From NCBI GenBank assembly GCA_028280615.1, contig JANQLK010000007.1:1-64000 (forward strand): a stretch of DNA of 64,000 bases, in the 5' to 3' direction. Shown piece after piece: positions 1 to 64,000 of the stretch; position 1 is the first letter of the stretch, and every line of letters begins with the position of its first letter. Made by a program: the position numbers and the translations under genes. The notes under the pieces are model-generated. The model had not been told where the DNA came from. It saw nothing but the letters and a program-made list of their open reading frames with translations, and did no database searches. The DNA comes from Woeseiaceae bacterium (lineage in GTDB: Bacteria; Pseudomonadota; Gammaproteobacteria; Steroidobacterales; Woeseiaceae).

Positions 1-102
1 CTCAGTTGGCAATACAGTAAGTATTACGCGCCTTCGGAAAAACCCTTGAGCGAACAAAATCCTGCCCGATCATCCCGTGAATCGGTGACGGATGCGGGCC
101 AG
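1..102. repeat. Truncated copy of a dispersed palindromic repeat
   Basis: This stretch matches 26518-26618 with about nine differences in a hundred positions. It holds the central loop (with the small palindrome aatacagtaagtatt), the right inner arm and the right outer arm (80-102) of the element described at 26452-26618. The left half lies outside the window. It ends just beyond the 3' end of the minus-strand NUDIX gene, the same position relative to a minus-strand gene as in the second copy. Confidence 0.85.
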
Positions 103-129
103 CACTCGGCCTTTCAGGGGAGGCGGTCC

Positions 130-621
130 CTACAGAAGATCCGCCCTTGCCAGCACGCGTTCGACGTTGTGTTCGAGCGGCACCATGCTGGAGATCAGCG
201 CATGAGACTCGCGCCGTCCGGCTTCGAAGTCCTTGATGCAACGCCAGACCGCCGGCGAGCGATGCCGCGTGCGAACGGCTTCGATGTCGGCGCCGCTCAT
301 CCAGTGGCGCGCGACGATGGCTTCGTCGAGACTGCGGTCGTCGTCCTGCTCGACGAAGTCGGCCGCGTAAACGATGCGCAGGAATTGCTGTCGCGTCTGG
401 GGATGAATCCACAGGTAAACGCCGATCATGTCGTCGACGATGACCTTGCAGCCGGTTTCCTCGAGGACCTCGCGGACGACGGCGTCCTCGGGCGACTCAC
501 GGGCTTCAATGTGGCCGCCGGGCTGGCTGAACACCACGCGACTCATTGCCCGTTCCTCGACGATCAGGTAACGGCCCTCGTAATAGACGACCGCGGCGAC
601 GGTCAGATCGGTCGGCAGCAT
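130..621 (-). CDS. NUDIX hydrolase, NudJ-like
   Basis: A 163-residue one-domain NUDIX protein. The NUDIX box runs from Gly36 to Cys58 (G-x5-E-x7-REVLEETGC), with Glu42, Arg50, Glu51, Glu54 and Glu55 all in place for metal binding and hydrolysis of a nucleoside diphosphate linked to a further group. Length and layout resemble the NudJ phosphatase group, which acts on thiamine and nucleoside pyrophosphates in E. coli, but substrate cannot be read from the sequence. The last box position is Cys instead of the usual aliphatic residue, a mild deviation. It lies 29 bp downstream of the next minus-strand gene (651-1148) and may share its transcript. A palindromic repeat follows its 3' end. Confidence 0.85.
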   Translation of the reverse strand: MLPTDLTVAAVVYYEGRYLIVEERAMSRVVFSQPGGHIEARESPEDAVVREVLEETGCKVIVDDMIGVYLWIHPQTRQQFLRIVYAADFVEQDDDRSLDEAIVARHWMSGADIEAVRTRHRSPAVWRCIKDFEAGRRESHALISSMVPLEHNVERVLARADLL

Positions 622-650
622 GTTTCCCCTCGACTAGAACCTATCTCAAA

Positions 651-1148
651 CTAGATCCCGAGCTGTCGAAACTCCATCTCGACTTCGCTCGCGGTCCAGA
701 TCTCGTCGAACATGTTGCCGTACATCTTCGCGATCGACGGCTCATGGGTGTCGGCGATGCCTTCCCAGCGATCCGCCTGCAAGCGGTACACGAGCCCCAC
801 GTCATCGGCGATGCAGAAGGCCTCGGCGTGGGTTCTCAGGTCCTCGCGCACGTGGCGAAATTCGATGTAGGTGTTGAGACGGCGCCCCAGGTGGACGAAG
901 TTGTTGCCGTTTTTGATCGCCCGGGTCGGGTCGGCAATCAGTACGCGAATTCTGGAATAGGTTTGTGACAGCACGAGTCGCTTCACGACCTCGAGGAATT
1001 CCGGATCGTCGTAGATCCCCGGCTCGAGGTCGTGCGTGAAAATAGATATCCGGCGTTTGGCGAGCTTCGCCATCGTTACGGCGGCCTGGCGCATCTCTTC
1101 GCGAGTGGATATCACCCAGCGTTTGCTGTTGTCGTTCGCCTGTTCCAT
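651..1148 (-). CDS. Conserved protein of the DUF7931 type
   Basis: A 165-residue soluble protein with no signal peptide or membrane segment. It starts with a helical region (STREEMRQAAVTMAKLAKRR) and continues with an alpha/beta pattern including RIRVLIADPTRAIKNGN. I associate this pattern with the DUF7931 group, whose fold recalls phospholipase D-like domains; that assignment is from memory and moderate. No HKD catalytic motif is visible, so enzymatic activity is not claimed. It is followed 29 bp later by the NUDIX gene on the same strand, and preceded by a 230-bp gap after purB in which I see no gene. Confidence 0.6.
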   Translation of the reverse strand: MEQANDNSKRWVISTREEMRQAAVTMAKLAKRRISIFTHDLEPGIYDDPEFLEVVKRLVLSQTYSRIRVLIADPTRAIKNGNNFVHLGRRLNTYIEFRHVREDLRTHAEAFCIADDVGLVYRLQADRWEGIADTHEPSIAKMYGNMFDEIWTASEVEMEFRQLGI

Positions 1149-1378
1149 CCAGATGTCTGCCGTTCCCGTGCGATCGCTCCATCCCGGTGCCGCGAAGCAC
1201 CGAGCCGACGTTCATCTTAACCGGCGAACGGCCGGTCGCCGTGCGAACAGCGTCACGTTTTCGTCCGCGTGGACCTTAATGCGAATGGTTCGCACGCCGC
1301 GTGGTTGCTGGTTCTGCGGACCGGGCACGCGCGGACGGGCACAGTCGTATTTGACACCGAATATGGTATCCACCGACC

Positions 1379-4220
<2,842 letters not shown>

Positions 4221-4224
4221 TGGA

Positions 4225-4866
4225 ATGGTATCCACCGATCTCCTGACAGCGGCGGCGCTCGGCGAGCGGCTCGCTCGCACGCGGCTGCCCGATGACCCGA
4301 CGGACGTCGTGCTGCCACCGGGCAGCGAGGCCTGGCCGGCCGATATGCGGGAGTCGCTGACCGCATCGCTGAAACCCGCGGGCGTCTTGATTCCCGTGAT
4401 CGACGAGGGCGCGCCGGGCCTCAGCGTTTTGCTGACCAAGCGCTCGGCGGAACTCAAGCATCACGCGGGACAGGTAGCGTTCCCGGGTGGACGAATGGAG
4501 GAGGGCGATGCCGACATCACGGCCACGGCCCTGCGGGAAACGCACGAGGAGGTCGGCATTGCGCCGTCGGCGGTCGATATTCTCGGCTACCTGCCGCCCA
4601 TGCCGACCGTGACCGGCTATGCCGTGACGCCGATCGTGGGCCTCATCGCGGCAGGACAGGCGCTGACTCTCGACGCGTCGGAAGTCGAGCTCGCGTTCGA
4701 GGTGCCGCTCACGTTCCTGCTGGACCGGCGGAACGCCATCGCCGCAGAGCGCGACTTCAACGGCCGCAAGGTGCCGATAGTCGAGTTCCGCTATGACGGC
4801 CATCGGATCTGGGGTGCGACGGCGCATATGCTCGTAGTACTAAGAGAAAAGATAATAAAAACATAA
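4225..4866 (+). CDS. CoA pyrophosphatase, NudL type NUDIX hydrolase
   Basis: A 213-residue NUDIX hydrolase predicted to split coenzyme A or its derivatives into acyl-phosphopantetheine and 3',5'-ADP. The NuCoA motif LLTKRSAELKHHAGQVAFPG (residues 69-88) directly precedes the NUDIX box, in which RETHEEVGI supplies the metal-binding glutamates; the first box acid is Asp96 rather than Glu, as is common in this group. It starts 4 bp after fumC. The last twenty or so codons change abruptly to AT-rich usage (see findings), continuing into the start of mazG. Confidence 0.9.
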   Translation: MVSTDLLTAAALGERLARTRLPDDPTDVVLPPGSEAWPADMRESLTASLKPAGVLIPVIDEGAPGLSVLLTKRSAELKHHAGQVAFPGGRMEEGDADITATALRETHEEVGIAPSAVDILGYLPPMPTVTGYAVTPIVGLIAAGQALTLDASEVELAFEVPLTFLLDRRNAIAAERDFNGRKVPIVEFRYDGHRIWGATAHMLVVLREKIIKT

Positions 4867-4871
4867 CTCTA

Positions 4872-5657
4872 ATGAATAATATTGATAGATTGCTTGAAGT
4901 AATGGCGGCGCTCCGGCATCCGCAAACCGGCTGCGAATGGGATCTCGGGCAGGACTTCTCGACGATCGCGCCGTACACAATCGAGGAGGCCTACGAGGTT
5001 GCGGACGCCATCGAGCGCGATGACCCCGAAGGTCTTCGCGATGAGCTCGGCGACCTGCTCCTGCAGGTCGTGTTCCATGCGCAGATCGCTGCCGACGAGG
5101 GCCTGTTCGGTTTCGACGACGTCGCGGGCACGATTGCGGACAAGATGACGCGCCGGCACCCGCACGTGTTCGGCTCGGCGGCGGAGCGCGCATCCGGACC
5201 GGCCCCGGGCAGCTGGGAGCGCATCAAGGCCGAGGAACGCGAGGGCGGCGACGATGGCAGCGCCCTCGCGGGAATTGCCCTGGCCCTGCCTGCGCTAAAA
5301 AGGGCCCAGAAGCTCGGCAAGCGCGCCGCACAGACCGGCTTCGACTGGAGCGATCAGGCCGGGGTGCGCGCCAAGATCCAGGAGGAGCTCGACGAACTTG
5401 CCGAAGCGGCGGACAGCGGCGACCGGGCACGCATCGAGGAAGAGGTCGGTGACCTGCTGTTTTCGGTCGTCAATCTTGCCCGCCACCACGGCGTGGATGC
5501 CGAGGCGGCGCTCAGGGCTGCCAACGGCAAGTTCGAGCGCCGTTTCCGCTCGATGGAGGCGCAAATCGGCGAGCAGGGCGGGGAGCTCGGGCAAATGCCG
5601 CTCGATGCGTTGGAGTCCGCCTGGCAGGCCGCGAAAAAGCGGCTCGAATCGTCCTGA
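4872..5657 (+). CDS. mazG: Nucleoside triphosphate pyrophosphohydrolase
   Basis: Hydrolyses NTPs and dNTPs to monophosphates, a house-cleaning activity also linked to lowering ppGpp in E. coli. The protein (261 residues, E. coli MazG 263) carries two MazG domains: residues about 20-100 with the EEAYE...DELGD metal-binding helices, and about 165-235 with EELDELAE...EEEVGD. The N-terminal start MNNIDRLLEVM is read from an AT-rich patch that contrasts with the rest of the gene. It is the third gene of the fumC transcript. Confidence 0.95.
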   Translation: MNNIDRLLEVMAALRHPQTGCEWDLGQDFSTIAPYTIEEAYEVADAIERDDPEGLRDELGDLLLQVVFHAQIAADEGLFGFDDVAGTIADKMTRRHPHVFGSAAERASGPAPGSWERIKAEEREGGDDGSALAGIALALPALKRAQKLGKRAAQTGFDWSDQAGVRAKIQEELDELAEAADSGDRARIEEEVGDLLFSVVNLARHHGVDAEAALRAANGKFERRFRSMEAQIGEQGGELGQMPLDALESAWQAAKKRLESS

Positions 5658-5748
5658 GCGTGTTCAGCAAGGGTTCATTGCACGGGTTCTAGTCTTGTGC
5701 ACGAGGCTGGCACAAGGCCGGCCGACAACGTGTAGAGGATCAAGGACC

Positions 5749-6351
5749 ATGAAACGCAAATACCCTGCAATCGCAAGCCTGGCCGCGATCGCCATGCTCG
5801 GCGCCTCCGGGACGGCGCTTGCGGACCACAAGCATCGCCACTACCAGCGCGCGTCGCTCACGACCAGCGCGTACGCAGGCGAACGCCGGGACGCCCAGTA
5901 CGATTACGCCCAGGTCTTGAGTGCCGAGCCGATCGTGCGCTACGTCACGGTCACGACCCCCGTGCGCGAGTGTTACGAGGACATCGAGTACTACACGGTA
6001 GAGCGCCACCGGCCGGGCGTCGGTGCCGGCACGCTCATCGGCGCGGTCATCGGTGGCGTGGTCGGCCACCAGTTCGGCAGCGGCCGCGGCAACGACGCGG
6101 CGACCGTCGCCGGCACCCTGGTCGGCGCCGCGATCGGCAACGACGCCGCGAAACGCCGCCACCCGCGGAGCGACCTGCAGTATTCGCGCCCGGTCGAGCG
6201 TTGCACGACCACGATGCGCGAGCGCGAGGAAGAGCGCATCGACGGCTATCGGGTCGTGTATCGCTACAACGGCCAGAAATACTCGACGCGCATGCCGTAC
6301 GATCCGGGCCGCGAGATCCGGGTTCGGATCGACGTCCGGCCGGCGAGCTGA
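5749..6351 (+). CDS. Exported glycine-zipper envelope protein
   Basis: A 200-residue protein with a Sec signal peptide (MKRKYPAIASLAAIAMLGAS, cleavage after ALA). The centre holds a glycine-zipper stretch (GVGAGTLIGAVIGGVVGHQF and TVAGTLVGAAIG), typical of the 2TM glycine-zipper/Rick-17kDa antigen group, which sits in the outer membrane or periplasm. No lipobox cysteine is present. The ATG at 5749 follows an AAGGA ribosome site; a longer frame from 5398 overlaps mazG and is not real. Function is not known; the C-terminal region GYRVVYRYNGQKYSTRMPYD is seen in many such surface proteins. Followed by a PepSY-like gene and a two-component system. Confidence 0.85.
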   Translation: MKRKYPAIASLAAIAMLGASGTALADHKHRHYQRASLTTSAYAGERRDAQYDYAQVLSAEPIVRYVTVTTPVRECYEDIEYYTVERHRPGVGAGTLIGAVIGGVVGHQFGSGRGNDAATVAGTLVGAAIGNDAAKRRHPRSDLQYSRPVERCTTTMREREEERIDGYRVVYRYNGQKYSTRMPYDPGREIRVRIDVRPAS

Positions 6352-6477
6352 CCGGGCAGGCGGACAGGGCGGTGACGTGCTTCGTTGCAATTGCGCCGGT
6401 GTCGTACCACACTGCGTACCGAATTGTGCGATAAGCAATTCTGCGATAAGCAACTGAAATCTGTCGGGAATAGCGTA

Positions 6478-6765
6478 GTGCGCATTGCAACCAGACTGCT
6501 GACCGCCGCCCTGGCCGCGGCCCTCCTGGCCAGCGCCGCGGTCGAGGCGCGCGTCGCGCCGCCGGCACCGGCCATCGCCACGGAATTCGCGCCGTATTCG
6601 GCTGCCCAGCGCCGCTGCATGTCGCTGTCGCAGGCGGTCGACTCGGTGCGCCGCCGCGGCAACGTCGAGCGCGTCATCAGCGCCGAAACCCGCGGCGACA
6701 CCCACCACATCAAGGTCCTGACGAAGGACGGCAAGGTTCGCACGCACCGCGTGCCTGCCTGCTGA
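6478..6765 (+). CDS. Small exported PepSY-like protein
   Basis: A 95-residue product if the GTG at 6478 is used; this gives a good signal peptide (VRIATRLLTAALAAALLASA, then AVEA). The C-terminal half (VERVISAETRGDTHHIKVLT through DGKVRTHRV) follows the PepSY pattern of a helix leading into two short strands with Gly and His. Small periplasmic PepSY-like proteins often precede PhoP/PhoQ-type genes, as here (27 bp before the regulator), and probably modulate the kinase sensor; that role is inference. An in-frame start at 6385 would add an unlikely Cys/Arg-rich extension. Two direct copies of gcgataagcaa lie just upstream. Confidence 0.7.
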   Translation: MRIATRLLTAALAAALLASAAVEARVAPPAPAIATEFAPYSAAQRRCMSLSQAVDSVRRRGNVERVISAETRGDTHHIKVLTKDGKVRTHRVPAC

Positions 6766-6792
6766 CGGCTTTTCCCGGAGTCGGAGAACGTA

Positions 6793-7479
6793 GTGCGCAT
6801 ACTGCTGATCGAGGACGATGCGACCTTACGCGAGTCGCTGGCGAGCCGTCTCGCCGGGGAAGGCTTCGGCGTCGAACAGGCCGCGGACGGCCGCGAGGGA
6901 CTGTATTTCGCGCTGGAGTATCCGGTCGATCTCGCGATCATCGACTTAGGGCTACCCGAGATGTCGGGTCTCGACATCATCAAGCAACTGCGCGAGGCCG
7001 GTAAGACCTACCCCGTGCTGATCCTCACGGCCCGCGACCGCTGGCAGGACAAGGTGGACGGCCTGAGCGGCGGCGCCGACGACTATGTCGTCAAGCCGTT
7101 CCAGTACGAGGAGGTCAGCGCCCGCGTCAACGCACTCCTGAGGCGCGCCGGCGGCTGGGCGTCGTCTGTGCTGCGCGCCGGACCCGTCGAACTCGACATG
7201 CAGCGCCAGGACGTCAAGGTGTCCGACAGCGCCGTCGAACTCACGAGCTTCGAGTACAAGATCATCGAGTACCTCATGGTGCGCGCGGGCGAGGTGATCT
7301 CGAAGACCGAGCTTACCGAGCGCCTGTACGACCAGGACTTCGAGCGCGACAGCAACGTGATCGAGGTCTTCATCGGCCGCCTGCGCAAGAAGCTCGACCC
7401 CGACAACACGATCAAGCCGATCGAGACGCTGAGAGGCCGCGGCTACCGCTTTGCCCTTGAACGCAATCAAACGGAATAG
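6793..7479 (+). CDS. Response regulator, OmpR/PhoP family
   Basis: DNA-binding response regulator of 228 residues starting at GTG. The receiver domain (1-115) has the acidic pair Asp8/Asp9, phospho-acceptor Asp51 (IIDLGLP), the Thr in LILTARD and Lys101 (VVKPF). The C-terminal winged helix (about 130-222) has the OmpR recognition pattern ERDSNVIEVFIGRLRKKL and the wing ETLRGRGYRF. It pairs with the kinase 21 bp downstream. The system is PhoP-like by domain content; signals such as Mg2+ or cationic peptides are known for PhoPQ but not shown here. Confidence 0.93.
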   Translation: MRILLIEDDATLRESLASRLAGEGFGVEQAADGREGLYFALEYPVDLAIIDLGLPEMSGLDIIKQLREAGKTYPVLILTARDRWQDKVDGLSGGADDYVVKPFQYEEVSARVNALLRRAGGWASSVLRAGPVELDMQRQDVKVSDSAVELTSFEYKIIEYLMVRAGEVISKTELTERLYDQDFERDSNVIEVFIGRLRKKLDPDNTIKPIETLRGRGYRFALERNQTE

Positions 7480-7500
7480 CAGGGCCTGTCGGCGCGATTG

Positions 7501-8883
7501 ATGTCCTCGCTAAGCGCACGACTGCTCGTCTCCGTCAGCGTTCTGATGCTGTTTTTCTTCGGCGCGACGATCGTCGTGCTCGACACGGCGTTCGTCTCGG
7601 CCGGCGAGCAGGCGCGAGAGGACATCCTCGACGGCTACGTCATGCAACTCCTGGCCGCCGCCGAACCCAATGCGGACGGCGCTCTGAGCCTGCCGATCGA
7701 TCTCTTCGAAGCGCGCTTCAACAGCCTGGGCAGCGGCCTGTACGCCGAATTGCGCGGCGAGGGCGGCATGCCGCTCTGGCAGTCGCAGTCGGCCCTGGGC
7801 CTGGCCCTGCCGTTCGCTGCGGTGCCCGAGCTCGGCGTGCGCGTGTTCAAGCGCGAGTCGCTGGCCGACGGCACGCCGCTCTTGTCGCTGAGCCTCGCCG
7901 TGCAGTGGGAGTTTCCCGACGGATCGCTCAGGCCCTACACCTTCAAGGTCACCGAGAGCCTCGATTCCTTCAACGCCCAGATCTCGCGGTTTCGCCGCCA
8001 GCTGTTCGGCTGGTTCGGCGCCGTCGCGCTGATTATGCTGCTCGCGATATCGATCCTGATGCGCGGCCTGCTCAAGCCCCTCAGGCAGATCGAGACCGAG
8101 ATCGGCGAGATCGAGGAAGGCCACCGCGCCGAGCTGTCGGGCCGCTTCCCGACCGAGCTCGAAGGCGTCGCGCGCAACATGAACCTGTTGATCGAGACCG
8201 AACGCGCGCGTTCGGATCGATATCGCTACACGCTCGACAACCTGGCCCACAGCCTCAAGACGCCGCTCGCGGCGCTGCGCGCATTGATTTCCGAGAGCGA
8301 CGCCGGCGATAGATTCAACCGCCGCGCGGACGAGCAGATCGACCGTATGGACGAAATCGTGCGCTACCAGCTCAGGAAGCCCGCGGCGACCGACAACCTG
8401 GTGTTGAAGCCCGTCGCCGTCGAGGAAGAAATCGAACGGCTCGTCGCGGGCCTCAACAAGGTCTATCGAGACAAGTCGCCCGAGATTCGCACGGCGATCG
8501 GGAAGGGCATCCGTTTCCGCGCGGACGCGGGCGACTTTCTCGAACTGGCCGGGAACCTGCTCGACAATGCCTGCAAGTGGTGCCGCTCGACGGTCGAGCT
8601 CGAGATCGAGCCCGTGTCGCGTGAGCGCGGCCCATCGAGCGGGCTCGCACTCGTCGTCAGTGACGACGGGCCCGGGATTCCCGAGGACGCCGTCCAGAGT
8701 CTGCTGCAACGCGGCACGCGGCTGGACGAATCCACGCCCGGGCACGGCATCGGACTCGCCATCGTTGCCGACATCGCGCGGTCCTACGGCGGCACGCTAG
8801 AGATTTGCCGGGCGCCGCTCGGCGGCGCGGAGATGCGCGTAACGATTCCGCCCGTCACGGCGCGGCGCGCCAGTCCCCTTTAG
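7501..8883 (+). CDS. Sensor histidine kinase, PhoQ-like
   Basis: Inner-membrane kinase of 460 residues with two transmembrane segments (about 8-30 and 165-188) enclosing a periplasmic sensor of about 135 residues. Cytoplasmic parts in order: HAMP-like linker, dimerisation helix with phospho-acceptor His250 (LAHSLKTPLAALRAL), N box (LAGNLLDNACKW), G1 box (DDGPGIP) and G2 box (GHGIGLAIV). The motif layout agrees with the PhoQ group. TTG at 7498 and ATG at 7501 are adjacent; I use ATG. It converges with the slipin gene, only 8 bp apart. Confidence 0.92.
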   Translation: MSSLSARLLVSVSVLMLFFFGATIVVLDTAFVSAGEQAREDILDGYVMQLLAAAEPNADGALSLPIDLFEARFNSLGSGLYAELRGEGGMPLWQSQSALGLALPFAAVPELGVRVFKRESLADGTPLLSLSLAVQWEFPDGSLRPYTFKVTESLDSFNAQISRFRRQLFGWFGAVALIMLLAISILMRGLLKPLRQIETEIGEIEEGHRAELSGRFPTELEGVARNMNLLIETERARSDRYRYTLDNLAHSLKTPLAALRALISESDAGDRFNRRADEQIDRMDEIVRYQLRKPAATDNLVLKPVAVEEEIERLVAGLNKVYRDKSPEIRTAIGKGIRFRADAGDFLELAGNLLDNACKWCRSTVELEIEPVSRERGPSSGLALVVSDDGPGIPEDAVQSLLQRGTRLDESTPGHGIGLAIVADIARSYGGTLEICRAPLGGAEMRVTIPPVTARRASPL

Positions 8884-8891
8884 GGCCCGCG

Positions 8892-9677
8892 TCAGGACGG
8901 CGATTCGGACTTGTTGCCCATTCCCTTGAGCGCGCTCATCATCGGCTCGACGAACTCCATCGGCATCGGGAACACGATCGTGTTGGTGCGCTCGGTCGAA
9001 ATGTCCTTGAGCGTCTGCAGGTAGCGAAGCTGCAGGCCCTGCTGCTCCGAGGCGAGGATATGGGCGGCCTCGGCGAGCATCTGTGCGGCCTGCTTTTCGC
9101 CCTCGGCGTTGATGACCTTGGCGCGCCGGGAACGCTCCGCCTCGGCCTGCTGCGCGATGGCACGGATCATGCTTTCATCGAGGTCGACGTGCTTGATCTC
9201 GACGTTTGCGACCTTGATGCCCCAGTTGTCGGTGCGCTGGTCGAGCAGGTTCTGGATGTCCTCGTTGAGCTTGTCGCGCTCCGAGAGCATGTCGTCGAGG
9301 TCGTGCTGGCCGAGGACCGAGCGCAGCGTCGTCTGCGACAGCTGGCTGGTCGCCTCGAACGGATTGGCCACGCGCACGACGGCTTTTTCCGGATCGACGA
9401 TGCGGAAGTAGATCACGGCGTTGACCTTGACCGAAACGTTGTCGCGCGAGATGACGTCCTGGGTCGGCACGTCCATGACCTGGACGCGAAGATCGACCTT
9501 GGTCATCGTTTGCAGTCCGGGAATCAGGATGATCAGGCCCGGGCCCTTGACCGTCTGGAAGCGGCCGAGAAAGAACACGACGCCGCGTTCGTATTCCTTG
9601 AGGATCTTGATCGTGTTGTACAGTATGATGACGATCAGCGCGATCACGATCCCAACAGTGACAAATGAAGTCGGCAT
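8892..9677 (-). CDS. Slipin, SPFH domain membrane protein
   Basis: A 261-residue stomatin-like protein. Residues 4-24 form the membrane anchor; the SPFH domain follows ([38 protein letters not shown]), then a helical, probably coiled-coil region rich in Ala/Glu/Arg ([20 protein letters not shown]). Slipins form oligomeric rings in membrane microdomains and are paired with NfeD proteases across bacteria. Here the NfeD gene lies 44 bp upstream on the same strand, so the two form the usual operon. Confidence 0.95.
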
Positions 9678-9721
9678 GGCTATACCTCGTTAGGTGAGTT
9701 CAATCTGAAGGGGGCCGCAGT

Positions 9722-11158
9722 CTAGCTCTGGGGCTGCATCTGGCCGATATCGGCGTCGCTGACCGGTTCGACGCTCAGCACGAGCCCGTCCATCGCGACT
9801 ACAACGACCGCCTGGTCCTTGCGAACGGGCTCGCTGCTCATGGCCCGCCAGCTTTCGCCTTCGAGCCACACCTTGCCTTCGCCGTCGAAGTCTTCGACGG
9901 CCGTGCCTACGCCGCCGACGATCGAGCCCGTGCCCGATACGGCGCCGCGTCTATGCAGTTTCAGCGTAAAGCTGACCAGCCAGATGATGAACAGCGCCAT
10001 GACGAGCCCGAGGCCGACGACGAACGTGATCGATACGCCGAATCCCGGCACGCCGCTGTCGAACATGATGATGGAGCCGAACACGAATGCGGCGATGCCG
10101 CCCAGCCCGAGCGCGCCGAAACTGGGCGCAAAGGCTTCGGCCACCATGAGCCCGATCCCGACGATAATCAGCGCGAGCCCCGCGTAGTTTACCGGGATGA
10201 CCTGCAGGGCGTAGGCCGCAAGCAGGAGGCAGATGACGCCGACTACGCCGGGCACGATGGCGCCCGGGTTCCAGCCCTCGTACATGAGCCCGTACAGACC
10301 GACCATGCCGAGCAGCAGCACGATTTCGGGATTCGCGATCACGGCCAGGAGCTTGATGCGCCAGTCGGGCTCGAACTCGTCGATCGTGGCGCCCGCCGTG
10401 GCCAGCGCCACCGTTTCCGACTGCACCCGTACCTCGTGGCCGTCGAGCTGCGCGAGCAGGTCGGCCCGGTCTTCCGCGATGAAGTCGATGACGTTGAGTT
10501 CGAGTGCTTCGCGTGCGGTCAGCGTCGCGGCCTCGGTAACCGCCTTCTCGGCCCAGTCGGCGTTGCGGCCGTAGCGCTCGGCAAGGCCGCGGATGTAGGC
10601 GACCGCGTCGTTGAGAACCTTGCGGTCCATCGCGGACCCCGGCGCCGGCGCGTCGACTGTCTCGCCGTCCTCCGCAGGCTCGTCTCCGGCTTCGGGCGCG
10701 AACGGGTTCGGCGGAGGGGTCGTGTCCTCGCCGGTCAGCGAAACGGGCGTTGCGGCGCCGATGTGCGTCGTCGGCGTCATCGCGGCGACGTGGCTCGCGA
10801 GCAGCAGGTAGGTGCCCGCGCTGTCCGCGCGTGCGCCGGCCGGCGTGACGTAGGTTGCGACCGGAACGGGTGAATTCAGGATGTTCTGCGCCATGTCGCG
10901 CATCGACGAGACGAGCCCACCCGGCGTGTCCATGTTGATAACGACGAGCTCCGCGCCAGTCTCTTCGGCATGCTCGAGGCCGCTCGCCAGGTAGTCGGAC
11001 GTCGCGACGCCGATGGCGCCGTCGATCGTCAGGACGACGACGTCCCCCTCGGCGTTCGCCGCGAGCGGCACGGCGCCCAGCAGCATTATTGCTAGCGTTA
11101 CCGCGGAAACGCGCCGCAGCGCGCCAAGAAACGAGGCTGTTCGGCTCGGCGCTGTCAT
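9722..11158 (-). CDS. NfeD family membrane serine protease, long form
   Basis: A 478-residue protein: signal/anchor at 12-36, a ClpP-class periplasmic protease domain (about 40-260, with INMDTPGGLVSSMRDMAQ and the PAGARADSAGTYLLLAS region carrying the likely nucleophile Ser), four to five transmembrane helices (about 265-400) and a C-terminal OB-fold NfeD domain ending the protein. An acidic, Pro-rich insert lies between the protease halves. Long NfeD proteins cleave stomatin partners in archaea; the downstream slipin is the expected partner. The gene diverges from the asparaginase gene with only 41 bp between them. Confidence 0.93.
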   Translation of the reverse strand: MTAPSRTASFLGALRRVSAVTLAIMLLGAVPLAANAEGDVVVLTIDGAIGVATSDYLASGLEHAEETGAELVVINMDTPGGLVSSMRDMAQNILNSPVPVATYVTPAGARADSAGTYLLLASHVAAMTPTTHIGAATPVSLTGEDTTPPPNPFAPEAGDEPAEDGETVDAPAPGSAMDRKVLNDAVAYIRGLAERYGRNADWAEKAVTEAATLTAREALELNVIDFIAEDRADLLAQLDGHEVRVQSETVALATAGATIDEFEPDWRIKLLAVIANPEIVLLLGMVGLYGLMYEGWNPGAIVPGVVGVICLLLAAYALQVIPVNYAGLALIIVGIGLMVAEAFAPSFGALGLGGIAAFVFGSIIMFDSGVPGFGVSITFVVGLGLVMALFIIWLVSFTLKLHRRGAVSGTGSIVGGVGTAVEDFDGEGKVWLEGESWRAMSSEPVRKDQAVVVVAMDGLVLSVEPVSDADIGQMQPQS

Positions 11159-11199
11159 CGCTTCATAATAGCAGGGTGAGGGATTACCATGGCCTGGCT

Positions 11200-11694
11200 A
11201 TGCGCATCCACTTCATTACGACCGGCGGCACGATCGACAAGATCTACTTCGACTCATTGAGTACATTTGAGGTCGGTGATCCACAAATCAAGACGATTCT
11301 GACCGACGGCCTCGTCGATTTCGACTACGACGTCACGGGTCTCATGGCCAAAGACAGCCTCGAGATCTCGGCCGACGACCGCGCGGCCATCCGCAGGCAC
11401 ATCGAAGCGAGCGACGACCGCCACTTCGTCGTCACTCACGGCACCGACACGATGGCCGAGACGGCCGAAGCGCTGACCGGCATCGACGGCAAGACGATCG
11501 TCCTGACCGGCGCACTGACGCCGGCGCGGTTCCGTACGACCGACGCCGTATTCAACGTCGGCATGGCGGTTGCGACGGTGCAGACGGGTAAGCCCGGCGT
11601 CTACATCGTCATGAGCGGCCAGGTGTTCGAGGCCGGGCGCGTGCGCAAGAACCGGGCGGAGAACCGCTTCGAATCGACAGACGAGGGGACGTGA
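11200..11694 (+). CDS. Asparaginase N-terminal domain protein
   Basis: A 164-residue protein equal to only the N-terminal domain of L-asparaginases. Both catalytic threonine motifs are present: TTGGTIDK near residue 7 (nucleophile and its neighbour) and THGTDTMAETAEAL near residue 78. The second domain of type I/II asparaginases, which helps close the active site of the dimer, is absent with no sign of a frameshift. Short stand-alone versions occur in several proteobacteria, but the substrate is not established. ATG at 11200 is chosen because upstream residues of the longer frame overlap the NfeD promoter region. The M29-like gene starts 5 bp after the stop. Confidence 0.85.
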   Translation: MRIHFITTGGTIDKIYFDSLSTFEVGDPQIKTILTDGLVDFDYDVTGLMAKDSLEISADDRAAIRRHIEASDDRHFVVTHGTDTMAETAEALTGIDGKTIVLTGALTPARFRTTDAVFNVGMAVATVQTGKPGVYIVMSGQVFEAGRVRKNRAENRFESTDEGT

Positions 11695-11699
11695 GAGAC

Positions 11700-12860
11700 A
11701 TGCGTAATCTGATTGCAAGTGTGTTGCTGGTTGCATCCGCCGCGGCGTCGTCGCAGTCCGACCCGCCGCAGTTCACGCTCGAATCCGAGGCGCTCGCCGC
11801 CGAGATCGTCGAGCGCCTCGACCTGCAGCCCGGCGAGCGGTTCCTCGCGGTTGCGCAGCCGGGCCTGTTCGACGAGCTGATCCGGCACCTTCGATACGCA
11901 GTGATGAAAGCCGGAGCGATCGATCTCGGCGTGCTCGACGTGTTGCAGGTACCCGTGCCCGATGCCTGGGACGCGGGTATTCTGAACCGTGCCGGTAAGG
12001 ACGCAAGGGCCGAGCTCAGGGACATGCTCCGCGACGTCGATGCGTCGATCATGCTGCCCGGCGCCAATCCGACACATCCCGCCTACGCTGCGCTTCAGGA
12101 CCTTATGAGGGAAGGACAGGGTCGAACGATCCACTTTCACTGGCTTCAGGGCGGCGGCAGCGTCGCGCTGCCGGGGCAGCCGCTGCCCGCCACGCACGTC
12201 ATCGAGGCGAGCTACCAGCGGGCGATTCTCGAGACCGACTACGAGGGACTGGCTCGAGCGCAGCGCCGATTCGAAGCCGCCATGCGCGGCGCCGAGATTC
12301 GCGTCACGGACACCGCGGGCACGGATATCAGCTTTCGCATCGGGGACCGGCCGGTCAACCGCCAGGACGGAAACGCCTCCGCCGAGAGAACCGATGCCGG
12401 ACTCGTGCTGATCGATCGAGAAATCGAGCTGCCCGCCGGCGTCGTTCGGGTCGCGCCGCTCGAAGAGACGGTCAACGGCAGGATTGCGTTCCCGCCGTCG
12501 CAGTGGGCCGGCAAACCCGTAACGGGTCTGAAGCTGACATTCGAGAAGGGCCAGGTCGTCGACGTCACGGCCGACACGGGGCAGGAGTCCGTGCTCGAGG
12601 AGATGGACGCCGCGGGCGATGCGGGCAGGGCGTTCCGCGAACTGGGGCTGGGATTCAATCCGCTGCTCGCCGTGCCGGACGAGCGTCCCTGGATACCGTA
12701 CTACGGCTATGGCGCCGGCGTCGTGCGCCTTTCGCTTGGCGACAATACCGAGCTTGGCGGCAACGTTTCGGGGGGTTACAGCCGCTGGAACTTTTTCACC
12801 GATATGACTGTGGCCGTCGACGGTGAGGTGTGGGTTCGGGACGGAAAGCTCGTTCGATAG
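11700..12860 (+). CDS. Exported M29-like aminopeptidase family protein
   Basis: A 386-residue protein with a signal peptide (MRNLIASVLLVASAAASSQS). The body resembles M29 aminopeptidases: the EIVERLDLQPGERFLAVAQP start, central LLMREGQG-like region, and FRELGLGFNP, which corresponds to the conserved fALGtNP block. Known M29 enzymes place metal ligands in a C-terminal G-x-x-H-x-A-x-G and H-x-D arrangement. Here the matching positions read GVVRLSLGDN and FFTDMTV, so His residues look replaced. It may be a catalytically altered relative. It shares a transcript with the asparaginase domain gene. Confidence 0.6.
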   Translation: MRNLIASVLLVASAAASSQSDPPQFTLESEALAAEIVERLDLQPGERFLAVAQPGLFDELIRHLRYAVMKAGAIDLGVLDVLQVPVPDAWDAGILNRAGKDARAELRDMLRDVDASIMLPGANPTHPAYAALQDLMREGQGRTIHFHWLQGGGSVALPGQPLPATHVIEASYQRAILETDYEGLARAQRRFEAAMRGAEIRVTDTAGTDISFRIGDRPVNRQDGNASAERTDAGLVLIDREIELPAGVVRVAPLEETVNGRIAFPPSQWAGKPVTGLKLTFEKGQVVDVTADTGQESVLEEMDAAGDAGRAFRELGLGFNPLLAVPDERPWIPYYGYGAGVVRLSLGDNTELGGNVSGGYSRWNFFTDMTVAVDGEVWVRDGKLVR

Positions 12861-13025
12861 GGCGGCGGTCGTAGTGGCCGTGACGCGCGCAAAACACGAC
12901 TTCGATGTCCTATCGATCAGGTTTGCGCAACGCACCGCTGGAAACATGATCGTAACGTGTCCGTGCAGGGATTCCCCTCGCGTATCCGCTCGGCTAACCT
13001 AGCAAGCAATTCTCGTTGGAGTACG

Positions 13026-14057
13026 ATGTTGAGACACCGTAGATATTCGAAAGACTGCAGCTCTACCCTGCTCATCGTTGTAAGCCTGTTACTCAGCGCG
13101 AGCACCCGGGCCGACGACTTTGGTTTCGAGGTCAGCGCTTCTTTCGATGCCGATCGACTGTCCTGGGCCAGTCCGCTGTTCAGTTTCAGTGGACAGGAAA
13201 GCACCGTCTTCTCGGACACAGATACGGACACAACGGCATTGACGGCCGCGTGGTATTTCGGCGGCGCATCTGACGATGACGGGCCCCTGAGCCGAGCCGT
13301 TTTTCTAAGCCGCGCATCGTCGATCGACTTTGCCTACCGGCGGATCGACGTCAGCGCGAACGCCCGTATTGATCCGCCACCGCAGCTTACACCTTTTCCC
13401 GGCCCAATCTCACCGGGCCTGCCAGAAGATCCGATCTTCGTTGCTTCACCGGGGCCGGCGACGCCGAGCGTTGACGGCAACGACTACGCGCTTGGAGGCC
13501 GCTACGTGTGGGCTGAGTCAGGCTGGTTCGTGTTCGGCGGCGTGACGATAGGCGATGGCGACGTCAGCGACAGCCTCTTCAGGATATCGGTTGACAGCCG
13601 TCAACTCCTTGCAGGCGGCGGCCTGTATCTCGGTGAGCGTACTGCTATCGAAATCGCGGTCATCGACTCCGAGGTCGAATTGCAGAGCAATGCCCGCGTC
13701 GACGACGACTCTGCGACGGACTTCGCGATCAGCTTCACGCACATAGGCAGCCTTGGATCGACCTGGCAGTACGGCGTCGACGCCGCTCTGATCGAACGTG
13801 ATCGCGCGAACTCCGATACGGCAACCGCGTTGCGTGGGTCTCTGTTCCCGTCACGCAACGTCGCTTTCGGTCTTGAGATCGAAACGGAGGTGGACGCGGT
13901 ATTTGAAACCGGCACACGGTATAGCCTGTTCGGCAGCTGGTTCGTTACGCGGCAACTCGAATTCTTCGGCAGCTATGGCACGGTGGATATCGACGCGCCG
14001 GAGGGCAGCACTGCGGATCTCGACGTTTACTCGCTGGGCTTTCTCGGCCGCTTCTGA
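13026..14057 (+). CDS. Putative outer-membrane beta-barrel protein
   Basis: A 343-residue protein; ATG at 13026 is preceded by a GGAG site 6 bp upstream, which decides the start over a longer frame from 12957. A hydrophobic signal (STLLIVVSLLLSASTRA, then DDFGFEV) is followed by alternating hydrophobic/polar strands with aromatic girdles (TTALTAAWYFGG, YALGGRYVWAESGWFVFGG, GTRYSLFGSWFV) and a terminal Phe (YSLGFLGRF), the classic mark for barrel assembly. An acidic, Pro-rich external-type loop sits at about 120-165. No family was recognised. Monocistronic by position. Confidence 0.65.
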   Translation: MLRHRRYSKDCSSTLLIVVSLLLSASTRADDFGFEVSASFDADRLSWASPLFSFSGQESTVFSDTDTDTTALTAAWYFGGASDDDGPLSRAVFLSRASSIDFAYRRIDVSANARIDPPPQLTPFPGPISPGLPEDPIFVASPGPATPSVDGNDYALGGRYVWAESGWFVFGGVTIGDGDVSDSLFRISVDSRQLLAGGGLYLGERTAIEIAVIDSEVELQSNARVDDDSATDFAISFTHIGSLGSTWQYGVDAALIERDRANSDTATALRGSLFPSRNVAFGLEIETEVDAVFETGTRYSLFGSWFVTRQLEFFGSYGTVDIDAPEGSTADLDVYSLGFLGRF

Positions 14058-14123
14058 CCACCGGGCGTGGCTGGTTCTTTCCTGCAAGCGAGGATCGAAC
14101 GAGACCTGCCGCGCTGGCCAAGG

Positions 14124-14223
14124 GTCGTCGCGCGAATCTACAAATCGAAAGTGATTGCCTGCGCGAGGGGTAAGTCGTCGCTCGAATCTACAGATCGAAA
14201 GTGATTCCCTGCGCCAGGGGTAA
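14124..14223. repeat. 50-bp tandem duplication of a gene 3' end
   Basis: Copies 14124-14173 and 14174-14223 are identical at 46 of 50 positions. The second copy contains the last 11 codons and stop codon of the minus-strand aldehyde dehydrogenase; the first is a downstream duplicate that would encode LPLAQAITFDL plus a stop. The period is not a multiple of three, so read-through would not join the copies in frame. Confidence 0.9.
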
Positions 14224-15705
14224 GTCGCTGCCCCAGTTGATCGTATTCGTCTGCCTTCGCATGTACGCCTTCCACGAGTCCGAACCGGCCTCGCGGCCGC
14301 CGCCGGTTTCCTTCTCGCCGCCGAATGCGCCGCCGATCTCGGCGCCCGAGGTGCCGATGTTGACGTTGGCGATGCCGCAGTCGGAGCCCGCGGCCGACAG
14401 GAAGTACTCGGCATTCTGCAGGTTGTCCGTGAAGATCGCCGACGACAGGCCCTGCTTGACGCCGTTCTGCAGTTCGATGGCTTCGTCGAGCGAGTCGAAC
14501 GGGACCAGGTAGACGATCGGGCCGAAGGTTTCGGTCTGCACGATCGCGGCGTCGTTGGACGCCGTTGCGATTGCGGGCGTAATGAAGTTGCCCGGGCCGT
14601 CGAGCGGTTCGCCGCCGCAGTGGACTTCGCCGCCCGACTCGCGAATCGTATCCAGCGCCTTGCCGATGCGCTCGATGGCCGTTTCGTCGATCAGCGGGCC
14701 CATGAGCGTGTCGTCGTCGAGCGGGTCGCCGATGCGGACCTGCCTGTAGGCATCGACGAGCTTGTCCTTGAGCTCGCTCAGACGCGAACGCTCGACGAGC
14801 ACGCGGCGCGTCGACGTGCAGCGCTGGCCGGCGGTGCCGACGGCGCCGAACACGATAGCCGGAACCGCGAGCTCGAGATTCGCGTATTTGTCGACGATGA
14901 TCGCGTTGTTACCGCCGAGCTCGAGCAGGAACTTGCCCATGCGTTTGGCAACGCATTCGCCGACGTGGCGGCCGACGGCCGTCGAGCCCGTGAACGACAC
15001 GAGGTCGATGCGCGTATCGTCGACGAAGGTCTGCGCGAGCTGATTCGTTCCGTCATTGATCAGAAAGAACACGGGCGGGTGGCCGGCGTCCTCGAGAGCC
15101 GCATTGACGATCCTCTGCACGGCGACGCCGCACAGCGGCGTCTTCGGCGACGGCTTCCAGACGTTGACGTTGCCGCAGACGGCCGCGATGAACGCATTCC
15201 ACGAGTACACGGCCACCGGGAAATTGAACGCCGAGATCGTGCCGACGATACCCAGCGGGTGCCACTGCTCGTACATGCGGTGCCGCGGGCGTTCCGAGTG
15301 CATCGTCTTGCCGTACAGCATGCGCGACTGGCCGACCGCGAAATCGGCGATGTCGATCATCTCCTGGACCTCGCCGATGCCCTCGGCCTTGATCTTGCCC
15401 ATCTCGAGCGACACGAGCTTGCCGAGCGGTTCGAGTTTCTCGCGCAGGGCATGGCCGACCAGGCGAACGGCCTCGCCGCGCACGGGCGCCGGCGTCATGC
15501 GCCAGGTCTTGAACGACTCGCGCGCCGTTTCGATCACGCGCTCGTACTCGGCCGGCGTCGTCGATCGCACGGTGGCGATGATCTCGCCCGTCGTCGGGTT
15601 GACGGACTCGATCAGTTCGCCGGACGGATCCGACGAGCTCTCGCTGCCGAGCCAGGTGCCGGGGTTCTCGGCCTCGACGCCGAGCTCCTTGAGAATGTCG
15701 TTCAT
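14188..15705 (-). CDS. Alpha-aminoadipate semialdehyde dehydrogenase (ALDH7 family)
   Basis: NAD-dependent aldehyde dehydrogenase of 505 residues. ALDH hallmarks are visible: [25 protein letters not shown], the [14 protein letters not shown] block with the general-base Glu, and [15 protein letters not shown] with the catalytic Cys. The GQRCTSTRR context and length match ALDH7 enzymes, which oxidise alpha-aminoadipate semialdehyde/piperideine-6-carboxylate to aminoadipate in lysine degradation. The ATG at 15705 overlaps the stop of the lysine dehydrogenase-like gene by the four bases ATGA, so translation is probably coupled. An 802-residue frame that runs on upstream is a shadow of the neighbour. 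Its 3' end is tandemly duplicated. Confidence 0.92.
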
Positions 15706-16874
15706 TGCTTGTCTCCCGCTTTGACGCGCTGATGCCCCGTCTCGCCGCGCGCGACGAGCATCGCCGATTCGAGGCTCGAGCCGCCGTGCGCGTAGTATTC
15801 GCCGAAGCGATTGGTCAGGACGTCGGCCAGGCTGAACTGCTCCTGGCGTACGAAGCCCGAGTACTTCTCCGGGTCGTTGAATACGAGGTCGATGACGCTG
15901 CAGATGCCCGCAGCGGTCGTAATCTGGATCGCCGACCACAGGCGCCCGCCGACCACCTGCGGATACACCTTGTTGACGTAGTTTTCTTCGCGCAGCTCGC
16001 CGTCCTGCCAGCCGGTCACGGCCGCGTAGATGATGACGACGTCCTGCAGCGTCTGCGGCACGGCATTCTCGAGGATGCGCTTCAATGTGTCGCGATCGTG
16101 ATTGAGCTTCAGCCCGTTCATGAGCAGCCGCATCTGGTGGCAGTGGCCCGGGTAGCGAATCGTCTTGTAGTTCATCGTCGAGACCTGGCCCTCGTAGGTC
16201 TCGGCCAGCGAGCCCAGGCCGCCCGAGGTATTGAACGCCTCGTACTTCGTGCCGTCGATCTCGATCTGCTCGAGGCCCTCGAGCGGCAGGACGTCCACCT
16301 CGGCGCCGTCCACGATCGCGTTGCACAGGTTGCCGTACTCGTTGATGATGCCGTCCGTCGACCAGGTCAGCGAGTACTTGAGCACGTTGTTCGGGTGCTG
16401 TGGCAGCGCGCCGACGCGAAGCTTGACCGCCTTGAGCCTGTCGAAGTGAGAGATCAGCTCGTTCGCGGCGATGCTGATGAAACCGGGCGCGAGACCGCAC
16501 TGCGGCGCGAACACCTTGTCCGTGCCCTCGGCGATCTGGCGCACGGCCTCGGTTACCGCGACGTCCTCCGTGAGGTCGAAGTAATGCAGGCCGCACTCGC
16601 GCGCCACCTCGGCGACGGCAAGGTTGCAGAAGTAGGGCAGGCCGGAGACGACGGCCGTTGGCTTGTGCTTCTCGACATGCGCCTTGAGCGCGGTCCTGTC
16701 GCTCGCGTCGAGGTCGAACGGCACGATCGTGTCGAGCCCGTGGCCGGCAGCGACTTCGGCCGCCGCACCTTGCCGGGCGTCGGCCAGCTGTACGCGGTAG
16801 TCACCGCTGTTGCCCAGAAGCCCGGAGATGAGCACGCCGATCTTGCCGGCGCCGAGTACGAGGATGTCGCGCAT
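15702..16874 (-). CDS. Saccharopine dehydrogenase-like / L-lysine 6-dehydrogenase
   Basis: A 390-residue protein with an N-terminal NAD(P) Rossmann fold ([20 protein letters not shown]) and the saccharopine dehydrogenase C-terminal fold ([34 protein letters not shown]). Single-domain members next to an ALDH7 gene are typically lysine 6-dehydrogenases or saccharopine dehydrogenases producing aminoadipate semialdehyde. The downstream gene then oxidises that product, so the two form a short lysine catabolic module. ATG 16874 is preferred because the Rossmann motif begins there; a longer frame to 16973 adds a Pro/Phe-rich tail. Which of the two activities applies cannot be decided here. Confidence 0.85.
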
Positions 16875-17086
16875 TGGGTATCCTGCATGCGGCCTGCCAA
16901 ACGAAAAAACCGCCGGGCAGGGCGGAATTGAAGTGGCGGGCATTGTGCCAAAAAACCGCACAAAAAAAAGCACTTACCACGATTCTGGTAGGCGGTGGCA
17001 GAGTGGCTCACAAAGCCCTCGCAACTATCTGATTACACGAGAAACTTTTGCCGCCCTGGATTGAGTCGTGGCAGTATTGCCGCAAT

Positions 17087-17110
17087 GGGCGCTACAGGCG
17101 CTCTTTTTTT
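17087..17110 (+). terminator. Attenuator-like hairpin in the DAHP synthase leader
   Basis: A 7-bp stem (GGGCGCT and GGCGCTC with two G-U pairs, loop ACA) is followed directly by seven T residues. The upstream gene is divergent, so no plus-strand gene needs terminating here. It precedes the GTG start of DAHP synthase by 31 bp, which suggests transcription attenuation. A smaller hairpin GGCAGTATTGCC lies just before it. Confidence 0.55.
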
Positions 17111-17141
17111 GCCATTCGCCGCCGCCGAAACCGAGACTACC

Positions 17142-18491
17142 GTGACCCGAAAAATCCCCACCACCGACTGGCACCCGGCCAGCTGGACCAGCCTTCCCGC
17201 CGCCCAGCAGCCGAGCTACCCGGACCAGGCCGAACTCGATCGCGCCGTCGCAAGCCTGAGCCGCCTACCGCCGATCGTGACCTCGTGGGAGGTCGACGCG
17301 CTCAAGGATCACATCGCGAAAGCGCAGCGCGGCGAGGCCTTCGTCTTGCAGGGCGGCGACTGCGCCGAGACGTTTGACGAATGCACCTCCGAGAACATCG
17401 TTGCAAAACTCAAGATCCTGCTGCAGATGAGCCTCGTCATGCTCTACGGTCTAAAAAAGCCCGTCGTTCGGATCGGACGCATGGCCGGCCAGTACGCCAA
17501 GCCGCGCTCCGCCGATACCGAGACCCGCGACGGCAAGACCCTGCCGAGCTTCCGCGGCGACCTGGTCAATCGGAGCGGCTTCAGCGACGCGGACCGCGTA
17601 CCGGAGCCGGACCTCATACTGCGCGGCTACGAGCGCGCCGCGCTGACGCTGAACTTCGTCCGCTCACTGATCGACGGCGGTTTCGCCGACCTGCATCACC
17701 CGGAATACTGGGACCTCGGCTGGGTCGGCCACTCGCCGATGGCCGACGAGTACCGTTCGATCGTGCACTCGATCTCCGAGTCGCTCGACTTTCTGGAGGT
17801 CGTGCTCGGCCGGGAGGTGCACCTCGCGCAGCGCTCCGAGATGTATGCCGCGCACGAAGGCCTGCACCTCCTGTACGAGCAGGCTCAGACGCGCTACCTC
17901 GATCGCCGCGGCCGCTGGTACAACCTGACGACCCACTTCCCGTGGATCGGCATGCGCACGGCGATGATGGACGGCGCGCACGTCGAGTACTTCCGCGGAA
18001 TCTCCAATCCGATGGGCATCAAGATCGGCCCTGGCATGTCGCGCGAGTGGCTGCAGGATCTGATCCGCACGCTGAACCCGAATAACGAGCCGGGCCGCCT
18101 CACGCTCATTCATCGCTTTGGCGCGAAACTGATCGAGGAACACCTGCCCGATCTGATCACGGCCGTGCGCGAAACCGGTTCGCCGGTGCTCTGGGTCTGC
18201 GACCCGATGCACGGCAATACCGAGAGTACGGCGAGCGGCGTCAAAACGCGCCGCTTCGACAACATCGTCTCGGAACTCGAGTCCGCGTTCGCCGTGCACC
18301 AGGAGATGGGCAGCTACCTGGGCGGCGTGCACCTGGAACTCACGGGCGAAAACGTCACCGAGTGCACGGGCGGCGCGCGGGGCCTGACCGACGGCGATCT
18401 CGCGCGGTCCTACAAGTCGACCGTCGACCCGCGCCTGAACTACGAGCAGGCGATGGAAGTCGCCATGCGCATCGCGGGACTCAGGGGCTGA
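17142..18491 (+). CDS. Class II 3-deoxy-7-phosphoheptulonate synthase
   Basis: First enzyme of the shikimate pathway, joining phosphoenolpyruvate and erythrose 4-phosphate. Class II features are clear: QQPSYPDQAELDRAV near the N-terminus, LQGGDCAETFDECTSENI with the metal-binding Cys, RIGRMAGQYAKPRS, GANPMGIK-like SNPMGIKIGPGM, and CDPMHGNTESTASGVKTR. GTG 17142 gives 449 residues, the usual class II size; an ATG at 17085 would extend it through the attenuator-like hairpin, and 16995 through an untypical leader. The ribosome site is weak for all candidates. It is divergent from the lysine catabolism pair and converges with the molybdoenzyme subunit gene. Confidence 0.93.
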   Translation: MTRKIPTTDWHPASWTSLPAAQQPSYPDQAELDRAVASLSRLPPIVTSWEVDALKDHIAKAQRGEAFVLQGGDCAETFDECTSENIVAKLKILLQMSLVMLYGLKKPVVRIGRMAGQYAKPRSADTETRDGKTLPSFRGDLVNRSGFSDADRVPEPDLILRGYERAALTLNFVRSLIDGGFADLHHPEYWDLGWVGHSPMADEYRSIVHSISESLDFLEVVLGREVHLAQRSEMYAAHEGLHLLYEQAQTRYLDRRGRWYNLTTHFPWIGMRTAMMDGAHVEYFRGISNPMGIKIGPGMSREWLQDLIRTLNPNNEPGRLTLIHRFGAKLIEEHLPDLITAVRETGSPVLWVCDPMHGNTESTASGVKTRRFDNIVSELESAFAVHQEMGSYLGGVHLELTGENVTECTGGARGLTDGDLARSYKSTVDPRLNYEQAMEVAMRIAGLRG

Positions 18492-18504
18492 GGCGACGGC
18501 CGGG

Positions 18505-20715
18505 TCAGCTCTTAAGCTGGTTGCCGATCGGTAGTTCGTACACCCGTTTGCCCGTCGCGGCGGCGAGCGCATTCGCAAGCGCCGGCGCGAGCGGCGGGAC
18601 GCCCGGTTCGCCGACGCCCGTGGGCGCCTCGCCCGACTGCACGATATGCACCTCGACGTCGGGCATCTCATGAATCCTCAAGGACCGGTACAGGTCGAAG
18701 TTGCCCTCAATGACCTCGCCCTCGCCGAGCGTGATCTGCTCGCGGAGCGCCGCGGACAGGCCGTAGCCGATGCCGCCCTCCATCTGCGCCTTGATGACGT
18801 CGGGGTTGATCGCGATGCCGCAGTCCACGGCGCACACGACCCTGTCGACCGAGAACGAACCGTCGTCCGCGACCGTAACGTCCACGACCTCGGCGACGAA
18901 GGTGTTGAACGACTCTTGCAGCGCGATGCCACGGCCGCGCCCGGGGCCCAGGTCCTCGCCCCAGCCGGCCTTATCGGCGGCCAGGTCGAGTACGGCGCGG
19001 TGCCTCGGGTGCGACTCGAGCAGCTGACGGCGAAGCTCGTAGGCGTCGGCGCCCGCCTCGGCGGCCAGCTCGTCGAAGAAGGCCTCCGTGACGTAGCCGT
19101 TGTGGGTGTGACCGACCGAGCGCCACCACAGCGTCGGCACGCCGTTGGCGACCTCGTGATAGCTCACGTGCATATGAGGTATTGCGTAGGGCAGCCCGCG
19201 CGAGCCCTCGACGGCCGTGCCGTCGACGCCGTCCTGGATCAGGCCCTCGAACGCCGTGCCCTTGAGAAACGACTGGATCGCGATGCGGTGACGCCACGCG
19301 GCGATGTTGCCGTCGCCGTCGACGGCGCCTTCCATCACGTGGAAACTCATCGGCCGGTAGCGGCCGCCGCGCATGTCGTCCTCGCGCGTCCAGATGAGCT
19401 TGACCGGGGCGCGGCCGCCGATTGCCTGCGCGATCATCGCGGCCTCGGCGACATAGTCGCTGTCCGGCACGGCGCGGCGGCCGAAACTGCCGCCGGCCCA
19501 GACCGTGTTGATCTTCACGGCGCCCGGGTCGATGCCGAGTATATTTGCAACGACGTACTGGTCGCCGGTCTGCAGCTGCGCGCCGGTCCAGATCTCGCAG
19601 CCGCCGTCACCGAGCTCGACGACGCAGTCCATGGGCTCCATCGTGGCGTGGGCGAGGAACGGGAAGCGGTACTCGCGGCGAATGACCCGCTCGGCGGCGT
19701 CGAAGACCGCGTCGACGTCGCCATCGCGGCGCGCGTCGAGACCACCGCTCGCTATCGCGGCGGCATAGTCCTCGAACAGTTGCACGGTGCCGCGAAGCTC
19801 GGCGCCGCTATCGTCCCAGACGACTTCGAGCGCGTCCCGGCCCTTCTTCGCGGACCAGAAGCTGTCGGCGACGACGGCGACGCCGCGCGGTATCTCGACG
19901 ACATCGCTGACGCCGGGCACGTCGAGCGCCGCGCTCGCATCGAACGACGCGACGCTCGCGCCGAACTTCGGCGGATGCGCGACGACGGCCGTGAGCATGC
20001 CGGGCCGCGTGACGTCGAGCGTGTATTGCGCGCTGCCGTCGGTCTTCGCCGCGGAGTCGATGCGCGGAACGTCGGCGCCGATCAGCGTGAATTCGGCGGG
20101 ATCTTTGAGCGCTGGATTCTCGGGCGGCGTCCTGTCGGCCGCGGCGGCTGCCAGATCGCCGAAGCTCGCCTGCTGGCCGGTCGCCGGGTGACTGACGACA
20201 CCGTCCGCAACCTCGATTTCCCCGGTCGCGACCTGCCAGCGGGCCGCCGCGGCGTCGACGAGCATGGCTCGCGCGCCGGCCGCCGCCGTCCGCAGCTGCA
20301 TCCAGGAGTTGGCGACAGACGACGAGCCGCCCGTGCCCTGGAACGGGCCGAAGGCGAGATTGTTGTAGACCGCGGCGTCGGCCGGCGCAAATTCGGTGCG
20401 CATCTGCGGCCATGCCGCGCCGAGTTCCTCGGCCACGATCGTGGCGAGTCCCGTCGTGATGCCCTGGCCCTTGTCGAGATGCTTGACGACGGTCGTGACG
20501 CTGTTGTCCGACTGGATTTTGACGAAGGCGTTGAAGGTCTCGCTCGTGACCGGTTCAGCGGGACTGGTCGCAGCCGTGGTCGGCGCCTCCGGCGTGTCGG
20601 ACCTGTCGCTACAGCCGATAAGGAAACCCGTGCCCGACAGGCCGACGACTTTCAGAAAGCCGCGGCGCGACAGTTCGGGGCGCGGCAGGAATCGACGTTC
20701 GATTTTTCCAAGCAT
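18505..20715 (-). CDS. Molybdopterin-binding aldehyde/isoquinoline oxidoreductase, large subunit (IorB-like)
   Basis: A 736-residue catalytic subunit of the xanthine oxidase family with two molybdopterin-binding halves (for example GGSFGRRAVPDSDYVAEAA and the C-terminal GVGEPGVPPLAPALANALAA). The N-terminus has a Tat signal (LSRRGFLKVVG) that ends in LIGC, a possible lipobox, so the enzyme may be a Tat-exported lipoprotein in the periplasm. The 2Fe-2S subunit lies just upstream with its stop one base before this ATG (20715). No FAD subunit gene is nearby, which fits the IorAB type that passes electrons to cytochromes. Substrate unknown. Confidence 0.88.
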   Translation of the reverse strand: MLGKIERRFLPRPELSRRGFLKVVGLSGTGFLIGCSDRSDTPEAPTTAATSPAEPVTSETFNAFVKIQSDNSVTTVVKHLDKGQGITTGLATIVAEELGAAWPQMRTEFAPADAAVYNNLAFGPFQGTGGSSSVANSWMQLRTAAAGARAMLVDAAAARWQVATGEIEVADGVVSHPATGQQASFGDLAAAAADRTPPENPALKDPAEFTLIGADVPRIDSAAKTDGSAQYTLDVTRPGMLTAVVAHPPKFGASVASFDASAALDVPGVSDVVEIPRGVAVVADSFWSAKKGRDALEVVWDDSGAELRGTVQLFEDYAAAIASGGLDARRDGDVDAVFDAAERVIRREYRFPFLAHATMEPMDCVVELGDGGCEIWTGAQLQTGDQYVVANILGIDPGAVKINTVWAGGSFGRRAVPDSDYVAEAAMIAQAIGGRAPVKLIWTREDDMRGGRYRPMSFHVMEGAVDGDGNIAAWRHRIAIQSFLKGTAFEGLIQDGVDGTAVEGSRGLPYAIPHMHVSYHEVANGVPTLWWRSVGHTHNGYVTEAFFDELAAEAGADAYELRRQLLESHPRHRAVLDLAADKAGWGEDLGPGRGRGIALQESFNTFVAEVVDVTVADDGSFSVDRVVCAVDCGIAINPDVIKAQMEGGIGYGLSAALREQITLGEGEVIEGNFDLYRSLRIHEMPDVEVHIVQSGEAPTGVGEPGVPPLAPALANALAAATGKRVYELPIGNQLKS

Positions 20716-20716
20716 C

Positions 20717-21178
20717 TCAAGCCTCCAGTTCGTCGGCGGCGCGATGGATCGCGGCGCGAATACGGTGGTAGGTGGCACAGCGGCAGAGGTTGCCCTGCAT
20801 CGCCGTGTTGATTTCGGCGTCGGTCGGCCTGGGCGTCGACTCGAGCAGCGCGGTGGCGCTCATCATCTGGCCGGACTGGCAGTAGCCGCACTGCACGACG
20901 TCGAGATCGCGCCAGGCCTGTCGTACCGCCATCGCGGCCTTGCTCTCGACGCCCTCGACCGTGGTTACCTCGCCGTCGCCGACGACGGAAACAGGCGTGA
21001 TGCAGGAGCGAATCGGGTTGCCGTTCAGGTGCACGGTGCAGGCGCCGCACTGAGCGATGCCGCAGCCGAACTTGGTACCCGTAAGGCCGACGTCCTCACG
21101 TAGTACCCACAACAGGGGTTTGTCGTCGGGCACGTCCACGGAGTGGACCTTGCCGTTCACGTTCAACGTTACTGCCAT
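20717..21178 (-). CDS. (2Fe-2S)-binding subunit (IorA-like)
   Basis: A 153-residue electron-transfer subunit with two iron-sulfur centres: the plant ferredoxin-type [15 protein letters not shown] (residues about 39-53) with a further Cys in RSCITP, and the C-terminal four-helix CGYCQSGQM...GNLCRC motif. It has no signal peptide, so it probably crosses the membrane folded together with the Tat-targeted large subunit. The one-base gap to the large subunit argues for coupled expression. Upstream, 21179-21364 holds no gene and should contain the promoter. Confidence 0.93.
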
Positions 21179-21364
21179 CGTTGGCTCCTCGATTGTTGCG
21201 TACGGGCGCAGGCTCCGAATGTCGGATACCGGGCGCGAAAGCTATACGGACGGTTCGCTTGGATCGTTCGGACGCTTGGGCTGTCCTGGCGACAGGCCTC
21301 TTTAGCAGACGCGAGCGGAAGAGGGCGGAACCGGAGAGTGCGTACCGACTATAACAGACCCGCG

Positions 21365-21964
21365 TCAGCGGTCGATCGCCCGCCACGCGTCACGAGTATC
21401 GACGACACGTGTTTCACCCGAATGAAGGCCATCCAGCGTCCACGGGCCGATCTGCCAGCGTATCAGGCGCAGGGTCGGCAGCCCAACCGCCGCGGTCATG
21501 CGCCGAATCATGCGATTGCGGCCTTCCCGCACGCCGATTTCGAGCCAGGTGTCAGGCACGGACTTACGCACCCGGATCGGCGGGTTGCGAGGCCAGAGTC
21601 CCTCGGGCTCGTCGATTTCTCGCGCGCCGATGGCCCTGGCCGTGCCGTCCTTGAGGTGCACGCCGCGCTCGAGTCGTGCGAGCCGAGCCGCATCCGGCCG
21701 GCCCTCGACCTGGACCCGGTAGACCTTGGCGACCCCGGAGCGCGGCTGGCTGATTCGCGCCTGCAGCCGGCCGTCGTCGGTCAGCAGCAGCAGCCCTTCG
21801 CTGTCATAGTCGAGACGGCCGGCCGGGTAGACGCCTGGCGCGTCGACGTAGTCGGCGAGCGTCTGCTTCTCGGGGTCCGTGAACTGCGAGAGCACGCGAA
21901 ACGGCTTGTTGAGCAGGATGAGCGGCACGCGGAAGAGGCTACGCGAGCGGCGCGCTGAAATCAT
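21365..21964 (-). CDS. rluE: 23S rRNA pseudouridine synthase, RluE type
   Basis: A 199-residue single-domain pseudouridine synthase of the RsuA/RluE group without an S4 domain. The catalytic motif GRLDYDSEGLLLLT carries the active-site Asp; ILLNKPFRVLSQF and GVREGRNRMIRRMTAAVG are the other family blocks. RluE modifies U2457 in 23S rRNA in E. coli. It diverges from icd, as rluE does in several gammaproteobacteria. The start ATG at 21964 may be slightly early: the core begins at VPLILLNKPF. Confidence 0.88.
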   Translation of the reverse strand: MISARRSRSLFRVPLILLNKPFRVLSQFTDPEKQTLADYVDAPGVYPAGRLDYDSEGLLLLTDDGRLQARISQPRSGVAKVYRVQVEGRPDAARLARLERGVHLKDGTARAIGAREIDEPEGLWPRNPPIRVRKSVPDTWLEIGVREGRNRMIRRMTAAVGLPTLRLIRWQIGPWTLDGLHSGETRVVDTRDAWRAIDR

Positions 21965-22044
21965 GCGAATCGAGCGCAGCAGACAGCAGGTAGGTACAAT
22001 GCTCGGCTTTCGCGGCGCCGGCCGCGCACATCACCGGAATCTCC

Positions 22045-23388
<1,344 letters not shown>

Positions 23389-23401
23389 GGCGAGCGCGGC
23401 A

Positions 23402-24043
23402 TTGTCGGAGGCCGTCTTCGATCGCGACTGTCGCGCCTGCGAACGGCTGGCCGCGTTCCTCGATGCCGTCAGCGAAAAGCACCCGGACTATTACTGCCGT
23501 CCCGTTCCGCCGTTCGGGGACGCCGATGCGCGGCTGCTCGTCGTCGGACTCGCGCCCGGGATGCACGGCGCCAACGCGACGGGCCGGCCGTTCACGGGCG
23601 ATCACGCGGGTATCCTGCTCTACGAGACGCTGCACCGGCACGGCTTTGCATCGCGGAGCGTATCCGTGAGCGCCGACGATGGCCTCGAGCTGGTCGATTG
23701 CCGGATCACGAACGCCGTCAAGTGCCTGCCGCCCGACAACAAGCCCGTCGGCGCCGAGATCAACACCTGCAATCCCTATCTCGCGGCCGAGCTCGGCACG
23801 CTGGCCAAGGGTTCGGTCGTGCTCGCGCTCGGCGGCATCGCGCATCGGGCCGTCATCAAGGCCGTCGGCGCCCGTCAGGCGAGCCACAGCTTCGCGCACG
23901 CCGCGGCGCACGCGCTCGATGACTTCACGCTGCTCGACTCCTATCATTGCAGCCGGTACAACACGAACACCGGCCGGCTCACGGCCGAGATGTTCGACGC
24001 GGTGTTCGCCAAGGCGAAGACCCTGCTCGGCAGCCCAACGTGA
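23402..24043 (+). CDS. Family 5 uracil-DNA glycosylase
   Basis: Base-excision repair enzyme of about 213 residues. The motif LLVVGLAPGMHGANATGRPF followed by TGDHAG is the family 5 (UDGb) active-site block, and the C-terminal DSYHCSRYNTNTGRLT region supplies the second His-containing motif. N-terminal Cys residues (DRDCRAC, YYC) and NAVKCLPP would give the iron-sulfur cluster ligands. TTG at 23402 follows a GGCGAG site and is the first start after icd; this start is uncertain. The stop overlaps the uvrC GTG by GTGA, so two DNA repair genes are translationally linked. Confidence 0.85.
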   Translation: MSEAVFDRDCRACERLAAFLDAVSEKHPDYYCRPVPPFGDADARLLVVGLAPGMHGANATGRPFTGDHAGILLYETLHRHGFASRSVSVSADDGLELVDCRITNAVKCLPPDNKPVGAEINTCNPYLAAELGTLAKGSVVLALGGIAHRAVIKAVGARQASHSFAHAAAHALDDFTLLDSYHCSRYNTNTGRLTAEMFDAVFAKAKTLLGSPT

Positions 24044-25872
24044 ACGACACGACGACATTCGACGCGAAAACGTTTCTCGGCAATCTGACCCATCGGCCGG
24101 GCGTGTATCGCATGCTCGATGCGAAGCACAAGATCGTCTACGTCGGTAAGGCGGCGGACCTGAAGAAGCGCGTGTCGAGCTATTTCCAGCGTTCGCAGCA
24201 GGACACCAAGACGGCCGCGATGATGTCGGTTGTCGATCGTGTCGAGGTGACGGTCACGAATACCGAGGCCGAGGCGCTGCTGCTCGAGTACAACCTGATC
24301 AAGCAGCACCGGCCGCGATTCAACATCGTGCTGCGCGACGACAAGAGCTACCCGTACATCTACGCATCCACCGACCACGCGTTCCCGCGGCTCCGGTTCC
24401 ATCGCGGCGCGCGCAAGGGCAAGGGACGCTATTTCGGGCCCTATCCCAGCGCCTCGGCAGTTCGCCAGACGCTAAACGAGTTGCAGAAACTGTTCATGAT
24501 CCGGCCGTGCCGGGACAGCTTCTTCCGAAACCGGTCGCGGCCCTGCCTGCAGTATCAGATCAAGCGCTGCACCGCGCCGTGCGTCGATCTGATCAGCGAA
24601 GCCGAGTACGAACGCGATTTTCAGGCCGCGCTCGAGTTTCTCGACGGCAAGAACCAGGTCGTCGTCGAGCGCTTCGTGGAGCGTATGGAGGAGGCCTCCG
24701 CGGCGCAGGACTACGAACAGGCCGCGCGTTATCGCGATCAGATCGCCAAGTTGAAGCGCGTCGAAGCCAGGCAGCTCGTGTCCCGGTCGGCCGGCAACGA
24801 TCTCGACATCTTGGGCTTCGCGTCGAACGGCGCCGTCCACTGCGTGACCCTGCTGTTCATCCGCAACGGCGCCGTGATCGGCAGCCGCGACCATTTTCCG
24901 AAGTCGCTCGGCGAGGTCGAGCGGCACAGGATCCTGAACGCATTCGTCGGCCAGTACTACCTGGGCAAGGATGCGCCGCGCGAGATCATTCTCGAAGACG
25001 AGATCGAGGATCGCGCCGTCCTCGAGGAAGCGTTGAGCGCCCGAGGCGGCCATCGAGTCGAGATTCGCAATCGCGTTCGCGGCGACCGCCAGCGCTGGCT
25101 CGAACTCGCCAACACGAATGCGCAGCAGGGCCTGAATCTGAAGGTAGCGTCGAACGCGACCGTGCGGCGCCAGTTCAAGGCGCTCGGGGACGCGCTGGAC
25201 CTGGAAGAGCCGCCCGAGCGTCTCGAGTGCTTCGACGTCAGTCACACCTCGGGCGAGGCGACCGTCGCTTCCTGCGTCGTGTTCAACGCGGCCGGGCCGC
25301 TCAAGAGCGATTACCGGCGCTTCAACCTGACACCCGATTCGGCCGGTGACGACTACGCGGCGATGGCCGAGGCCGTAAGGCGGCGCTACGAACGCGTGCG
25401 CAAGGGCGAAGTGCCGATGCCCGACGTGCTGTTCATCGACGGCGGCAAGGGCCAGCTGTCGCAGGTCATGACCGTGCTCGACGAGCTCGAGATGAGCTGG
25501 GTCAACGTCGTGGCCGTGGCGAAGGGCAGGGCGCGTCGCGCCGGCGCGGAGCGCCTGTTCGTGCCGGGCAACGAGCTGCCGCTCGAATTGCGGCCCGACT
25601 CGCCTGCCTTGCTGCTCATCCAACAGATTCGCGACGAGGCGCATCGCTTCGCGATCACGGGCCACCGCCAGCGCCGCGGCAAGGCGCGGCGTACGTCGCC
25701 GCTGGAGGCGATTCCCGGTCTGGGTCCGAAGAAACGCCGCGAGCTCCTGCGGCAGTTCGGCGGGCTGCAGGGCGTGGTCGCGGCCGGTGTCGACGATCTC
25801 GTCAAGGTCCGCGGGATAGGCCGTACGCTCGCGGAAACGATATACAATGACCTGCACGCCGACGGCACCTGA
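24040..25872 (+). CDS. uvrC: Excinuclease ABC subunit C
   Basis: Nucleotide excision repair endonuclease, 610 residues like the E. coli protein. Domains in order: GIY-YIG nuclease (about 15-95, GVYRMLDAKHKIVYVGKAAD) for the 3' incision, a Cys-rich linker (CLQYQIKRCTAPCVDL), UVR domain binding UvrB (about 200-240), RNase H-like 5' nuclease (LECFDVSHTSGEATVASC) and two C-terminal helix-hairpin-helix motifs (IPGLGPKKRRELLRQFG, VRGIGRTLAETIY). The GTG start overlaps the preceding stop. pgsA follows after 15 bp, the standard uvrC-pgsA order. Confidence 0.97.
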   Translation: MNDTTTFDAKTFLGNLTHRPGVYRMLDAKHKIVYVGKAADLKKRVSSYFQRSQQDTKTAAMMSVVDRVEVTVTNTEAEALLLEYNLIKQHRPRFNIVLRDDKSYPYIYASTDHAFPRLRFHRGARKGKGRYFGPYPSASAVRQTLNELQKLFMIRPCRDSFFRNRSRPCLQYQIKRCTAPCVDLISEAEYERDFQAALEFLDGKNQVVVERFVERMEEASAAQDYEQAARYRDQIAKLKRVEARQLVSRSAGNDLDILGFASNGAVHCVTLLFIRNGAVIGSRDHFPKSLGEVERHRILNAFVGQYYLGKDAPREIILEDEIEDRAVLEEALSARGGHRVEIRNRVRGDRQRWLELANTNAQQGLNLKVASNATVRRQFKALGDALDLEEPPERLECFDVSHTSGEATVASCVVFNAAGPLKSDYRRFNLTPDSAGDDYAAMAEAVRRRYERVRKGEVPMPDVLFIDGGKGQLSQVMTVLDELEMSWVNVVAVAKGRARRAGAERLFVPGNELPLELRPDSPALLLIQQIRDEAHRFAITGHRQRRGKARRTSPLEAIPGLGPKKRRELLRQFGGLQGVVAAGVDDLVKVRGIGRTLAETIYNDLHADGT

Positions 25873-25887
25873 ACGGAACCGCCTGTC

Positions 25888-26451
25888 TTGAAACTCAATC
25901 TCGCGACCATCCTGACGCTGTTCCGTATCGCCGCGATTCCCGTCGTCGTCGTGATGTTCTACGCGCCCTACGAGCACGCGCGGCCCGTCGCCGCGGTCCT
26001 GTTCGGCATCGCGGCCGTGACCGACCTGATCGACGGCTGGATCGCCCGGCGTTTCAACCAGATGTCGCGATTCGGCGAGTTCCTGGACCCGGTCGCCGAC
26101 AAGCTCATGGTCGTCATCGTGCTCGTCATGCTCGTGCAGGCGCAGTCCAGCCTGTTCGAGGACGTCATCGCGATGATCATCATCGGTCGCGAAATCACTG
26201 TATCGGCGCTGCGCGAGTGGATGGCGTCGATCGGCGCGCGGGCCACGGTTCGCGTGCAGTTTTCGGGCAAGCTCAAGACGACGTTCCAGATGTTCGGCAT
26301 CGCCTTCATGGTGTACCAGGAGCCGCTGTTCGGCATCGACATCTACCGGGTCGGCTACCTGCTGCTGATCCTGGCTGCGATCCTGACGATTTACTCGATG
26401 TTCGCCTATCTCAAGGCGGCGTGGCCGTCGATGCGTGAATCCGTCGAGTAG
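25888..26451 (+). CDS. pgsA: CDP-diacylglycerol-glycerol-3-phosphate 3-phosphatidyltransferase
   Basis: Inner-membrane enzyme making phosphatidylglycerol phosphate, 187 residues with about five transmembrane segments. The CDP-alcohol phosphatidyltransferase motif is complete: D-x2-D-G-x2-A-R in DLIDGWIARR, then GEFLDPVAD. It starts with TTG 15 bp after uvrC. In E. coli the glyW-cysT-leuZ tRNA operon follows pgsA; here a palindromic repeat lies right after the stop codon and the three tRNA genes are dispersed further downstream. Confidence 0.96.
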   Translation: MKLNLATILTLFRIAAIPVVVVMFYAPYEHARPVAAVLFGIAAVTDLIDGWIARRFNQMSRFGEFLDPVADKLMVVIVLVMLVQAQSSLFEDVIAMIIIGREITVSALREWMASIGARATVRVQFSGKLKTTFQMFGIAFMVYQEPLFGIDIYRVGYLLLILAAILTIYSMFAYLKAAWPSMRESVE

Positions 26452-26618
26452 CTAGCCCGCATCCGTCACCGATTGCACGGGCCCTCGCTTGTCTTTTGTC
26501 CGCACAGGGTTTTTTCCTCAGTTGGCAATACAGTAAGTATTACGCGCCTTCGGAAAAAACCCTGTGCGAACAAAATCCTGTGCGATCATCCCGCGAATCG
26601 GTGACGGATGCGGGCTAG
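26452..26618. repeat. 167-bp palindromic repeat element between convergent genes
   Basis: Perfect 23-bp outer arms (26452-26474 and 26596-26618, ending in CTAG) enclose perfect 16-bp inner arms (26502-26517 and 26552-26567: GCACAGGGTTTTTTCC and its complement). The inner stem continues with one mismatch into ACAAAA. A 34-bp centre holds the short palindrome aatacagtaagtatt. The element fills the whole space between pgsA and the TPR regulator gene; the latter's TAG stop lies within the right outer arm. A second copy of the right half opens the window. Confidence 0.88.
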
Positions 26619-28951
26619 TGTCGTGACTGGGCGTGCTGCCGCAGCTCCGCGAGCAGCGCCTCGTCATCGTCTTTCCAGCTTTCACCCGCGGAGGTGCGCA
26701 GCGCCGTCAGCATCTCGGCGGCGCGCTCGGCGTCGCCTTCGGCCAGTGTGAGCCTGGCATCGAGTCGCTTGAAGTCGTGCTCGGCGCCGGCATGCGGCCG
26801 TATCTCCTCGAGGTACCGGCGTGCGTCTTCGAGCTCTTCCGAGACGAGGCTGGACTCCGCGAGGCCGGCGCCGGCAAAGCTCAGCACCAGCGTATCGCCG
26901 TTGAGCCTTGCATAGTCGAGTGCCTGCATGAACGCCTCACGGGCCGCCCGAAGGTTCGAGTCGGCGAGATGTGCACGGCCGCTGATCCAGTGCCCGTGCG
27001 CGGTGGCGGACTTGTCGTCGCCTGCCGCGTCGCGCATCGCCGCGGAGAGCGCATGGGCGGTCGCGGAATCGCCGAGGGCGATCGATGCCCTGGCGATCCC
27101 GATCTGCGATTCGCGGACGCCGCGCGCGTCGTCGATCGCTTCGAACGCCGCAGCGGATTTCCCGAACAGCGCGATCGCTCGCGAGTAGCGGGCATCCGCG
27201 GCCTCGACGTGAGCAAGCTGCAGGTAGCCGTCGGCTACGGGCCAAGGGTCGTCGGACAAAGCGAGCGCCCCTTCGAGCAGGTCCTCGGCATTGCGCCGCG
27301 CGCGGGTCAGGTCGCCCGTGTCACGGTACACGGCCGTGATTCCGGACCTGACCGAGAGTTCGCCTTGCACGTTTCCGAGCTCCGAGTAGATGGCGGCGGA
27401 TTGCGTGTGCAGGTGGAGCGCAGTCTCGTAGTTGCCGAGCTGGCGGTTGATATTGGCGAGCCTGTTGAGCGCGGGGGCCTCGTAGCGGCGCTGGCCAAGC
27501 ACGCGGAATCCGGCGACGGCCTGCTCCGACATGACCCTCGCCTGTTCCGACTTGCCGAGGCGATTCAGTAGTCCGGCATAGTTGTTCAGGAACAGCGCCG
27601 ACGGTTCCATGCCGGAGTCGGTGTAGGTGGCCATTATGGCCTCGTAGTGTTCGGCCGCGCCGATGTCATTGCCCTGCCAGGAGTCGACGAGCGCCAGGTT
27701 GGCAAGCAGCACGGTTTTCTCGCGTGGAAGCGCGCGCTCACCGATCGCGGCAAGCCCCTCCTGAAACATCGCCTCGGCCTCGTCGAAGGCGAGCAGGTCG
27801 AGCTTTTGCCGGCCGTGGGAGTTGAGTGTCGCCACGACCGCGCGAGCGTCCCCGCCCCGGCGCGCCTCCTCGAGCAATGCCTCGAACATGCGCTCGGCTT
27901 CATCGTGTTCGCCGAGGTCACGCGTGCACAGCGCGATCTCGTAGCGCGGCCAGAACAGCTCGGGTTCCTCGGCGACGGCCAGCCGGAACATGTCACGCGC
28001 CTCGGCAATCTCGCCGCGAAGTTCGAGATCGAGCGCGCGGGCGTACAGTTCGTTGACGAACGGGTCCGTGGATACGACCGAAAACCGTTCGCTAGAGTTC
28101 GCGTCCGGGTCGCTGACGATGCCGACGATAACGTTGGCCAGGTCGGCGGCGATGCCCGCCGGAGACTGGCCGACGATGATTCGGCGCGAACGCGTGCCGT
28201 CTGCGTGCGTGACTACGGCCGTCAGGCGGTTGAGGCCGCCCTTGAGCTCGAGCGTCGTGTACAGAACGGAATTCGCGCCGGTCCGCGTACGGATCTGCTC
28301 GACGAGTTCCGGCCCCGGCGGCCGCGCGAGCGCTACGCCGTCGACGGCGGCGAGTACGCGGCCGTCCGATGCTACCGAGATTCCGCCCTCGTCGAGCATT
28401 CGCCGCATCAGGCTCATCAGGCCGAGGCGCACCCAGTCGGCTTCCTCTGCCTCATTCGCGTTGTGCACTGGCAGGACGGCGAGCGTGCCCGGCTCGAGCC
28501 GGACAGGCGTCTCGCGTCCGACGAATAGCAGAGCGCCAATCCCGACGACGATGATGGCTGCCGCGGCGATCCACATGGGCCGGCGTCGTCTGTGCGCCGG
28601 CGCCGCGGTCGGGGCTGTGCCTGCCGAGGGCGGACCGAAGTCGCCGCAATCGAGTTTTGCCACGAAGCGATAGCCATGGCCATGCAGTGTCCGGATCACG
28701 GCCTGGGCACTGGGATCGTCGCCGACGGCCCGGCGCGCCTTCATGATGGCGCGGGACAGCGCCGTCTCGCTCACGATCTGATCCGGCCAGAGCGATTCGA
28801 GGATCTCGTCCTTGGACACGGCGCGGTCACGGTGCCGCAGCAGGTAGACCAGTAGGTCGAATGCCTTGGGCTCGGTCTCGACGATCTGTCCGTCGGCCCG
28901 CAATTCGCGCGCGGAATCGTCGAGTTCGTATCGTCCGAACTTGAAAATCAC
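26615..28951 (-). CDS. CadC-like winged-helix regulator with TPR sensor domain
   Basis: A 778-residue membrane-bound transcription regulator. Residues 1-98 form an OmpR-type winged helix (ELRADGQIVETEPKAFDLL, SETALSRAIMKARRAVGDD, IRTLHGHGYRFV); a single transmembrane helix follows at about 125-147 (MWIAAAAIIVVGIGALLF). The remainder is outside: a TolB-like alpha/beta region (about 150-270) and some ten tetratricopeptide repeats (about 300-770), as in the CadC group. Start is GTG. It is divergent from the methanethiol methyltransferase gene (178 bp between), a possible target. The gene ends inside the palindromic element. Confidence 0.87.
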   Translation of the reverse strand: MIFKFGRYELDDSARELRADGQIVETEPKAFDLLVYLLRHRDRAVSKDEILESLWPDQIVSETALSRAIMKARRAVGDDPSAQAVIRTLHGHGYRFVAKLDCGDFGPPSAGTAPTAAPAHRRRRPMWIAAAAIIVVGIGALLFVGRETPVRLEPGTLAVLPVHNANEAEEADWVRLGLMSLMRRMLDEGGISVASDGRVLAAVDGVALARPPGPELVEQIRTRTGANSVLYTTLELKGGLNRLTAVVTHADGTRSRRIIVGQSPAGIAADLANVIVGIVSDPDANSSERFSVVSTDPFVNELYARALDLELRGEIAEARDMFRLAVAEEPELFWPRYEIALCTRDLGEHDEAERMFEALLEEARRGGDARAVVATLNSHGRQKLDLLAFDEAEAMFQEGLAAIGERALPREKTVLLANLALVDSWQGNDIGAAEHYEAIMATYTDSGMEPSALFLNNYAGLLNRLGKSEQARVMSEQAVAGFRVLGQRRYEAPALNRLANINRQLGNYETALHLHTQSAAIYSELGNVQGELSVRSGITAVYRDTGDLTRARRNAEDLLEGALALSDDPWPVADGYLQLAHVEAADARYSRAIALFGKSAAAFEAIDDARGVRESQIGIARASIALGDSATAHALSAAMRDAAGDDKSATAHGHWISGRAHLADSNLRAAREAFMQALDYARLNGDTLVLSFAGAGLAESSLVSEELEDARRYLEEIRPHAGAEHDFKRLDARLTLAEGDAERAAEMLTALRTSAGESWKDDDEALLAELRQHAQSRH

Positions 28952-29129
28952 CGCGAATATGCTCCCGTGTTTTCGGTCAGAAGCACGCTAACGCCCTGTT
29001 TTTGATGGTGGTCAGGAAATGGTCGGGGTTTCGTCCCGGACTGGTCAGGACGTCGACGGAGTGTACGCCCAGACTGCGTGTCAGGCCACTCGGCGTGGTG
29101 CCCGAAACCGGTCGAAAAGGGGTGTTGCC

Positions 29130-29888
29130 ATGAAACGTTCACTGATCTTCCTGTACGGCGTAGTGAGCTACGCGCTGTTTTTCGCAACCTTCCTGTACTC
29201 GATCGGCTTTATCGGCAATATCGGCGTACCGAAATCCATCGATTCGGCCCCGATCCTTAAGCCCTGGGCTTCGCTGGCCATCGACCTGGGCCTCCTTTCG
29301 CTGTTCGCCCTGCAGCACAGCGGCATGGCCCGCCCGACGTTCAAGCGCTGGCTAACCCGGTTTGTTCCGCCGCAGGCCGAGCGCAGCACCTACGTCCTGA
29401 TGTCAACGATCTGCCTCGCGCTGCTCATGTGCTTCTGGGCACCGCTCGGCGGTGTCATCTGGAACGTCACTAGCCGGGGCGGTGTCTGGACGCTCACCGG
29501 ACTGTACTTCGCGAGCTGGGGCCTTCTGCTGTACGCGACTTTCCTGCTCAATCACTTCGAGCTGTTCGGCCTGCGCCAGTCCTACGACGCGTTCATGGAC
29601 CGAGTGACGCCGCCGCTCGAGTTCCGGACGCCCGCGCTGTATCGCCTGATCCGCCATCCGATCAACACGGGCTGGCTCGGCATCGTGTGGTTCACGCCGA
29701 CGATGACAGTCACGCACCTCGTTTTCGCGGCGCTGTCTACCGCATACATTTTTGTAGGCATCAAGCTCGAAGAACGGGACCTCGAGGCCGCGCATCCCGA
29801 GTACACGCAGTACAAGGCGAAGGTCCCGGCCTTGCTGCCAAGCCCGACGCGTCGCCTGAGGGCCGATTCGGCCGTGCAGGGCGCCTGA
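29130..29888 (+). CDS. mddA: Methanethiol S-methyltransferase (MddA-like)
   Basis: Integral membrane methyltransferase of 252 residues with about six helices, in the NnrU/isoprenylcysteine methyltransferase superfamily. The N-terminal block YGVVSYALFFATFLYSIGFI, followed by GNIGVPKSID, is the pattern I recall from MddA, which methylates methanethiol with S-adenosylmethionine to give dimethylsulfide. RLIRHPINTGWLGIVWFTP, followed by E-E-R-D, is the conserved C-terminal cofactor-binding block of this superfamily. ATG 29130 has an AAGGGG site; a longer frame from 29019 lacks one. A 44-residue membrane peptide gene follows. Confidence 0.75.
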   Translation: MKRSLIFLYGVVSYALFFATFLYSIGFIGNIGVPKSIDSAPILKPWASLAIDLGLLSLFALQHSGMARPTFKRWLTRFVPPQAERSTYVLMSTICLALLMCFWAPLGGVIWNVTSRGGVWTLTGLYFASWGLLLYATFLLNHFELFGLRQSYDAFMDRVTPPLEFRTPALYRLIRHPINTGWLGIVWFTPTMTVTHLVFAALSTAYIFVGIKLEERDLEAAHPEYTQYKAKVPALLPSPTRRLRADSAVQGA

Positions 29889-29954
29889 GCCGAACGCGAC
29901 TTCGACCTCGCGACTGGCGTCATTGGAACACTGTCAATCCCCCAGGAGATCATC

Positions 29955-30089
29955 ATGAGTGTCGCGAATCCCAACCAAACACGACCCGTATTGCGTCGGC
30001 TGGGTGCTGCCGCGTTCCTGTTTTTTCTCGTCAAGGGCCTCTTGTGGATCGCCGCTCCGTTCATATTTCTGTGGCTGGCCCAAGCTTGA
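29955..30089 (+). CDS. Small membrane protein, 44 residues
   Basis: An ATG at 29955 with an AGGAGAT site 7 bp upstream begins a 44-residue product: a polar, basic N-terminus (MSVANPNQTRPVLRRLG) and one long hydrophobic stretch (AAAFLFFLVKGLLWIAAPFI). Positive charges before the helix favour an inside N-terminus. It lies 66 bp after mddA and may be cotranscribed. Its TGA stop is embedded in the -35 box of the tRNA-Gly promoter. No family was recognised; strong ribosome site and clean topology argue that it is real. Confidence 0.6.
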   Translation: MSVANPNQTRPVLRRLGAAAFLFFLVKGLLWIAAPFIFLWLAQA

Positions 30090-30113
30090 CAGCCGTGGGG
30101 CAAGAGCTACAAT
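30086..30113 (+). promoter_or_regulatory. Sigma-70 promoter of tRNA-Gly
   Basis: TTGACA at 30086-30091 and TACAAT at 30108-30113, spaced by 16 bp, sit 12 bp before the mature tRNA. The -35 box is a perfect consensus and overlaps the stop codon of the 44-residue membrane protein. Confidence 0.8.
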
Positions 30114-30125
30114 GCCGAGCCCCAG

Positions 30126-30201
30126 GCGGGAATAGCTCAGTTGGTAGAGCGCAACCTTGCCAAGGTTGAGGTCGCCGGTTCGAGCCCGGTTTCCCGCTCC
30201 A
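30126..30201 (+). tRNA. tRNA-Gly (GCC)
   Basis: A 76-nt cloverleaf with acceptor stem GCGGGAA/TTCCCGC, D arm AGCTCAGTTGGTAGAGC, anticodon loop CTTGCCAAG (GCC), T arm GGTTCGAGCC and an encoded CCA. It corresponds in identity and position to E. coli glyW, the first tRNA after pgsA, but stands alone here with its own promoter and terminator. Confidence 0.97.
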
Positions 30202-30219
30202 AGTATTTTCAATGACTTA

Positions 30220-30246
30220 GGCCGCTTTCTTAAAGCGGCCTTTTTC
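30220..30246 (+). terminator. Intrinsic terminator after tRNA-Gly
   Basis: Stem GGCCGCTTT/AAAGCGGCC with a short loop (CTT), followed by TTTTTCG. It closes the one-gene tRNA-Gly transcript. Beyond it, 30247-30429 has no recognisable gene. Confidence 0.88.
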
Positions 30247-30429
30247 GTTTGTACGGTATTGGTACGATATTCGATTCTGGACAGTCTGGAAGCCTTCTGG
30301 CGTGCTGAGTTCGACCGGGCAGGGCGTATGCGCGAGTGGACAGGAGCGGGCTACTCGACAGGTTCTGACGGTGTGCCGGGAAGATGGCAATCATTGACAC
30401 ATTCTGGTGCCCCTTTTTCGTGGCACCAC

Positions 30430-30921
30430 CTAGCCGCCCTTGATCGACTCAAAGTAGGCAATGACGTCTTTGATTACGGCCGCTGACTTCTTATTGGGCT
30501 CGTTGCCGGCGCTCCGTCCTACGTAGTTGATCCGCCGGTCCTCCATCGCCTTTTTGATCTTCCGAAGCTTCGGGTTATATACCCAGCCCTTTCCTACGTC
30601 ATCGCCGGCCCACATTTCAGCGATCGACTCGACAGAGATGGTGTCGTGACCAACGTCGGCCAGATTGCGGAGGTGCTCGATTATCTGATTGATTTCCTTT
30701 CGGGCCCCAAGCCTTTCAACTATGAAGTCGTAAGTGACGAGGGCGTAGTGAACCAAGATCATCCCGGATGCGAGGGTCGCCACGGTGATTAGTATTCGCT
30801 CTGACCAAAGTCGCCCCTCGTAGACTCCCGCAGCGTAAGCTGCGATGGCCGGCACCACGCTGAGGGCGAACCAGCTATATCCCTGGAGTGCGCGCAGGAA
30901 ATTGCCAATCTTCTGAAACAT
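30430..30921 (-). CDS. Unknown two-helix membrane protein
   Basis: A 163-residue protein with two transmembrane segments (about 13-33 SWFALSVVPAIAAYAAGV and 41-62 ILITVATLASGMILVHYALV) and a cytoplasmic C-terminal domain of about 95 residues containing ISVESIAEMWAGDDVGKG and a basic patch (PKLRKIKKAMEDRRINY). No family was recognised. It belongs to a run of three minus-strand membrane proteins downstream of tRNA-Gly whose base composition is clearly less GC-rich than the core genes, which suggests transfer. ATG start at 30921. Confidence 0.6.
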   Translation of the reverse strand: MFQKIGNFLRALQGYSWFALSVVPAIAAYAAGVYEGRLWSERILITVATLASGMILVHYALVTYDFIVERLGARKEINQIIEHLRNLADVGHDTISVESIAEMWAGDDVGKGWVYNPKLRKIKKAMEDRRINYVGRSAGNEPNKKSAAVIKDVIAYFESIKGG

Positions 30922-31143
30922 GCGGCCATTGTAGACGCAATGCAGGCTCGGCGATTCTCCCCAGTTTGCTCAGATTCACGCATGGCAAATCGTCGTCGAC
31001 GACGATCGAACTACCGCCATGCTCTCCCGCCTCTACATCGAAGCCGTGCTGGTCGATCCTGTTGCCGCCGATGCGGTTCTTGGTGGTGCGAGGCGTTGAG
31101 CGATGCTGGGGCGGCTGTGGCGTGGGCTGGGGTTGCTTTGGCA

Positions 31144-31785
31144 TCAGCGTGACCAGCCGATACCGTCGGGGGCGCTGGTTGCCGCAGCTGGCTCAGCAAA
31201 TACCACCAGCAAGCCGCATACGACCGCCGCGACAAATGCCAAATATGGAAACACCAGAGAAGTAAAGACTGTGCCATACCAGGCCGTGCGTATGCAGAAA
31301 ATAAGTAGCCAGTAAGTTCCGTACAACCCCGTGATTTCAACTGAGTGATCCGAGAGAGCGATGACGCCTGTGATCTTCCCGCTCTCGTCAGTCCGCGCTT
31401 CAGTGATCTTCTTATAGGACAGCACATATCCCAGTTCGCGACGCGACAGGGACATACCAGTGATCCCATCAAGGACATAGTGTTGCAGCCCTGTGTAAGC
31501 CTCAGCGAAGCGCCTCAAAGACTTCCCGGTGTTGACCCTGATTAACTCCTTTCGGAATTCGCGACGCCACGATAGCTCCTGAGCTTGCCAATACCTCAGT
31601 GCGAACCAGAACAGAAGCACCCAAGCGGCAATAGCCAGCGCCGCTGGATTGCCGAAAGTCACGCTGACAATACTGAGCTGAACTGTGTCTGTAACCTGGC
31701 CGTCAGCGAAGTAGAATATGATGAAGGCTAACGATGTGACGACGAGATTTCGTTTGTGCGGGTCCGGATCATCCACGCCCCTCAA
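31144..31785 (-). CDS. Unknown membrane protein with four predicted helices
   Basis: About 213 residues. Hydrophobic segments lie near 14-28, 45-66, 155-172 and 176-198, with a soluble middle part (about 70-150) holding the helix LRRFAEAYTGLQHYVLDGI and the SHSVEITG-like strand region. The start is a TTG at 31785 or a GTG at 31776; neither has a clear ribosome site. It ends 222 bp before the preceding minus gene's start, in which I find nothing. No function can be assigned. Composition is AT-richer than in neighbours of the core genome. Confidence 0.5.
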   Translation of the reverse strand: MRGVDDPDPHKRNLVVTSLAFIIFYFADGQVTDTVQLSIVSVTFGNPAALAIAAWVLLFWFALRYWQAQELSWRREFRKELIRVNTGKSLRRFAEAYTGLQHYVLDGITGMSLSRRELGYVLSYKKITEARTDESGKITGVIALSDHSVEITGLYGTYWLLIFCIRTAWYGTVFTSLVFPYLAFVAAVVCGLLVVFAEPAAATSAPDGIGWSR

Positions 31786-31815
31786 AGTACCACACTGATC
31801 GCCTACGACCGCCCC

Positions 31816-32442
31816 TCAGCCTTCGCCTGCTTCGCTACCTGCAGCATCGTTTACGGGCCGCTGATGAAGCTCCGCGTCGATTAACCCAATGAGTTCTTCG
31901 AAATGACTGGCATTCTCATTCCACAGCTCATCGTCCTGATTGCCCATACGTCCGCGCATATCGCCAATGCGCCTCCCCCAATACTCAACGTTTCTGTTTA
32001 GAAACGACCTCTCGCCTTCGCCAATCGAATCGTCCTTCGCGAGTTCTGCCGCCATAGCGCGATTCTGAATCGCCAGGCTGACGCCGTTGTCGAGGCGGTC
32101 ACGCTTCGCCTTCAGGAGGTAATCTCGAAAGGACTCGTGCTCAACAAGTAAATCGTCACGTTGCTTATCAATTTGCACCTTCTGCACATATGCCGCAATC
32201 GCGGAGACTCCGAGGTATGCAGCTAGCACAATCGCTGGCCAGAATAGATCACCCTCGATCGTGATCGCGCCAAGAATGGCAGCAAGGCAGAATCCGGCGT
32301 AAACACCGAACCGATGCCATGCGTCGGTCTTCTGGAGACGCAGATTTGACTCCATTGCCTGCGCGAGAAAAACATTCATCTCGTCAATTGATTCGCCTAC
32401 ATGTCGAAGCGCAACCAATGATCTATAGGCGTCAGTCCTCAT
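31816..32442 (-). CDS. Unknown two-helix protein with coiled-coil flanks
   Basis: A 208-residue protein with an AGGAGA ribosome site before the ATG. A long helix (residues 1-40) precedes two transmembrane segments (about 46-62 and 69-88); a charged helical region follows (KVQIDKQRDDLLVEHESFRD and onward to about 195). This helix-2TM-helix plan resembles SLATT-type 2TM effector domains of bacterial conflict systems in outline only; no motif proves it. It lies 30 bp upstream of the other 2TM gene and may form an operon with it. Confidence 0.6.
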   Translation of the reverse strand: MRTDAYRSLVALRHVGESIDEMNVFLAQAMESNLRLQKTDAWHRFGVYAGFCLAAILGAITIEGDLFWPAIVLAAYLGVSAIAAYVQKVQIDKQRDDLLVEHESFRDYLLKAKRDRLDNGVSLAIQNRAMAAELAKDDSIGEGERSFLNRNVEYWGRRIGDMRGRMGNQDDELWNENASHFEELIGLIDAELHQRPVNDAAGSEAGEG

Positions 32443-32466
32443 ATCTATTCTCCTGCAACCGCTCCT

Positions 32467-32793
32467 CTATGGCCTACCGCCGGATCCGTTCTTCCTTCTA
32501 GTTGCCTTCTTTTTGGCTTTCTTCTTGGCCGCCTTCTTCTTCGGCTTCTTCTTGACCCTCTTCTTCTTAGCTGCCTTCTTTTTCGGCTTCTTCTTGACCC
32601 TCTTCTTCTTAGCTGCCTTCTTCTTCGGCTTCCTCTTGACCTTTCTTTTCTTAGCCACTTTCTTTTTTGCCTTCTTCTTTGTGACTTTTTTTCGTGTCTT
32701 CTTTCTCTTGACTGCCTTCTTCCGCACCACTTTTTTCTTTGCGGTCTTATTCTTCGCCGCCTTCCTACGCCTCGTCTTCTTTTTCGTTGCCAC
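32467..32793 (-). CDS. Lysine-rich histone H1-like protein
   Basis: A 108-residue, extremely basic protein made almost entirely of Lys, Arg, Ala, Val, Pro and Thr (ATKKKTRRRKAAKNKTAKKK). It contains three 14-residue units of the type KKRVKKKPKKKAAK encoded by 42-bp DNA repeats. Such proteins resemble the C-terminal tail of histone H1 and bacterial AlgP/HctB-type DNA-binding proteins, so nucleoid binding is likely. The GTG at 32793 has a GAGAGGAG site 6 bp upstream, which decides it over a 150-residue frame starting at 32919. Located beside the 2TM membrane gene. Confidence 0.85.
   Translation of the reverse strand: MATKKKTRRRKAAKNKTAKKKVVRKKAVKRKKTRKKVTKKKAKKKVAKKRKVKRKPKKKAAKKKRVKKKPKKKAAKKKRVKKKPKKKAAKKKAKKKATRRKNGSGGRP
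32531..32656. repeat. Three 42-bp tandem repeats
   Basis: Units at 32531-32572, 32573-32614 and 32615-32656 inside the lysine-rich gene. The first two differ at one position; the third is more diverged. Each encodes 14 residues, so copy number can change without a frameshift. Confidence 0.9.
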
Positions 32794-33083
32794 CGTCTTG
32801 CTCCTCTCTCTTGATCCATCCAAAAAAGTACGTACAAGTAGTGCTTTTCGCAAGTAGTACCGGTCAGATGTCGCACCTTGCCGCAAGCGCGGAGAGCGTG
32901 CCGGTCGTAACTCTGTCACTTACTTGAAGTGGGGCCAAAATGCGCTTCACCGCGCCTTACCGGCGGTTCCTTCTCAATGACAAACGAGGCCAATTGTGAG
33001 CTTGCATGCGGCGAAACCGCACTTCGGGTAGTCGGACAAGTTACAGTGTTACCACCGGCACCCGATCCTGTAAGTTGACGACC

Positions 33084-33701
33084 GTGGATCAACACCCAAA
33101 ACGACTCGCAGCTCGAACCAGAGATGTCTACAACCGGCACGGCGAACAGTTCGATCGCGAGCGTGCGAGGGTTCTCGTCGAAAAGGATTGGCTCGATCGG
33201 TTCGCGAACATGCTGCCTCCAGGGGGAGCGGTCCTGGATGCGGGTTGCGGCGCAGGTGAACCGATTGCCAGGTATCTTGTCGAGCAGGGCTTCGACGTCA
33301 CCGGCATCGATTTCTCGGAAACGATGATCGATATCGTGGCCAGTCGTTTTCCGGATCATCGCTGGATCGTCTCCGATATTCGCGATCTGGATCTCAACCG
33401 GCAATTCCACGGCGTTATCGGCTGGCACAGCTTCTTTCACCTGACGCCGAACGAGCAGCGCGGCGCGCTCGCCGGCCTCGCAAACCATCTTGCAGCCGGC
33501 GGCGTCATGATGTTGACAGTTGGGCCGACGGCGGGTGAGACCGTTGGCCATGTTTGCGGTGATCCGGTCTACCATTCCAGTCTGTCCATCGCCGAATACA
33601 CCCGGGTGCTGGATGATCTCGGCATGACGATCGTCCGCTTCGTCCCTGAAGATCCGGCTTGTGACCTTGCGTCGGTTCTGCTGGCGAGGAAACAGGGCTA
33701 G
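33084..33701 (+). CDS. Class I SAM-dependent methyltransferase
   Basis: A soluble methyltransferase of about 205 residues. Motif I is VLDAGCGAGEPIARYLVEQG, followed by VTGIDFSETMIDI (motif II, acidic residue for ribose), IRDLDL and the motif IV region GVIGWHSFFHL; GGVMMLTVGP is the post-motif strand. The substrate is not evident; the group contains many small-molecule and unassigned enzymes. Start choice is open: GTG 33084, TTG 33075 or an ATG at 33006; I prefer GTG because the fold begins there. It converges with the giant protein gene across a strong hairpin. Confidence 0.8.
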   Translation: MDQHPKRLAARTRDVYNRHGEQFDRERARVLVEKDWLDRFANMLPPGGAVLDAGCGAGEPIARYLVEQGFDVTGIDFSETMIDIVASRFPDHRWIVSDIRDLDLNRQFHGVIGWHSFFHLTPNEQRGALAGLANHLAAGGVMMLTVGPTAGETVGHVCGDPVYHSSLSIAEYTRVLDDLGMTIVRFVPEDPACDLASVLLARKQG

Positions 33702-33728
33702 GACGCCAATCTCGGGAATGTGCTTACG

Positions 33729-33761
33729 CGCTGCATCGCTGCACTCAGCAGCGATGCAGCG
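33729..33761. terminator. 13-bp perfect hairpin between convergent genes
   Basis: CGCTGCATCGCTG and its exact complement are separated by a 7-bp loop (CACTCAG). It sits between the methyltransferase stop (33701) and the giant protein stop (33789). No T-tract follows on either side, so it may be a transcript-stabilising or weak bidirectional terminator structure. Confidence 0.5.
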
Positions 33762-33788
33762 ACTCATTGGCCGGCGCCCTGGCTTCCG

Positions 33789-36700
33789 CTACGGACTAAT
33801 ACCGATTGCCGAGAGCTCGCTCAGGCAGGGCTCGATGCTGTTCCAGGTGACTCCCTCGAACACGAGCGTCCGTGCACCCATCACGGCCGGACTGACCGGC
33901 AGGTTGATGCCGCCGTTCGTCATCGACACAGTGCCGGAGTTGTAGATCTCGGTTCCTCCGCTGTCGAGCAACCGGTAGACCCCGGTCAGGAAGCTGAATC
34001 CGGGATCGAACTGGTTGTTGATCATCTGGATGCTCGTCACGACTACGTCGCTCGCAAAGTCGATCGTCAGCGATGGCGCCGGATCGTTGTTCGCCGTACA
34101 CCAGCTCGAGTTGTTGTTGAGATCGATGCCGTTCGCGGCGACGAACGAGCCGCTGAAGTCACTGCTCGAAGTTGCGAACGTACCCGGCAGTGAGGTCAGC
34201 GCGACTTCTCCGATCGGGATCGTGAAGCCGCCGCTGACGGTGACTCCCACGGTCGCCGCCGTCGTATCGATCAGGCCCGGTACGAGCGCCGATACCGTGG
34301 TCACACCGTTCGTGAGACCCGAGAAGCGTGCGCCTCCCGCCGCGAAGGTCGTCGGCGAGAACTGCGCGCCTTCCGGTATGCCGACGGTGATCGACGATCC
34401 GGACTCCGTCGGCGTGAATATCGCGCCGACCCGCGTATCGAGGTTGCTGATCGTGGCCGTGTAGCCGCCGCCGCCGACACGCGCCTCCTGAAATGTCTGC
34501 ACGTCCGTGTTGTTGGCATTCGGGATGCCGACGCGGACGAAGAAATCATCCGGGGTCAGACCGGTCTGGTTTGTGGCGAGACCCTCGAGACGGAATGCGG
34601 CCTGCACGACCGTCACGGCGCCGATCTCGTCGAGGAAGCCGGGGGCGGAGGCCGTGATCGTGACGGTGCTCTCATCACCCTGAACGCCCTGGATCGTGTA
34701 AATCACATCGGTTTGCCCGTTGGGGATGAAGGTTTCGATGAAGCCCGCGCCGGCGGTCGTTGCATCGGGCGACAGAAGCACGGCCGCCGTGTTGCTGCTT
34801 TCCAGCCGCAGCGTGACGCCACCGTGCTGGCTGGCGCCGAGACGCGCTATGAAGCCCGAGTCCTGCAGGCCGGCACCGACCGTGAGCGGCAGGCTGAACA
34901 GCGTGATGACGGGCGAGTTTACGGTGACTGGCTGAACCGCGGCATCCGTCGTTATGAAACCTGTCGCGGATGCGGTGACCGTCGTGTCGCCCGTCGTAAT
35001 CGGGCTGAAGGCCACGCCGCCGCCGGCAACCGAATTCGGCGAGAACTGTGCGCCTTCGGCAATCTGCACCGTGACGTTCTGGCCGGGTCCCGCGTTGGTG
35101 ATCAGTTCGCCGACCGTGCCGACCGCGTTGTTGACGGTTACGGTCAGCGGTCCGGAGCCCACGCGCACCTCCTGCAGCTGCTGAAGGGTGGTGTTGGTTG
35201 CGTTCGGCGTGCCGACTCGTATGAAGAACGGATCGTCGGGATCGAGCGTATCGATTGCGCTCAGCAGACCCTCGATGCGCAGCGCCGGTTGCACGACGTT
35301 CACTTCGCCGTTGCCGGAGATGAATCCCGTAGCCGACGCCGTGATCGTCGCCGTGCCCGTCGTGCCCTCGACACCCTGAATCGTATAGCTCACATCGGTG
35401 GACCCGTTCGGAAGGAACACGTCGATGAACCCGGCGCCGGGACTCGACGCGTCGGGCGCGATGAGGAGCGTCGACGGATCGGAACTCTCGACGCGCATCG
35501 TGACGCCGCCGTGCTGGCTCGCGTTCAGTCGCGCGATAAAGTTGGCATCCTGCAGACCCGCGCCGACCGTGAACGGCAGACTGAACAGCGTGATGCCCGG
35601 CGCCGTGACATTGACGTCCTGGGAGGCTGCGTCGGTTTGAACGAATCCGGGAATCGAGCCCGCGACCGTCGTCTGCCCGACGCCGCCCGGGCTGAAGGCA
35701 ACGCCGCCCGCCGCGAGCGTGGTCGGGGAGAATTGCTGGCCCTCGGGAATCGTGACGGTTCTGGACTGGCCGGCACCGGCCTGCGTGACGAGTTCGCCGG
35801 CCGCCGCGTTGCTGTTGGTCAGCGTGACGGTCAGGCCGCCACCGCCGACCCGAGCCTCCTGAAGCTGCTGCAGAGTGGTGTTGCCCGCGTTCGGTGTGCC
35901 GATCCGGGCGAAGAACGAATCGTCGGGATCGAGTGTGTCGATGGACGTGAGGACACCTTCGAGTCGCAGTGCCGGCTGCACGACCGTGACGTCGCCCGTC
36001 TGCGACGTGAAGCCCGCGGCGGTAGCCGTAATCGTCGCCGTGCCCAAGGCGCCCTCGACGCCCTGGATCGTGTAGCTCGCATCGGTCTGACCGTTATTCA
36101 GCGAGTACTCGACGAAACCCGTACCGACCGTGCTCGCATCGGGCGCAAGCAGCAGAACGGATGGGTCGCTGCTCTCGAGTCGTAATATCACGCCGCCGTG
36201 CTGGCTTGCGTCGAGACGTGCCGTGAAGCCAGCGTCCTGAAGACCCGCACCCACCGTGAACGGCAGGCTGAACAGCGTAATGCCCGGTCCCGTCACGTTG
36301 ACGTTCTGAACCGCGGCGTCGGTCTGGACAAAGCCCGGAATCGATGCCGATACGATCGTTGCGCCCTCGCCGCGAGGTACGAAGGCGACGCCGCCGGCGG
36401 CAACGGAGGTCTGCGAGAACTGCGCACCCTCAGCGATGGCGACCGTCACGCTCGTCGCGGTTGCGGCCGTCGTTTCGAGCTCGCCGACGCTGCCGTTGCT
36501 GCTCGTGACCGTAACGGTCAGGCCGCCACCACCGACCCGCGCCTCCTGCAAGTTCGAGAGGGTCGTGTTGCTGCCGTTCGGCAGGCCGACGCGCATGAAA
36601 AACGCGTCCGCGGGGTCGAAGGTATCGATCGATGCGGCGAGCGACTCGATGCGGACGGCCGGCTGCGCTACGGTGACGGACCCGGTTTCGGACGCGAATC

Positions 36701-39700
36701 CGGGCGCGCTGGCCGTGAGGTTGGCCACGCCGGCTGCGCCCTCGACGCCCTGGATCGTGTAGCTCACGTCCGTCTGGCCGTTCAGGAGCGGCACGTCGAT
36801 AAAGGGCGTGCCCGGCGTCGACGCGTCGGGCGCAACGAGCAACCGGGTCGGGTCGTCGCTTGCGATGCGAACCGTGATGCCGCCATGCTGGTCTTCGCCG
36901 AGCCGCGCGAGGAAGCCGGCATCCTGCAGGCCCGCTCCGACCGTAAAGGGCAGGCTGAACAACGCTATGCCGGGCGACGGATTGACCGTTACGGTCACCG
37001 TGTCGGGCGTGATGCTCGTATCGCTGGCCGTGATCGTCGTCGTGCACGGCAATGGCGTTACTCCGCCGTACTCGAGCAGCGGCGTCGTGACGTTCGCAAA
37101 GCCCGTCTCGATGACCTGCGATGGGACGACGCTGACGCAGCCCGGATCGTCGGCCGCGAGCAGTACCGTGATCGGCTCGGGCGCGGCGACCGGATTCCCC
37201 TCGCTGGTCAGCACGACGGTCAGCGAGATCGACGGGAACGACTCGTTGAAGTTGACGTCGGTTTCGACGATGTTGAACTCGGCCGTCGTGTTGACGACGG
37301 TCGAGTCGCTCGAGAAATTCGGGCTGGACGCCGTGACATTCGCCGGACCGACGCCCGCGCCCAGCACGGTGGCGTTCGCCGAGAACGCTCCCTCGGGGAT
37401 CGTCACGGTCGGCGTTTGTACGACCACGTTGCCGGTGTTGTCGGAAACCAGCGTCACGTCGACACCGCCGGCCGGCGCCGGGTTCGGCTGGATCGAGACC
37501 GGGACGGACGCCGTCTGGCCGAGCGGCACGTTGACGTCCGACGGCAGCGTGATCAGGCTCGCGGTAACCTGCACGCCGATCGTCGCGGTCTGGAAGCCGG
37601 GCGCCGTGGCCGAGATCGTCGCCGATCCTTCGGCAACGCCCGTGACCTGGAAGCTGCCCATGGTCTGTCCGGCCGGAATCACGACCGTGCCCGGATTGAG
37701 GCTTGCGACGCCCGCGTCGTCGACGTCGAGGGTCACCGTGACGCCGCCGGCTCCGGCCGCCTGCGACAGCGTAACCGTGCCGTCCACGGTCCGGCCCGCG
37801 CCGACGAGCTGCGACGTCAGCGATAGCGACATCGTGCGTAACCCGACGTTGACCGTCGTCGTATCCGACGTAAAGCCTGCGGCGCTCGCCGTGATCGTGT
37901 CGACACCCTCGGTGTCGCCCGCATCGACGCTTACGCTTGCCGAGGTCAGGCCTTCGAGGATCGTCACGGTAGCCGGAACGCTGACGAGCCCGGTATCGAC
38001 GGCGAGGTCCACGACCTGCCCGCCGGCCGGTGCGGGGTTGCTGATGATGACGCTGAGCGGCGCCGATTCCTGTGTCAGCAGGTTGATCGTCGCTGGATTG
38101 AGCGTAATCGTGCCGGCTACATCGTCATTGATGATCGTCCCGGTCGCCTGCGCTGCGCCGATGACCGCATTGGTCGGCGCGCTGAGATTGACGAAGAACA
38201 ATTCGTTCGGCTCGATGTCCGTGTCGCCGTTGACGGTGACGGACACGACCTGAGGCGTCGTGTCATTCGCCGGGAACGTCACGGTGCCGGTCGCGGCATC
38301 GTAATCGTTGTCTGCCACGGTGGCCGTGTTGTCGAGCGTCGCAAAGTCGACCGTGACGACACGGTCGATGGCCGCGGACAGGGTCACCGTGAAGTCGAGC
38401 GTCGTCGTGCCGGCGTCGCCCTCGGTAACCGAGTTGCTGCCGATACTCAAGCTCGGAGCCGCTGCCACCGTGATCACGACCGTGTCCGTATCGCTCTCAA
38501 CACCATCGTCGACCGTCAGGCTGATCGTGTAATCGCCGGGCACGTTGAAGGTTGCGGTCGGGTTGACAATGGAGTTGTCGGAGAAGTTGACCGCGCCGCC
38601 GGACGGTCCCGTCTGCAGCTGCCACAGATAGGTCAGCGTGTCATTGTCGGGGTCGCTCGAGGAGGAGCCGTCGAGCTGCACAGTGTCGATATCGAGCACG
38701 CTCTGGTTCGGTCCGGCATCCGCGGTCGGCGCGCTGTTGACATCATTGACCGTGATCGTAATCGTCTCGAAATCGTCGAGCACGGGCGTGCCGTCGTCGG
38801 TCACGCGAATCGTCACGTCGAAGGTTCCGGGGCCGTCGTCGGCGGTGGGCGTCCAGGTGAACGCACCGCTGCTCGGGTCAATGGCCGCGCCCGGCGGCGC
38901 ACCGGCATCGAGCGAGAAGGTCAGCGCGTTGGCGGGCAGATCCGGGTCGGACGCCGTCGCCGTGAAGGCGAGTTCGGTTTCTTCATCGACGCTCCGGTCG
39001 CCGATCGGGTCGAGCACGGGCGCTTCGTTGATCTCGTCGATCGTGATCGTGATCGTTTCGAAGTCGTCGAGCGCGGGCGCGCCGTCGTCGGTGACGCGCA
39101 CGGTGACCGTGATCGTGTCGGGGCCGTCGGCCTCGTCCGGCGTCCAGCTGAATACGCCGGTCGTCGGGTCGATGCTGGCCGTTAAGGGTGCACCCGCGTC
39201 GAGCGAGAACGTCAGCGTGTTGGCGGGCTCGTCGACATCCGACGCGGTTGCCGTGAAGCTGAGCTCGCTCCCCTCGTCAACGCTCCGGTCGCCGATCGGG
39301 TCGAGTACGGGCGCTTCGTTGACTTCATTGACCGTGATCGTGATCGTCTCGAAATCGTCGAGCGTGGGCGTGCCGTCGTCGGTCACGCGCACGGTGACCG
39401 TGACCGTATCGGGTCCGTCGGCCTCGTCGGGCGTCCAGCCGAATACGCCGGTCGTCGGGTCGATGCTGGCCGTTACGGGTGCGCCGGCGTCGAGCGAGAA
39501 CGTCAGCGTATCGCCGGCATCCGGGTCCGTCGCGGTCGCCGTGAACGAAAGCTCACTGCCTTCGTCGACGGTCCGGTCGCCGATCGGATCGAGCTCGGGC
39601 GGCTGGTTGACGGAGTTGACCGTAATCGTGATGGTTTCGAAATCGTCGAGCTCGGGCGTGCCGTCATCGGTGACCCGCACCGTGACCGTAAAGTCGTTGC

Positions 39701-42128
39701 CGCCGTCGTCCAGATCGGTCGTCCAGCTGAACGCACCCGTGACCGGATCGATGCTCGCACCCGCGGGTGCGCCCGGGTCGAGCGAGAAGGTCAGCGTATT
39801 CGCGGGCTCGTCGCTATCCGTGGCCGTGGCCGTGAAGGTCAGCGTCTGGCCCTCGTCGACGGTCTGGTTGCCGATCGGGTCGAGCTCGGGCGCACTATTG
39901 ACCTCGTTCACGGTCACGGTGATGGTTTCGGCATCGTTGAGCGGCGGCGTGCCGTCGTCGGTCACGCGGACCGTGATGTCGAAGGTCCCGGGGCCGTCGG
40001 CCTCGTCCGGCGTCCAGCTGAAAAAGCCCGTGACCGGGTCGATGCCTGCCGTCGCCGGCGCCCCGGAGTCGAGGCTGAAGGTCAGCGTGTCGCCGGCATC
40101 GTCATCGCTCGCGGTTGCCGTAAAGGTCAGCGTGGCGCCCTCGTCAACGGTCCGGTCTCCGATCGGGTCCAGGACCGGCGCGTCGTTGCTGCCGCCGACG
40201 TCGATCGTGACCGTTGCAGAATCCTGACCGCCGTTTCCGTCGTCGTTCGTATACGTGAACGTATCGACGCCGGCGAAGTTCGCATTCGGCGTGTAGGTCA
40301 CATCGGCGCCATTGTTCGCGACCGCGCCGTTGGTCGGCTGCGTGACGCTCAGGACCGTCAGCGTGTCGCCGTCGATGTCGCTGTCGTTCGACAACACGTC
40401 GACGATGACCGGCGTGTCTTCCTGGGTCGATGCCGTGTCGTCATTGGCCACGGGCGGATCGTTGACCGGAATCACCGTGATCGACACGGTCGCTGAGTCC
40501 TCACCGCCGTTTCCGTCGTCGATCGTGTAGGTGAAGCTGTCGCTGCCGTTGAAATCCGGATCCGGCGTGTAGCGCAGCAGATTGCCGACCTGCTGCACCG
40601 TACCGTCATTCGCGCTGCCGAAGTTCGAGATCGTCAGCGTATCGTCGTCGGCATCGGTGTCGTTGGCGAGCACGTCGATGTCGGCGAAGTCGTCTTCGTT
40701 GAGGCTCGCGAGGTCATCATTGGCCACGGGATCGGTGTTCGGCTGCACGTTGACCGTGATCGTGGCCGTGTCCGGATCGGAGTCGACGTTGCCGTCGTTG
40801 ACGATGAGCTGGACGACGTACAGGCCCTCGACGTCCGGGACGAACGTCGGATTGATCGAACCCGGATCGCTCAGGGTCGCCGTGCTCGGATTGACGGAGA
40901 ACGACCAGTTGAACGTCAGCGTGTCGCCGTCGACGTCGAATGAACCGGAGCCGTCGAGCTGCACGGTGTCGTCCACCTCGACGGTCTGATCGACGCCGGC
41001 GTCGGCGACCGGCTGCGTGTTCGACGTGCTGATCGTTGCCGTATCGGGCAGGCTGTCGACGCTGCCGTCATTGACGATGAGCTGGGCCAGGTAGGTGCCC
41101 GCAACGTCGGCTACGAAGGTCGGGTTGACCGCGCTGGTATCGGACAAAACGGCCGCACTGCCTGCCGGCGGCGTCAGCGACCAGGAGAACGTCAGGGGGT
41201 CGCCGTCCGCGTCGCTGGAGCCGGAGCCGTCGAGCATGACCGTGCTGTTGACCGCCACGGTCTGATCGCTGCCGGCGTCGGCAACCGGCTGGGTGTTGTC
41301 CGTCGTGATCGTGACGAAGTCGGGCAGGCTGCCGGCCTGGCCGTCGTCAACGACCAGTTCGACGACATAGGTACCCGCGAGGTCCGCGACGAACGTCGGC
41401 ATCGGGTCCGTGGGATCGGACAGGATGGCACCGCTGCCGGCCGGCAGGCTGGCAATGGTCCAGAAGAACGTCAGCGTGTCGCCATCGGCATCGCTCGAGC
41501 CCGTGCCGTCCAGCTGGACGGTGGCACCGAGCGCAACGGCCTGGTCGGGACCCGCGTCGGCCACGGGCGGCGTGTTGCCCGGCGCCGTGACGATCACGAC
41601 GTCGTCAGGGGGACTGTCGACCGTGCCGTCGTTGACGACCAGCGCGATCACGAAATCGCCGGGAACGTCGGCCACGAACGTGGGCATCACCGCGGTCGGG
41701 TCCGAGAGCGCCGCCGCGCTGCCGCCCGGCGCCACGATGAATTCCCAGCTGAAGGTCAGCGAGTCGCCGTCGGCATCGCTGGAGCCGGATCCGTTCAGGG
41801 TTACGGTCTGGCCGACGTCGACGGTCTGGTCACTGCCCGCATCGGCCACGGGCGGTGTGTTCTGCGGCGGCTCGGCACAGCCGGGCAGCGTGCACATCTG
41901 CAAGCAGGCACGACCGTCCAGCACGGTGATGAAACCGTCGCCGTCCGCGTCGCGGGGATCGTCGGGTCCCGTCGCCGGCTGATTGCGGGCGGCGAAGATC
42001 AGCCCGATGTCTATCCGGTCGACGTCACCGTCCATATCGACGTCGCAAACCTGGCCGGCTGCATGGAGCGGCGACCAAATCGCCAGGGTGAGTACGGCGG
42101 CAACGAAGCCCCGAATGGAAAAACGCAT
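33789..42128 (-). CDS. Giant secreted multidomain Ig-like protein with N-terminal dockerin-like module
   Basis: A 2779-residue exported protein. After a signal peptide (about 1-23), residues 28-75 hold two Ca loops of dockerin type (DVDMDGDVDRID and DADGDGFITVLD). Then come four PKD-like domains (91-462), two tandem-95/cadherin-like domains (463-646), five dystroglycan-type cadherin domains (647-1132), a fifth PKD domain (1133-1222), a Calx-beta domain (1225-1337), four Ig-like domains (1338-1717), four 229-residue repeats (1720-2633) and a discoidin-like C-terminal domain (2634-2779, Cys2677/Cys2768). No LPXTG, PEP-CTERM or RTX export signal is visible. The plan fits a Ca-stiffened adhesin or glycan binder. 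The cohesin-like PEP-CTERM gene lies 194 bp upstream. Confidence 0.88.
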   Translation of the reverse strand: MRFSIRGFVAAVLTLAIWSPLHAAGQVCDVDMDGDVDRIDIGLIFAARNQPATGPDDPRDADGDGFITVLDGRACLQMCTLPGCAEPPQNTPPVADAGSDQTVDVGQTVTLNGSGSSDADGDSLTFSWEFIVAPGGSAAALSDPTAVMPTFVADVPGDFVIALVVNDGTVDSPPDDVVIVTAPGNTPPVADAGPDQAVALGATVQLDGTGSSDADGDTLTFFWTIASLPAGSGAILSDPTDPMPTFVADLAGTYVVELVVDDGQAGSLPDFVTITTDNTQPVADAGSDQTVAVNSTVMLDGSGSSDADGDPLTFSWSLTPPAGSAAVLSDTSAVNPTFVADVAGTYLAQLIVNDGSVDSLPDTATISTSNTQPVADAGVDQTVEVDDTVQLDGSGSFDVDGDTLTFNWSFSVNPSTATLSDPGSINPTFVPDVEGLYVVQLIVNDGNVDSDPDTATITVNVQPNTDPVANDDLASLNEDDFADIDVLANDTDADDDTLTISNFGSANDGTVQQVGNLLRYTPDPDFNGSDSFTYTIDDGNGGEDSATVSITVIPVNDPPVANDDTASTQEDTPVIVDVLSNDSDIDGDTLTVLSVTQPTNGAVANNGADVTYTPNANFAGVDTFTYTNDDGNGGQDSATVTIDVGGSNDAPVLDPIGDRTVDEGATLTFTATASDDDAGDTLTFSLDSGAPATAGIDPVTGFFSWTPDEADGPGTFDITVRVTDDGTPPLNDAETITVTVNEVNSAPELDPIGNQTVDEGQTLTFTATATDSDEPANTLTFSLDPGAPAGASIDPVTGAFSWTTDLDDGGNDFTVTVRVTDDGTPELDDFETITITVNSVNQPPELDPIGDRTVDEGSELSFTATATDPDAGDTLTFSLDAGAPVTASIDPTTGVFGWTPDEADGPDTVTVTVRVTDDGTPTLDDFETITITVNEVNEAPVLDPIGDRSVDEGSELSFTATASDVDEPANTLTFSLDAGAPLTASIDPTTGVFSWTPDEADGPDTITVTVRVTDDGAPALDDFETITITIDEINEAPVLDPIGDRSVDEETELAFTATASDPDLPANALTFSLDAGAPPGAAIDPSSGAFTWTPTADDGPGTFDVTIRVTDDGTPVLDDFETITITVNDVNSAPTADAGPNQSVLDIDTVQLDGSSSSDPDNDTLTYLWQLQTGPSGGAVNFSDNSIVNPTATFNVPGDYTISLTVDDGVESDTDTVVITVAAAPSLSIGSNSVTEGDAGTTTLDFTVTLSAAIDRVVTVDFATLDNTATVADNDYDAATGTVTFPANDTTPQVVSVTVNGDTDIEPNELFFVNLSAPTNAVIGAAQATGTIINDDVAGTITLNPATINLLTQESAPLSVIISNPAPAGGQVVDLAVDTGLVSVPATVTILEGLTSASVSVDAGDTEGVDTITASAAGFTSDTTTVNVGLRTMSLSLTSQLVGAGRTVDGTVTLSQAAGAGGVTVTLDVDDAGVASLNPGTVVIPAGQTMGSFQVTGVAEGSATISATAPGFQTATIGVQVTASLITLPSDVNVPLGQTASVPVSIQPNPAPAGGVDVTLVSDNTGNVVVQTPTVTIPEGAFSANATVLGAGVGPANVTASSPNFSSDSTVVNTTAEFNIVETDVNFNESFPSISLTVVLTSEGNPVAAPEPITVLLAADDPGCVSVVPSQVIETGFANVTTPLLEYGGVTPLPCTTTITASDTSITPDTVTVTVNPSPGIALFSLPFTVGAGLQDAGFLARLGEDQHGGITVRIASDDPTRLLVAPDASTPGTPFIDVPLLNGQTDVSYTIQGVEGAAGVANLTASAPGFASETGSVTVAQPAVRIESLAASIDTFDPADAFFMRVGLPNGSNTTLSNLQEARVGGGGLTVTVTSSNGSVGELETTAATATSVTVAIAEGAQFSQTSVAAGGVAFVPRGEGATIVSASIPGFVQTDAAVQNVNVTGPGITLFSLPFTVGAGLQDAGFTARLDASQHGGVILRLESSDPSVLLLAPDASTVGTGFVEYSLNNGQTDASYTIQGVEGALGTATITATAAGFTSQTGDVTVVQPALRLEGVLTSIDTLDPDDSFFARIGTPNAGNTTLQQLQEARVGGGGLTVTLTNSNAAAGELVTQAGAGQSRTVTIPEGQQFSPTTLAAGGVAFSPGGVGQTTVAGSIPGFVQTDAASQDVNVTAPGITLFSLPFTVGAGLQDANFIARLNASQHGGVTMRVESSDPSTLLIAPDASSPGAGFIDVFLPNGSTDVSYTIQGVEGTTGTATITASATGFISGNGEVNVVQPALRIEGLLSAIDTLDPDDPFFIRVGTPNATNTTLQQLQEVRVGSGPLTVTVNNAVGTVGELITNAGPGQNVTVQIAEGAQFSPNSVAGGGVAFSPITTGDTTVTASATGFITTDAAVQPVTVNSPVITLFSLPLTVGAGLQDSGFIARLGASQHGGVTLRLESSNTAAVLLSPDATTAGAGFIETFIPNGQTDVIYTIQGVQGDESTVTITASAPGFLDEIGAVTVVQAAFRLEGLATNQTGLTPDDFFVRVGIPNANNTDVQTFQEARVGGGGYTATISNLDTRVGAIFTPTESGSSITVGIPEGAQFSPTTFAAGGARFSGLTNGVTTVSALVPGLIDTTAATVGVTVSGGFTIPIGEVALTSLPGTFATSSSDFSGSFVAANGIDLNNNSSWCTANNDPAPSLTIDFASDVVVTSIQMINNQFDPGFSFLTGVYRLLDSGGTEIYNSGTVSMTNGGINLPVSPAVMGARTLVFEGVTWNSIEPCLSELSAIGISP
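34230..36971 (-). repeat. Four tandem 687-bp (229-residue) repeats
   Basis: Units begin at residues 1720, 1949, 2178 and 2407 of the giant protein, an exact 229-residue period. Each opens with I(T/A)LFSLP(F/L)TVGAGLQD and contains QHGG, TIQGV(E/Q)G and a LQEARVGGGG-like motif. Each unit appears to be two Ig-like modules fused. DNA units: 36971-36285, 36284-35598, 35597-34911 and 34910 to about 34230. Confidence 0.9.
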
Positions 42129-42322
42129 CTGCCTCTCCCGGTGACCCCGGGCCAGAGGCGCGCGACTTACGGTCTCACGGACGAGCTAGGGCGGCAGAGG
42201 TGCTGACCCCCAACGTTTGGTGAACTTGTGAACTACGACGCGTGGCTCCAACCCGAACATCCTATTGATTCTTTTTAACGTCTTCGTGCAGTGGCCCCGG
42301 CGAATTCGGGACCGGCTTCGCC

Positions 42323-42922
42323 TCAAGGGCGTGCGGGCTTTCTCATCGCTCCGAGACCCGCGAATCCGAGGATCAGTAACAACAGCGTGGACGGCTCCGC
42401 CACGACTTGTGTGATCGTGATGCTGCCGGCCCCTGGAGCAGCCTCGAGTGCAGGGCCCGTCTCGCTGCCCAGGAAGCTGAAAGGCGCCGGCTGGCCAAGA
42501 ATATTGCCCATGAGCGTCAGAGCGCTCGTGCCTATTCCCAGCGTCTCGAATGACAGCGTGAACGCCCTGAACGGCGTACCGTCCTGAAAGCCATCGAGAG
42601 ATCCGAGGAACGAAAACTCCGTCACGTCGGCAAACCCCGTACCAAAGAAAACGTCCACCACCGCGTTACCTGCGCCGCCCAGCGAGGTGCCGAAAGCAAC
42701 GGCTGATAGCGACAGCAGTGACGAGTCCCAGCTAACTTTCATGTCGTAGGTGGCGATGTTACTAGCGCTCGGGCCGATGACGACGTCCACGGTGACCTGT
42801 CGACCGAGCAGGACAGACTGGTCAGCCGGGACGAATTCGATCGGAATCGGAGCGGCGAGCGCCGGCGCCTGCGTTAGCAGGCAGCCCAACAGCAACGATG
42901 AAACGATAGGTACGATTCGCAT
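42323..42922 (-). CDS. PEP-CTERM protein with cohesin-like domain
   Basis: A 199-residue exported protein. Signal peptide at 1-23 (LLLGCLLTQAPALA), then a domain at about 27-165 with the cohesin pattern: QSVLLGRQVTVDVVIG, IATYDMKVSWDSSLLSLSAV and FRAFTLSFETLGIGTSAL. The C-terminus AEPSTLLLLILGFAGLGAMR followed by KPARP is a PEP-CTERM sorting tail (motif, hydrophobic helix, basic end) that exosortase would process. Cohesins bind dockerins; the next gene on the same strand encodes a dockerin-like module. No exosortase gene is in the window. The cohesin call rests on pattern recognition, not a search. Confidence 0.75.
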   Translation of the reverse strand: MRIVPIVSSLLLGCLLTQAPALAAPIPIEFVPADQSVLLGRQVTVDVVIGPSASNIATYDMKVSWDSSLLSLSAVAFGTSLGGAGNAVVDVFFGTGFADVTEFSFLGSLDGFQDGTPFRAFTLSFETLGIGTSALTLMGNILGQPAPFSFLGSETGPALEAAPGAGSITITQVVAEPSTLLLLILGFAGLGAMRKPARP

Positions 42923-43216
42923 GGTTACGCCCCTGTCTAGATTGACTCCAAAGCGCGTGGCCGATCATTCGATAAAAACTGTTTGCAAATATCATGCCGA
43001 TATGAGTTGTTCGCCGAGATTCAAGCACTTGGCCCGGGGCTGGACACAGTCCAGATTGGAAACTGTAAAATCGGTCGACGGTTGAACCGAGACCGTACGC
43101 GCTCGCGGCTGGGCGCCGTGCCCGGGCGAGGGCCCGCCTGCAATGAGCGATGATAGAGTTCGGGTGTCGCGTCGCGTTGACGTCCGCACTGCGAGTAAAC
43201 CCAAGCGGAGCACCGA

Positions 43217-43639
43217 ATGAAGGCAAGCGCTATTCCATTCATCGTCATCGTCGTCGCCTATTTTGCTCTCGAGCTGTTCGTAGCCAGCAGCACCAGGCAT
43301 CGAATGGAGCCCGAGTACATCTTCGCCAATCACGTGAAGGCGTCGCGCGCCGTTGATCGCTGCGGGCCGCTGAAGCCCGTGGACGCCGACAAGTTCGACG
43401 CCAACTATCGCTACTCGCGGCGACGGGCCGTCGCGGCCCGGACCGAGAGCGAACCCAATGAATCGGAGGCATCGATCGAGGCCATCGTGCACGCCCAGGA
43501 GGAGGCCGGGCGCCGCGAAGTCGACGCGCTGGTCGACGAACTCGGCTGCGACGACACCGAGCTCTTCATGCACCGGAAACGCTACGAGATTCTGGCCCGG
43601 CGGAACCTGCCTACAGAGCGGACAAACCTCAGCAGATGA
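43217..43639 (+). CDS. Hypothetical membrane-anchored protein
   Basis: A 140-residue protein starting MKASAIPFIVIVVAYFALEL with one N-terminal transmembrane helix (about 5-24), followed by a soluble, highly charged, mostly helical domain (YRYSRRRAVAARTESEPNES and EEAGRREVDALVDELGCDD). Three Cys are present at dispersed positions. No family was recognised. It diverges from the PEP-CTERM cohesin-like gene across 294 bp that hold no other gene, and converges with the next exported protein. Codon use is like the core genome. Confidence 0.5.
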   Translation: MKASAIPFIVIVVAYFALELFVASSTRHRMEPEYIFANHVKASRAVDRCGPLKPVDADKFDANYRYSRRRAVAARTESEPNESEASIEAIVHAQEEAGRREVDALVDELGCDDTELFMHRKRYEILARRNLPTERTNLSR

Positions 43640-43695
43640 GGGATGTCGAAGACTGCCCTCCCTGGCAGTCGTTCACGGCGCTGCTACAGACCCTG

Positions 43696-44250
43696 TCACC
43701 GTGCGGATAGCCTGCGCAGCGTGACCGGCACGTCGGGCGGCGACGCGGGCTCGAAGCGATCGGCATTCTCGATCGGGTCCGCGCAGTTGAAGATCGGGAA
43801 CGGTGCGGGGCCCTCGCATTTGAGCTCGAAGACGTTCACGTCGCCGACCAGCGTGTCGCGGCCCCGGTGCCTGAGTGACAGGTGCACGCGCTGCCAGCCC
43901 AGGACGTCGCCGGTCGCCGCGTCGGCCTGCAGGAACAGCATCACGACCCGAATCCCGTTGCGGGTGAATCGCCAGCTGCCGAGCTGCGCGGAATCGCGCG
44001 TCGCGAACGGAAGTCCGCCGAAGTCACCGCCGTCGACGAGCACGGCCGTGCGATCGAGATGTATCGACATGATGCCCGGCAAGCTCAGCCCGGGCGGAAG
44101 CCCGAACGGACCGGCATCCAGCGCCACGTACCAGGTACCGAATGGGTAGTGCCGGTTCCTGGCGTCGGCGTTGGTCGGCGCGATAGTGACGCCGGCCAGG
44201 ATGACCACGGCCAGCAGCGTGAGAGTGCTTCGACTGTGCGTGCGTTTCAC
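43696..44250 (-). CDS. Hypothetical exported protein
   Basis: A 184-residue protein with a signal peptide (STLLTLLAVVILAGVTIAPT-like, cleaved near DARN). The mature part looks like a small beta-barrel: GTWYVALDAGPFGLPPG, MSIHLDRTAVLVDGGDFGG, GSWRFTRNGIRVVMLFLQAD, QRVHLSLRHRGRDTLVGDV. The order of Trp-containing strands recalls lipocalin-like or extracellular folds, but this is only a visual impression. Two Cys (ELKCEGP and FNCADP) may form a disulfide. GTG start with an AAGGGGAA site. The CadC-like regulator ends upstream on the same strand, 113 bp away. Confidence 0.6.
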   Translation of the reverse strand: MKRTHSRSTLTLLAVVILAGVTIAPTNADARNRHYPFGTWYVALDAGPFGLPPGLSLPGIMSIHLDRTAVLVDGGDFGGLPFATRDSAQLGSWRFTRNGIRVVMLFLQADAATGDVLGWQRVHLSLRHRGRDTLVGDVNVFELKCEGPAPFPIFNCADPIENADRFEPASPPDVPVTLRRLSAR

Positions 44251-44363
44251 GGCGGTTCCCCTTTGATTCCCTGTGGGAGAGCCATCGTGAATCGCGACGC
44301 GTTGGCAGTCCTCGGGGAAACCTCCGGATTCGCTGGCGGGACACCGGATTCAGACTCAGGACA

Positions 44364-46037
44364 CTAGGCGGCCGGCAGGCCGATCCGCGCCCGCAAGGCT
44401 TCGAAGTCTTTGTTGTCGCGGAGCTCCGCGAAGCAGGGCAGAAGGCACAGGAGGTCGACTTGCATGAAGTCGTCCCGGTCGACGGCGGCGTCGAGTATCC
44501 GGATCGCGGCGCCCGTGTTCCCCGCCAGGCTGTAGAGCCGCGCGATCAGCCGCGGCGATACATACTGCTCGAGCGCGCGTTTCTCGAGCAGACGGCTCGC
44601 CTCGCCGAGGCGGCTGGCGACGTCGCCGCCGTCCGTGCCGGCAAGCGCCTCTGAAACCGGGGCGTCGTGTTGCCACACGGTCCGCTCGAGTTCCAGCGCG
44701 TCGGGCCGGCCGCATACCCAGGCCAGGTCGGCACTGAGCTCCAGCGCCGGCGGGAACGACGGGTCCAGTTCGAGTACCTGTGCGAGGTCCGACTCGGCTC
44801 GCTCCCAGCGACCGGTGCCGCAGTGGCAGAGCGCGCTGCCGTAGCGCACGGCCGGATTGAGCGGGTCGAGGCGGCAGGCCTCATCGACCTGGCCGCGCGC
44901 GCCGTCGTCGTGCATAGCCGCGAGAAACAGCGCGGTGAGGAGCCGGGCGTGCGCGAGGTTCGGGTTGGCATCGATGGCCGCCTCGAACCGGTCCCGCGCC
45001 TCACGCCAGTCGCGCTCGATATAAAACTGATAGGCGCCCGCCAGCATGTTAGCATCGGCATCGTCCGGATCGATCTCGAGCGCCGCCGTAACGGCCTCGG
45101 ATACCCGGCTGCGGACTTCGGTAGCCGACATCACGCCCCAGTATCCCAACGCGCCCCAGACGTCGGCGACGCCCGCGTGTGCGGCGCAGAAACGCGGCGC
45201 GATATCGATCGCGGTCTGGAAATGCTCCAGCGCCTGCTGAAAATGCTCGGGACTCAGCTTGTACCAGTGAAAGCGGCCCATGAGATAGCGGCGGACCGCT
45301 TCCGCGTCGATGTCGACGGCCGCCGCGCCCGGCGCGGCGATACGTCCGCCGTCACTGACCCGTCTCGCGATCTCGCCGGCGACCGACTCGGCTTCGCGGA
45401 ACAATCGCGCCTGCGCGAATCGACGGGAATCGGCCCAGACGTGCGTGTCAGTGGTGGCATCGATCAGCTGCACCGTAACGGCGATAGGGTCGGCCGCGTC
45501 GACGACAGACCCTTCGACGATGGTGTCGGCCCCGAGCCGGGTCGCGATGTCCGGCAGCGACAACGTGCTGCCCCGGAACACCATGACCGACTGCCGGGAG
45601 ATGACCCGCAACCCGGCGCAGGTGCTCAACGAGGCGATCAACGAGTCGGTCATGCCGTCGGCAACGTAGTTGTTGTCGTCGTCGCCGGTCAGGTTCGAGA
45701 GTGGCAGCACGGCTACGACGGGCGTGGCGGCCGAGGAGGCCGCGACCAGGCGGTATCCCCGCTTCGGAATGGTTTCGAGAATGTGCGGATGACGCGGGTC
45801 GTCGTCGAGCGCCTTGCGCAGCGCGGAGACCGCCGTCTGCAGGGCGCTGTCCGTGACGTAGGAATGTGGCCAGACGTTGCTGATGATCTGGTCGCGACCG
45901 AGCACCCTGCCCGGGTTGGCCGCGAAGTAGACGAGCAGGTCCATCACCCTGGGTTCGAGGCGGCGCTCGACGCTGCCGCGTACGACCGTGTTTCGGTCAG
46001 GCTTGACAAGCCATTTGCCGACCGTGAATTCCCGCAA
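44364..46037 (-). CDS. Winged-helix/TPR regulator, CadC family without clear membrane helix
   Basis: A 557-residue protein. Residues 1-100 form an OmpR-type winged helix (RRLEPRVMDLLVYFAANPGR, ALQTAVSALRKALDDD, LETIPKRGYRLV). A FlgO/TolB-like alpha/beta domain follows (about 105-225: VAVLPLSNLTGDDDNNYVAD, ADTIVEGSVV), then TPR units to about 500. Unlike the 778-residue paralogue at 26615-28951, no distinct transmembrane helix joins the DNA-binding and sensor parts, so it may be cytoplasmic. TTG start, uncertain. Target genes are not evident; the exported protein gene downstream is a candidate. Confidence 0.82.
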   Translation of the reverse strand: MREFTVGKWLVKPDRNTVVRGSVERRLEPRVMDLLVYFAANPGRVLGRDQIISNVWPHSYVTDSALQTAVSALRKALDDDPRHPHILETIPKRGYRLVAASSAATPVVAVLPLSNLTGDDDNNYVADGMTDSLIASLSTCAGLRVISRQSVMVFRGSTLSLPDIATRLGADTIVEGSVVDAADPIAVTVQLIDATTDTHVWADSRRFAQARLFREAESVAGEIARRVSDGGRIAAPGAAAVDIDAEAVRRYLMGRFHWYKLSPEHFQQALEHFQTAIDIAPRFCAAHAGVADVWGALGYWGVMSATEVRSRVSEAVTAALEIDPDDADANMLAGAYQFYIERDWREARDRFEAAIDANPNLAHARLLTALFLAAMHDDGARGQVDEACRLDPLNPAVRYGSALCHCGTGRWERAESDLAQVLELDPSFPPALELSADLAWVCGRPDALELERTVWQHDAPVSEALAGTDGGDVASRLGEASRLLEKRALEQYVSPRLIARLYSLAGNTGAAIRILDAAVDRDDFMQVDLLCLLPCFAELRDNKDFEALRARIGLPAA

Positions 46038-46153
46038 CGCTGCTCCAGTCGTGTTCTCCGCCCCGGTGTCGGGCGACGGAACCGATACTACTACGACGGG
46101 GCGTCGCGGCGCGGTCCGCGCGTGGCGGATTCAGGAACGGCGACCCGCGCGTG

Positions 46154-46729
46154 CTAGTCGCGTTCGAACGTGAGCTCGAACGTGACGGGTACGGCCGGCG
46201 AAATGCTGGGCAGGCCGGCGACTTCGCGGAGCTTCTCGACGCCGGCGGCGAGTCCGGACTGGCCCGCGTTCACGATCAAGGGCTTCGCGCTGCTGACGAG
46301 CAGCGTGTCCTTGCCGAGCCGCGCGACGTTCAGGTCCAGCGTGACGCTCAGGCTCGTGCCATGTATCTGCAGCTGGCCTTCGCTGACGAGCTGGGTACGC
46401 TCGCCCGGCTCGAGGTCCTTTATGCTGACCGGTTCTACGTGCGCGACAATCGTCGCGGCGGGGTACTCCTCGGTCTCGAACAGCATCTCGCGCATACGCT
46501 GGTCGCGGATTTCGATCGACGTGTCGACGCTGTTCAGGTCGATGCTGACGACGGCGCTGCCGTCATCGTCCACGCGGCCTTCGAGCTCGCCGAACGTGTG
46601 AACCTCGGCCGCCACGTTGGCCTTGGTCGAGACGAAATTCACGCGCGACGCGTCATTGTTCAGGACCCAGCCCGCGGAAGCGGATGCGCTGGCGAGCGTG
46701 AGGAGCAGGATCGTGGCGGGTCGTTTCAT
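46154..46729 (-). CDS. YceI family periplasmic protein
   Basis: A 191-residue exported protein with signal peptide (KRPATILLLTLASASASA) and a YceI lipocalin-like barrel: SRVNFVSTKANVAAEVHTFG, VVSIDLNSVDTSIEIRDQRM, and the C-terminal VPVTFELTFERD. YceI proteins bind isoprenoid quinones or similar lipids in the periplasm; the ligand here is unknown. The ATG at 46729 follows a clear GGAGG site, which decides it over a longer frame from 46783. It follows the lipoprotein gene by 62 bp on the same strand. Confidence 0.9.
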   Translation of the reverse strand: MKRPATILLLTLASASASAGWVLNNDASRVNFVSTKANVAAEVHTFGELEGRVDDDGSAVVSIDLNSVDTSIEIRDQRMREMLFETEEYPAATIVAHVEPVSIKDLEPGERTQLVSEGQLQIHGTSLSVTLDLNVARLGKDTLLVSSAKPLIVNAGQSGLAAGVEKLREVAGLPSISPAVPVTFELTFERD

Positions 46730-46791
46730 CGGTACCTCCGAAAGATTGCCACCGAGGGTAAACACTTTGATGCCCGGCTGCATCCCCGGCT

Positions 46792-48036
46792 TCAGTCGCG
46801 GCGCCCCGGCAGGATCGGCACGCGTACGCTCGACGTGCGTTGCTCGCCGTTCAATTCGTCGCTCCAGGCCAGCAGTACGTCATCGCCCACACGCGCGATC
46901 TGCGGCACGACTCGCGAGAGCGCCGTCCTGCCGACGGTCTGCACGGAACCGAGTTCGCCGTTCGCTGTGAGGCTTCTCACACGTACGTCGTCGAACTGCC
47001 GGCGGCCGGACTCGAGCCAGCTCAGGGCGACGGCGCCATCGTGAAGCGCCACGGCATCGACGTGGCCGAGTACCCGGTTTTGCGCGATCGTTATTCGCTC
47101 GCCGAAGCTCACGCCGCCGTCGTTCGAGACCCGGGCGTTGACCCTGGGCCGGTCGTTGGCGGCCGTAAACCACGCGATGACGACGAGATCGCCGTCCGCG
47201 GCGATGGCCGGGCCGTTGACCGGGCAGGCCGAGATTGTCCAGTCGTCGAAGGAGAACCGTTCGCCGGGCTGCCAGCGCCCGTCGAGGTGGCGGCTCAGGT
47301 AAATGTCCCGCGTCTCGTCGCGGGTTCGATCGCGATACACGGCGAGTGGCCCGCCCGCGCCGACCGCGATGTCGGTCTGGCAGCAGTCGCAAACCAGATC
47401 GTCGATCTCCTGTTCGGCGCCGACGATGCCTTCGCGATCGATCGTCGCCGCGCGCAGCGTCATGCCGCCCGCGGTGCTGCCGTGTCCGGAATGGTCGTCG
47501 GGACCGGCGGCGCTCGGCGCCAGCGTGTTGCGGCCGTCCAGCCAGATGAGACCGACGCCGTCGTCGAGTTCGAGCATCGAGACGAAGCCGTGCTCGGTGG
47601 GCGTGCCGTCGTCGTGAGGCGTGATCGGCGTGCTCCAGGCGGGCTCGCGGCCGTCACCGAGCACGGCGCGCACGTCGTAGCTGTAGGCGCCGTCCGCGCT
47701 GTAACTCAGCCAGTGCGCGAACCAGCGATCGTTGCCGAGCGACACGACCGAGGGCAGGTCGGCCCAGTTGACGAACATCTTGTCGTCGGTCACGACCTCG
47801 CGCGGCTCGGACCAGCCCCGGTCACGCAGCTCGGCAAAGTACAGCGTGCCGCCCGGGCTGGCCCCCTCCATCCAGCTCAGGATCGTCCGGTCGTTGGTCG
47901 CGCTCAGGCGCGGGCCCACGCTCCGCGCACCGCCCGGCGAGACGAGCGGCACGGCATCGCCGAAGGCGGGCGGCGGCGGGGGCTCCGTGCAGCCGGCCAG
48001 GAGCAGGATCGACAGCAGTGCGGGCAGGGGCTTCAC
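46792..48036 (-). CDS. Sialidase-like beta-propeller lipoprotein
   Basis: A 414-residue lipoprotein: signal with lipobox LLAGC at about 11-16, then a Pro-rich linker (TEPPPPPAFGD). The body has repeated blade-like segments with Asp-box character (RVSNDGGVSFGERITIA, GGTLYFAELRDRGWSEPREV) and resembles the exo-sialidase/BNR fold. The CDCC motif (DDLVCDCCQTDIAV) and SACPVNGPAI are typical of a widespread uncharacterised group of such lipoproteins. The usual sialidase catalytic set was not identified, so glycosidase activity is not claimed. GTG start; precedes the yceI-like gene. Confidence 0.75.
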   Translation of the reverse strand: MKPLPALLSILLLAGCTEPPPPPAFGDAVPLVSPGGARSVGPRLSATNDRTILSWMEGASPGGTLYFAELRDRGWSEPREVVTDDKMFVNWADLPSVVSLGNDRWFAHWLSYSADGAYSYDVRAVLGDGREPAWSTPITPHDDGTPTEHGFVSMLELDDGVGLIWLDGRNTLAPSAAGPDDHSGHGSTAGGMTLRAATIDREGIVGAEQEIDDLVCDCCQTDIAVGAGGPLAVYRDRTRDETRDIYLSRHLDGRWQPGERFSFDDWTISACPVNGPAIAADGDLVVIAWFTAANDRPRVNARVSNDGGVSFGERITIAQNRVLGHVDAVALHDGAVALSWLESGRRQFDDVRVRSLTANGELGSVQTVGRTALSRVVPQIARVGDDVLLAWSDELNGEQRTSSVRVPILPGRRD

Positions 48037-48075
48037 GGAGTCAGTCTACACCCGGCGGCGGGCTGCCGAGGCAAA

Positions 48076-48103
48076 TTGACCCGGCCGGGCATGCCGGTAT
48101 ACT
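48076..48103 (+). promoter_or_regulatory. Sigma-70 promoter of tRNA-Cys
   Basis: TTGACC at 48076-48081 and TATACT at 48098-48103 with a 16-bp spacer, about 62 bp before the tRNA. It gives this tRNA its own transcription unit, separate from tRNA-Gly. Confidence 0.7.
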
Positions 48104-48165
48104 CCAACGTCCGCTCGCCGGCGTGGGGGCTCGACGGCCCAGCCACGGCGCGAAACGCACCAGAC

Positions 48166-48239
48166 GGCCAGGTGGCAGAGTGGTTATGCAGCGGCCTGCA
48201 AAGCCGTGTACGCCGGTTCGATTCCGACCCTGGCCTCCA
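48166..48239 (+). tRNA. tRNA-Cys (GCA)
   Basis: A 74-nt cloverleaf: acceptor GGCCAGG/CCTGGCC, D arm GGCAGAGTGGTTATGC, anticodon loop CTGCAAA (GCA), T arm CGGTTCGATTCCG, encoded CCA. It corresponds to E. coli cysT, the middle gene of glyW-cysT-leuZ. The lpxH-like gene begins about 110 bp downstream. Confidence 0.96.
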
Positions 48240-48350
48240 GTTCTCGAGACAAAGCCCGATAGCAGGAACTCCGTATCGGGCGTTGGCTTGCCATCGTCAC
48301 TGCGATTCACCGGACCTATAATGGCCGGGCCCGACGCCCACCAGGACACC

Positions 48351-49136
48351 ATGCCGACCGCCGTATTCGCCTCTGACGTGCACATCGCTTCGCCGGACGG
48401 GGACCGCGGCCGCCTGTTCACCGAGTTCCTCTCGGGCCTGAGCGCGGCCGACGGCATCACGCACGTCTACCTGCTCGGTGACATCTTCGACCTGTGGGTG
48501 GCCGATCACGGGTATTTCATCGAGCGCTACCGGACGGTCATCGACGAAATTCGGCGGCTGATCGGCGAGGGCATCGAGGTCGCCTATTTCGAAGGCAATC
48601 ACGACCTGTACCTGCGGCATTTCTGGGAGGCGGAACTCGGCGTGCGCGTGTTCAGCGGGCCGACGCTGGTCACGCTCGGCTCGCGACGCGTTCGTCTCGA
48701 GCACGGCGACCAGATGGACCCCGACGACACGGGCTATCTTTTCCTGCGCTGGTTCTTGCGCACGCCGCCGATTCACTTCCTGTGCCGCAAGCTGCCGGGG
48801 TCGCTGGTCGCGAAGATCGGCGAGCGCGCGAGCGCCGGCAGCCGGCACTACACGTCGAACACGAAGACGATCGAATCGGATGAGGCCGTCGCCAAGATTC
48901 GCACGCACGCCGAAAAGGCGTATGCCGAGGCGCCCTTCGATATCATCATCTCCGGCCACGTGCACATTCGCGACGACTGGGAGACGGGCGACGGCGACGC
49001 GCGATTCCGCTCGGTCAATCTCGGCAGCTGGTTCGACGCGCCGTGTTACTTCAGACTCGACGATCAGGAGGCCCGTTTCGTCGAGCTGGCCGCGACTCGC
49101 GACGAAGCCGTTCGAATCAGTGAAAGCGTGAGGTAG
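48351..49136 (+). CDS. LpxH-like metallophosphoesterase
   Basis: A 261-residue metallophosphoesterase. Metal-binding motifs: SDVHIAS, GDIFDLW, GNHDLYL, HGDQMDPDDTGYLFLRW and SGHVHIRDDW. The D-D-x-Y-x-x-F-R spacing after HGD is typical of UDP-2,3-diacylglucosamine diphosphatases (LpxH), which make lipid X in lipid A synthesis; GNHD in place of the usual GNRD is unusual for LpxH. The neighbours (GnnA-like, LpxA family, acyltransferase) favour a lipid A-like role. Start ATG 48351 is preferred; an in-frame ATG at 48321 would add ten residues. It ends 4 bp before the oxidoreductase gene. Confidence 0.8.
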   Translation: MPTAVFASDVHIASPDGDRGRLFTEFLSGLSAADGITHVYLLGDIFDLWVADHGYFIERYRTVIDEIRRLIGEGIEVAYFEGNHDLYLRHFWEAELGVRVFSGPTLVTLGSRRVRLEHGDQMDPDDTGYLFLRWFLRTPPIHFLCRKLPGSLVAKIGERASAGSRHYTSNTKTIESDEAVAKIRTHAEKAYAEAPFDIIISGHVHIRDDWETGDGDARFRSVNLGSWFDAPCYFRLDDQEARFVELAATRDEAVRISESVR

Positions 49137-49140
49137 ATAA

Positions 49141-50076
49141 ATGACAACAAAAACCGCCGTCATCGGTGTGGGTGTCCAGGGCGAACGCCACGCGCAGAAA
49201 TTCGCCGCGCTGCCCGATTCGAATCTCGTGGGCGTGGTCGATGCCAGTACCGAACGCGCCTTGAGCGTCGCCGACGCCCTGGGGACCGAAGCAGTGGCCG
49301 ACTACCGGGAGCTGATCGGTCGCGTCGGCGCCGTGTGTATCTCCTCGCCGACCTCGACGCACTACGAGGTCACTAAGGCCATGCTCGAGAACGATATCCA
49401 TGTCCTGCTCGAGAAACCGATAGCGACGACGATGGATGAGGCGCGCGAGCTCGTCGAACTCGGTGAACAGCGCGGCCTGGTTTTTCAGATCGGCCACCTC
49501 GAACGCTTCAACCCCGCCGTCCTCGCGATGGCCGATCTCGTCGCCGAGCCGCAGTTCATCGAGTCGCAGCGCATCGCGCCGTACAAGCCGCGGGCGCTCG
49601 ACGTCAGCGTCGTGCTCGATCTCATGATTCACGACATCGACCTGATTCACAGCTTCGTTCGTTCGGAAATGGACAGCGTCGATGCGGTCGGCCGGCAGGT
49701 GTTTTCGAACAGCATCGACGTCGCGAACGCGCGGATCCGCTTCAAGAACGGCTGCGTCGCCAACGTGACCAGCAGCCGCATCAGCATGAAGACCGAGCGC
49801 GCGCTGCGCGTGTTCCAGTCGGATTCCTACGTGTCGGCGGACCTGCAAAGCAAGTCGGTCACGAGCTACGTCAAGAAGGGCGAGGGGCCCGTCGAGACGC
49901 CCGAGGACGTCAGGATCGACGCGCAGAGCTTCGGCGACACCGACGCCATGCTCGACCAGGCGGACGCCTTCCTGAAGTCCGTCAAGGGCGGCGGCGAACC
50001 GCTCGTGACGGGCCGGATCGGCATGGAAGCGCTCGAGACCGCGACCGTGATCGGCGACCTCGCGGCGAATAAGTAG
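49141..50076 (+). CDS. Gfo/Idh/MocA oxidoreductase, GnnA-like
   Basis: A 311-residue NAD(P)-dependent sugar dehydrogenase with an N-terminal Rossmann fold (TAVIGVGVQGERHAQKFAAL), the EKPIATT motif carrying the conserved Lys, and GHLERFNPAVLAM in the C-terminal domain, with DLMIHDIDLIHSF providing the catalytic Asp/His. This variant is the one I associate with lipid A gene clusters, where GnnA oxidises UDP-GlcNAc at C3 before GnnB transamination. No gnnB-like gene is in the window, so the assignment is tentative. It converges with the DUF374 acyltransferase gene, 6 bp apart. Confidence 0.8.
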   Translation: MTTKTAVIGVGVQGERHAQKFAALPDSNLVGVVDASTERALSVADALGTEAVADYRELIGRVGAVCISSPTSTHYEVTKAMLENDIHVLLEKPIATTMDEARELVELGEQRGLVFQIGHLERFNPAVLAMADLVAEPQFIESQRIAPYKPRALDVSVVLDLMIHDIDLIHSFVRSEMDSVDAVGRQVFSNSIDVANARIRFKNGCVANVTSSRISMKTERALRVFQSDSYVSADLQSKSVTSYVKKGEGPVETPEDVRIDAQSFGDTDAMLDQADAFLKSVKGGGEPLVTGRIGMEALETATVIGDLAANK

Positions 50077-50082
50077 GCCTCG

Positions 50083-50826
50083 CTAGCGCCTGAGCGCCGC
50101 CTCGCACTCGCGGCGCAGCGTCTCGATAGCGTTCTGCATCGCAAGTCGGATCTCCTCGAGTTCTTCCTGCGAGGCGCCGCGCGGCACCTCGATCGGCTCG
50201 CCGACGGCCGTGATCGTGCGCGCGAAAGGCTTCGGAATCGTGAAGCTGTCCCAGGTGTTGAGCGTCCAGGCGCGATCGGCCGCGCAGGCGATCGGGATCA
50301 TCGGCGCCTTGCCGATGCGCGCCATGAGGACCGTGCCGGCCTTGAATTCGAACTTCGGACCGAGCGGGCCGTCCGAGGTCGTGACGATCGATCCGCCTTC
50401 GCTCATCTTCTTCTGCGCGTCGCGCAACACGAGCGCGCCCGTGTTGGCCGCCGAGCCGCGGATGACGTCGGCGCCCCACTTGCCGGCAATGCGCGCGGGC
50501 ACTTCGCCATCGACCGAGGCCGAGACGATGTAGCAGGCGTGGAAGCCGCGCCTGATCCAGCTGCGCATGAGCCAGGAGCAGAGAATGTGGTGCTGGTGCC
50601 AGTAGCAGGGCACGTAGGCTTGGCCCTTGTCGGCAATGATACGGTCGGCGACGTCCGCGCCGATCTGCGGCTGGCGCCGGTAGCTCGACTGCAACAGGAA
50701 CACGATGAGCCTGACGATGGGCATGCCGATCGCGTAGGTCAGCTTGCGGCCCGGCGACATCCGGCGCCTGGTCGCCGCGCTGCGGCGCGACTCGACGTCG
50801 GAGTAATCCACTTTGGGCTCGCTCAT
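50083..50826 (-). CDS. DUF374 lysophospholipid acyltransferase family protein
   Basis: A 247-residue membrane-associated acyltransferase. Motifs: YVPCYWHQHHILCSW (the His-containing block that replaces HX4D in this family), ADVIRGSAANTGALVLRDAQ, and TTSDGPLGPKFEFKAGTVLM, typical of DUF374. The N-terminal helix (MPIVRLIVFLLQSSY) is the likely membrane contact. Relatives add acyl chains to Kdo-lipid A or glycolipids. The ATG at 50826 overlaps the LpxA family stop by ATGA, so the two are translationally coupled and probably act on the same product. Confidence 0.82.
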   Translation of the reverse strand: MSEPKVDYSDVESRRSAATRRRMSPGRKLTYAIGMPIVRLIVFLLQSSYRRQPQIGADVADRIIADKGQAYVPCYWHQHHILCSWLMRSWIRRGFHACYIVSASVDGEVPARIAGKWGADVIRGSAANTGALVLRDAQKKMSEGGSIVTTSDGPLGPKFEFKAGTVLMARIGKAPMIPIACAADRAWTLNTWDSFTIPKPFARTITAVGEPIEVPRGASQEELEEIRLAMQNAIETLRRECEAALRR

Positions 50827-51608
50827 GGTCGGGTCCTTGGGGCAGGTTTCGCAAACGGTAAGATGCCGAATCTGCTGTCGGCCGCGAGCCATTCCTTCAA
50901 ATAGCGGATCTCTTCGGTATCCGGCAGGTCGGTTAGATCGCGATCGCCGCTGCGGAGCAGGCGAAAGGCCCGTTCGACCGCGCTGAAGCGTTCACCCGTC
51001 ACACCGTTACGCCTGAGGCCGACCGAGTTGATGCGATAGTGACGCGCCGGGTGTTCGGCGACCAGCGTGAAGGGTACAACGTCCTTCCGGAGCACGGTAT
51101 GCGGCCCGAGCATGCAGAGTTTGCCGATGCGAATGAACTGGTGGCCGCCGGCGTAGCCCGAGAATACGCAGCCGCTGCCGACCTCGATGTGCCCTGCGAG
51201 CACCGAGTAGTTTGCCATCGAGATGTCGTCGCCGAGGACGCAGTCGTGGGCCACATGGCTCAAGCCCATGAACAGGCAGTTGGACCCGATCCGGGTTTCG
51301 CCGCCGCGCTCGTAGGCGCGGCTGACGGTCACGAACTCGCGAAAGTCGTTGTCGTCGCCTACGTTGAGCCATGTCTCGTAGCCTTCGTATGCCGTATGCT
51401 GCGGCGCGCCGCCGAGTACGGCGTGCGGCCCGACCTGGTTGCGCTCGCCCAGGCGTGTCCAGCGCTGGACCATCGAGTAGGCCTTGATCACCGAGCCCGC
51501 GCCGATCGTGACGTCGCCCTCGATGACGACGCCCGGGCCCAGCTCGACCGAGTCGTGCACGTCGGCATCGGCCGAGACGATCGCCGTTGGGTGTCTGAGC
51601 CCGCTCAC
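50823..51608 (-). CDS. LpxA family UDP-sugar O-acyltransferase
   Basis: A 261-residue left-handed beta-helix protein built of hexapeptide repeats (VELGPGVVIEGDVTIGAGSV, IEVGSGCVFSGYAGGHQFIR) with the C-terminal helical domain of LpxA (ERFSAVERAFRLLRSGDRDL). The catalytic-base His motif is retained (LSHVAHDCVLGDD). LpxA adds the first acyl chain to UDP-GlcNAc in lipid A synthesis. The usual neighbours lpxD, fabZ and lpxB are absent; instead a MOSC gene precedes it by 23 bp and an acyltransferase follows with overlap. It may be a second, specialised LpxA. Start is GTG. Confidence 0.85.
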   Translation of the reverse strand: MSGLRHPTAIVSADADVHDSVELGPGVVIEGDVTIGAGSVIKAYSMVQRWTRLGERNQVGPHAVLGGAPQHTAYEGYETWLNVGDDNDFREFVTVSRAYERGGETRIGSNCLFMGLSHVAHDCVLGDDISMANYSVLAGHIEVGSGCVFSGYAGGHQFIRIGKLCMLGPHTVLRKDVVPFTLVAEHPARHYRINSVGLRRNGVTGERFSAVERAFRLLRSGDRDLTDLPDTEEIRYLKEWLAADSRFGILPFAKPAPRTRP

Positions 51609-51631
51609 GTCCTATGCCCGGTCGCGGCGCG

Positions 51632-52123
51632 TCACTCGACGTCGCCGTCGAGCATCTGCACGCTGGCGCCCGTCGAGATCGTGCCGCTGTCGACGACCGC
51701 GGCCGTGATACCGCCGTGACCGCGCATGGCGTTGTAGCCCCCCGCGCCGAGGGTCTCTTCCATGAGCGAGCAGGGCACGCAGAGACCGGTAAACCGGAGC
51801 GTCGCGTCGCCGACCCTGAAGTGCTTGTCCTTGAGCGCGAGCAGGTTGATGCCGCGAACGACGATATTTCGCCGCACCCGCGCCGGATCGATGGGCCCCT
51901 CGCCGAGCATCGATCCGACCGCGTCCAGGTGCTCGCCCTGGATCAGCGTGACCTGCCGGTCGCCGCCGGACTTGGCGTAGTGATCGCCCGCGAGGCCCTC
52001 GCCGGCCGTCGCTTCGACGCTGTCGAGGGCGCCGGGATCCTCGCGGCGACCCGGACGCACGCCGATCCACTCGACCGTGCCTTTCTGCGGTAACGTGCCC
52101 ATGAGTTCGCCGAGCGTCGGCAT
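51632..52123 (-). CDS. MOSC domain protein
   Basis: A 163-residue MOSC (molybdenum cofactor sulfurase C-terminal) domain protein. The region GTVEWIGVRPGRREDP opens the domain, VRRNIVVRGINLLAL is its centre, and LCVPCSLMEETLG carries the conserved Cys thought to transfer sulfur or bind a metal sulfide. The ATG at 52123 follows GGGAGAGG and is preferred over an ATG at 52141. It starts the MOSC-lpxA-acyltransferase run on the minus strand; functional tie to the acyltransferases is unclear. Confidence 0.88.
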   Translation of the reverse strand: MPTLGELMGTLPQKGTVEWIGVRPGRREDPGALDSVEATAGEGLAGDHYAKSGGDRQVTLIQGEHLDAVGSMLGEGPIDPARVRRNIVVRGINLLALKDKHFRVGDATLRFTGLCVPCSLMEETLGAGGYNAMRGHGGITAAVVDSGTISTGASVQMLDGDVE

Positions 52124-52192
52124 TGGCCTCTCCCGTGTCATACGACGATTGCAGCAGCGTCGTCGCGGCCGCCCGCATTGTCAAGCGCTGGC

Positions 52193-52213
52193 CGCGTCCG
52201 CCGAACGGACGCG
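52193..52213. promoter_or_regulatory. 8-bp inverted repeat before tRNA-Leu
   Basis: CGCGTCCG and CGGACGCG with a 5-bp loop lie just before a TAGAAT box (52223-52228) about 20 bp upstream of tRNA-Leu. It occupies the place of the missing -35 box, so it might be an operator-like site or a GC-rich stem; no protein can be named. Confidence 0.4.
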
Positions 52214-52247
52214 CCGAGGTGCTAGAATTCCGCTGCGCGACGGCTAA

Positions 52248-52334
52248 GCCCGGGTGGCGGAATTGGTAGACGCAGCGGACTTAAAATCCGCTGTCCGAAA
52301 GGACGTGCGGGTTCGAGTCCCGCCCTGGGCACCA
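52248..52334 (+). tRNA. tRNA-Leu (UAA)
   Basis: An 87-nt class II tRNA: acceptor GCCCGGG/CCTGGGC, D arm GGCGGAATTGGTAGACGC, anticodon loop CTTAAAA (UAA), long variable arm TGTCCGAAAGGACGT, T arm GGGTTCGAGTCCC, encoded CCA. It corresponds to E. coli leuZ. Its 3' part (52280-52334) is the attachment site of an integrated element; the tRNA itself stays intact. Confidence 0.97.
52280..52334 (+). repeat. attL-like direct repeat within tRNA-Leu
   Basis: Anticodon loop to CCA end of tRNA-Leu. The last 47 bp (52288-52334) are identical to 56434-56480, and the preceding CTTAAAA is shared after one mismatched base. Confidence 0.88.
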
Positions 52335-52389
52335 CTTTAGAAACAAGAGGTTATGAGCAAGTCATAGCCTTGGATTTTTGCCGTATTTC

Positions 52390-52411
52390 CCGTTGCACAC
52401 CCGTTACACAC
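52390..52411 (+). promoter_or_regulatory. Candidate integrase arm-type sites
   Basis: CCGTTGCACAC (52390-52400) is directly followed by CCGTTACACAC (52401-52411). The same 11-mer CCGTTGCACAC occurs at 56360-56370 near the other end of the island, with an inverted GTGCAAC nearby. A palindrome GTGCGATGTATCGCAC at 52431-52446 lies between these sites and the integrase start. Confidence 0.45.
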
Positions 52412-52492
52412 TCTGAGTTAAGGCGCTAACGTGCGATGTATCGCACGGCGCGCAGTTTCTACGCTTGGAAAATGTCTCTCAAGGAGTGAGGT

Positions 52493-53741
52493 GTGCCAAA
52501 ACTGTCCAGCGAATCATTACCCATTCAGAACGGAAGCATCGTGCTCACGAAGCGTCCGAAATCGCCTTTCTGGCAGGCTCGATTTCGGATCGGTCGCAAA
52601 TGGGTTCGGACCAGCACTAAGTCGTCCAATCTGGATGAGGCATCCGCCGTGGCAATCAATCTACAGGCGCAGGCTGAGATCAAGGCAGACATGGGTTTCC
52701 CCGTGGTAAGTCGGAAATTCAAGAGTGTTGCAGAGGCAGTAAAGGCTAATTTGCAGGACCGAATCGACTCGCGAACGGGGAAGTCAGTGCTATATTCAGG
52801 TCATAGATAACTATTTGGTGCCATTTTTCGGCAATTACAATGTCGCCAATATTGATCAAGCTCTATTGCGCGAGTTTTCACAGTATCGAACAGAGCAGAT
52901 CGGTAGAGAGCCCGCCAGAAGCACGCTCAACACGCACTCAGCAGCCCTCAGACGAATCTTTTCGGAAGCGGTCAATCATGGGTACGTCTCACTGTCCCAA
53001 GTCCCCAGCCTGACAGTCGCAAAGGGAGTAGGGCAATCGACGGTCCGACGGCCAAGCTTCACTAAGGACGAGTACAAGAAGCTCTATACCTTTATGCGCG
53101 ACTGGGTAAAAGGTGGTCAAAATGGGAAGGCCTCAGATATTCGTCATTTGCTTCAGGACTATGTCTTGATTCTGGCGAACAGTGGCCTTAGACCAGGAAC
53201 CGAGACCGCAAATCTCAAGTGGAAGCACCTCGAGTTTCGCAAGGATATTGAAGCCAGTGAGGAACTCTACGGAGATGAGAGGATTGAGGAACAGAACGAG
53301 TACTTGATAATCAACGTGTACCACGGCAAGACCAGCCGATCATCGAATGGTCAACGCAAGGGTCGCGAGTCAATCCCTCGTAACGATTGTCGGGACTATC
53401 TCAACAGACTGGTCAGACGTTCCAAGTACCTTGGGTGCGGGACTCTTGAAGAGGCTATCAAGAAGGACGCGTATGTATTTGCCTTACCCGATGGATCCCG
53501 CACAAAACAGTTAGGTAGGAAGTTTGAGCAACTGCTGACTGATGCGGACTTGCTTATGTCTCGCAATGACGAGAGGCGTACGCTCTACTCGCTGCGCCAT
53601 TTCTACATCACGCAGGCAATCATCAACAGCAGAGCGGCATTGCATACCATCGCAAAGCAATGCGGCACGAGCATCGGTATGCTCGAAAAGCATTACAGTC
53701 ACCTAGAAGTCTGGGATAAGCGCAAGGACTTGGTAAGGTAG
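52493..53741 (+). pseudogene. Tyrosine integrase, frameshifted
   Basis: Two adjoining frames make one phage-type integrase. The first (52493-52810, GTG with AAGGAG site) encodes the N-terminal arm-binding part (FWQARFRIGRKWVRTSTKSS); the second (from about 52791 to 53741) continues with IQVIDNYLVPFFGNYNVANI, the core-binding domain and the catalytic domain: Arg in NSGLRPGTE, Lys in YHGKTSR, the YSLRHFYIT box and a terminal Tyr in EKHYSHLEVW. A single extra base near 52790 separates the frames. The whole catalytic domain is intact, so programmed frameshifting or a sequence error are alternatives to decay. Confidence 0.8.
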
Positions 53742-53917
53742 CACGACTATTGATCGTGATGAATTGTCTGTTTCTCCCTACAGCAGACGCTCCAACGACC
53801 AGAATCGATCAGGACTTGCAGCCGCTATTCGGCCAGAAGCGGACAGAGAATTAGTGAACGAATCAAAGAAGAGCGAAGCCAGTCTGGCGATTGGCAAGTA
53901 CAGGACCTTGGATCGTC

Positions 53918-54772
53918 CTAGATTTTCCGAAGGACAAATTGGTTGCAGCTGAGCTTATTGGTGGTCCGTATATTGCTTAGCTCAAACCCATTTGCTCTAG
54001 CAAATTGAAGCACGTCCTCAATTCTCGCAACTTCGTATGGCAAGCCACCAAGCCAATCGATCCAGTCATGGGTGATAGACATGCCCCTAGATTTTCGATA
54101 AACGGCGAATGTATTTCTTCTGAGAATTACGGATGAGATTAATGCTCGCGAGAAGAAATACGGGACAAATACTGACAGAACAGTCAGCCGCCCTAGAGTT
54201 CCAGAGCAATATGCCCCCTTAACTCTTCTCCAAGTCTTCGATTTGAAACCCTGGTCGTTGTACAGGGCTATATATAGAAGGCCGCCATCACCAACTAGTG
54301 CAGCGGAATTCTTAAGCGCTGTCCACATGTCACCTGTGTGGTGCAATACGCCCCACGAATATACGACGTCAAACTTACCCAGTGATTCAAGAAACTGTTG
54401 GTCCAATACGGAACCGCTGTGAATGATCCACTTTGGATCGTCGGGGAAATACCTTGTACGCAGTTCTCTCGTGCACGCGACCGACTGAGGGTCATAGTCA
54501 AATGAGACGACTCGAGCTCCGAGATTGCGAGCCGCCAATGAAAAAAGTCCACTGCCCGAACCAATGTCCAAAAAGCACTTATCGCTCAGGGACTCAATCT
54601 GGAGCATTTCAATCAGAGAGTCCTTAGCAATCTCAATCCGCTCGTCTGTAAGCGTAGACAAGAAACTTTGCCAATTCTTGCCAAACTCGAACCGTTCTCC
54701 GAGCCGAACCTCCGTTTCAAAATTCCCCGACGAATCCACCGAACTTTCCCCCACATCTCCGCTTTGGGTCAT
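53918..54772 (-). CDS. Class I SAM-dependent methyltransferase (cargo)
   Basis: A 284-residue methyltransferase. Motif I CFLDIGSGSGLFSLAARNLG, acidic end of strand 2 VVSFDYDPQSV, and motif IV-like YSWGVLHHTGDM are clear. After the core, a region with hydrophobic helices (LTVLSVFVPYFFSRALISSV) and GMSITHDWIDWLGGLPYEVA resembles methyltransferases acting on lipids or sugars of surface polymers; this is a guess. Codon use is AT-richer than the core genome. ATG 54772 chosen; a GTG at 54784 is possible. Confidence 0.8.
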   Translation of the reverse strand: MTQSGDVGESSVDSSGNFETEVRLGERFEFGKNWQSFLSTLTDERIEIAKDSLIEMLQIESLSDKCFLDIGSGSGLFSLAARNLGARVVSFDYDPQSVACTRELRTRYFPDDPKWIIHSGSVLDQQFLESLGKFDVVYSWGVLHHTGDMWTALKNSAALVGDGGLLYIALYNDQGFKSKTWRRVKGAYCSGTLGRLTVLSVFVPYFFSRALISSVILRRNTFAVYRKSRGMSITHDWIDWLGGLPYEVARIEDVLQFARANGFELSNIRTTNKLSCNQFVLRKI

Positions 54773-54912
54773 TTGCCACCGCACCGTGTTTCACACCGAA
54801 ACAGGCAGAAATCGAGTGTAGAGCGGCCTCTAATGCCGATCAAATTTTAGAATGACATTACGGTCAGGTTTGAGCTATCACAAGTGACACTGCTTTGCAT
54901 GGCGCCAGCGTG

Positions 54913-55482
54913 TCACGCCAGCTCAACGGCCTCCTTTAGTAACTGATCATTCACATCAATGTAACGCTGCGTTGTGCTCAGATGCTTGTGGCCAGCCAAT
55001 TCCATCAGAACACGGGCGCTTATGCCTTTACTGGCGAGTTTCGTAATGAACCCTCGTCTACCGCTGTGACTGGTCGCACCGCGAACCCCAGCAGCGCCAT
55101 AAACTCTCGAGAACAATTGGCGCAGCGAGTTGGGCGAGAAGTGCTTGTAGGACTTCTGCGAGTAGATCAACGGGAACCCAGCATCCCGCCTGGGCAAATA
55201 GTTGTAGTAATCGCGGAGTAGCTTGCGCAATTTGCGATTCAGCATCACCGTACGGGCTTTGGCGCCTTTCGTCTGAAGCGAGTTGAGCACCAATTGATCT
55301 CGAACAGTGCCATCGCTGGCGTATACATCGCCAACAGTCAGCGCGGCGACCTCTTTTGCGCGCATTCCTGCCAGATGAGTGCAGTAGAAAGCGATCTTGT
55401 TTCGAGCTGAGTGATTTCCCGCATCAATTACGGCGATAACTCGATAAATGTCCGACTTGCTGAGAACTTTGGCCTGTTTCAT
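54913..55482 (-). CDS. Short tyrosine recombinase, catalytic domain only
   Basis: A 189-residue protein equal to just the catalytic domain of tyrosine recombinases. All active-site residues are visible: Arg41 (AGMRAKEV), Lys72 (LQTKGAKAR), His139-x-x-Arg142 (SHSGRRGF), His165 (AGHKHLS) and Tyr174 (TTQRYI). The core-binding N-terminal domain is missing, with a good GGAGGG site before the ATG at 55482, so it is a true short form rather than a truncation by frameshift. FimB/FimE-type invertases have a similar size and act on inversion sites; no inverted repeats of that kind were noticed nearby. Confidence 0.85.
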   Translation of the reverse strand: MKQAKVLSKSDIYRVIAVIDAGNHSARNKIAFYCTHLAGMRAKEVAALTVGDVYASDGTVRDQLVLNSLQTKGAKARTVMLNRKLRKLLRDYYNYLPRRDAGFPLIYSQKSYKHFSPNSLRQLFSRVYGAAGVRGATSHSGRRGFITKLASKGISARVLMELAGHKHLSTTQRYIDVNDQLLKEAVELA

Positions 55483-55726
55483 AAGCCCTCCAAAACACAA
55501 ATACAGACTATAACTTATTGTATTTCCTTATATTTTAGGGCATCAACCGAATTCTGAGGGTGATTTTCGCCAAGGATTTCAGTCGGTTATTGCGAAATAT
55601 GTACTTTTGCTACTTTGCTTATGTTTCTACGCACTCAGGAAATATCGGAGTCGCCACTCTTGAGCAATTTGCTCATATTTCCAGTGAATTTCAGAAAACC
55701 GATAAATACATCGGAGGTACCCAAAA

Positions 55727-56122
55727 ATGAAAAAAGACGAACTGGAAAGGCTGCTGGCGTGGCTCGACCCAAGAGACAGAAAAGCTGCTCTGAAATCGCT
55801 AAAGGGCTATGACCGTCCGCGTCTGACGCTCTACCACCTGAATGCGCTGAACCGTAGAGAACAAATGCGTCGTAAGGAGGCAGAGCAAACCAGAAAAATG
55901 TCCGTTGCATGTATGGCCCTCATCAAGATGAGGAAGAAGACTAAAACCAGGTCGGTTTTTGAAGCGGTTAATGAAATTCACCTGGTCTTGATCAAGAAAC
56001 TCGGAAGTTTCTGCTGCCAGAGAAACTTGACCCGCACTCGCGACGAGCAGAAAAACAGCGGATCGCGAGAGGAACGCTCCGACGGCAGGACTGTTTTAGC
56101 GTGGCCTTTCTGTGACAACTGA
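55727..56122 (+). CDS. Hypothetical basic island protein
   Basis: A 131-residue, Lys/Arg-rich protein with an ideal GGAGGT site 7 bp before the ATG. The N-terminal part (MKKDELERLLAWLDPRDRKA) and ALNRREQMRRKEAEQTRKMS are predicted helices; the C-terminal tail is polar with scattered Cys. No motif was recognised. It may be an excision or replication accessory protein or a regulator, but nothing in the sequence shows that. It stands alone near the right end of the island and is divergent from the short recombinase. Confidence 0.55.
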   Translation: MKKDELERLLAWLDPRDRKAALKSLKGYDRPRLTLYHLNALNRREQMRRKEAEQTRKMSVACMALIKMRKKTKTRSVFEAVNEIHLVLIKKLGSFCCQRNLTRTRDEQKNSGSREERSDGRTVLAWPFCDN

Positions 56123-56425
56123 TAAATAAAAACGAGTTCCAGAAGAACCAAATTAGCAAGCGAAAATCGCAACTAAAGAATTCGTCCCATTCATGTGTTG
56201 GGACAACAGCAAGTAGTAGAATCGCCCATAGAAAGCTCTCAGAGATTGCTGAGAGCGAGAAACCCGATGGGTAATGTGTCACATACGATCAGGAATCGCT
56301 CGCTGGCGGGCATATGAAGCTGCTATGTGATGCTCAAATGCTCCGCCACATTACACAAACCGTTGCACACTAAAAAATTGATGTGCAACTAATTGACGCT
56401 AAGGCGGAAATTAGGACGCAACAAT
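56123..56425. other. Non-coding right end of the island
   Basis: About 300 AT-rich bases without a convincing gene. It holds a hairpin (CTCTCAG/CTGAGAG at 56236-56255), the arm-like 11-mer CCGTTGCACAC at 56360-56370 and the inverted motif GTGCAAC at 56382-56388, then the attR repeat. Confidence 0.6.
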
Positions 56426-56480
56426 CTTAAAACCCGCTGTCCGAAAGGACGTGCGGGTTCGAGTCCCGCCCTGGGCACCA
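56426..56480 (+). repeat. attR-like partial copy of tRNA-Leu
   Basis: Copy of the tRNA-Leu anticodon loop through CCA. It lacks the 5' half of a tRNA (upstream sequence does not pair), so it is an attachment-site duplicate and not a gene. Confidence 0.88.
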
Positions 56481-56534
56481 GTCATGGAGGGGCACAAATC
56501 GGTAAGAATTGGTTGGGTGAATATCTCCGATGCC

Positions 56535-57659
56535 CTAGCACTTTTGTCGGCGGGCCCTTGGCGATGACGTCGATATGCATGATCTGCCTGAGCCGCCATT
56601 GGTCCGTTTTCGATAGTCGTTCGGCGACTGTCCCGTCCAGCGCTTGAATGCCCGGGAGAAAGACGCAGCGTCGGAGAACCCCACTAAATAGGCCGCCTCG
56701 TTGACGGAAGCGGCCCGGCCGTCGAGATATGCCTTGGCAACTTCTTGACGCAAACCGTCGAGAACATCGGTGAAGGTCACGCCCTCGTTCTTCAGCCGCC
56801 GAAAGAGGGTTTGGCGACTGCAACCCAGTTGCGCCGCTATCGCGTCGGCGCCCGAGCCGCCCTCGTGAAGAGTTGGAAGCAGCAGGGCCTCCACACGCCC
56901 CCGCAGTCCTTTAGCGGCGTCCATTTCATGCAGCAATCCCTCGGCATGTTTGGCCAACACCCCGAAAACATAACGCGGCGCCCGGGCGACCTCCCATTCC
57001 GGTGTCCGAGGATGAAGCTCCATGGCGTTCCATTCGGCATCGAAATGGACCGGGCACTGGAAGACCCGCCTGTACTCGGCGGCGTAAGCGGGCGCCGGAT
57101 AGGTCAAGTGAACCGCAAGGACATGGGGCTGTGACAGGAACCGCCGCGGCCCGCAGACAAGGCTACCGAAGGCGATCTCTGTCATCTCCGGAACGGCATC
57201 GGGATACCGCCCGCGATCGACCATGAAGAGTTTCCCGCTCCGATTGACAAGCTCGAACCGGGGACCTTGGGCGATATCCTCGAAATCGGCCGCCAGACGG
57301 CCATAGCGCTGCATTTGCACGAACGCCTCACCCATCGTCGCGGCGGCTTCCATTATCAGGCCAACGATCGAGACTTTCGACATGCCGACTTCTTCGCTGA
57401 AATGCAGCGCGAGTGCGGGTTCGTCTGTCATGATCTTCGCAACGCGCAATAGTGCGACGTAGCATTCCAGGTCAAGCCGTCTGTCGGGATTGTCGAGGGT
57501 CCGCTCATCAATGCCGGCCCGCTCGGCAATGGCTGCCCGATCCCCGCCTCGGCTCGAGGCGAAGTCGAGAAAACCAGACACGAGGCCGGCTGAAACAGTC
57601 GGTTGAGGCAAGAGCCTATCCTGGCAACGTTCGATCATGATCTTGCAACGGACGATCAT
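56535..57659 (-). CDS. AraC family transcriptional regulator (OruR-like)
   Basis: A 374-residue regulator. The N-terminal half (about 15-210) matches the arabinose-binding-like domain PF12625 of OruR/ArgR-type AraC proteins (VGLIMEAAATMGEAFVQMQR). The C-terminal half has the two AraC helix-turn-helix motifs: DAIAAQLGCSRQTLFRRLKN and NEAAYLVGFSDAASFSRAFK followed by RWTGQSPNDYRK. It diverges from the oxidoreductase gene, 110 bp apart, and very likely controls it. Both lie between the island's attR and a further att-like fragment. The start could also be ATG at 57638. Confidence 0.9.
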   Translation of the reverse strand: MIVRCKIMIERCQDRLLPQPTVSAGLVSGFLDFASSRGGDRAAIAERAGIDERTLDNPDRRLDLECYVALLRVAKIMTDEPALALHFSEEVGMSKVSIVGLIMEAAATMGEAFVQMQRYGRLAADFEDIAQGPRFELVNRSGKLFMVDRGRYPDAVPEMTEIAFGSLVCGPRRFLSQPHVLAVHLTYPAPAYAAEYRRVFQCPVHFDAEWNAMELHPRTPEWEVARAPRYVFGVLAKHAEGLLHEMDAAKGLRGRVEALLLPTLHEGGSGADAIAAQLGCSRQTLFRRLKNEGVTFTDVLDGLRQEVAKAYLDGRAASVNEAAYLVGFSDAASFSRAFKRWTGQSPNDYRKRTNGGSGRSCISTSSPRARRQKC

Positions 57660-57769
57660 GGTCTAGCGATCCATGATTCCGTAGCCTATTCCGAAAGAAG
57701 TATACCGTCGCGTCGATCCTGGAAGGATCGCGCTTTGGAACGCCTCCAGTCCGCCTAAGGCGCAAGCAA

Positions 57770-58798
57770 ATGCAGCCAAACACCTACCATCGAATCGTTG
57801 TCCCGAAACGTGGCGCGCCGGAGCTTATGCAGTGGGTTGAGAATGACCTCCCGGCTCCCAGGTCAGGCGAGGTCCGCGTAAAGGTCGAAGCGGCCGGCGT
57901 GTCGGGTTACGACATTATGCTGCGCCGCTATTGGTTTCCCGGCTTCACAAAGGTGCCCTACACGCCAGGCGAGGACATTGTAGGCATCGTCGACGCCGTT
58001 GGAGACGGGGTGGAAACCCTGGCACTGGGCCAGAGGGTCGCCGGATGGACGTTCGGTGAGGCCGGTGGCTATGCCGAGCATGTCTGCCGTCAGGCGGAAC
58101 ATCTCGTACCGGTGCCGTCAGATCTCGACCCGGCAGTCGCCGTTTCGCTTGTCGCGAATTATCTGACCGCGTCTTTGGCTTTGAACAAGACCGCGCGGGC
58201 GATGAGCGGGGAGCGTGTGCTGGTTCAAGGTGCCAGCGGCGGCGTGGGGTCCGCGCTCTTGCAACTTGGCAAGCTCGCGGGGCTTGAAATGATCGGCGCC
58301 GGAACGGGGGACAGACTTGCCTTCATCGCGGCCAACGGTGCGACGCCGATCGACTATCGTCGTAAGGACTTCGTCGCTGGCCTGCGCGAGATGACCGGCG
58401 GCGGCGCGGATGTCGTCGTCGACCTGGTCGGAGGCGCGCAGCAGCTCTGGCGATCCTACCGGTGTCTGCGCCGCGACGGACGTCTGTTGATGCTCGGAAT
58501 GGCCGGCACCGCGCGGTCGGGGATCGGGGTCGTTCCGGCGAGTCTCTTGGTCGTCGGCGTCCTGGCGCTTTGGCCCGACGGCAAGCGTACGCCGATGTCG
58601 CCGAGCATGTTGAGCTATCCGGCTGAACACCTCGACTGGTACCGCGATACCCTGAGCGAACTCCTTGCCATGGCCGCCGACGGGCGTGTCGAACCCGTCG
58701 TGGCGGCGCGCATTCCGCTTCGCGATGCTGCCCGCGCCCACACCCTGCTTGAGCGGGGCGGACGGACGGGAAAGGTCGTGTTGATGGGTGAAGGCTGA
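57770..58798 (+). CDS. MDR superfamily NADPH:quinone-type oxidoreductase
   Basis: A 342-residue medium-chain dehydrogenase/reductase. The GroES-like N-terminal domain (PGEDIVGIVDAVGDGVETLA) is followed by the Rossmann fold with VLVQGASGGVGSALLQLGKL. The catalytic zinc Cys/His set of alcohol dehydrogenases is missing (VSGYDIMLRR stands where the Cys motif would be), which places it with quinone oxidoreductases and related zinc-free reductases. Substrate unknown. Probably activated by the divergent AraC regulator. GC-rich like the core genome, unlike the preceding island. Confidence 0.88.
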   Translation: MQPNTYHRIVVPKRGAPELMQWVENDLPAPRSGEVRVKVEAAGVSGYDIMLRRYWFPGFTKVPYTPGEDIVGIVDAVGDGVETLALGQRVAGWTFGEAGGYAEHVCRQAEHLVPVPSDLDPAVAVSLVANYLTASLALNKTARAMSGERVLVQGASGGVGSALLQLGKLAGLEMIGAGTGDRLAFIAANGATPIDYRRKDFVAGLREMTGGGADVVVDLVGGAQQLWRSYRCLRRDGRLLMLGMAGTARSGIGVVPASLLVVGVLALWPDGKRTPMSPSMLSYPAEHLDWYRDTLSELLAMAADGRVEPVVAARIPLRDAARAHTLLERGGRTGKVVLMGEG

Positions 58799-58915
58799 CG
58801 CGTTGCCGATGGCGAGTTAATGCGTATGGGCGGCCGCTTTTGCATCTGTGGACGGCGAGGGTGGAAGCACGCCATTACAGCTACACCTCGACTTATAGAC
58901 AGTCCCTTTGTCACC

Positions 58916-58935
58916 CTGTCCGAAAGGACATGCGG
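58916..58935 (+). repeat. Third, short att-like fragment of tRNA-Leu
   Basis: CTGTCCGAAAGGACATGCGG matches the tRNA-Leu variable arm at 19 of 20 positions. It lies just after the AraC/MDR gene pair and could be a degenerate attachment site of a second, tandem insertion. Confidence 0.55.
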
Positions 58936-58990
58936 AAGACGTGCCCGTCCGACGGCGTCATAGGTTCCTGGTTCGCCGAGTGTTCTGTTC

Positions 58991-59749
58991 CTACTGGCAG
59001 GCTATGAGAAATGAGATCGTACTATTCGGGTCCGAAACCAATGCGCAGCCGTCTCCGCTGGGACCGCTCCGATTCGGTTCTGCGATTGAACCGCCGAGGG
59101 TGCCAACCTTATGCAGAGCTTCGGATAGTCGTTTCACCCGGATAGACGGCACCCAAATCGCGCGGCCATCGAGGTGGATCTCGGTCGTGGAGTGCACTGC
59201 GATTTCATTCCCCGACCACGTCACCCGTTGATTCTCGACGCCGGAGCCGTCCGAAGGCAGGATGCTCCAACCGAACAACCCGCGGTAGAAGTCCACGGGA
59301 AGTCCCTCCGACGTCGTGACATAGCGTTCCGGTCCGAACTGCTTTGTGGGTGCCGGATAGCTGTGGCGCGACAGGCAGATTCCGATGAGCGCTCCCTTGG
59401 GGTCGCGCAGTAGGCAGTTGCGCCCAACTCCAGGAACCTCGAACGGTGCTTTCTCCACCGTACCGCCGAGCTCTTGAGCCCGAACAGAGGCCGTATCGAC
59501 ATCTTCCACCTCGACATATGGAACCCAACCGAAGGATTGCCCTCGATCGTATTGGACGAACCCCGCTCCTGCTTCGTCGTCTGCAAGCGCCAGAATGAAG
59601 TCGTTTTCGCCACCTCCCCACGCGAACTCTTGCGCATGCTCGGTTGCGAAATTCCAGCCGGCAACACCGCCGTAAAAAGATCTTGAGACGTTGGCGTCGC
59701 TGGTGAACAAGTCGTGCCAAACGAACCGACCCGTCTTTTCCGGATTCAT
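58991..59749 (-). CDS. VOC family (glyoxalase-like) protein with two domains
   Basis: A 252-residue protein with two tandem VOC modules, residues about 5-118 (GRFVWHDLFTSDANVSRSFY) and about 130-250 (VDFYRGLFGWSILPSDGSGV). This duplicated plan is seen in CFP-30B-like glyoxalase/dioxygenase superfamily proteins. FVWHDL supplies the first metal-ligand His, but metal use and substrate are not established. The ATG at 59749 is chosen because the conserved fold starts there; a longer frame to 59827 is Arg/Gly-rich and unlikely. Single gene on the minus strand. Confidence 0.85.
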   Translation of the reverse strand: MNPEKTGRFVWHDLFTSDANVSRSFYGGVAGWNFATEHAQEFAWGGGENDFILALADDEAGAGFVQYDRGQSFGWVPYVEVEDVDTASVRAQELGGTVEKAPFEVPGVGRNCLLRDPKGALIGICLSRHSYPAPTKQFGPERYVTTSEGLPVDFYRGLFGWSILPSDGSGVENQRVTWSGNEIAVHSTTEIHLDGRAIWVPSIRVKRLSEALHKVGTLGGSIAEPNRSGPSGDGCALVSDPNSTISFLIACQ

Positions 59750-60005
59750 CGCCAATCCCCCGATAGAAACGTATCTCCTGCCGACCGCTCGTCCCCTTTG
59801 GTGTCGGCAGTGGCCCGAGACGATCATATCGATTCGGTGGCAGCCGCTGGCAGGAAAGCGGTCATTGGATTCGATTCAAGCTGACTGTACCGGTAATCGA
59901 TTTCTTTGACGTTCAGGACTTATGCTTCCAAGTACTTTGTCAGTCCTATATGGTCGACTACACTCAATAATAGCGATAGCAATTGTTTGCACAAGAGTTG
60001 GGAAG

Positions 60006-60641
60006 ATGAAGAAAGCCATCGCTGGTGTTGTAGCTGCATTCGCCGTTTTCTCGGTCGCACAAGCGCAATCGATAGAGGACTTGCCGGCGAAACAGAAATT
60101 CGTTCGCACGATGGAGCTGCCGGACGCTGTCGCGTTCAACATGCTCCTGCTTCGTCTTGAGACAAACGTGAGCGCTGGTTATAGAGACGACATTGTTGAG
60201 GAAGTCAGCAAGAATCTCGGATTTGATCAGGATCAGTCATCAGCGTTCCTGGATCAGATCCTGGCTGTGAAGCCTGCAATGAACTCCGAAGTTCAGCTTG
60301 AAGTCAAGAAGCGCGCGTGCAGCAGAGGCGACGGGTATAGCGTGTTGCAATCTCTTTACGATGTGGAAGAGCAGGTGCAATCGCGCCATCTCGATCTCGT
60401 CTTGAATACAATCAGCAGCAACCAACAGGCCGCGTTTCGTCAATGGCTGGATGAAGAGAAGACAACCATAACTCACGTTCGGGTCGACTTTGAAAAGCTA
60501 GACGAACGATCGGGCAAGACCGCGCAGAGTAGGCTTGCATCGATTTGCAATGCCGACGCGGTTCGGCAGGGAACCTTCGTTTCGGAACATTGCTTGGCGA
60601 TTTGTGCCTGTCCACGTCCAACATGCCCACGTCCAACGTGA
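60006..60641 (+). CDS. Hypothetical exported protein
   Basis: A 211-residue exported protein with signal peptide MKKAIAGVVAAFAVFSVAQA. The mature part is helical and charged (VEEVSKNLGFDQDQSSAFLD, YDVEEQVQSRHLDLVLNTIS), with Cys near residues 103 and 180 and a Cys/Pro-rich end (CLAICACPRPTCPRPT) that includes a short duplicated CPRPT. The ATG at 60006 follows GGGAAG and starts the signal; the longer frame from 59922 is rejected. No family was recognised. The two CPRPT copies arise from a DNA duplication at the very 3' end. Confidence 0.6.
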   Translation: MKKAIAGVVAAFAVFSVAQAQSIEDLPAKQKFVRTMELPDAVAFNMLLLRLETNVSAGYRDDIVEEVSKNLGFDQDQSSAFLDQILAVKPAMNSEVQLEVKKRACSRGDGYSVLQSLYDVEEQVQSRHLDLVLNTISSNQQAAFRQWLDEEKTTITHVRVDFEKLDERSGKTAQSRLASICNADAVRQGTFVSEHCLAICACPRPTCPRPT

Positions 60642-60696
60642 CAACAATGGCTTGAAATCAACGCCCGATTAGAGGAGCGGACAGTGCGGCCACATA

Positions 60697-60724
60697 CAAA
60701 AAAACCCCGCCACTGGGCGGGGCT
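60697..60724 (-). terminator. Intrinsic terminator of the PEP-CTERM gene
   Basis: Stem CCCCGCC/GGCGGGG (60705-60711 and 60716-60722) with a 4-bp loop, followed on the minus strand by a run of seven T. It lies 20 bp after the stop of the minus-strand PEP-CTERM gene. Confidence 0.85.
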
Positions 60725-60744
60725 TTCGATCTTCTATGAAAGGC

Positions 60745-61332
60745 TCAGGCTGTCTTTCTGCGCCGCGTCAATCCAAGTGCTGCAAGACCGATACCGAAGA
60801 GTGCGAGGGCGGCGGGCTCTGGTACGCTTGTAACTGTAACGCCGATATTGTCGATATTGACGCTCGAAATATTGAAGTTAGAAATTTGTATACCCACCGA
60901 ATCGAACGCCGCGCTTGAAGCGCTGATAACGTTATCCCAAAATCCGAAAGCACCGGCAAATGTACCTGACTGCGAGAATATGCTAGCGCCACCGAGGAAG
61001 CCCGTGATTGCATAGTCATAAGAACCATCGGTATTGGAACCGGTACTGAATCCGATCGAATCGAAGGTAAATAGCCCACCAGATACAGCTTCGATTCCGA
61101 TGAATGCGCCTTCTCCATTAAAACTGAAAATAGATGGCCTTGCATCTCCCACTAAGAATCCCTGCCGCCAGTTGGGACCTGCGGTCACTAAGAACCCCTC
61201 TTCTGTCGTACCGGTGAACGTGGCGCCATTGGGGCCAGGTAGGCTATCAAAAGTAATCAGAGCTGCATTCGCCGCCATCGGTGACATCAGCACAGCGAGA
61301 AAGGCGAGATATGTACTCTTTGTTCTATTCAT
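60745..61332 (-). CDS. PEP-CTERM sorting domain protein
   Basis: A 195-residue exported protein. Signal peptide (YLAFLAVLMSPMAANAALI), a beta-rich, Gly/Phe/Ser-rich mature domain (ITFDSLPGPNGATFTGTTEE, GAFIGIEAVSGGLFTFDSIG) and the tail VPEPAALALFGIGLAALGLT followed by RRRKTA, a textbook PEP-CTERM signal. Such proteins are processed by an exosortase and associated with exopolysaccharide; function of this one is unknown. ATG 61332 has a GGAGG site. It is the second PEP-CTERM protein of the window, with its own terminator. Confidence 0.9.
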   Translation of the reverse strand: MNRTKSTYLAFLAVLMSPMAANAALITFDSLPGPNGATFTGTTEEGFLVTAGPNWRQGFLVGDARPSIFSFNGEGAFIGIEAVSGGLFTFDSIGFSTGSNTDGSYDYAITGFLGGASIFSQSGTFAGAFGFWDNVISASSAAFDSVGIQISNFNISSVNIDNIGVTVTSVPEPAALALFGIGLAALGLTRRRKTA

Positions 61333-61630
61333 CAGCGGCCTCCAGAATGAACAGCTATTGGTGTAGTAAGCAATTACGCAATTGCGGTACGCAATTGCCG
61401 TGCCGGAATCCCGAGAATCGCAAAAAAACAAAGAGATACGTTTTCATTCACCTATAATCTCTGCTCCGTTTGTACGCAACGTGTAAAGGAAGTCGACAAA
61501 AAGCCGCTACGTGAGCCTCCTTTCTGGGTTGTTAGTTCGATAGATCGCCGTAGATGTACGATGCTGAACAGCGATGCGAGCACGCGCAAGCGTGCTTCGA
61601 TCCTATCGCGGCGATGTTCGTAGCTTTACA

Positions 61631-62059
61631 TCATTTGTGCCTGTCCGCATCCATCTCCCTCGGTCGCCTGAAGATCACAACCACGCTCCAGACCAGTATG
61701 CCGATTGCCAGACCGATGCCGGCAAGCAGAGAGGTCGGGATATCGCGCTCGACGGCAGTGGGGATTTCACTCCTCAAAGCATCCATGTCGAACGGCATCT
61801 CGCCCATTAAGCCGGGGCTGGCCTGTTGGGCTTCGCTGACGAGGTTCTCGAGAAAGGGAAAATGCAGCACGTGATGCACGACTTCGGCGTTTTGCTTGCT
61901 CGGCATCGAGTTGTCGCCGAGGGCAATCCCACCAACGGTAATCGACAGCGTAACGCACGCTGCCAGGAGACCGAGTATCGAACCGAAGTACTCGAATTTC
62001 GCCTTCTTGGCATCCCATTCGGATTTGGACAATGCCGGTGTCACCGTGGATTCGTTCAT
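61631..62059 (-). CDS. Hypothetical two-helix membrane protein
   Basis: A 142-residue protein with a perfect GAGGAGGT site before the ATG. Two transmembrane segments (about 26-46 GSILGLLAACVTLSITVGGI and 107-128 SLLAGIGLAIGILVWSVVVI) flank a periplasmic loop of about 60 residues with His, Pro and Met (VVHHVLHFPFLENLV). The short cytoplasmic tail is basic (RRPREMDADRHK). No family was recognised. Convergent or divergent partners do not suggest a role. Confidence 0.6.
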   Translation of the reverse strand: MNESTVTPALSKSEWDAKKAKFEYFGSILGLLAACVTLSITVGGIALGDNSMPSKQNAEVVHHVLHFPFLENLVSEAQQASPGLMGEMPFDMDALRSEIPTAVERDIPTSLLAGIGLAIGILVWSVVVIFRRPREMDADRHK

Positions 62060-62311
62060 ATTGTTAGACCTCCTCTACGTTGCTAGACCGCTACGGCCGT
62101 GCGCCCGTGACTGAGTGCGGGCACCGACAGGCGGCAGGATCGGCGCCAGGTGGCAGTTTGCACCGTAATCGCTAGAATGCTCCGTCTACAAGATATCCGA
62201 AAGATGGTGGACCAATCTGGAACTCAGTTCGTGCAGCCTGTCCAAGCACTGCAGACACGCTGGATTGCGCATGCACGGTCGCCGGATGGACACCTCACGC
62301 GAGAGGAAGCG

Positions 62312-62935
62312 ATGATTACCAAGAGAGCTCAGTTCATTGCCACAATTGCCGCAGCAATGACGTCATTGAGTGCTGTCGCCGACGAGGACTTCGAGGATGC
62401 GGTGCGCAAGTGTGCGTCGATCCAGGACGAGAGCGCACGGCTTACCTGCTTCGACGCCGTGGCGATCATCAGGGCCGGATCGCTCGGGGAGCCGGCGGTT
62501 GCGCCCGAGCCGCCGGCAGCTGCCACCGAAACCGTAAGCACCGAGCCGGCGCCCCAGGCGCCTGCCGGGCTCACGCTCGCAGAAGAGTCGGCCGATATCG
62601 AGCTCGCGACGGGCGCCGCCGCCGCGGCGGCCGTTGCCGCCGAAGCGCAGGACGAGCCGCCGCCCCTGACCGACGACGTCGGCATCGAGCGGGTGGAACC
62701 GTCCAAGAAAGAAAACCCCGAGTATTCGGCCCGCGTCGTTCGCTGCGACAAACACAGCCAGTCGGGGCAGATCTACTTCTTCCTCGACAACGACCAGGTG
62801 TGGAAGCAGTCCAACTACCGGCGCATTTCTCTCGGCGACTGCCAGTTTGATGTGCTCATGAAGAAAGACGCCTTCGGCTTCCAGCTGTATATTCCGAGCA
62901 AGAAACGGACTGTGCGGGTGGCGCGGATACGCTAG
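62312..62935 (+). CDS. Hypothetical exported protein with central acidic linker
   Basis: A 207-residue exported protein. After the signal (QFIATIAAAMTSLSAVA) comes a short motif CASIQDESARLTCFDAVA, a Cys-paired element seen at the start of many periplasmic proteins. A Pro/Ala/Glu linker of about 85 residues follows, then a C-terminal beta-rich domain (ARVVRCDKHSQSGQIYFFLD, YRRISLGDCQFDVLMKKDAF) with two further Cys. The ATG at 62312 follows GAGAGGAAG. Function unknown; the C-terminal domain suggests a small SH3- or OB-like fold, by impression only. Confidence 0.65.
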   Translation: MITKRAQFIATIAAAMTSLSAVADEDFEDAVRKCASIQDESARLTCFDAVAIIRAGSLGEPAVAPEPPAAATETVSTEPAPQAPAGLTLAEESADIELATGAAAAAAVAAEAQDEPPPLTDDVGIERVEPSKKENPEYSARVVRCDKHSQSGQIYFFLDNDQVWKQSNYRRISLGDCQFDVLMKKDAFGFQLYIPSKKRTVRVARIR

Positions 62936-63079
62936 TGTCCTTGTACCCTCGGGCGCGATCTGCAAACCCGGTCACAGTCGAACTGTCGACTGGTTAACAC
63001 TTTCGTGGCCTGCACGCCGCGTCGCTTGGACCCCGCTCGAAAGCGTGCCACAACAGGTTCCTGCCTCCGGGGACCTGAC

Positions 63080-63301
63080 ATGGCATCGTCATCGAGCGAA
63101 AACGTGGACTACCGGCTGCTCAATCGAGTCAGCAACCTCGTCATCTGCAGCAGCTGCCTGCGTCACGGCAAAGTGACGCCGGTTCCCCAGATCATCTCCG
63201 ACCTGAGGCCGCCGACCAACCTGTGCCCGACCTGCCGCGACGCCAGACAACCGTCCGCGTCGCAGCGTCCGCGCGGCCGTCTGCTCGCGTTCCCGCGGTA
63301 G
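63080..63301 (+). CDS. Small hypothetical protein with two CxxC pairs
   Basis: A 73-residue product from the ATG at 63080. It contains CSSC (about residue 24) and CPTC (about residue 52), the spacing of a small zinc ribbon, and ends in a basic tail (RPRGRLLAFPR). The upstream extension to 63005 is rejected because it lacks a ribosome site. It precedes tdk by 39 bp on the same strand and may be cotranscribed. Real gene status is moderately likely. Confidence 0.5.
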   Translation: MASSSSENVDYRLLNRVSNLVICSSCLRHGKVTPVPQIISDLRPPTNLCPTCRDARQPSASQRPRGRLLAFPR

Positions 63302-63340
63302 CCCGATGCATCCCGTCGGCCGCGGTGCTTAAATAGCGCC

Positions 63341-63919
63341 ATGGCCAAGCTTTACTTTTACTACTCGTCGATGAACGCGGGCAAATCGACGGCGCTCCTG
63401 CAGTCCAGCTACAACTACAAGGAGCGCGGCATGAACACGCTCGTGCTCGCGCCGGAACTGGACGATCGCTACGGCGCCGGCCGCGTCACCTCGCGCATCG
63501 GTCTCGAGGCCGAGGCGCACGCGTTCTCGACCGATGACAACCTGCACGACATCGTTGCCGCGGTCCTCGAGGAGACCCCGCTGCACTGCGTGCTGATCGA
63601 CGAGGCGCAGTTCCTGACCCGCGAGCAGGTCTTCGAGCTCGGCGAGGTCACGGACGGGCTGAACGTCCCCGTGCTCGCCTACGGTCTGCGCACGGACTTT
63701 CGCGGCGAGCCGTTCGAGGGCAGCAAGTACCTGCTGGCGTGGTCGGACAACCTAAAGGAGCTCAAGGCCATATGTCACTGCGGCTCGAAGGCGACGATGG
63801 TGCTGCGCCTCGACGAACACGGCAACGCCGTTCAGGAAGGCTCGCAGATCGAGATCGGCGGAAACGATCGCTACGTGTCAATGTGCCGGCGGCATTTCCG
63901 CGAGCGCTTTTACGGCTGA
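63341..63919 (+). CDS. tdk: Thymidine kinase
   Basis: Salvage enzyme phosphorylating thymidine, 192 residues, type II thymidine kinase as in E. coli. P-loop SSMNAGKST (Lys15), the DEAQF motif (Walker B), the lid/zinc site [12 protein letters not shown] with a partner Cys in MCRRHF near the C-terminus, and the thymidine-binding [10 protein letters not shown] region are all present. The start ATG at 63341 is fixed by the conserved [14 protein letters not shown]. Confidence 0.96.
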
Positions 63920-63966
63920 TCGCAACGCGAGTTGCGGCACGGCCGCGAATCTGTGAAGTATGCGGG

Positions 63967-64000
63967 CTATCCGCCCAGCGTCGGCAGGTTCTCGGACTGC
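63967..64000 (-). CDS. Possible C-terminal end of a gene continuing past the window
   Basis: On the minus strand the last bases can be read as QSENLPTLGG followed by TAG. If real, this gene would converge with tdk, 47 bp apart. Only ten codons are visible, so no product is proposed and another frame could be the true one. Confidence 0.25.
   Translation of the reverse strand, partial: QSENLPTLGG

Follow-up and report, generated by a model that had tools for sequence, protein, structure and literature searches.

How does a bacterium with an outer membrane keep hold of a very large secreted protein that bears no visible anchor? Two neighbouring genes raise this question in a stretch of 64,000 nucleotides from a Woeseiaceae bacterium (hereafter the window), whose genome is available as 4.57 Mb in 58 contigs. 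The first gene, at 42323..42922 on the minus strand, encodes a protein of 199 aa with a signal peptide, a cohesin domain and a PEP-CTERM tail, and we call it the receptor gene. The second (33789..42128, minus strand) lies downstream on the same strand, beyond an intergenic gap of 194 bp (42129..42322), and encodes an exported repeat protein of 2779 aa, the giant, with an N-terminal dockerin. A sequence-only reading of this DNA had proposed that the small protein captures the giant at the cell surface through a Ca-dependent cohesin-dockerin contact. The list of open reading frames and the translations agree with it on the position, common strand and adjacency of both genes. A consensus scan of 42050-43300 retrieved neither terminator-like nor promoter-like sites. 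All features described below are on the minus strand.

We first consider the receptor. Its signal peptide (approximately residues 1-23, 42854..42922) was recognised by eye, and the structural model places a helix at residues 6-15. The cohesin domain spans approximately residues 24-172 (42407..42853), in line with solved cohesins, which align to residues 21-173 or so of the model. The tail at residues 175-199 (42326..42400) consists of an AEPS motif, a hydrophobic helix and a basic end. It scores 17.0 bits with TIGR02595, over the cut-off of 16, which bears out its assignment as a PEP-CTERM tail; with PF07589 it scores 17.0 bits in the protein search (below the cut-off of 20.7) and 20.9 bits in the genome scan (above it). 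The Pfam cohesin model is less generous: PF00963 gives 20.0 bits for a cut-off of 24.1. Among ten paired relatives two pass this cut-off (L049 with 25.0 bits and L050 with 31.2), one equals it (L053, 24.1) and seven fail. The predicted structure of the receptor is a cohesin fold, a nine-strand jelly roll, and it matches solved cohesins that include those of ScaE and ScaG (2zf9, 4wkz). Searching the PDB with the window proteins as single sequences gave no useful match, and a first scan of genome contigs with the window cohesin found nothing. Some database proteins are named 'cohesin domain-containing protein' or 'Cohesin domain/PEP-CTERM motif', hence the domain content of the receptor is already annotated.

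The giant starts with a signal peptide (approximately residues 1-24, 42057..42128), also read by eye. The dockerin follows at residues 25-87 (41868..42056) and contains four cysteines. Its two Ca loops are canonical and lie exactly where they had been reported, at residues 29-40 (DVDMDGDVDRID, 42009..42044) and 60-71 (DADGDGFITVLD, 41916..41951; 18.1 bits with EF-hand_6, sub-threshold). Both have D at positions 1, 3, 5 and 12 and G at position 6, a pattern kept in most of 21 relatives; in one of these, L061, extra residues are inserted into loop one. Our profile A3 matches the window dockerin with 125.7 bits, by construction, and profile A5 with 110.3 bits. PF00404 reaches 15.0 bits (E 0.028) on the first 90 residues of the giant, short of the cut-off of 22.9, and is absent from the matches of the whole protein at E up to 1. 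The same cut-off is passed by four (L015, L019, L051, L055) of the 19 related dockerin proteins scanned. A profile of the 21 relatives matches two dockerins of known structure, 2y3n_B and 5lxv_B, both near 1e-4 and among many calmodulins. In each of these two complexes (5lxv and 2y3n) the relatives' cohesin profile matches the cohesin chain and their dockerin profile the dockerin chain. Hence, the cohesin and dockerin assignments of the sequence-only reading stay below the Pfam cut-offs on the window proteins themselves; they are upheld by relatives that pass, by the relatives' profiles and, for the cohesin, by the fold, the dockerin being identified less sharply.

The rest of the giant is repetitive. 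PKD, Ig-like, cadherin-like and Calx-beta repeats occupy approximately residues 90-1336 (38121..41861; PF18911, PF22352, PF17963, PF05345 and PF03160 above cut-off), and the domain search places He_PIG repeats beside the PKD, cadherin-like and Calx-beta ones. One motif occurs in four copies with a spacing of 229 residues. A discoidin-like (F5/8 type C) piece at residues 2652-2706 (34011..34175) scores 28.6 bits with PF00754 (cut-off 28.2) when the C-terminal fragment is searched by itself, and 24.7 bits, below the cut-off, within the whole protein. The giant may act as an adhesin.

The cysteines of the dockerin present a regular pattern. One sits immediately before the first loop and another in the helix that follows the second; among 40 aligned dockerins both are present in 27 and neither in 13 (counting L053, which is cut at its start and lacks the first loop), and neither is ever found alone. 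The natural reading of this perfect co-variation is a disulfide that would staple both ends of the module. Some cellulosomal dockerins have a comparable clasp. The two further cysteines are present in 38 and 39 of the 40 sequences. The cysteine state of a dockerin agrees with that of the dockerin whose cohesin is nearest in 21 of 30 cases, which is not significant (p 0.12).

If the two domains work together, they should be found in the same genomes. We ran dockerin and cohesin profiles separately, with the same settings, on samples of the order, the class and the phylum, using cohesin profiles that leave out the PEP-CTERM tail. In the order (147 genomes, E up to 1e-3), the dockerin is present in 11 genomes, the cohesin in 11 and both in 7 (Fisher p 3.9e-7). 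In the class (369 genomes from 271 genera, E up to 1e-5), the respective numbers are 16, 17 and 14 (p 1e-20, or 2e-19 when this genome is left out). In the phylum, six of 194 genomes have the dockerin and the identical six have the cohesin (p 1.5e-11); all six belong to the class of the window and four of them, including its own genome, are also in the class sample. Dockerins occur alone in four genomes of the order (G043, G056, G076 and G158, the last two with a generic type) and in two of the class (G248 and G310, 28 bits each), and cohesins alone in four of the order (G051, G088, G097, G147) and three of the class (G194, G298, G384). Some genomes have more dockerins than cohesins found: three against two in G000, and two against one in each of G081, G039 and G413. 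The locus is patchy: the window cohesin finds three of 60 genomes, i.e. its own, G012 from the same genus and G059 from another family, and G012 is the only positive among the 36 other genomes of the genus in this sample. A profile artefact driven by PEP-CTERM tails was ruled out: profile A6, which lacks the tail, matches 17 of the 369 genomes of the class, whereas 127 encode an exosortase. A search for plasmid carriage, made with a single cohesin and a single dockerin from Massilia timonae, gave no match.

Co-occurrence goes along with adjacency. The cohesin adjoins a dockerin in all 23 genomes where both were found (7 of the order, 13 more of the class, 2 more of the phylum and G012), so the two genes do not lie apart in most relatives, which would have spoken against a functional pair. 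Expressed per match, a cohesin is nearby for 8 of the 15 dockerins of the order sample, 16 of the 19 of the class sample and 8 of the 9 of the phylum sample; the phylum match G647:C4 counts as paired only through a weak cohesin match. Our pair table has 45 dockerin rows: 32 paired, 8 of the family that are unpaired in the stretch examined (L016, L051, L056, L057, L067, L068, L071, L072), 4 of generic type (L069, L070, L129, L130) and one duplicate (L135, of L132) outside all counts. The 32 pairs involve 31 distinct cohesins, and in 31 of the pairs both genes are on one strand. The gap between the open frames has a median of 26 bp and is at most 778 bp, apart from the 1463 bp of the second pair of this genome. 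For example, G012 has the gene order of the window, a cohesin and then a frame of 2623 aa with a dockerin near the N-terminus. In G059 the dockerin is at the C-terminus of a 785-aa protein, and the end of its gene is overlapped by that of the cohesin. A dockerin scan of named genomes gave at least nine loci among the matches listed (at least 591 stretches). In six of them a cohesin adjoins: two gammaproteobacterial MAGs, a Kiloniellaceae MAG, a Competibacteraceae MAG, Massilia timonae CCUG 45783 and a Methylibium MAG. Three loci among these matches lack an adjoining cohesin: L051 (Rubrivivax), L057 (Desulfuromonadales) and L056. Randomly placed genes in a genome of 3.5 Mb would lie within 7.2 kb of each other with a chance of about 0.4% per genome, and chance adjacency is ruled out by the co-occurrence statistics and the recurring pairing.

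The orientation of the pairs is also informative. The cohesin gene lies upstream in five of six cases when the dockerin is N-terminal, and downstream in 21 of 24 same-strand cases when it is C-terminal (Fisher p 0.002, only a guide since related loci are not independent). The part of the client gene that encodes the dockerin is thus mostly on the side of the cohesin gene, which hints that the two domains are moved as one cassette. The distances of paired domains are also correlated (Spearman 0.43 over 30 pairs, p 2e-4 by permutation; L017 and L053 left out because they are cut by contig ends, and L119 entered twice with one cohesin). Common descent alone would give such a correlation and we set it aside as evidence.

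Which proteins bear the dockerin? Clients adjoined by a cohesin are repeat giants, IgGFc-binding-like proteins (L049, L050), an S8 protease (L015), a VWA7-like protein (L054), propeller-like repeat proteins (L058, L059), thrombospondin-3 proteins (L019, L060) and an Rhs-repeat protein with PASTA domains (L115). Dockerins with no cohesin in the stretch examined are on an ExeM/NucH nuclease (L016), another IgGFc-binding-like protein (L071), glucose/sorbosone dehydrogenase-like proteins (L067, L068) and a lamin-tail-domain protein (L072). The dockerin is at the very C-terminus in most clients and near the N-terminus in six: the window giant, L017, L062, L115, one of L119, and L121. The receptor therefore does not appear to be specific to giant adhesins, because most partners are enzymes or other secreted proteins with a C-terminal dockerin. 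The sequence-only reading is thus supported and, in this respect, widened: its modules and their adjacency stand, and the partners vary far beyond giant adhesins.

Each of the 31 distinct paired cohesins has a hydrophobic stretch and a basic end at its C-terminus, and 29 have a PEP-like motif according to a permissive script that also counts VPLPA, VPIPA and VPAPA; L118 and L125 have variants. No PEP-CTERM-like tail was seen on the clients of the pairs, the giant included, which agrees with its earlier description as lacking a visible anchor. Among the clients, L015 and L053 have the most hydrophobic C-termini, which are formed by the helix of the dockerin itself; the L062 client has a short hydrophobic C-terminal stretch with no basic end, and the L115 client is cut by the contig end, its true C-terminus lying outside the sequence. 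Exosortases (PF09721) are encoded in 10 of the 11 cohesin genomes of the order against 59 of all 147 (p 5e-4), and in 13 of the 17 of the class against 127 of 369 (p 4e-4). PF09721 was not found in five cohesin genomes of these two samples (G039, G194, G298, G368, G456). This may result from a diverged exosortase, from missing sequence or from a tail that serves as a plain membrane anchor.

The genome of the window itself has more of these components. It encodes a second cohesin protein with a PEP-CTERM tail, also of 199 aa, at 5.7 kb from the dockerin of a 1452-aa subtilisin-like (S8) protease on the opposite strand. A third dockerin forms the end of an ExeM/NucH-type nuclease. An NCBI model of ExeM with GlyGly-CTERM, whose name we read as ExeM-GG, matches this nuclease far below its cut-off, and we infer that the dockerin occupies the site where the GlyGly-CTERM form would carry its sorting tail. 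The three dockerins have 40 to 46 of 63 residues in common. There is a single exosortase match (C29:357630-358373, XrtA with 243.4 bits over 208), with the C-x-G, N-x-x-R and H-x-x-x-G motifs, and there are 13 PEP-CTERM sites, one of them within an open frame of only 32 aa. A cellulosome was considered and ruled out. The two cohesin matches of the genome are on separate proteins, with no multi-cohesin scaffoldin, and the three dockerins are on the repeat giant, the S8 protease and the nuclease, with no plant-wall enzyme among them.

Together, these results lead us to propose, with a probability of roughly 0.78, that a cohesin receptor sorted by exosortase retains exported proteins which bear a dockerin, and that the gene pair is a recurring, non-cellulosomal two-gene anchoring module. 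The receptor would be exported through its signal peptide and its tail processed by XrtA, the single exosortase detected in the genome, which would bring the cohesin domain out onto the outer surface or into a surface matrix. The giant would be exported through its own signal peptide. Its dockerin, with two Ca-binding loops presumably stapled by cysteines, would then dock into the cohesin, probably in a Ca-dependent manner, and keep the giant attached to the cell. A receptor of this kind probably also serves the dockerin-tagged S8 protease and nuclease of this genome. We counted several observations against anchoring: the sub-threshold Pfam scores in the window, the cohesin genomes without a PF09721 match, the cohesin-only genomes, the unpaired dockerins (those with no cohesin detected being G043, G056, L051, L056 and L057), the opposite strands and 5.7-kb distance of the second pair and the lack of a significant relation between cysteine state and cohesin.

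The main rival belongs to the same mechanism. The proteins would bind, and the exosortase pathway would free the cohesin into exopolysaccharide, so that it is the biofilm matrix, instead of the cell envelope, that retains the clients. We regard this tentatively, as a serious possibility. The available text of the founding PEP-CTERM paper ties this sorting to exopolysaccharide genes and does not settle the final location of the processed proteins (PMC1569441), and repeat giants and a nuclease would suit a matrix. Less likely is a role of the cohesin protein in export or folding, in which it would bind the dockerin on its way through the envelope and anchor nothing. The presence of one receptor beside one client in most loci would fit this role, which is nevertheless improbable: it does not need a sorting tail on the receptor, and dockerins outnumber the cohesins found in four genomes. 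That the domains resemble cohesin and dockerin without binding each other, the neighbours being co-regulated secreted proteins, could draw on the window Pfam scores, on the commonness of such Ca loops and on the calmodulins matched by the dockerin profile, and is very unlikely in view of the near-exclusive co-occurrence and adjacency with unrelated clients, the cohesin fold of the receptor model and the profile matches to both partners of the same solved complexes.

The anchoring module may be part of something more general, a plug-in display system of outer-membrane bacteria. Only the cohesin receptor would be sorted by exosortase, the cysteine-stapled dockerin would replace the clients' own tails, and the cassette would travel while client bodies are swapped, among them a protease, a nuclease, an Rhs-repeat protein, IgGFc-binding-like proteins and repeat giants. 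The odds of this extension seem to us evenly balanced.

Several known systems share parts of this arrangement. Single-cohesin, cell-anchored scaffoldins of cellulosome bacteria, such as the 'nonSLH-anchoring' ones or, in Ruminococcus flavefaciens, ScaE and the autonomous cohesin ScaG, likewise combine one cohesin with a cell-attachment signal and hold dockerin proteins on the surface, as predicted here. ScaE uses sortase. Proteins of this type are from cellulosome bacteria and have signals such as LPxTG, whereas the receptor has a PEP-CTERM tail, belongs to an outer-membrane bacterium and would serve non-cellulosomal clients. According to the available text of PMC11557425, scaffoldins that bear a cohesin and anchor through LPxTG or a similar signal form an established class. 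The cohesin-dockerin proteins found in ANME archaea, in their sulfate-reducing partners and in Archaeoglobus are likewise non-cellulosomal. In ANME and their partners they are thought to serve adhesion (available parts of PMC9012536, PMC5244752, PMC10553843); these sources link neither a PEP-CTERM tail nor a two-gene module to the cohesins of these three groups, and they describe multi-cohesin proteins in ANME, unlike the single-cohesin ones of this genome. As of 2017 the function of cohesins and dockerins outside cellulosomes was not known, as stated in a passage of PMC5244752. Exosortase sorting of PEP-CTERM proteins likewise involves a PEP-CTERM tail, here on the receptor, with XrtA in the genome. 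Yet in the PEP-CTERM/exosortase and GlyGly-CTERM/rhombosortase systems each cargo has its own tail, whereas in our proposal a single sorted receptor would retain cargo that lacks a tail and bears a dockerin for this purpose. Peer et al. 2009 reportedly dealt, at least in part, with cohesins and dockerins outside cellulosomes.

The available text of the founding PEP-CTERM paper mentions neither domain (PMC1569441). In the open literature, a scope that leaves out most subscription papers, we found cohesin or dockerin described together with PEP-CTERM nowhere, and mentioned together with exosortase only in PMC5244752. Within this literature, the pairing of cohesin-dockerin docking with exosortase sorting in bacteria is apparently undescribed. 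The module provides a conserved partner assignment for non-cellulosomal cohesins and dockerins that a binding test can decide, and it could, if real, serve as a display tag. If true, our proposal would join cohesin-dockerin docking with exosortase sorting in bacteria, and would account for the retention of enzymes and giants without a tail on outer-membrane cells after their secretion.

The 2779-residue exported protein that carries the N-terminal dockerin (33789–42128, minus strand) is internally repetitive. We observed four copies of the motif ..LFSLPFTVGAGLQD at window positions of about 34224–36971 (minus strand), at residues 1720, 1949, 2178 and 2407, i.e. at a constant period of exactly 229 residues. 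A Pfam scan retrieved no family above its cut-off in the stretch holding these four copies.

Upstream of the pair formed by this gene and that of the small cohesin receptor lies a CadC-type winged-helix regulator with TPR repeats (44364–46037, minus strand); the intervening 184-residue ORF had no match in the family search. A lysine-rich repeat ORF of the KKKAAKKK type, histone-like by appearance, is found at 32467–32919 (minus strand). The window encodes a second PEP-CTERM protein (60745–61431, minus strand; TIGR02595 at 25.5 bits against a cut-off of 16, PF07589 at 32.5 bits), whose likeness to the flocculation protein PepA is weak (38.9 bits, far under the cut-off of 80).

Further dockerin loci lie in other genomes. 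At L115 (genome G236; 1–5553, minus strand), the N-terminal dockerin belongs to an Rhs-repeat protein with PASTA domains, which is incomplete because the contig end truncates it, and a cohesin gene adjoins it. Locus L119 (G413; 2810–12990, plus strand) has the consecutive order dockerin, cohesin, dockerin: a 619-residue client frame is followed by the receptor and then by a 2458-residue frame with its dockerin close to the N-terminus. Genome G647 encodes two separate dockerin–cohesin pairs (L132 and L133), each on its own contig.
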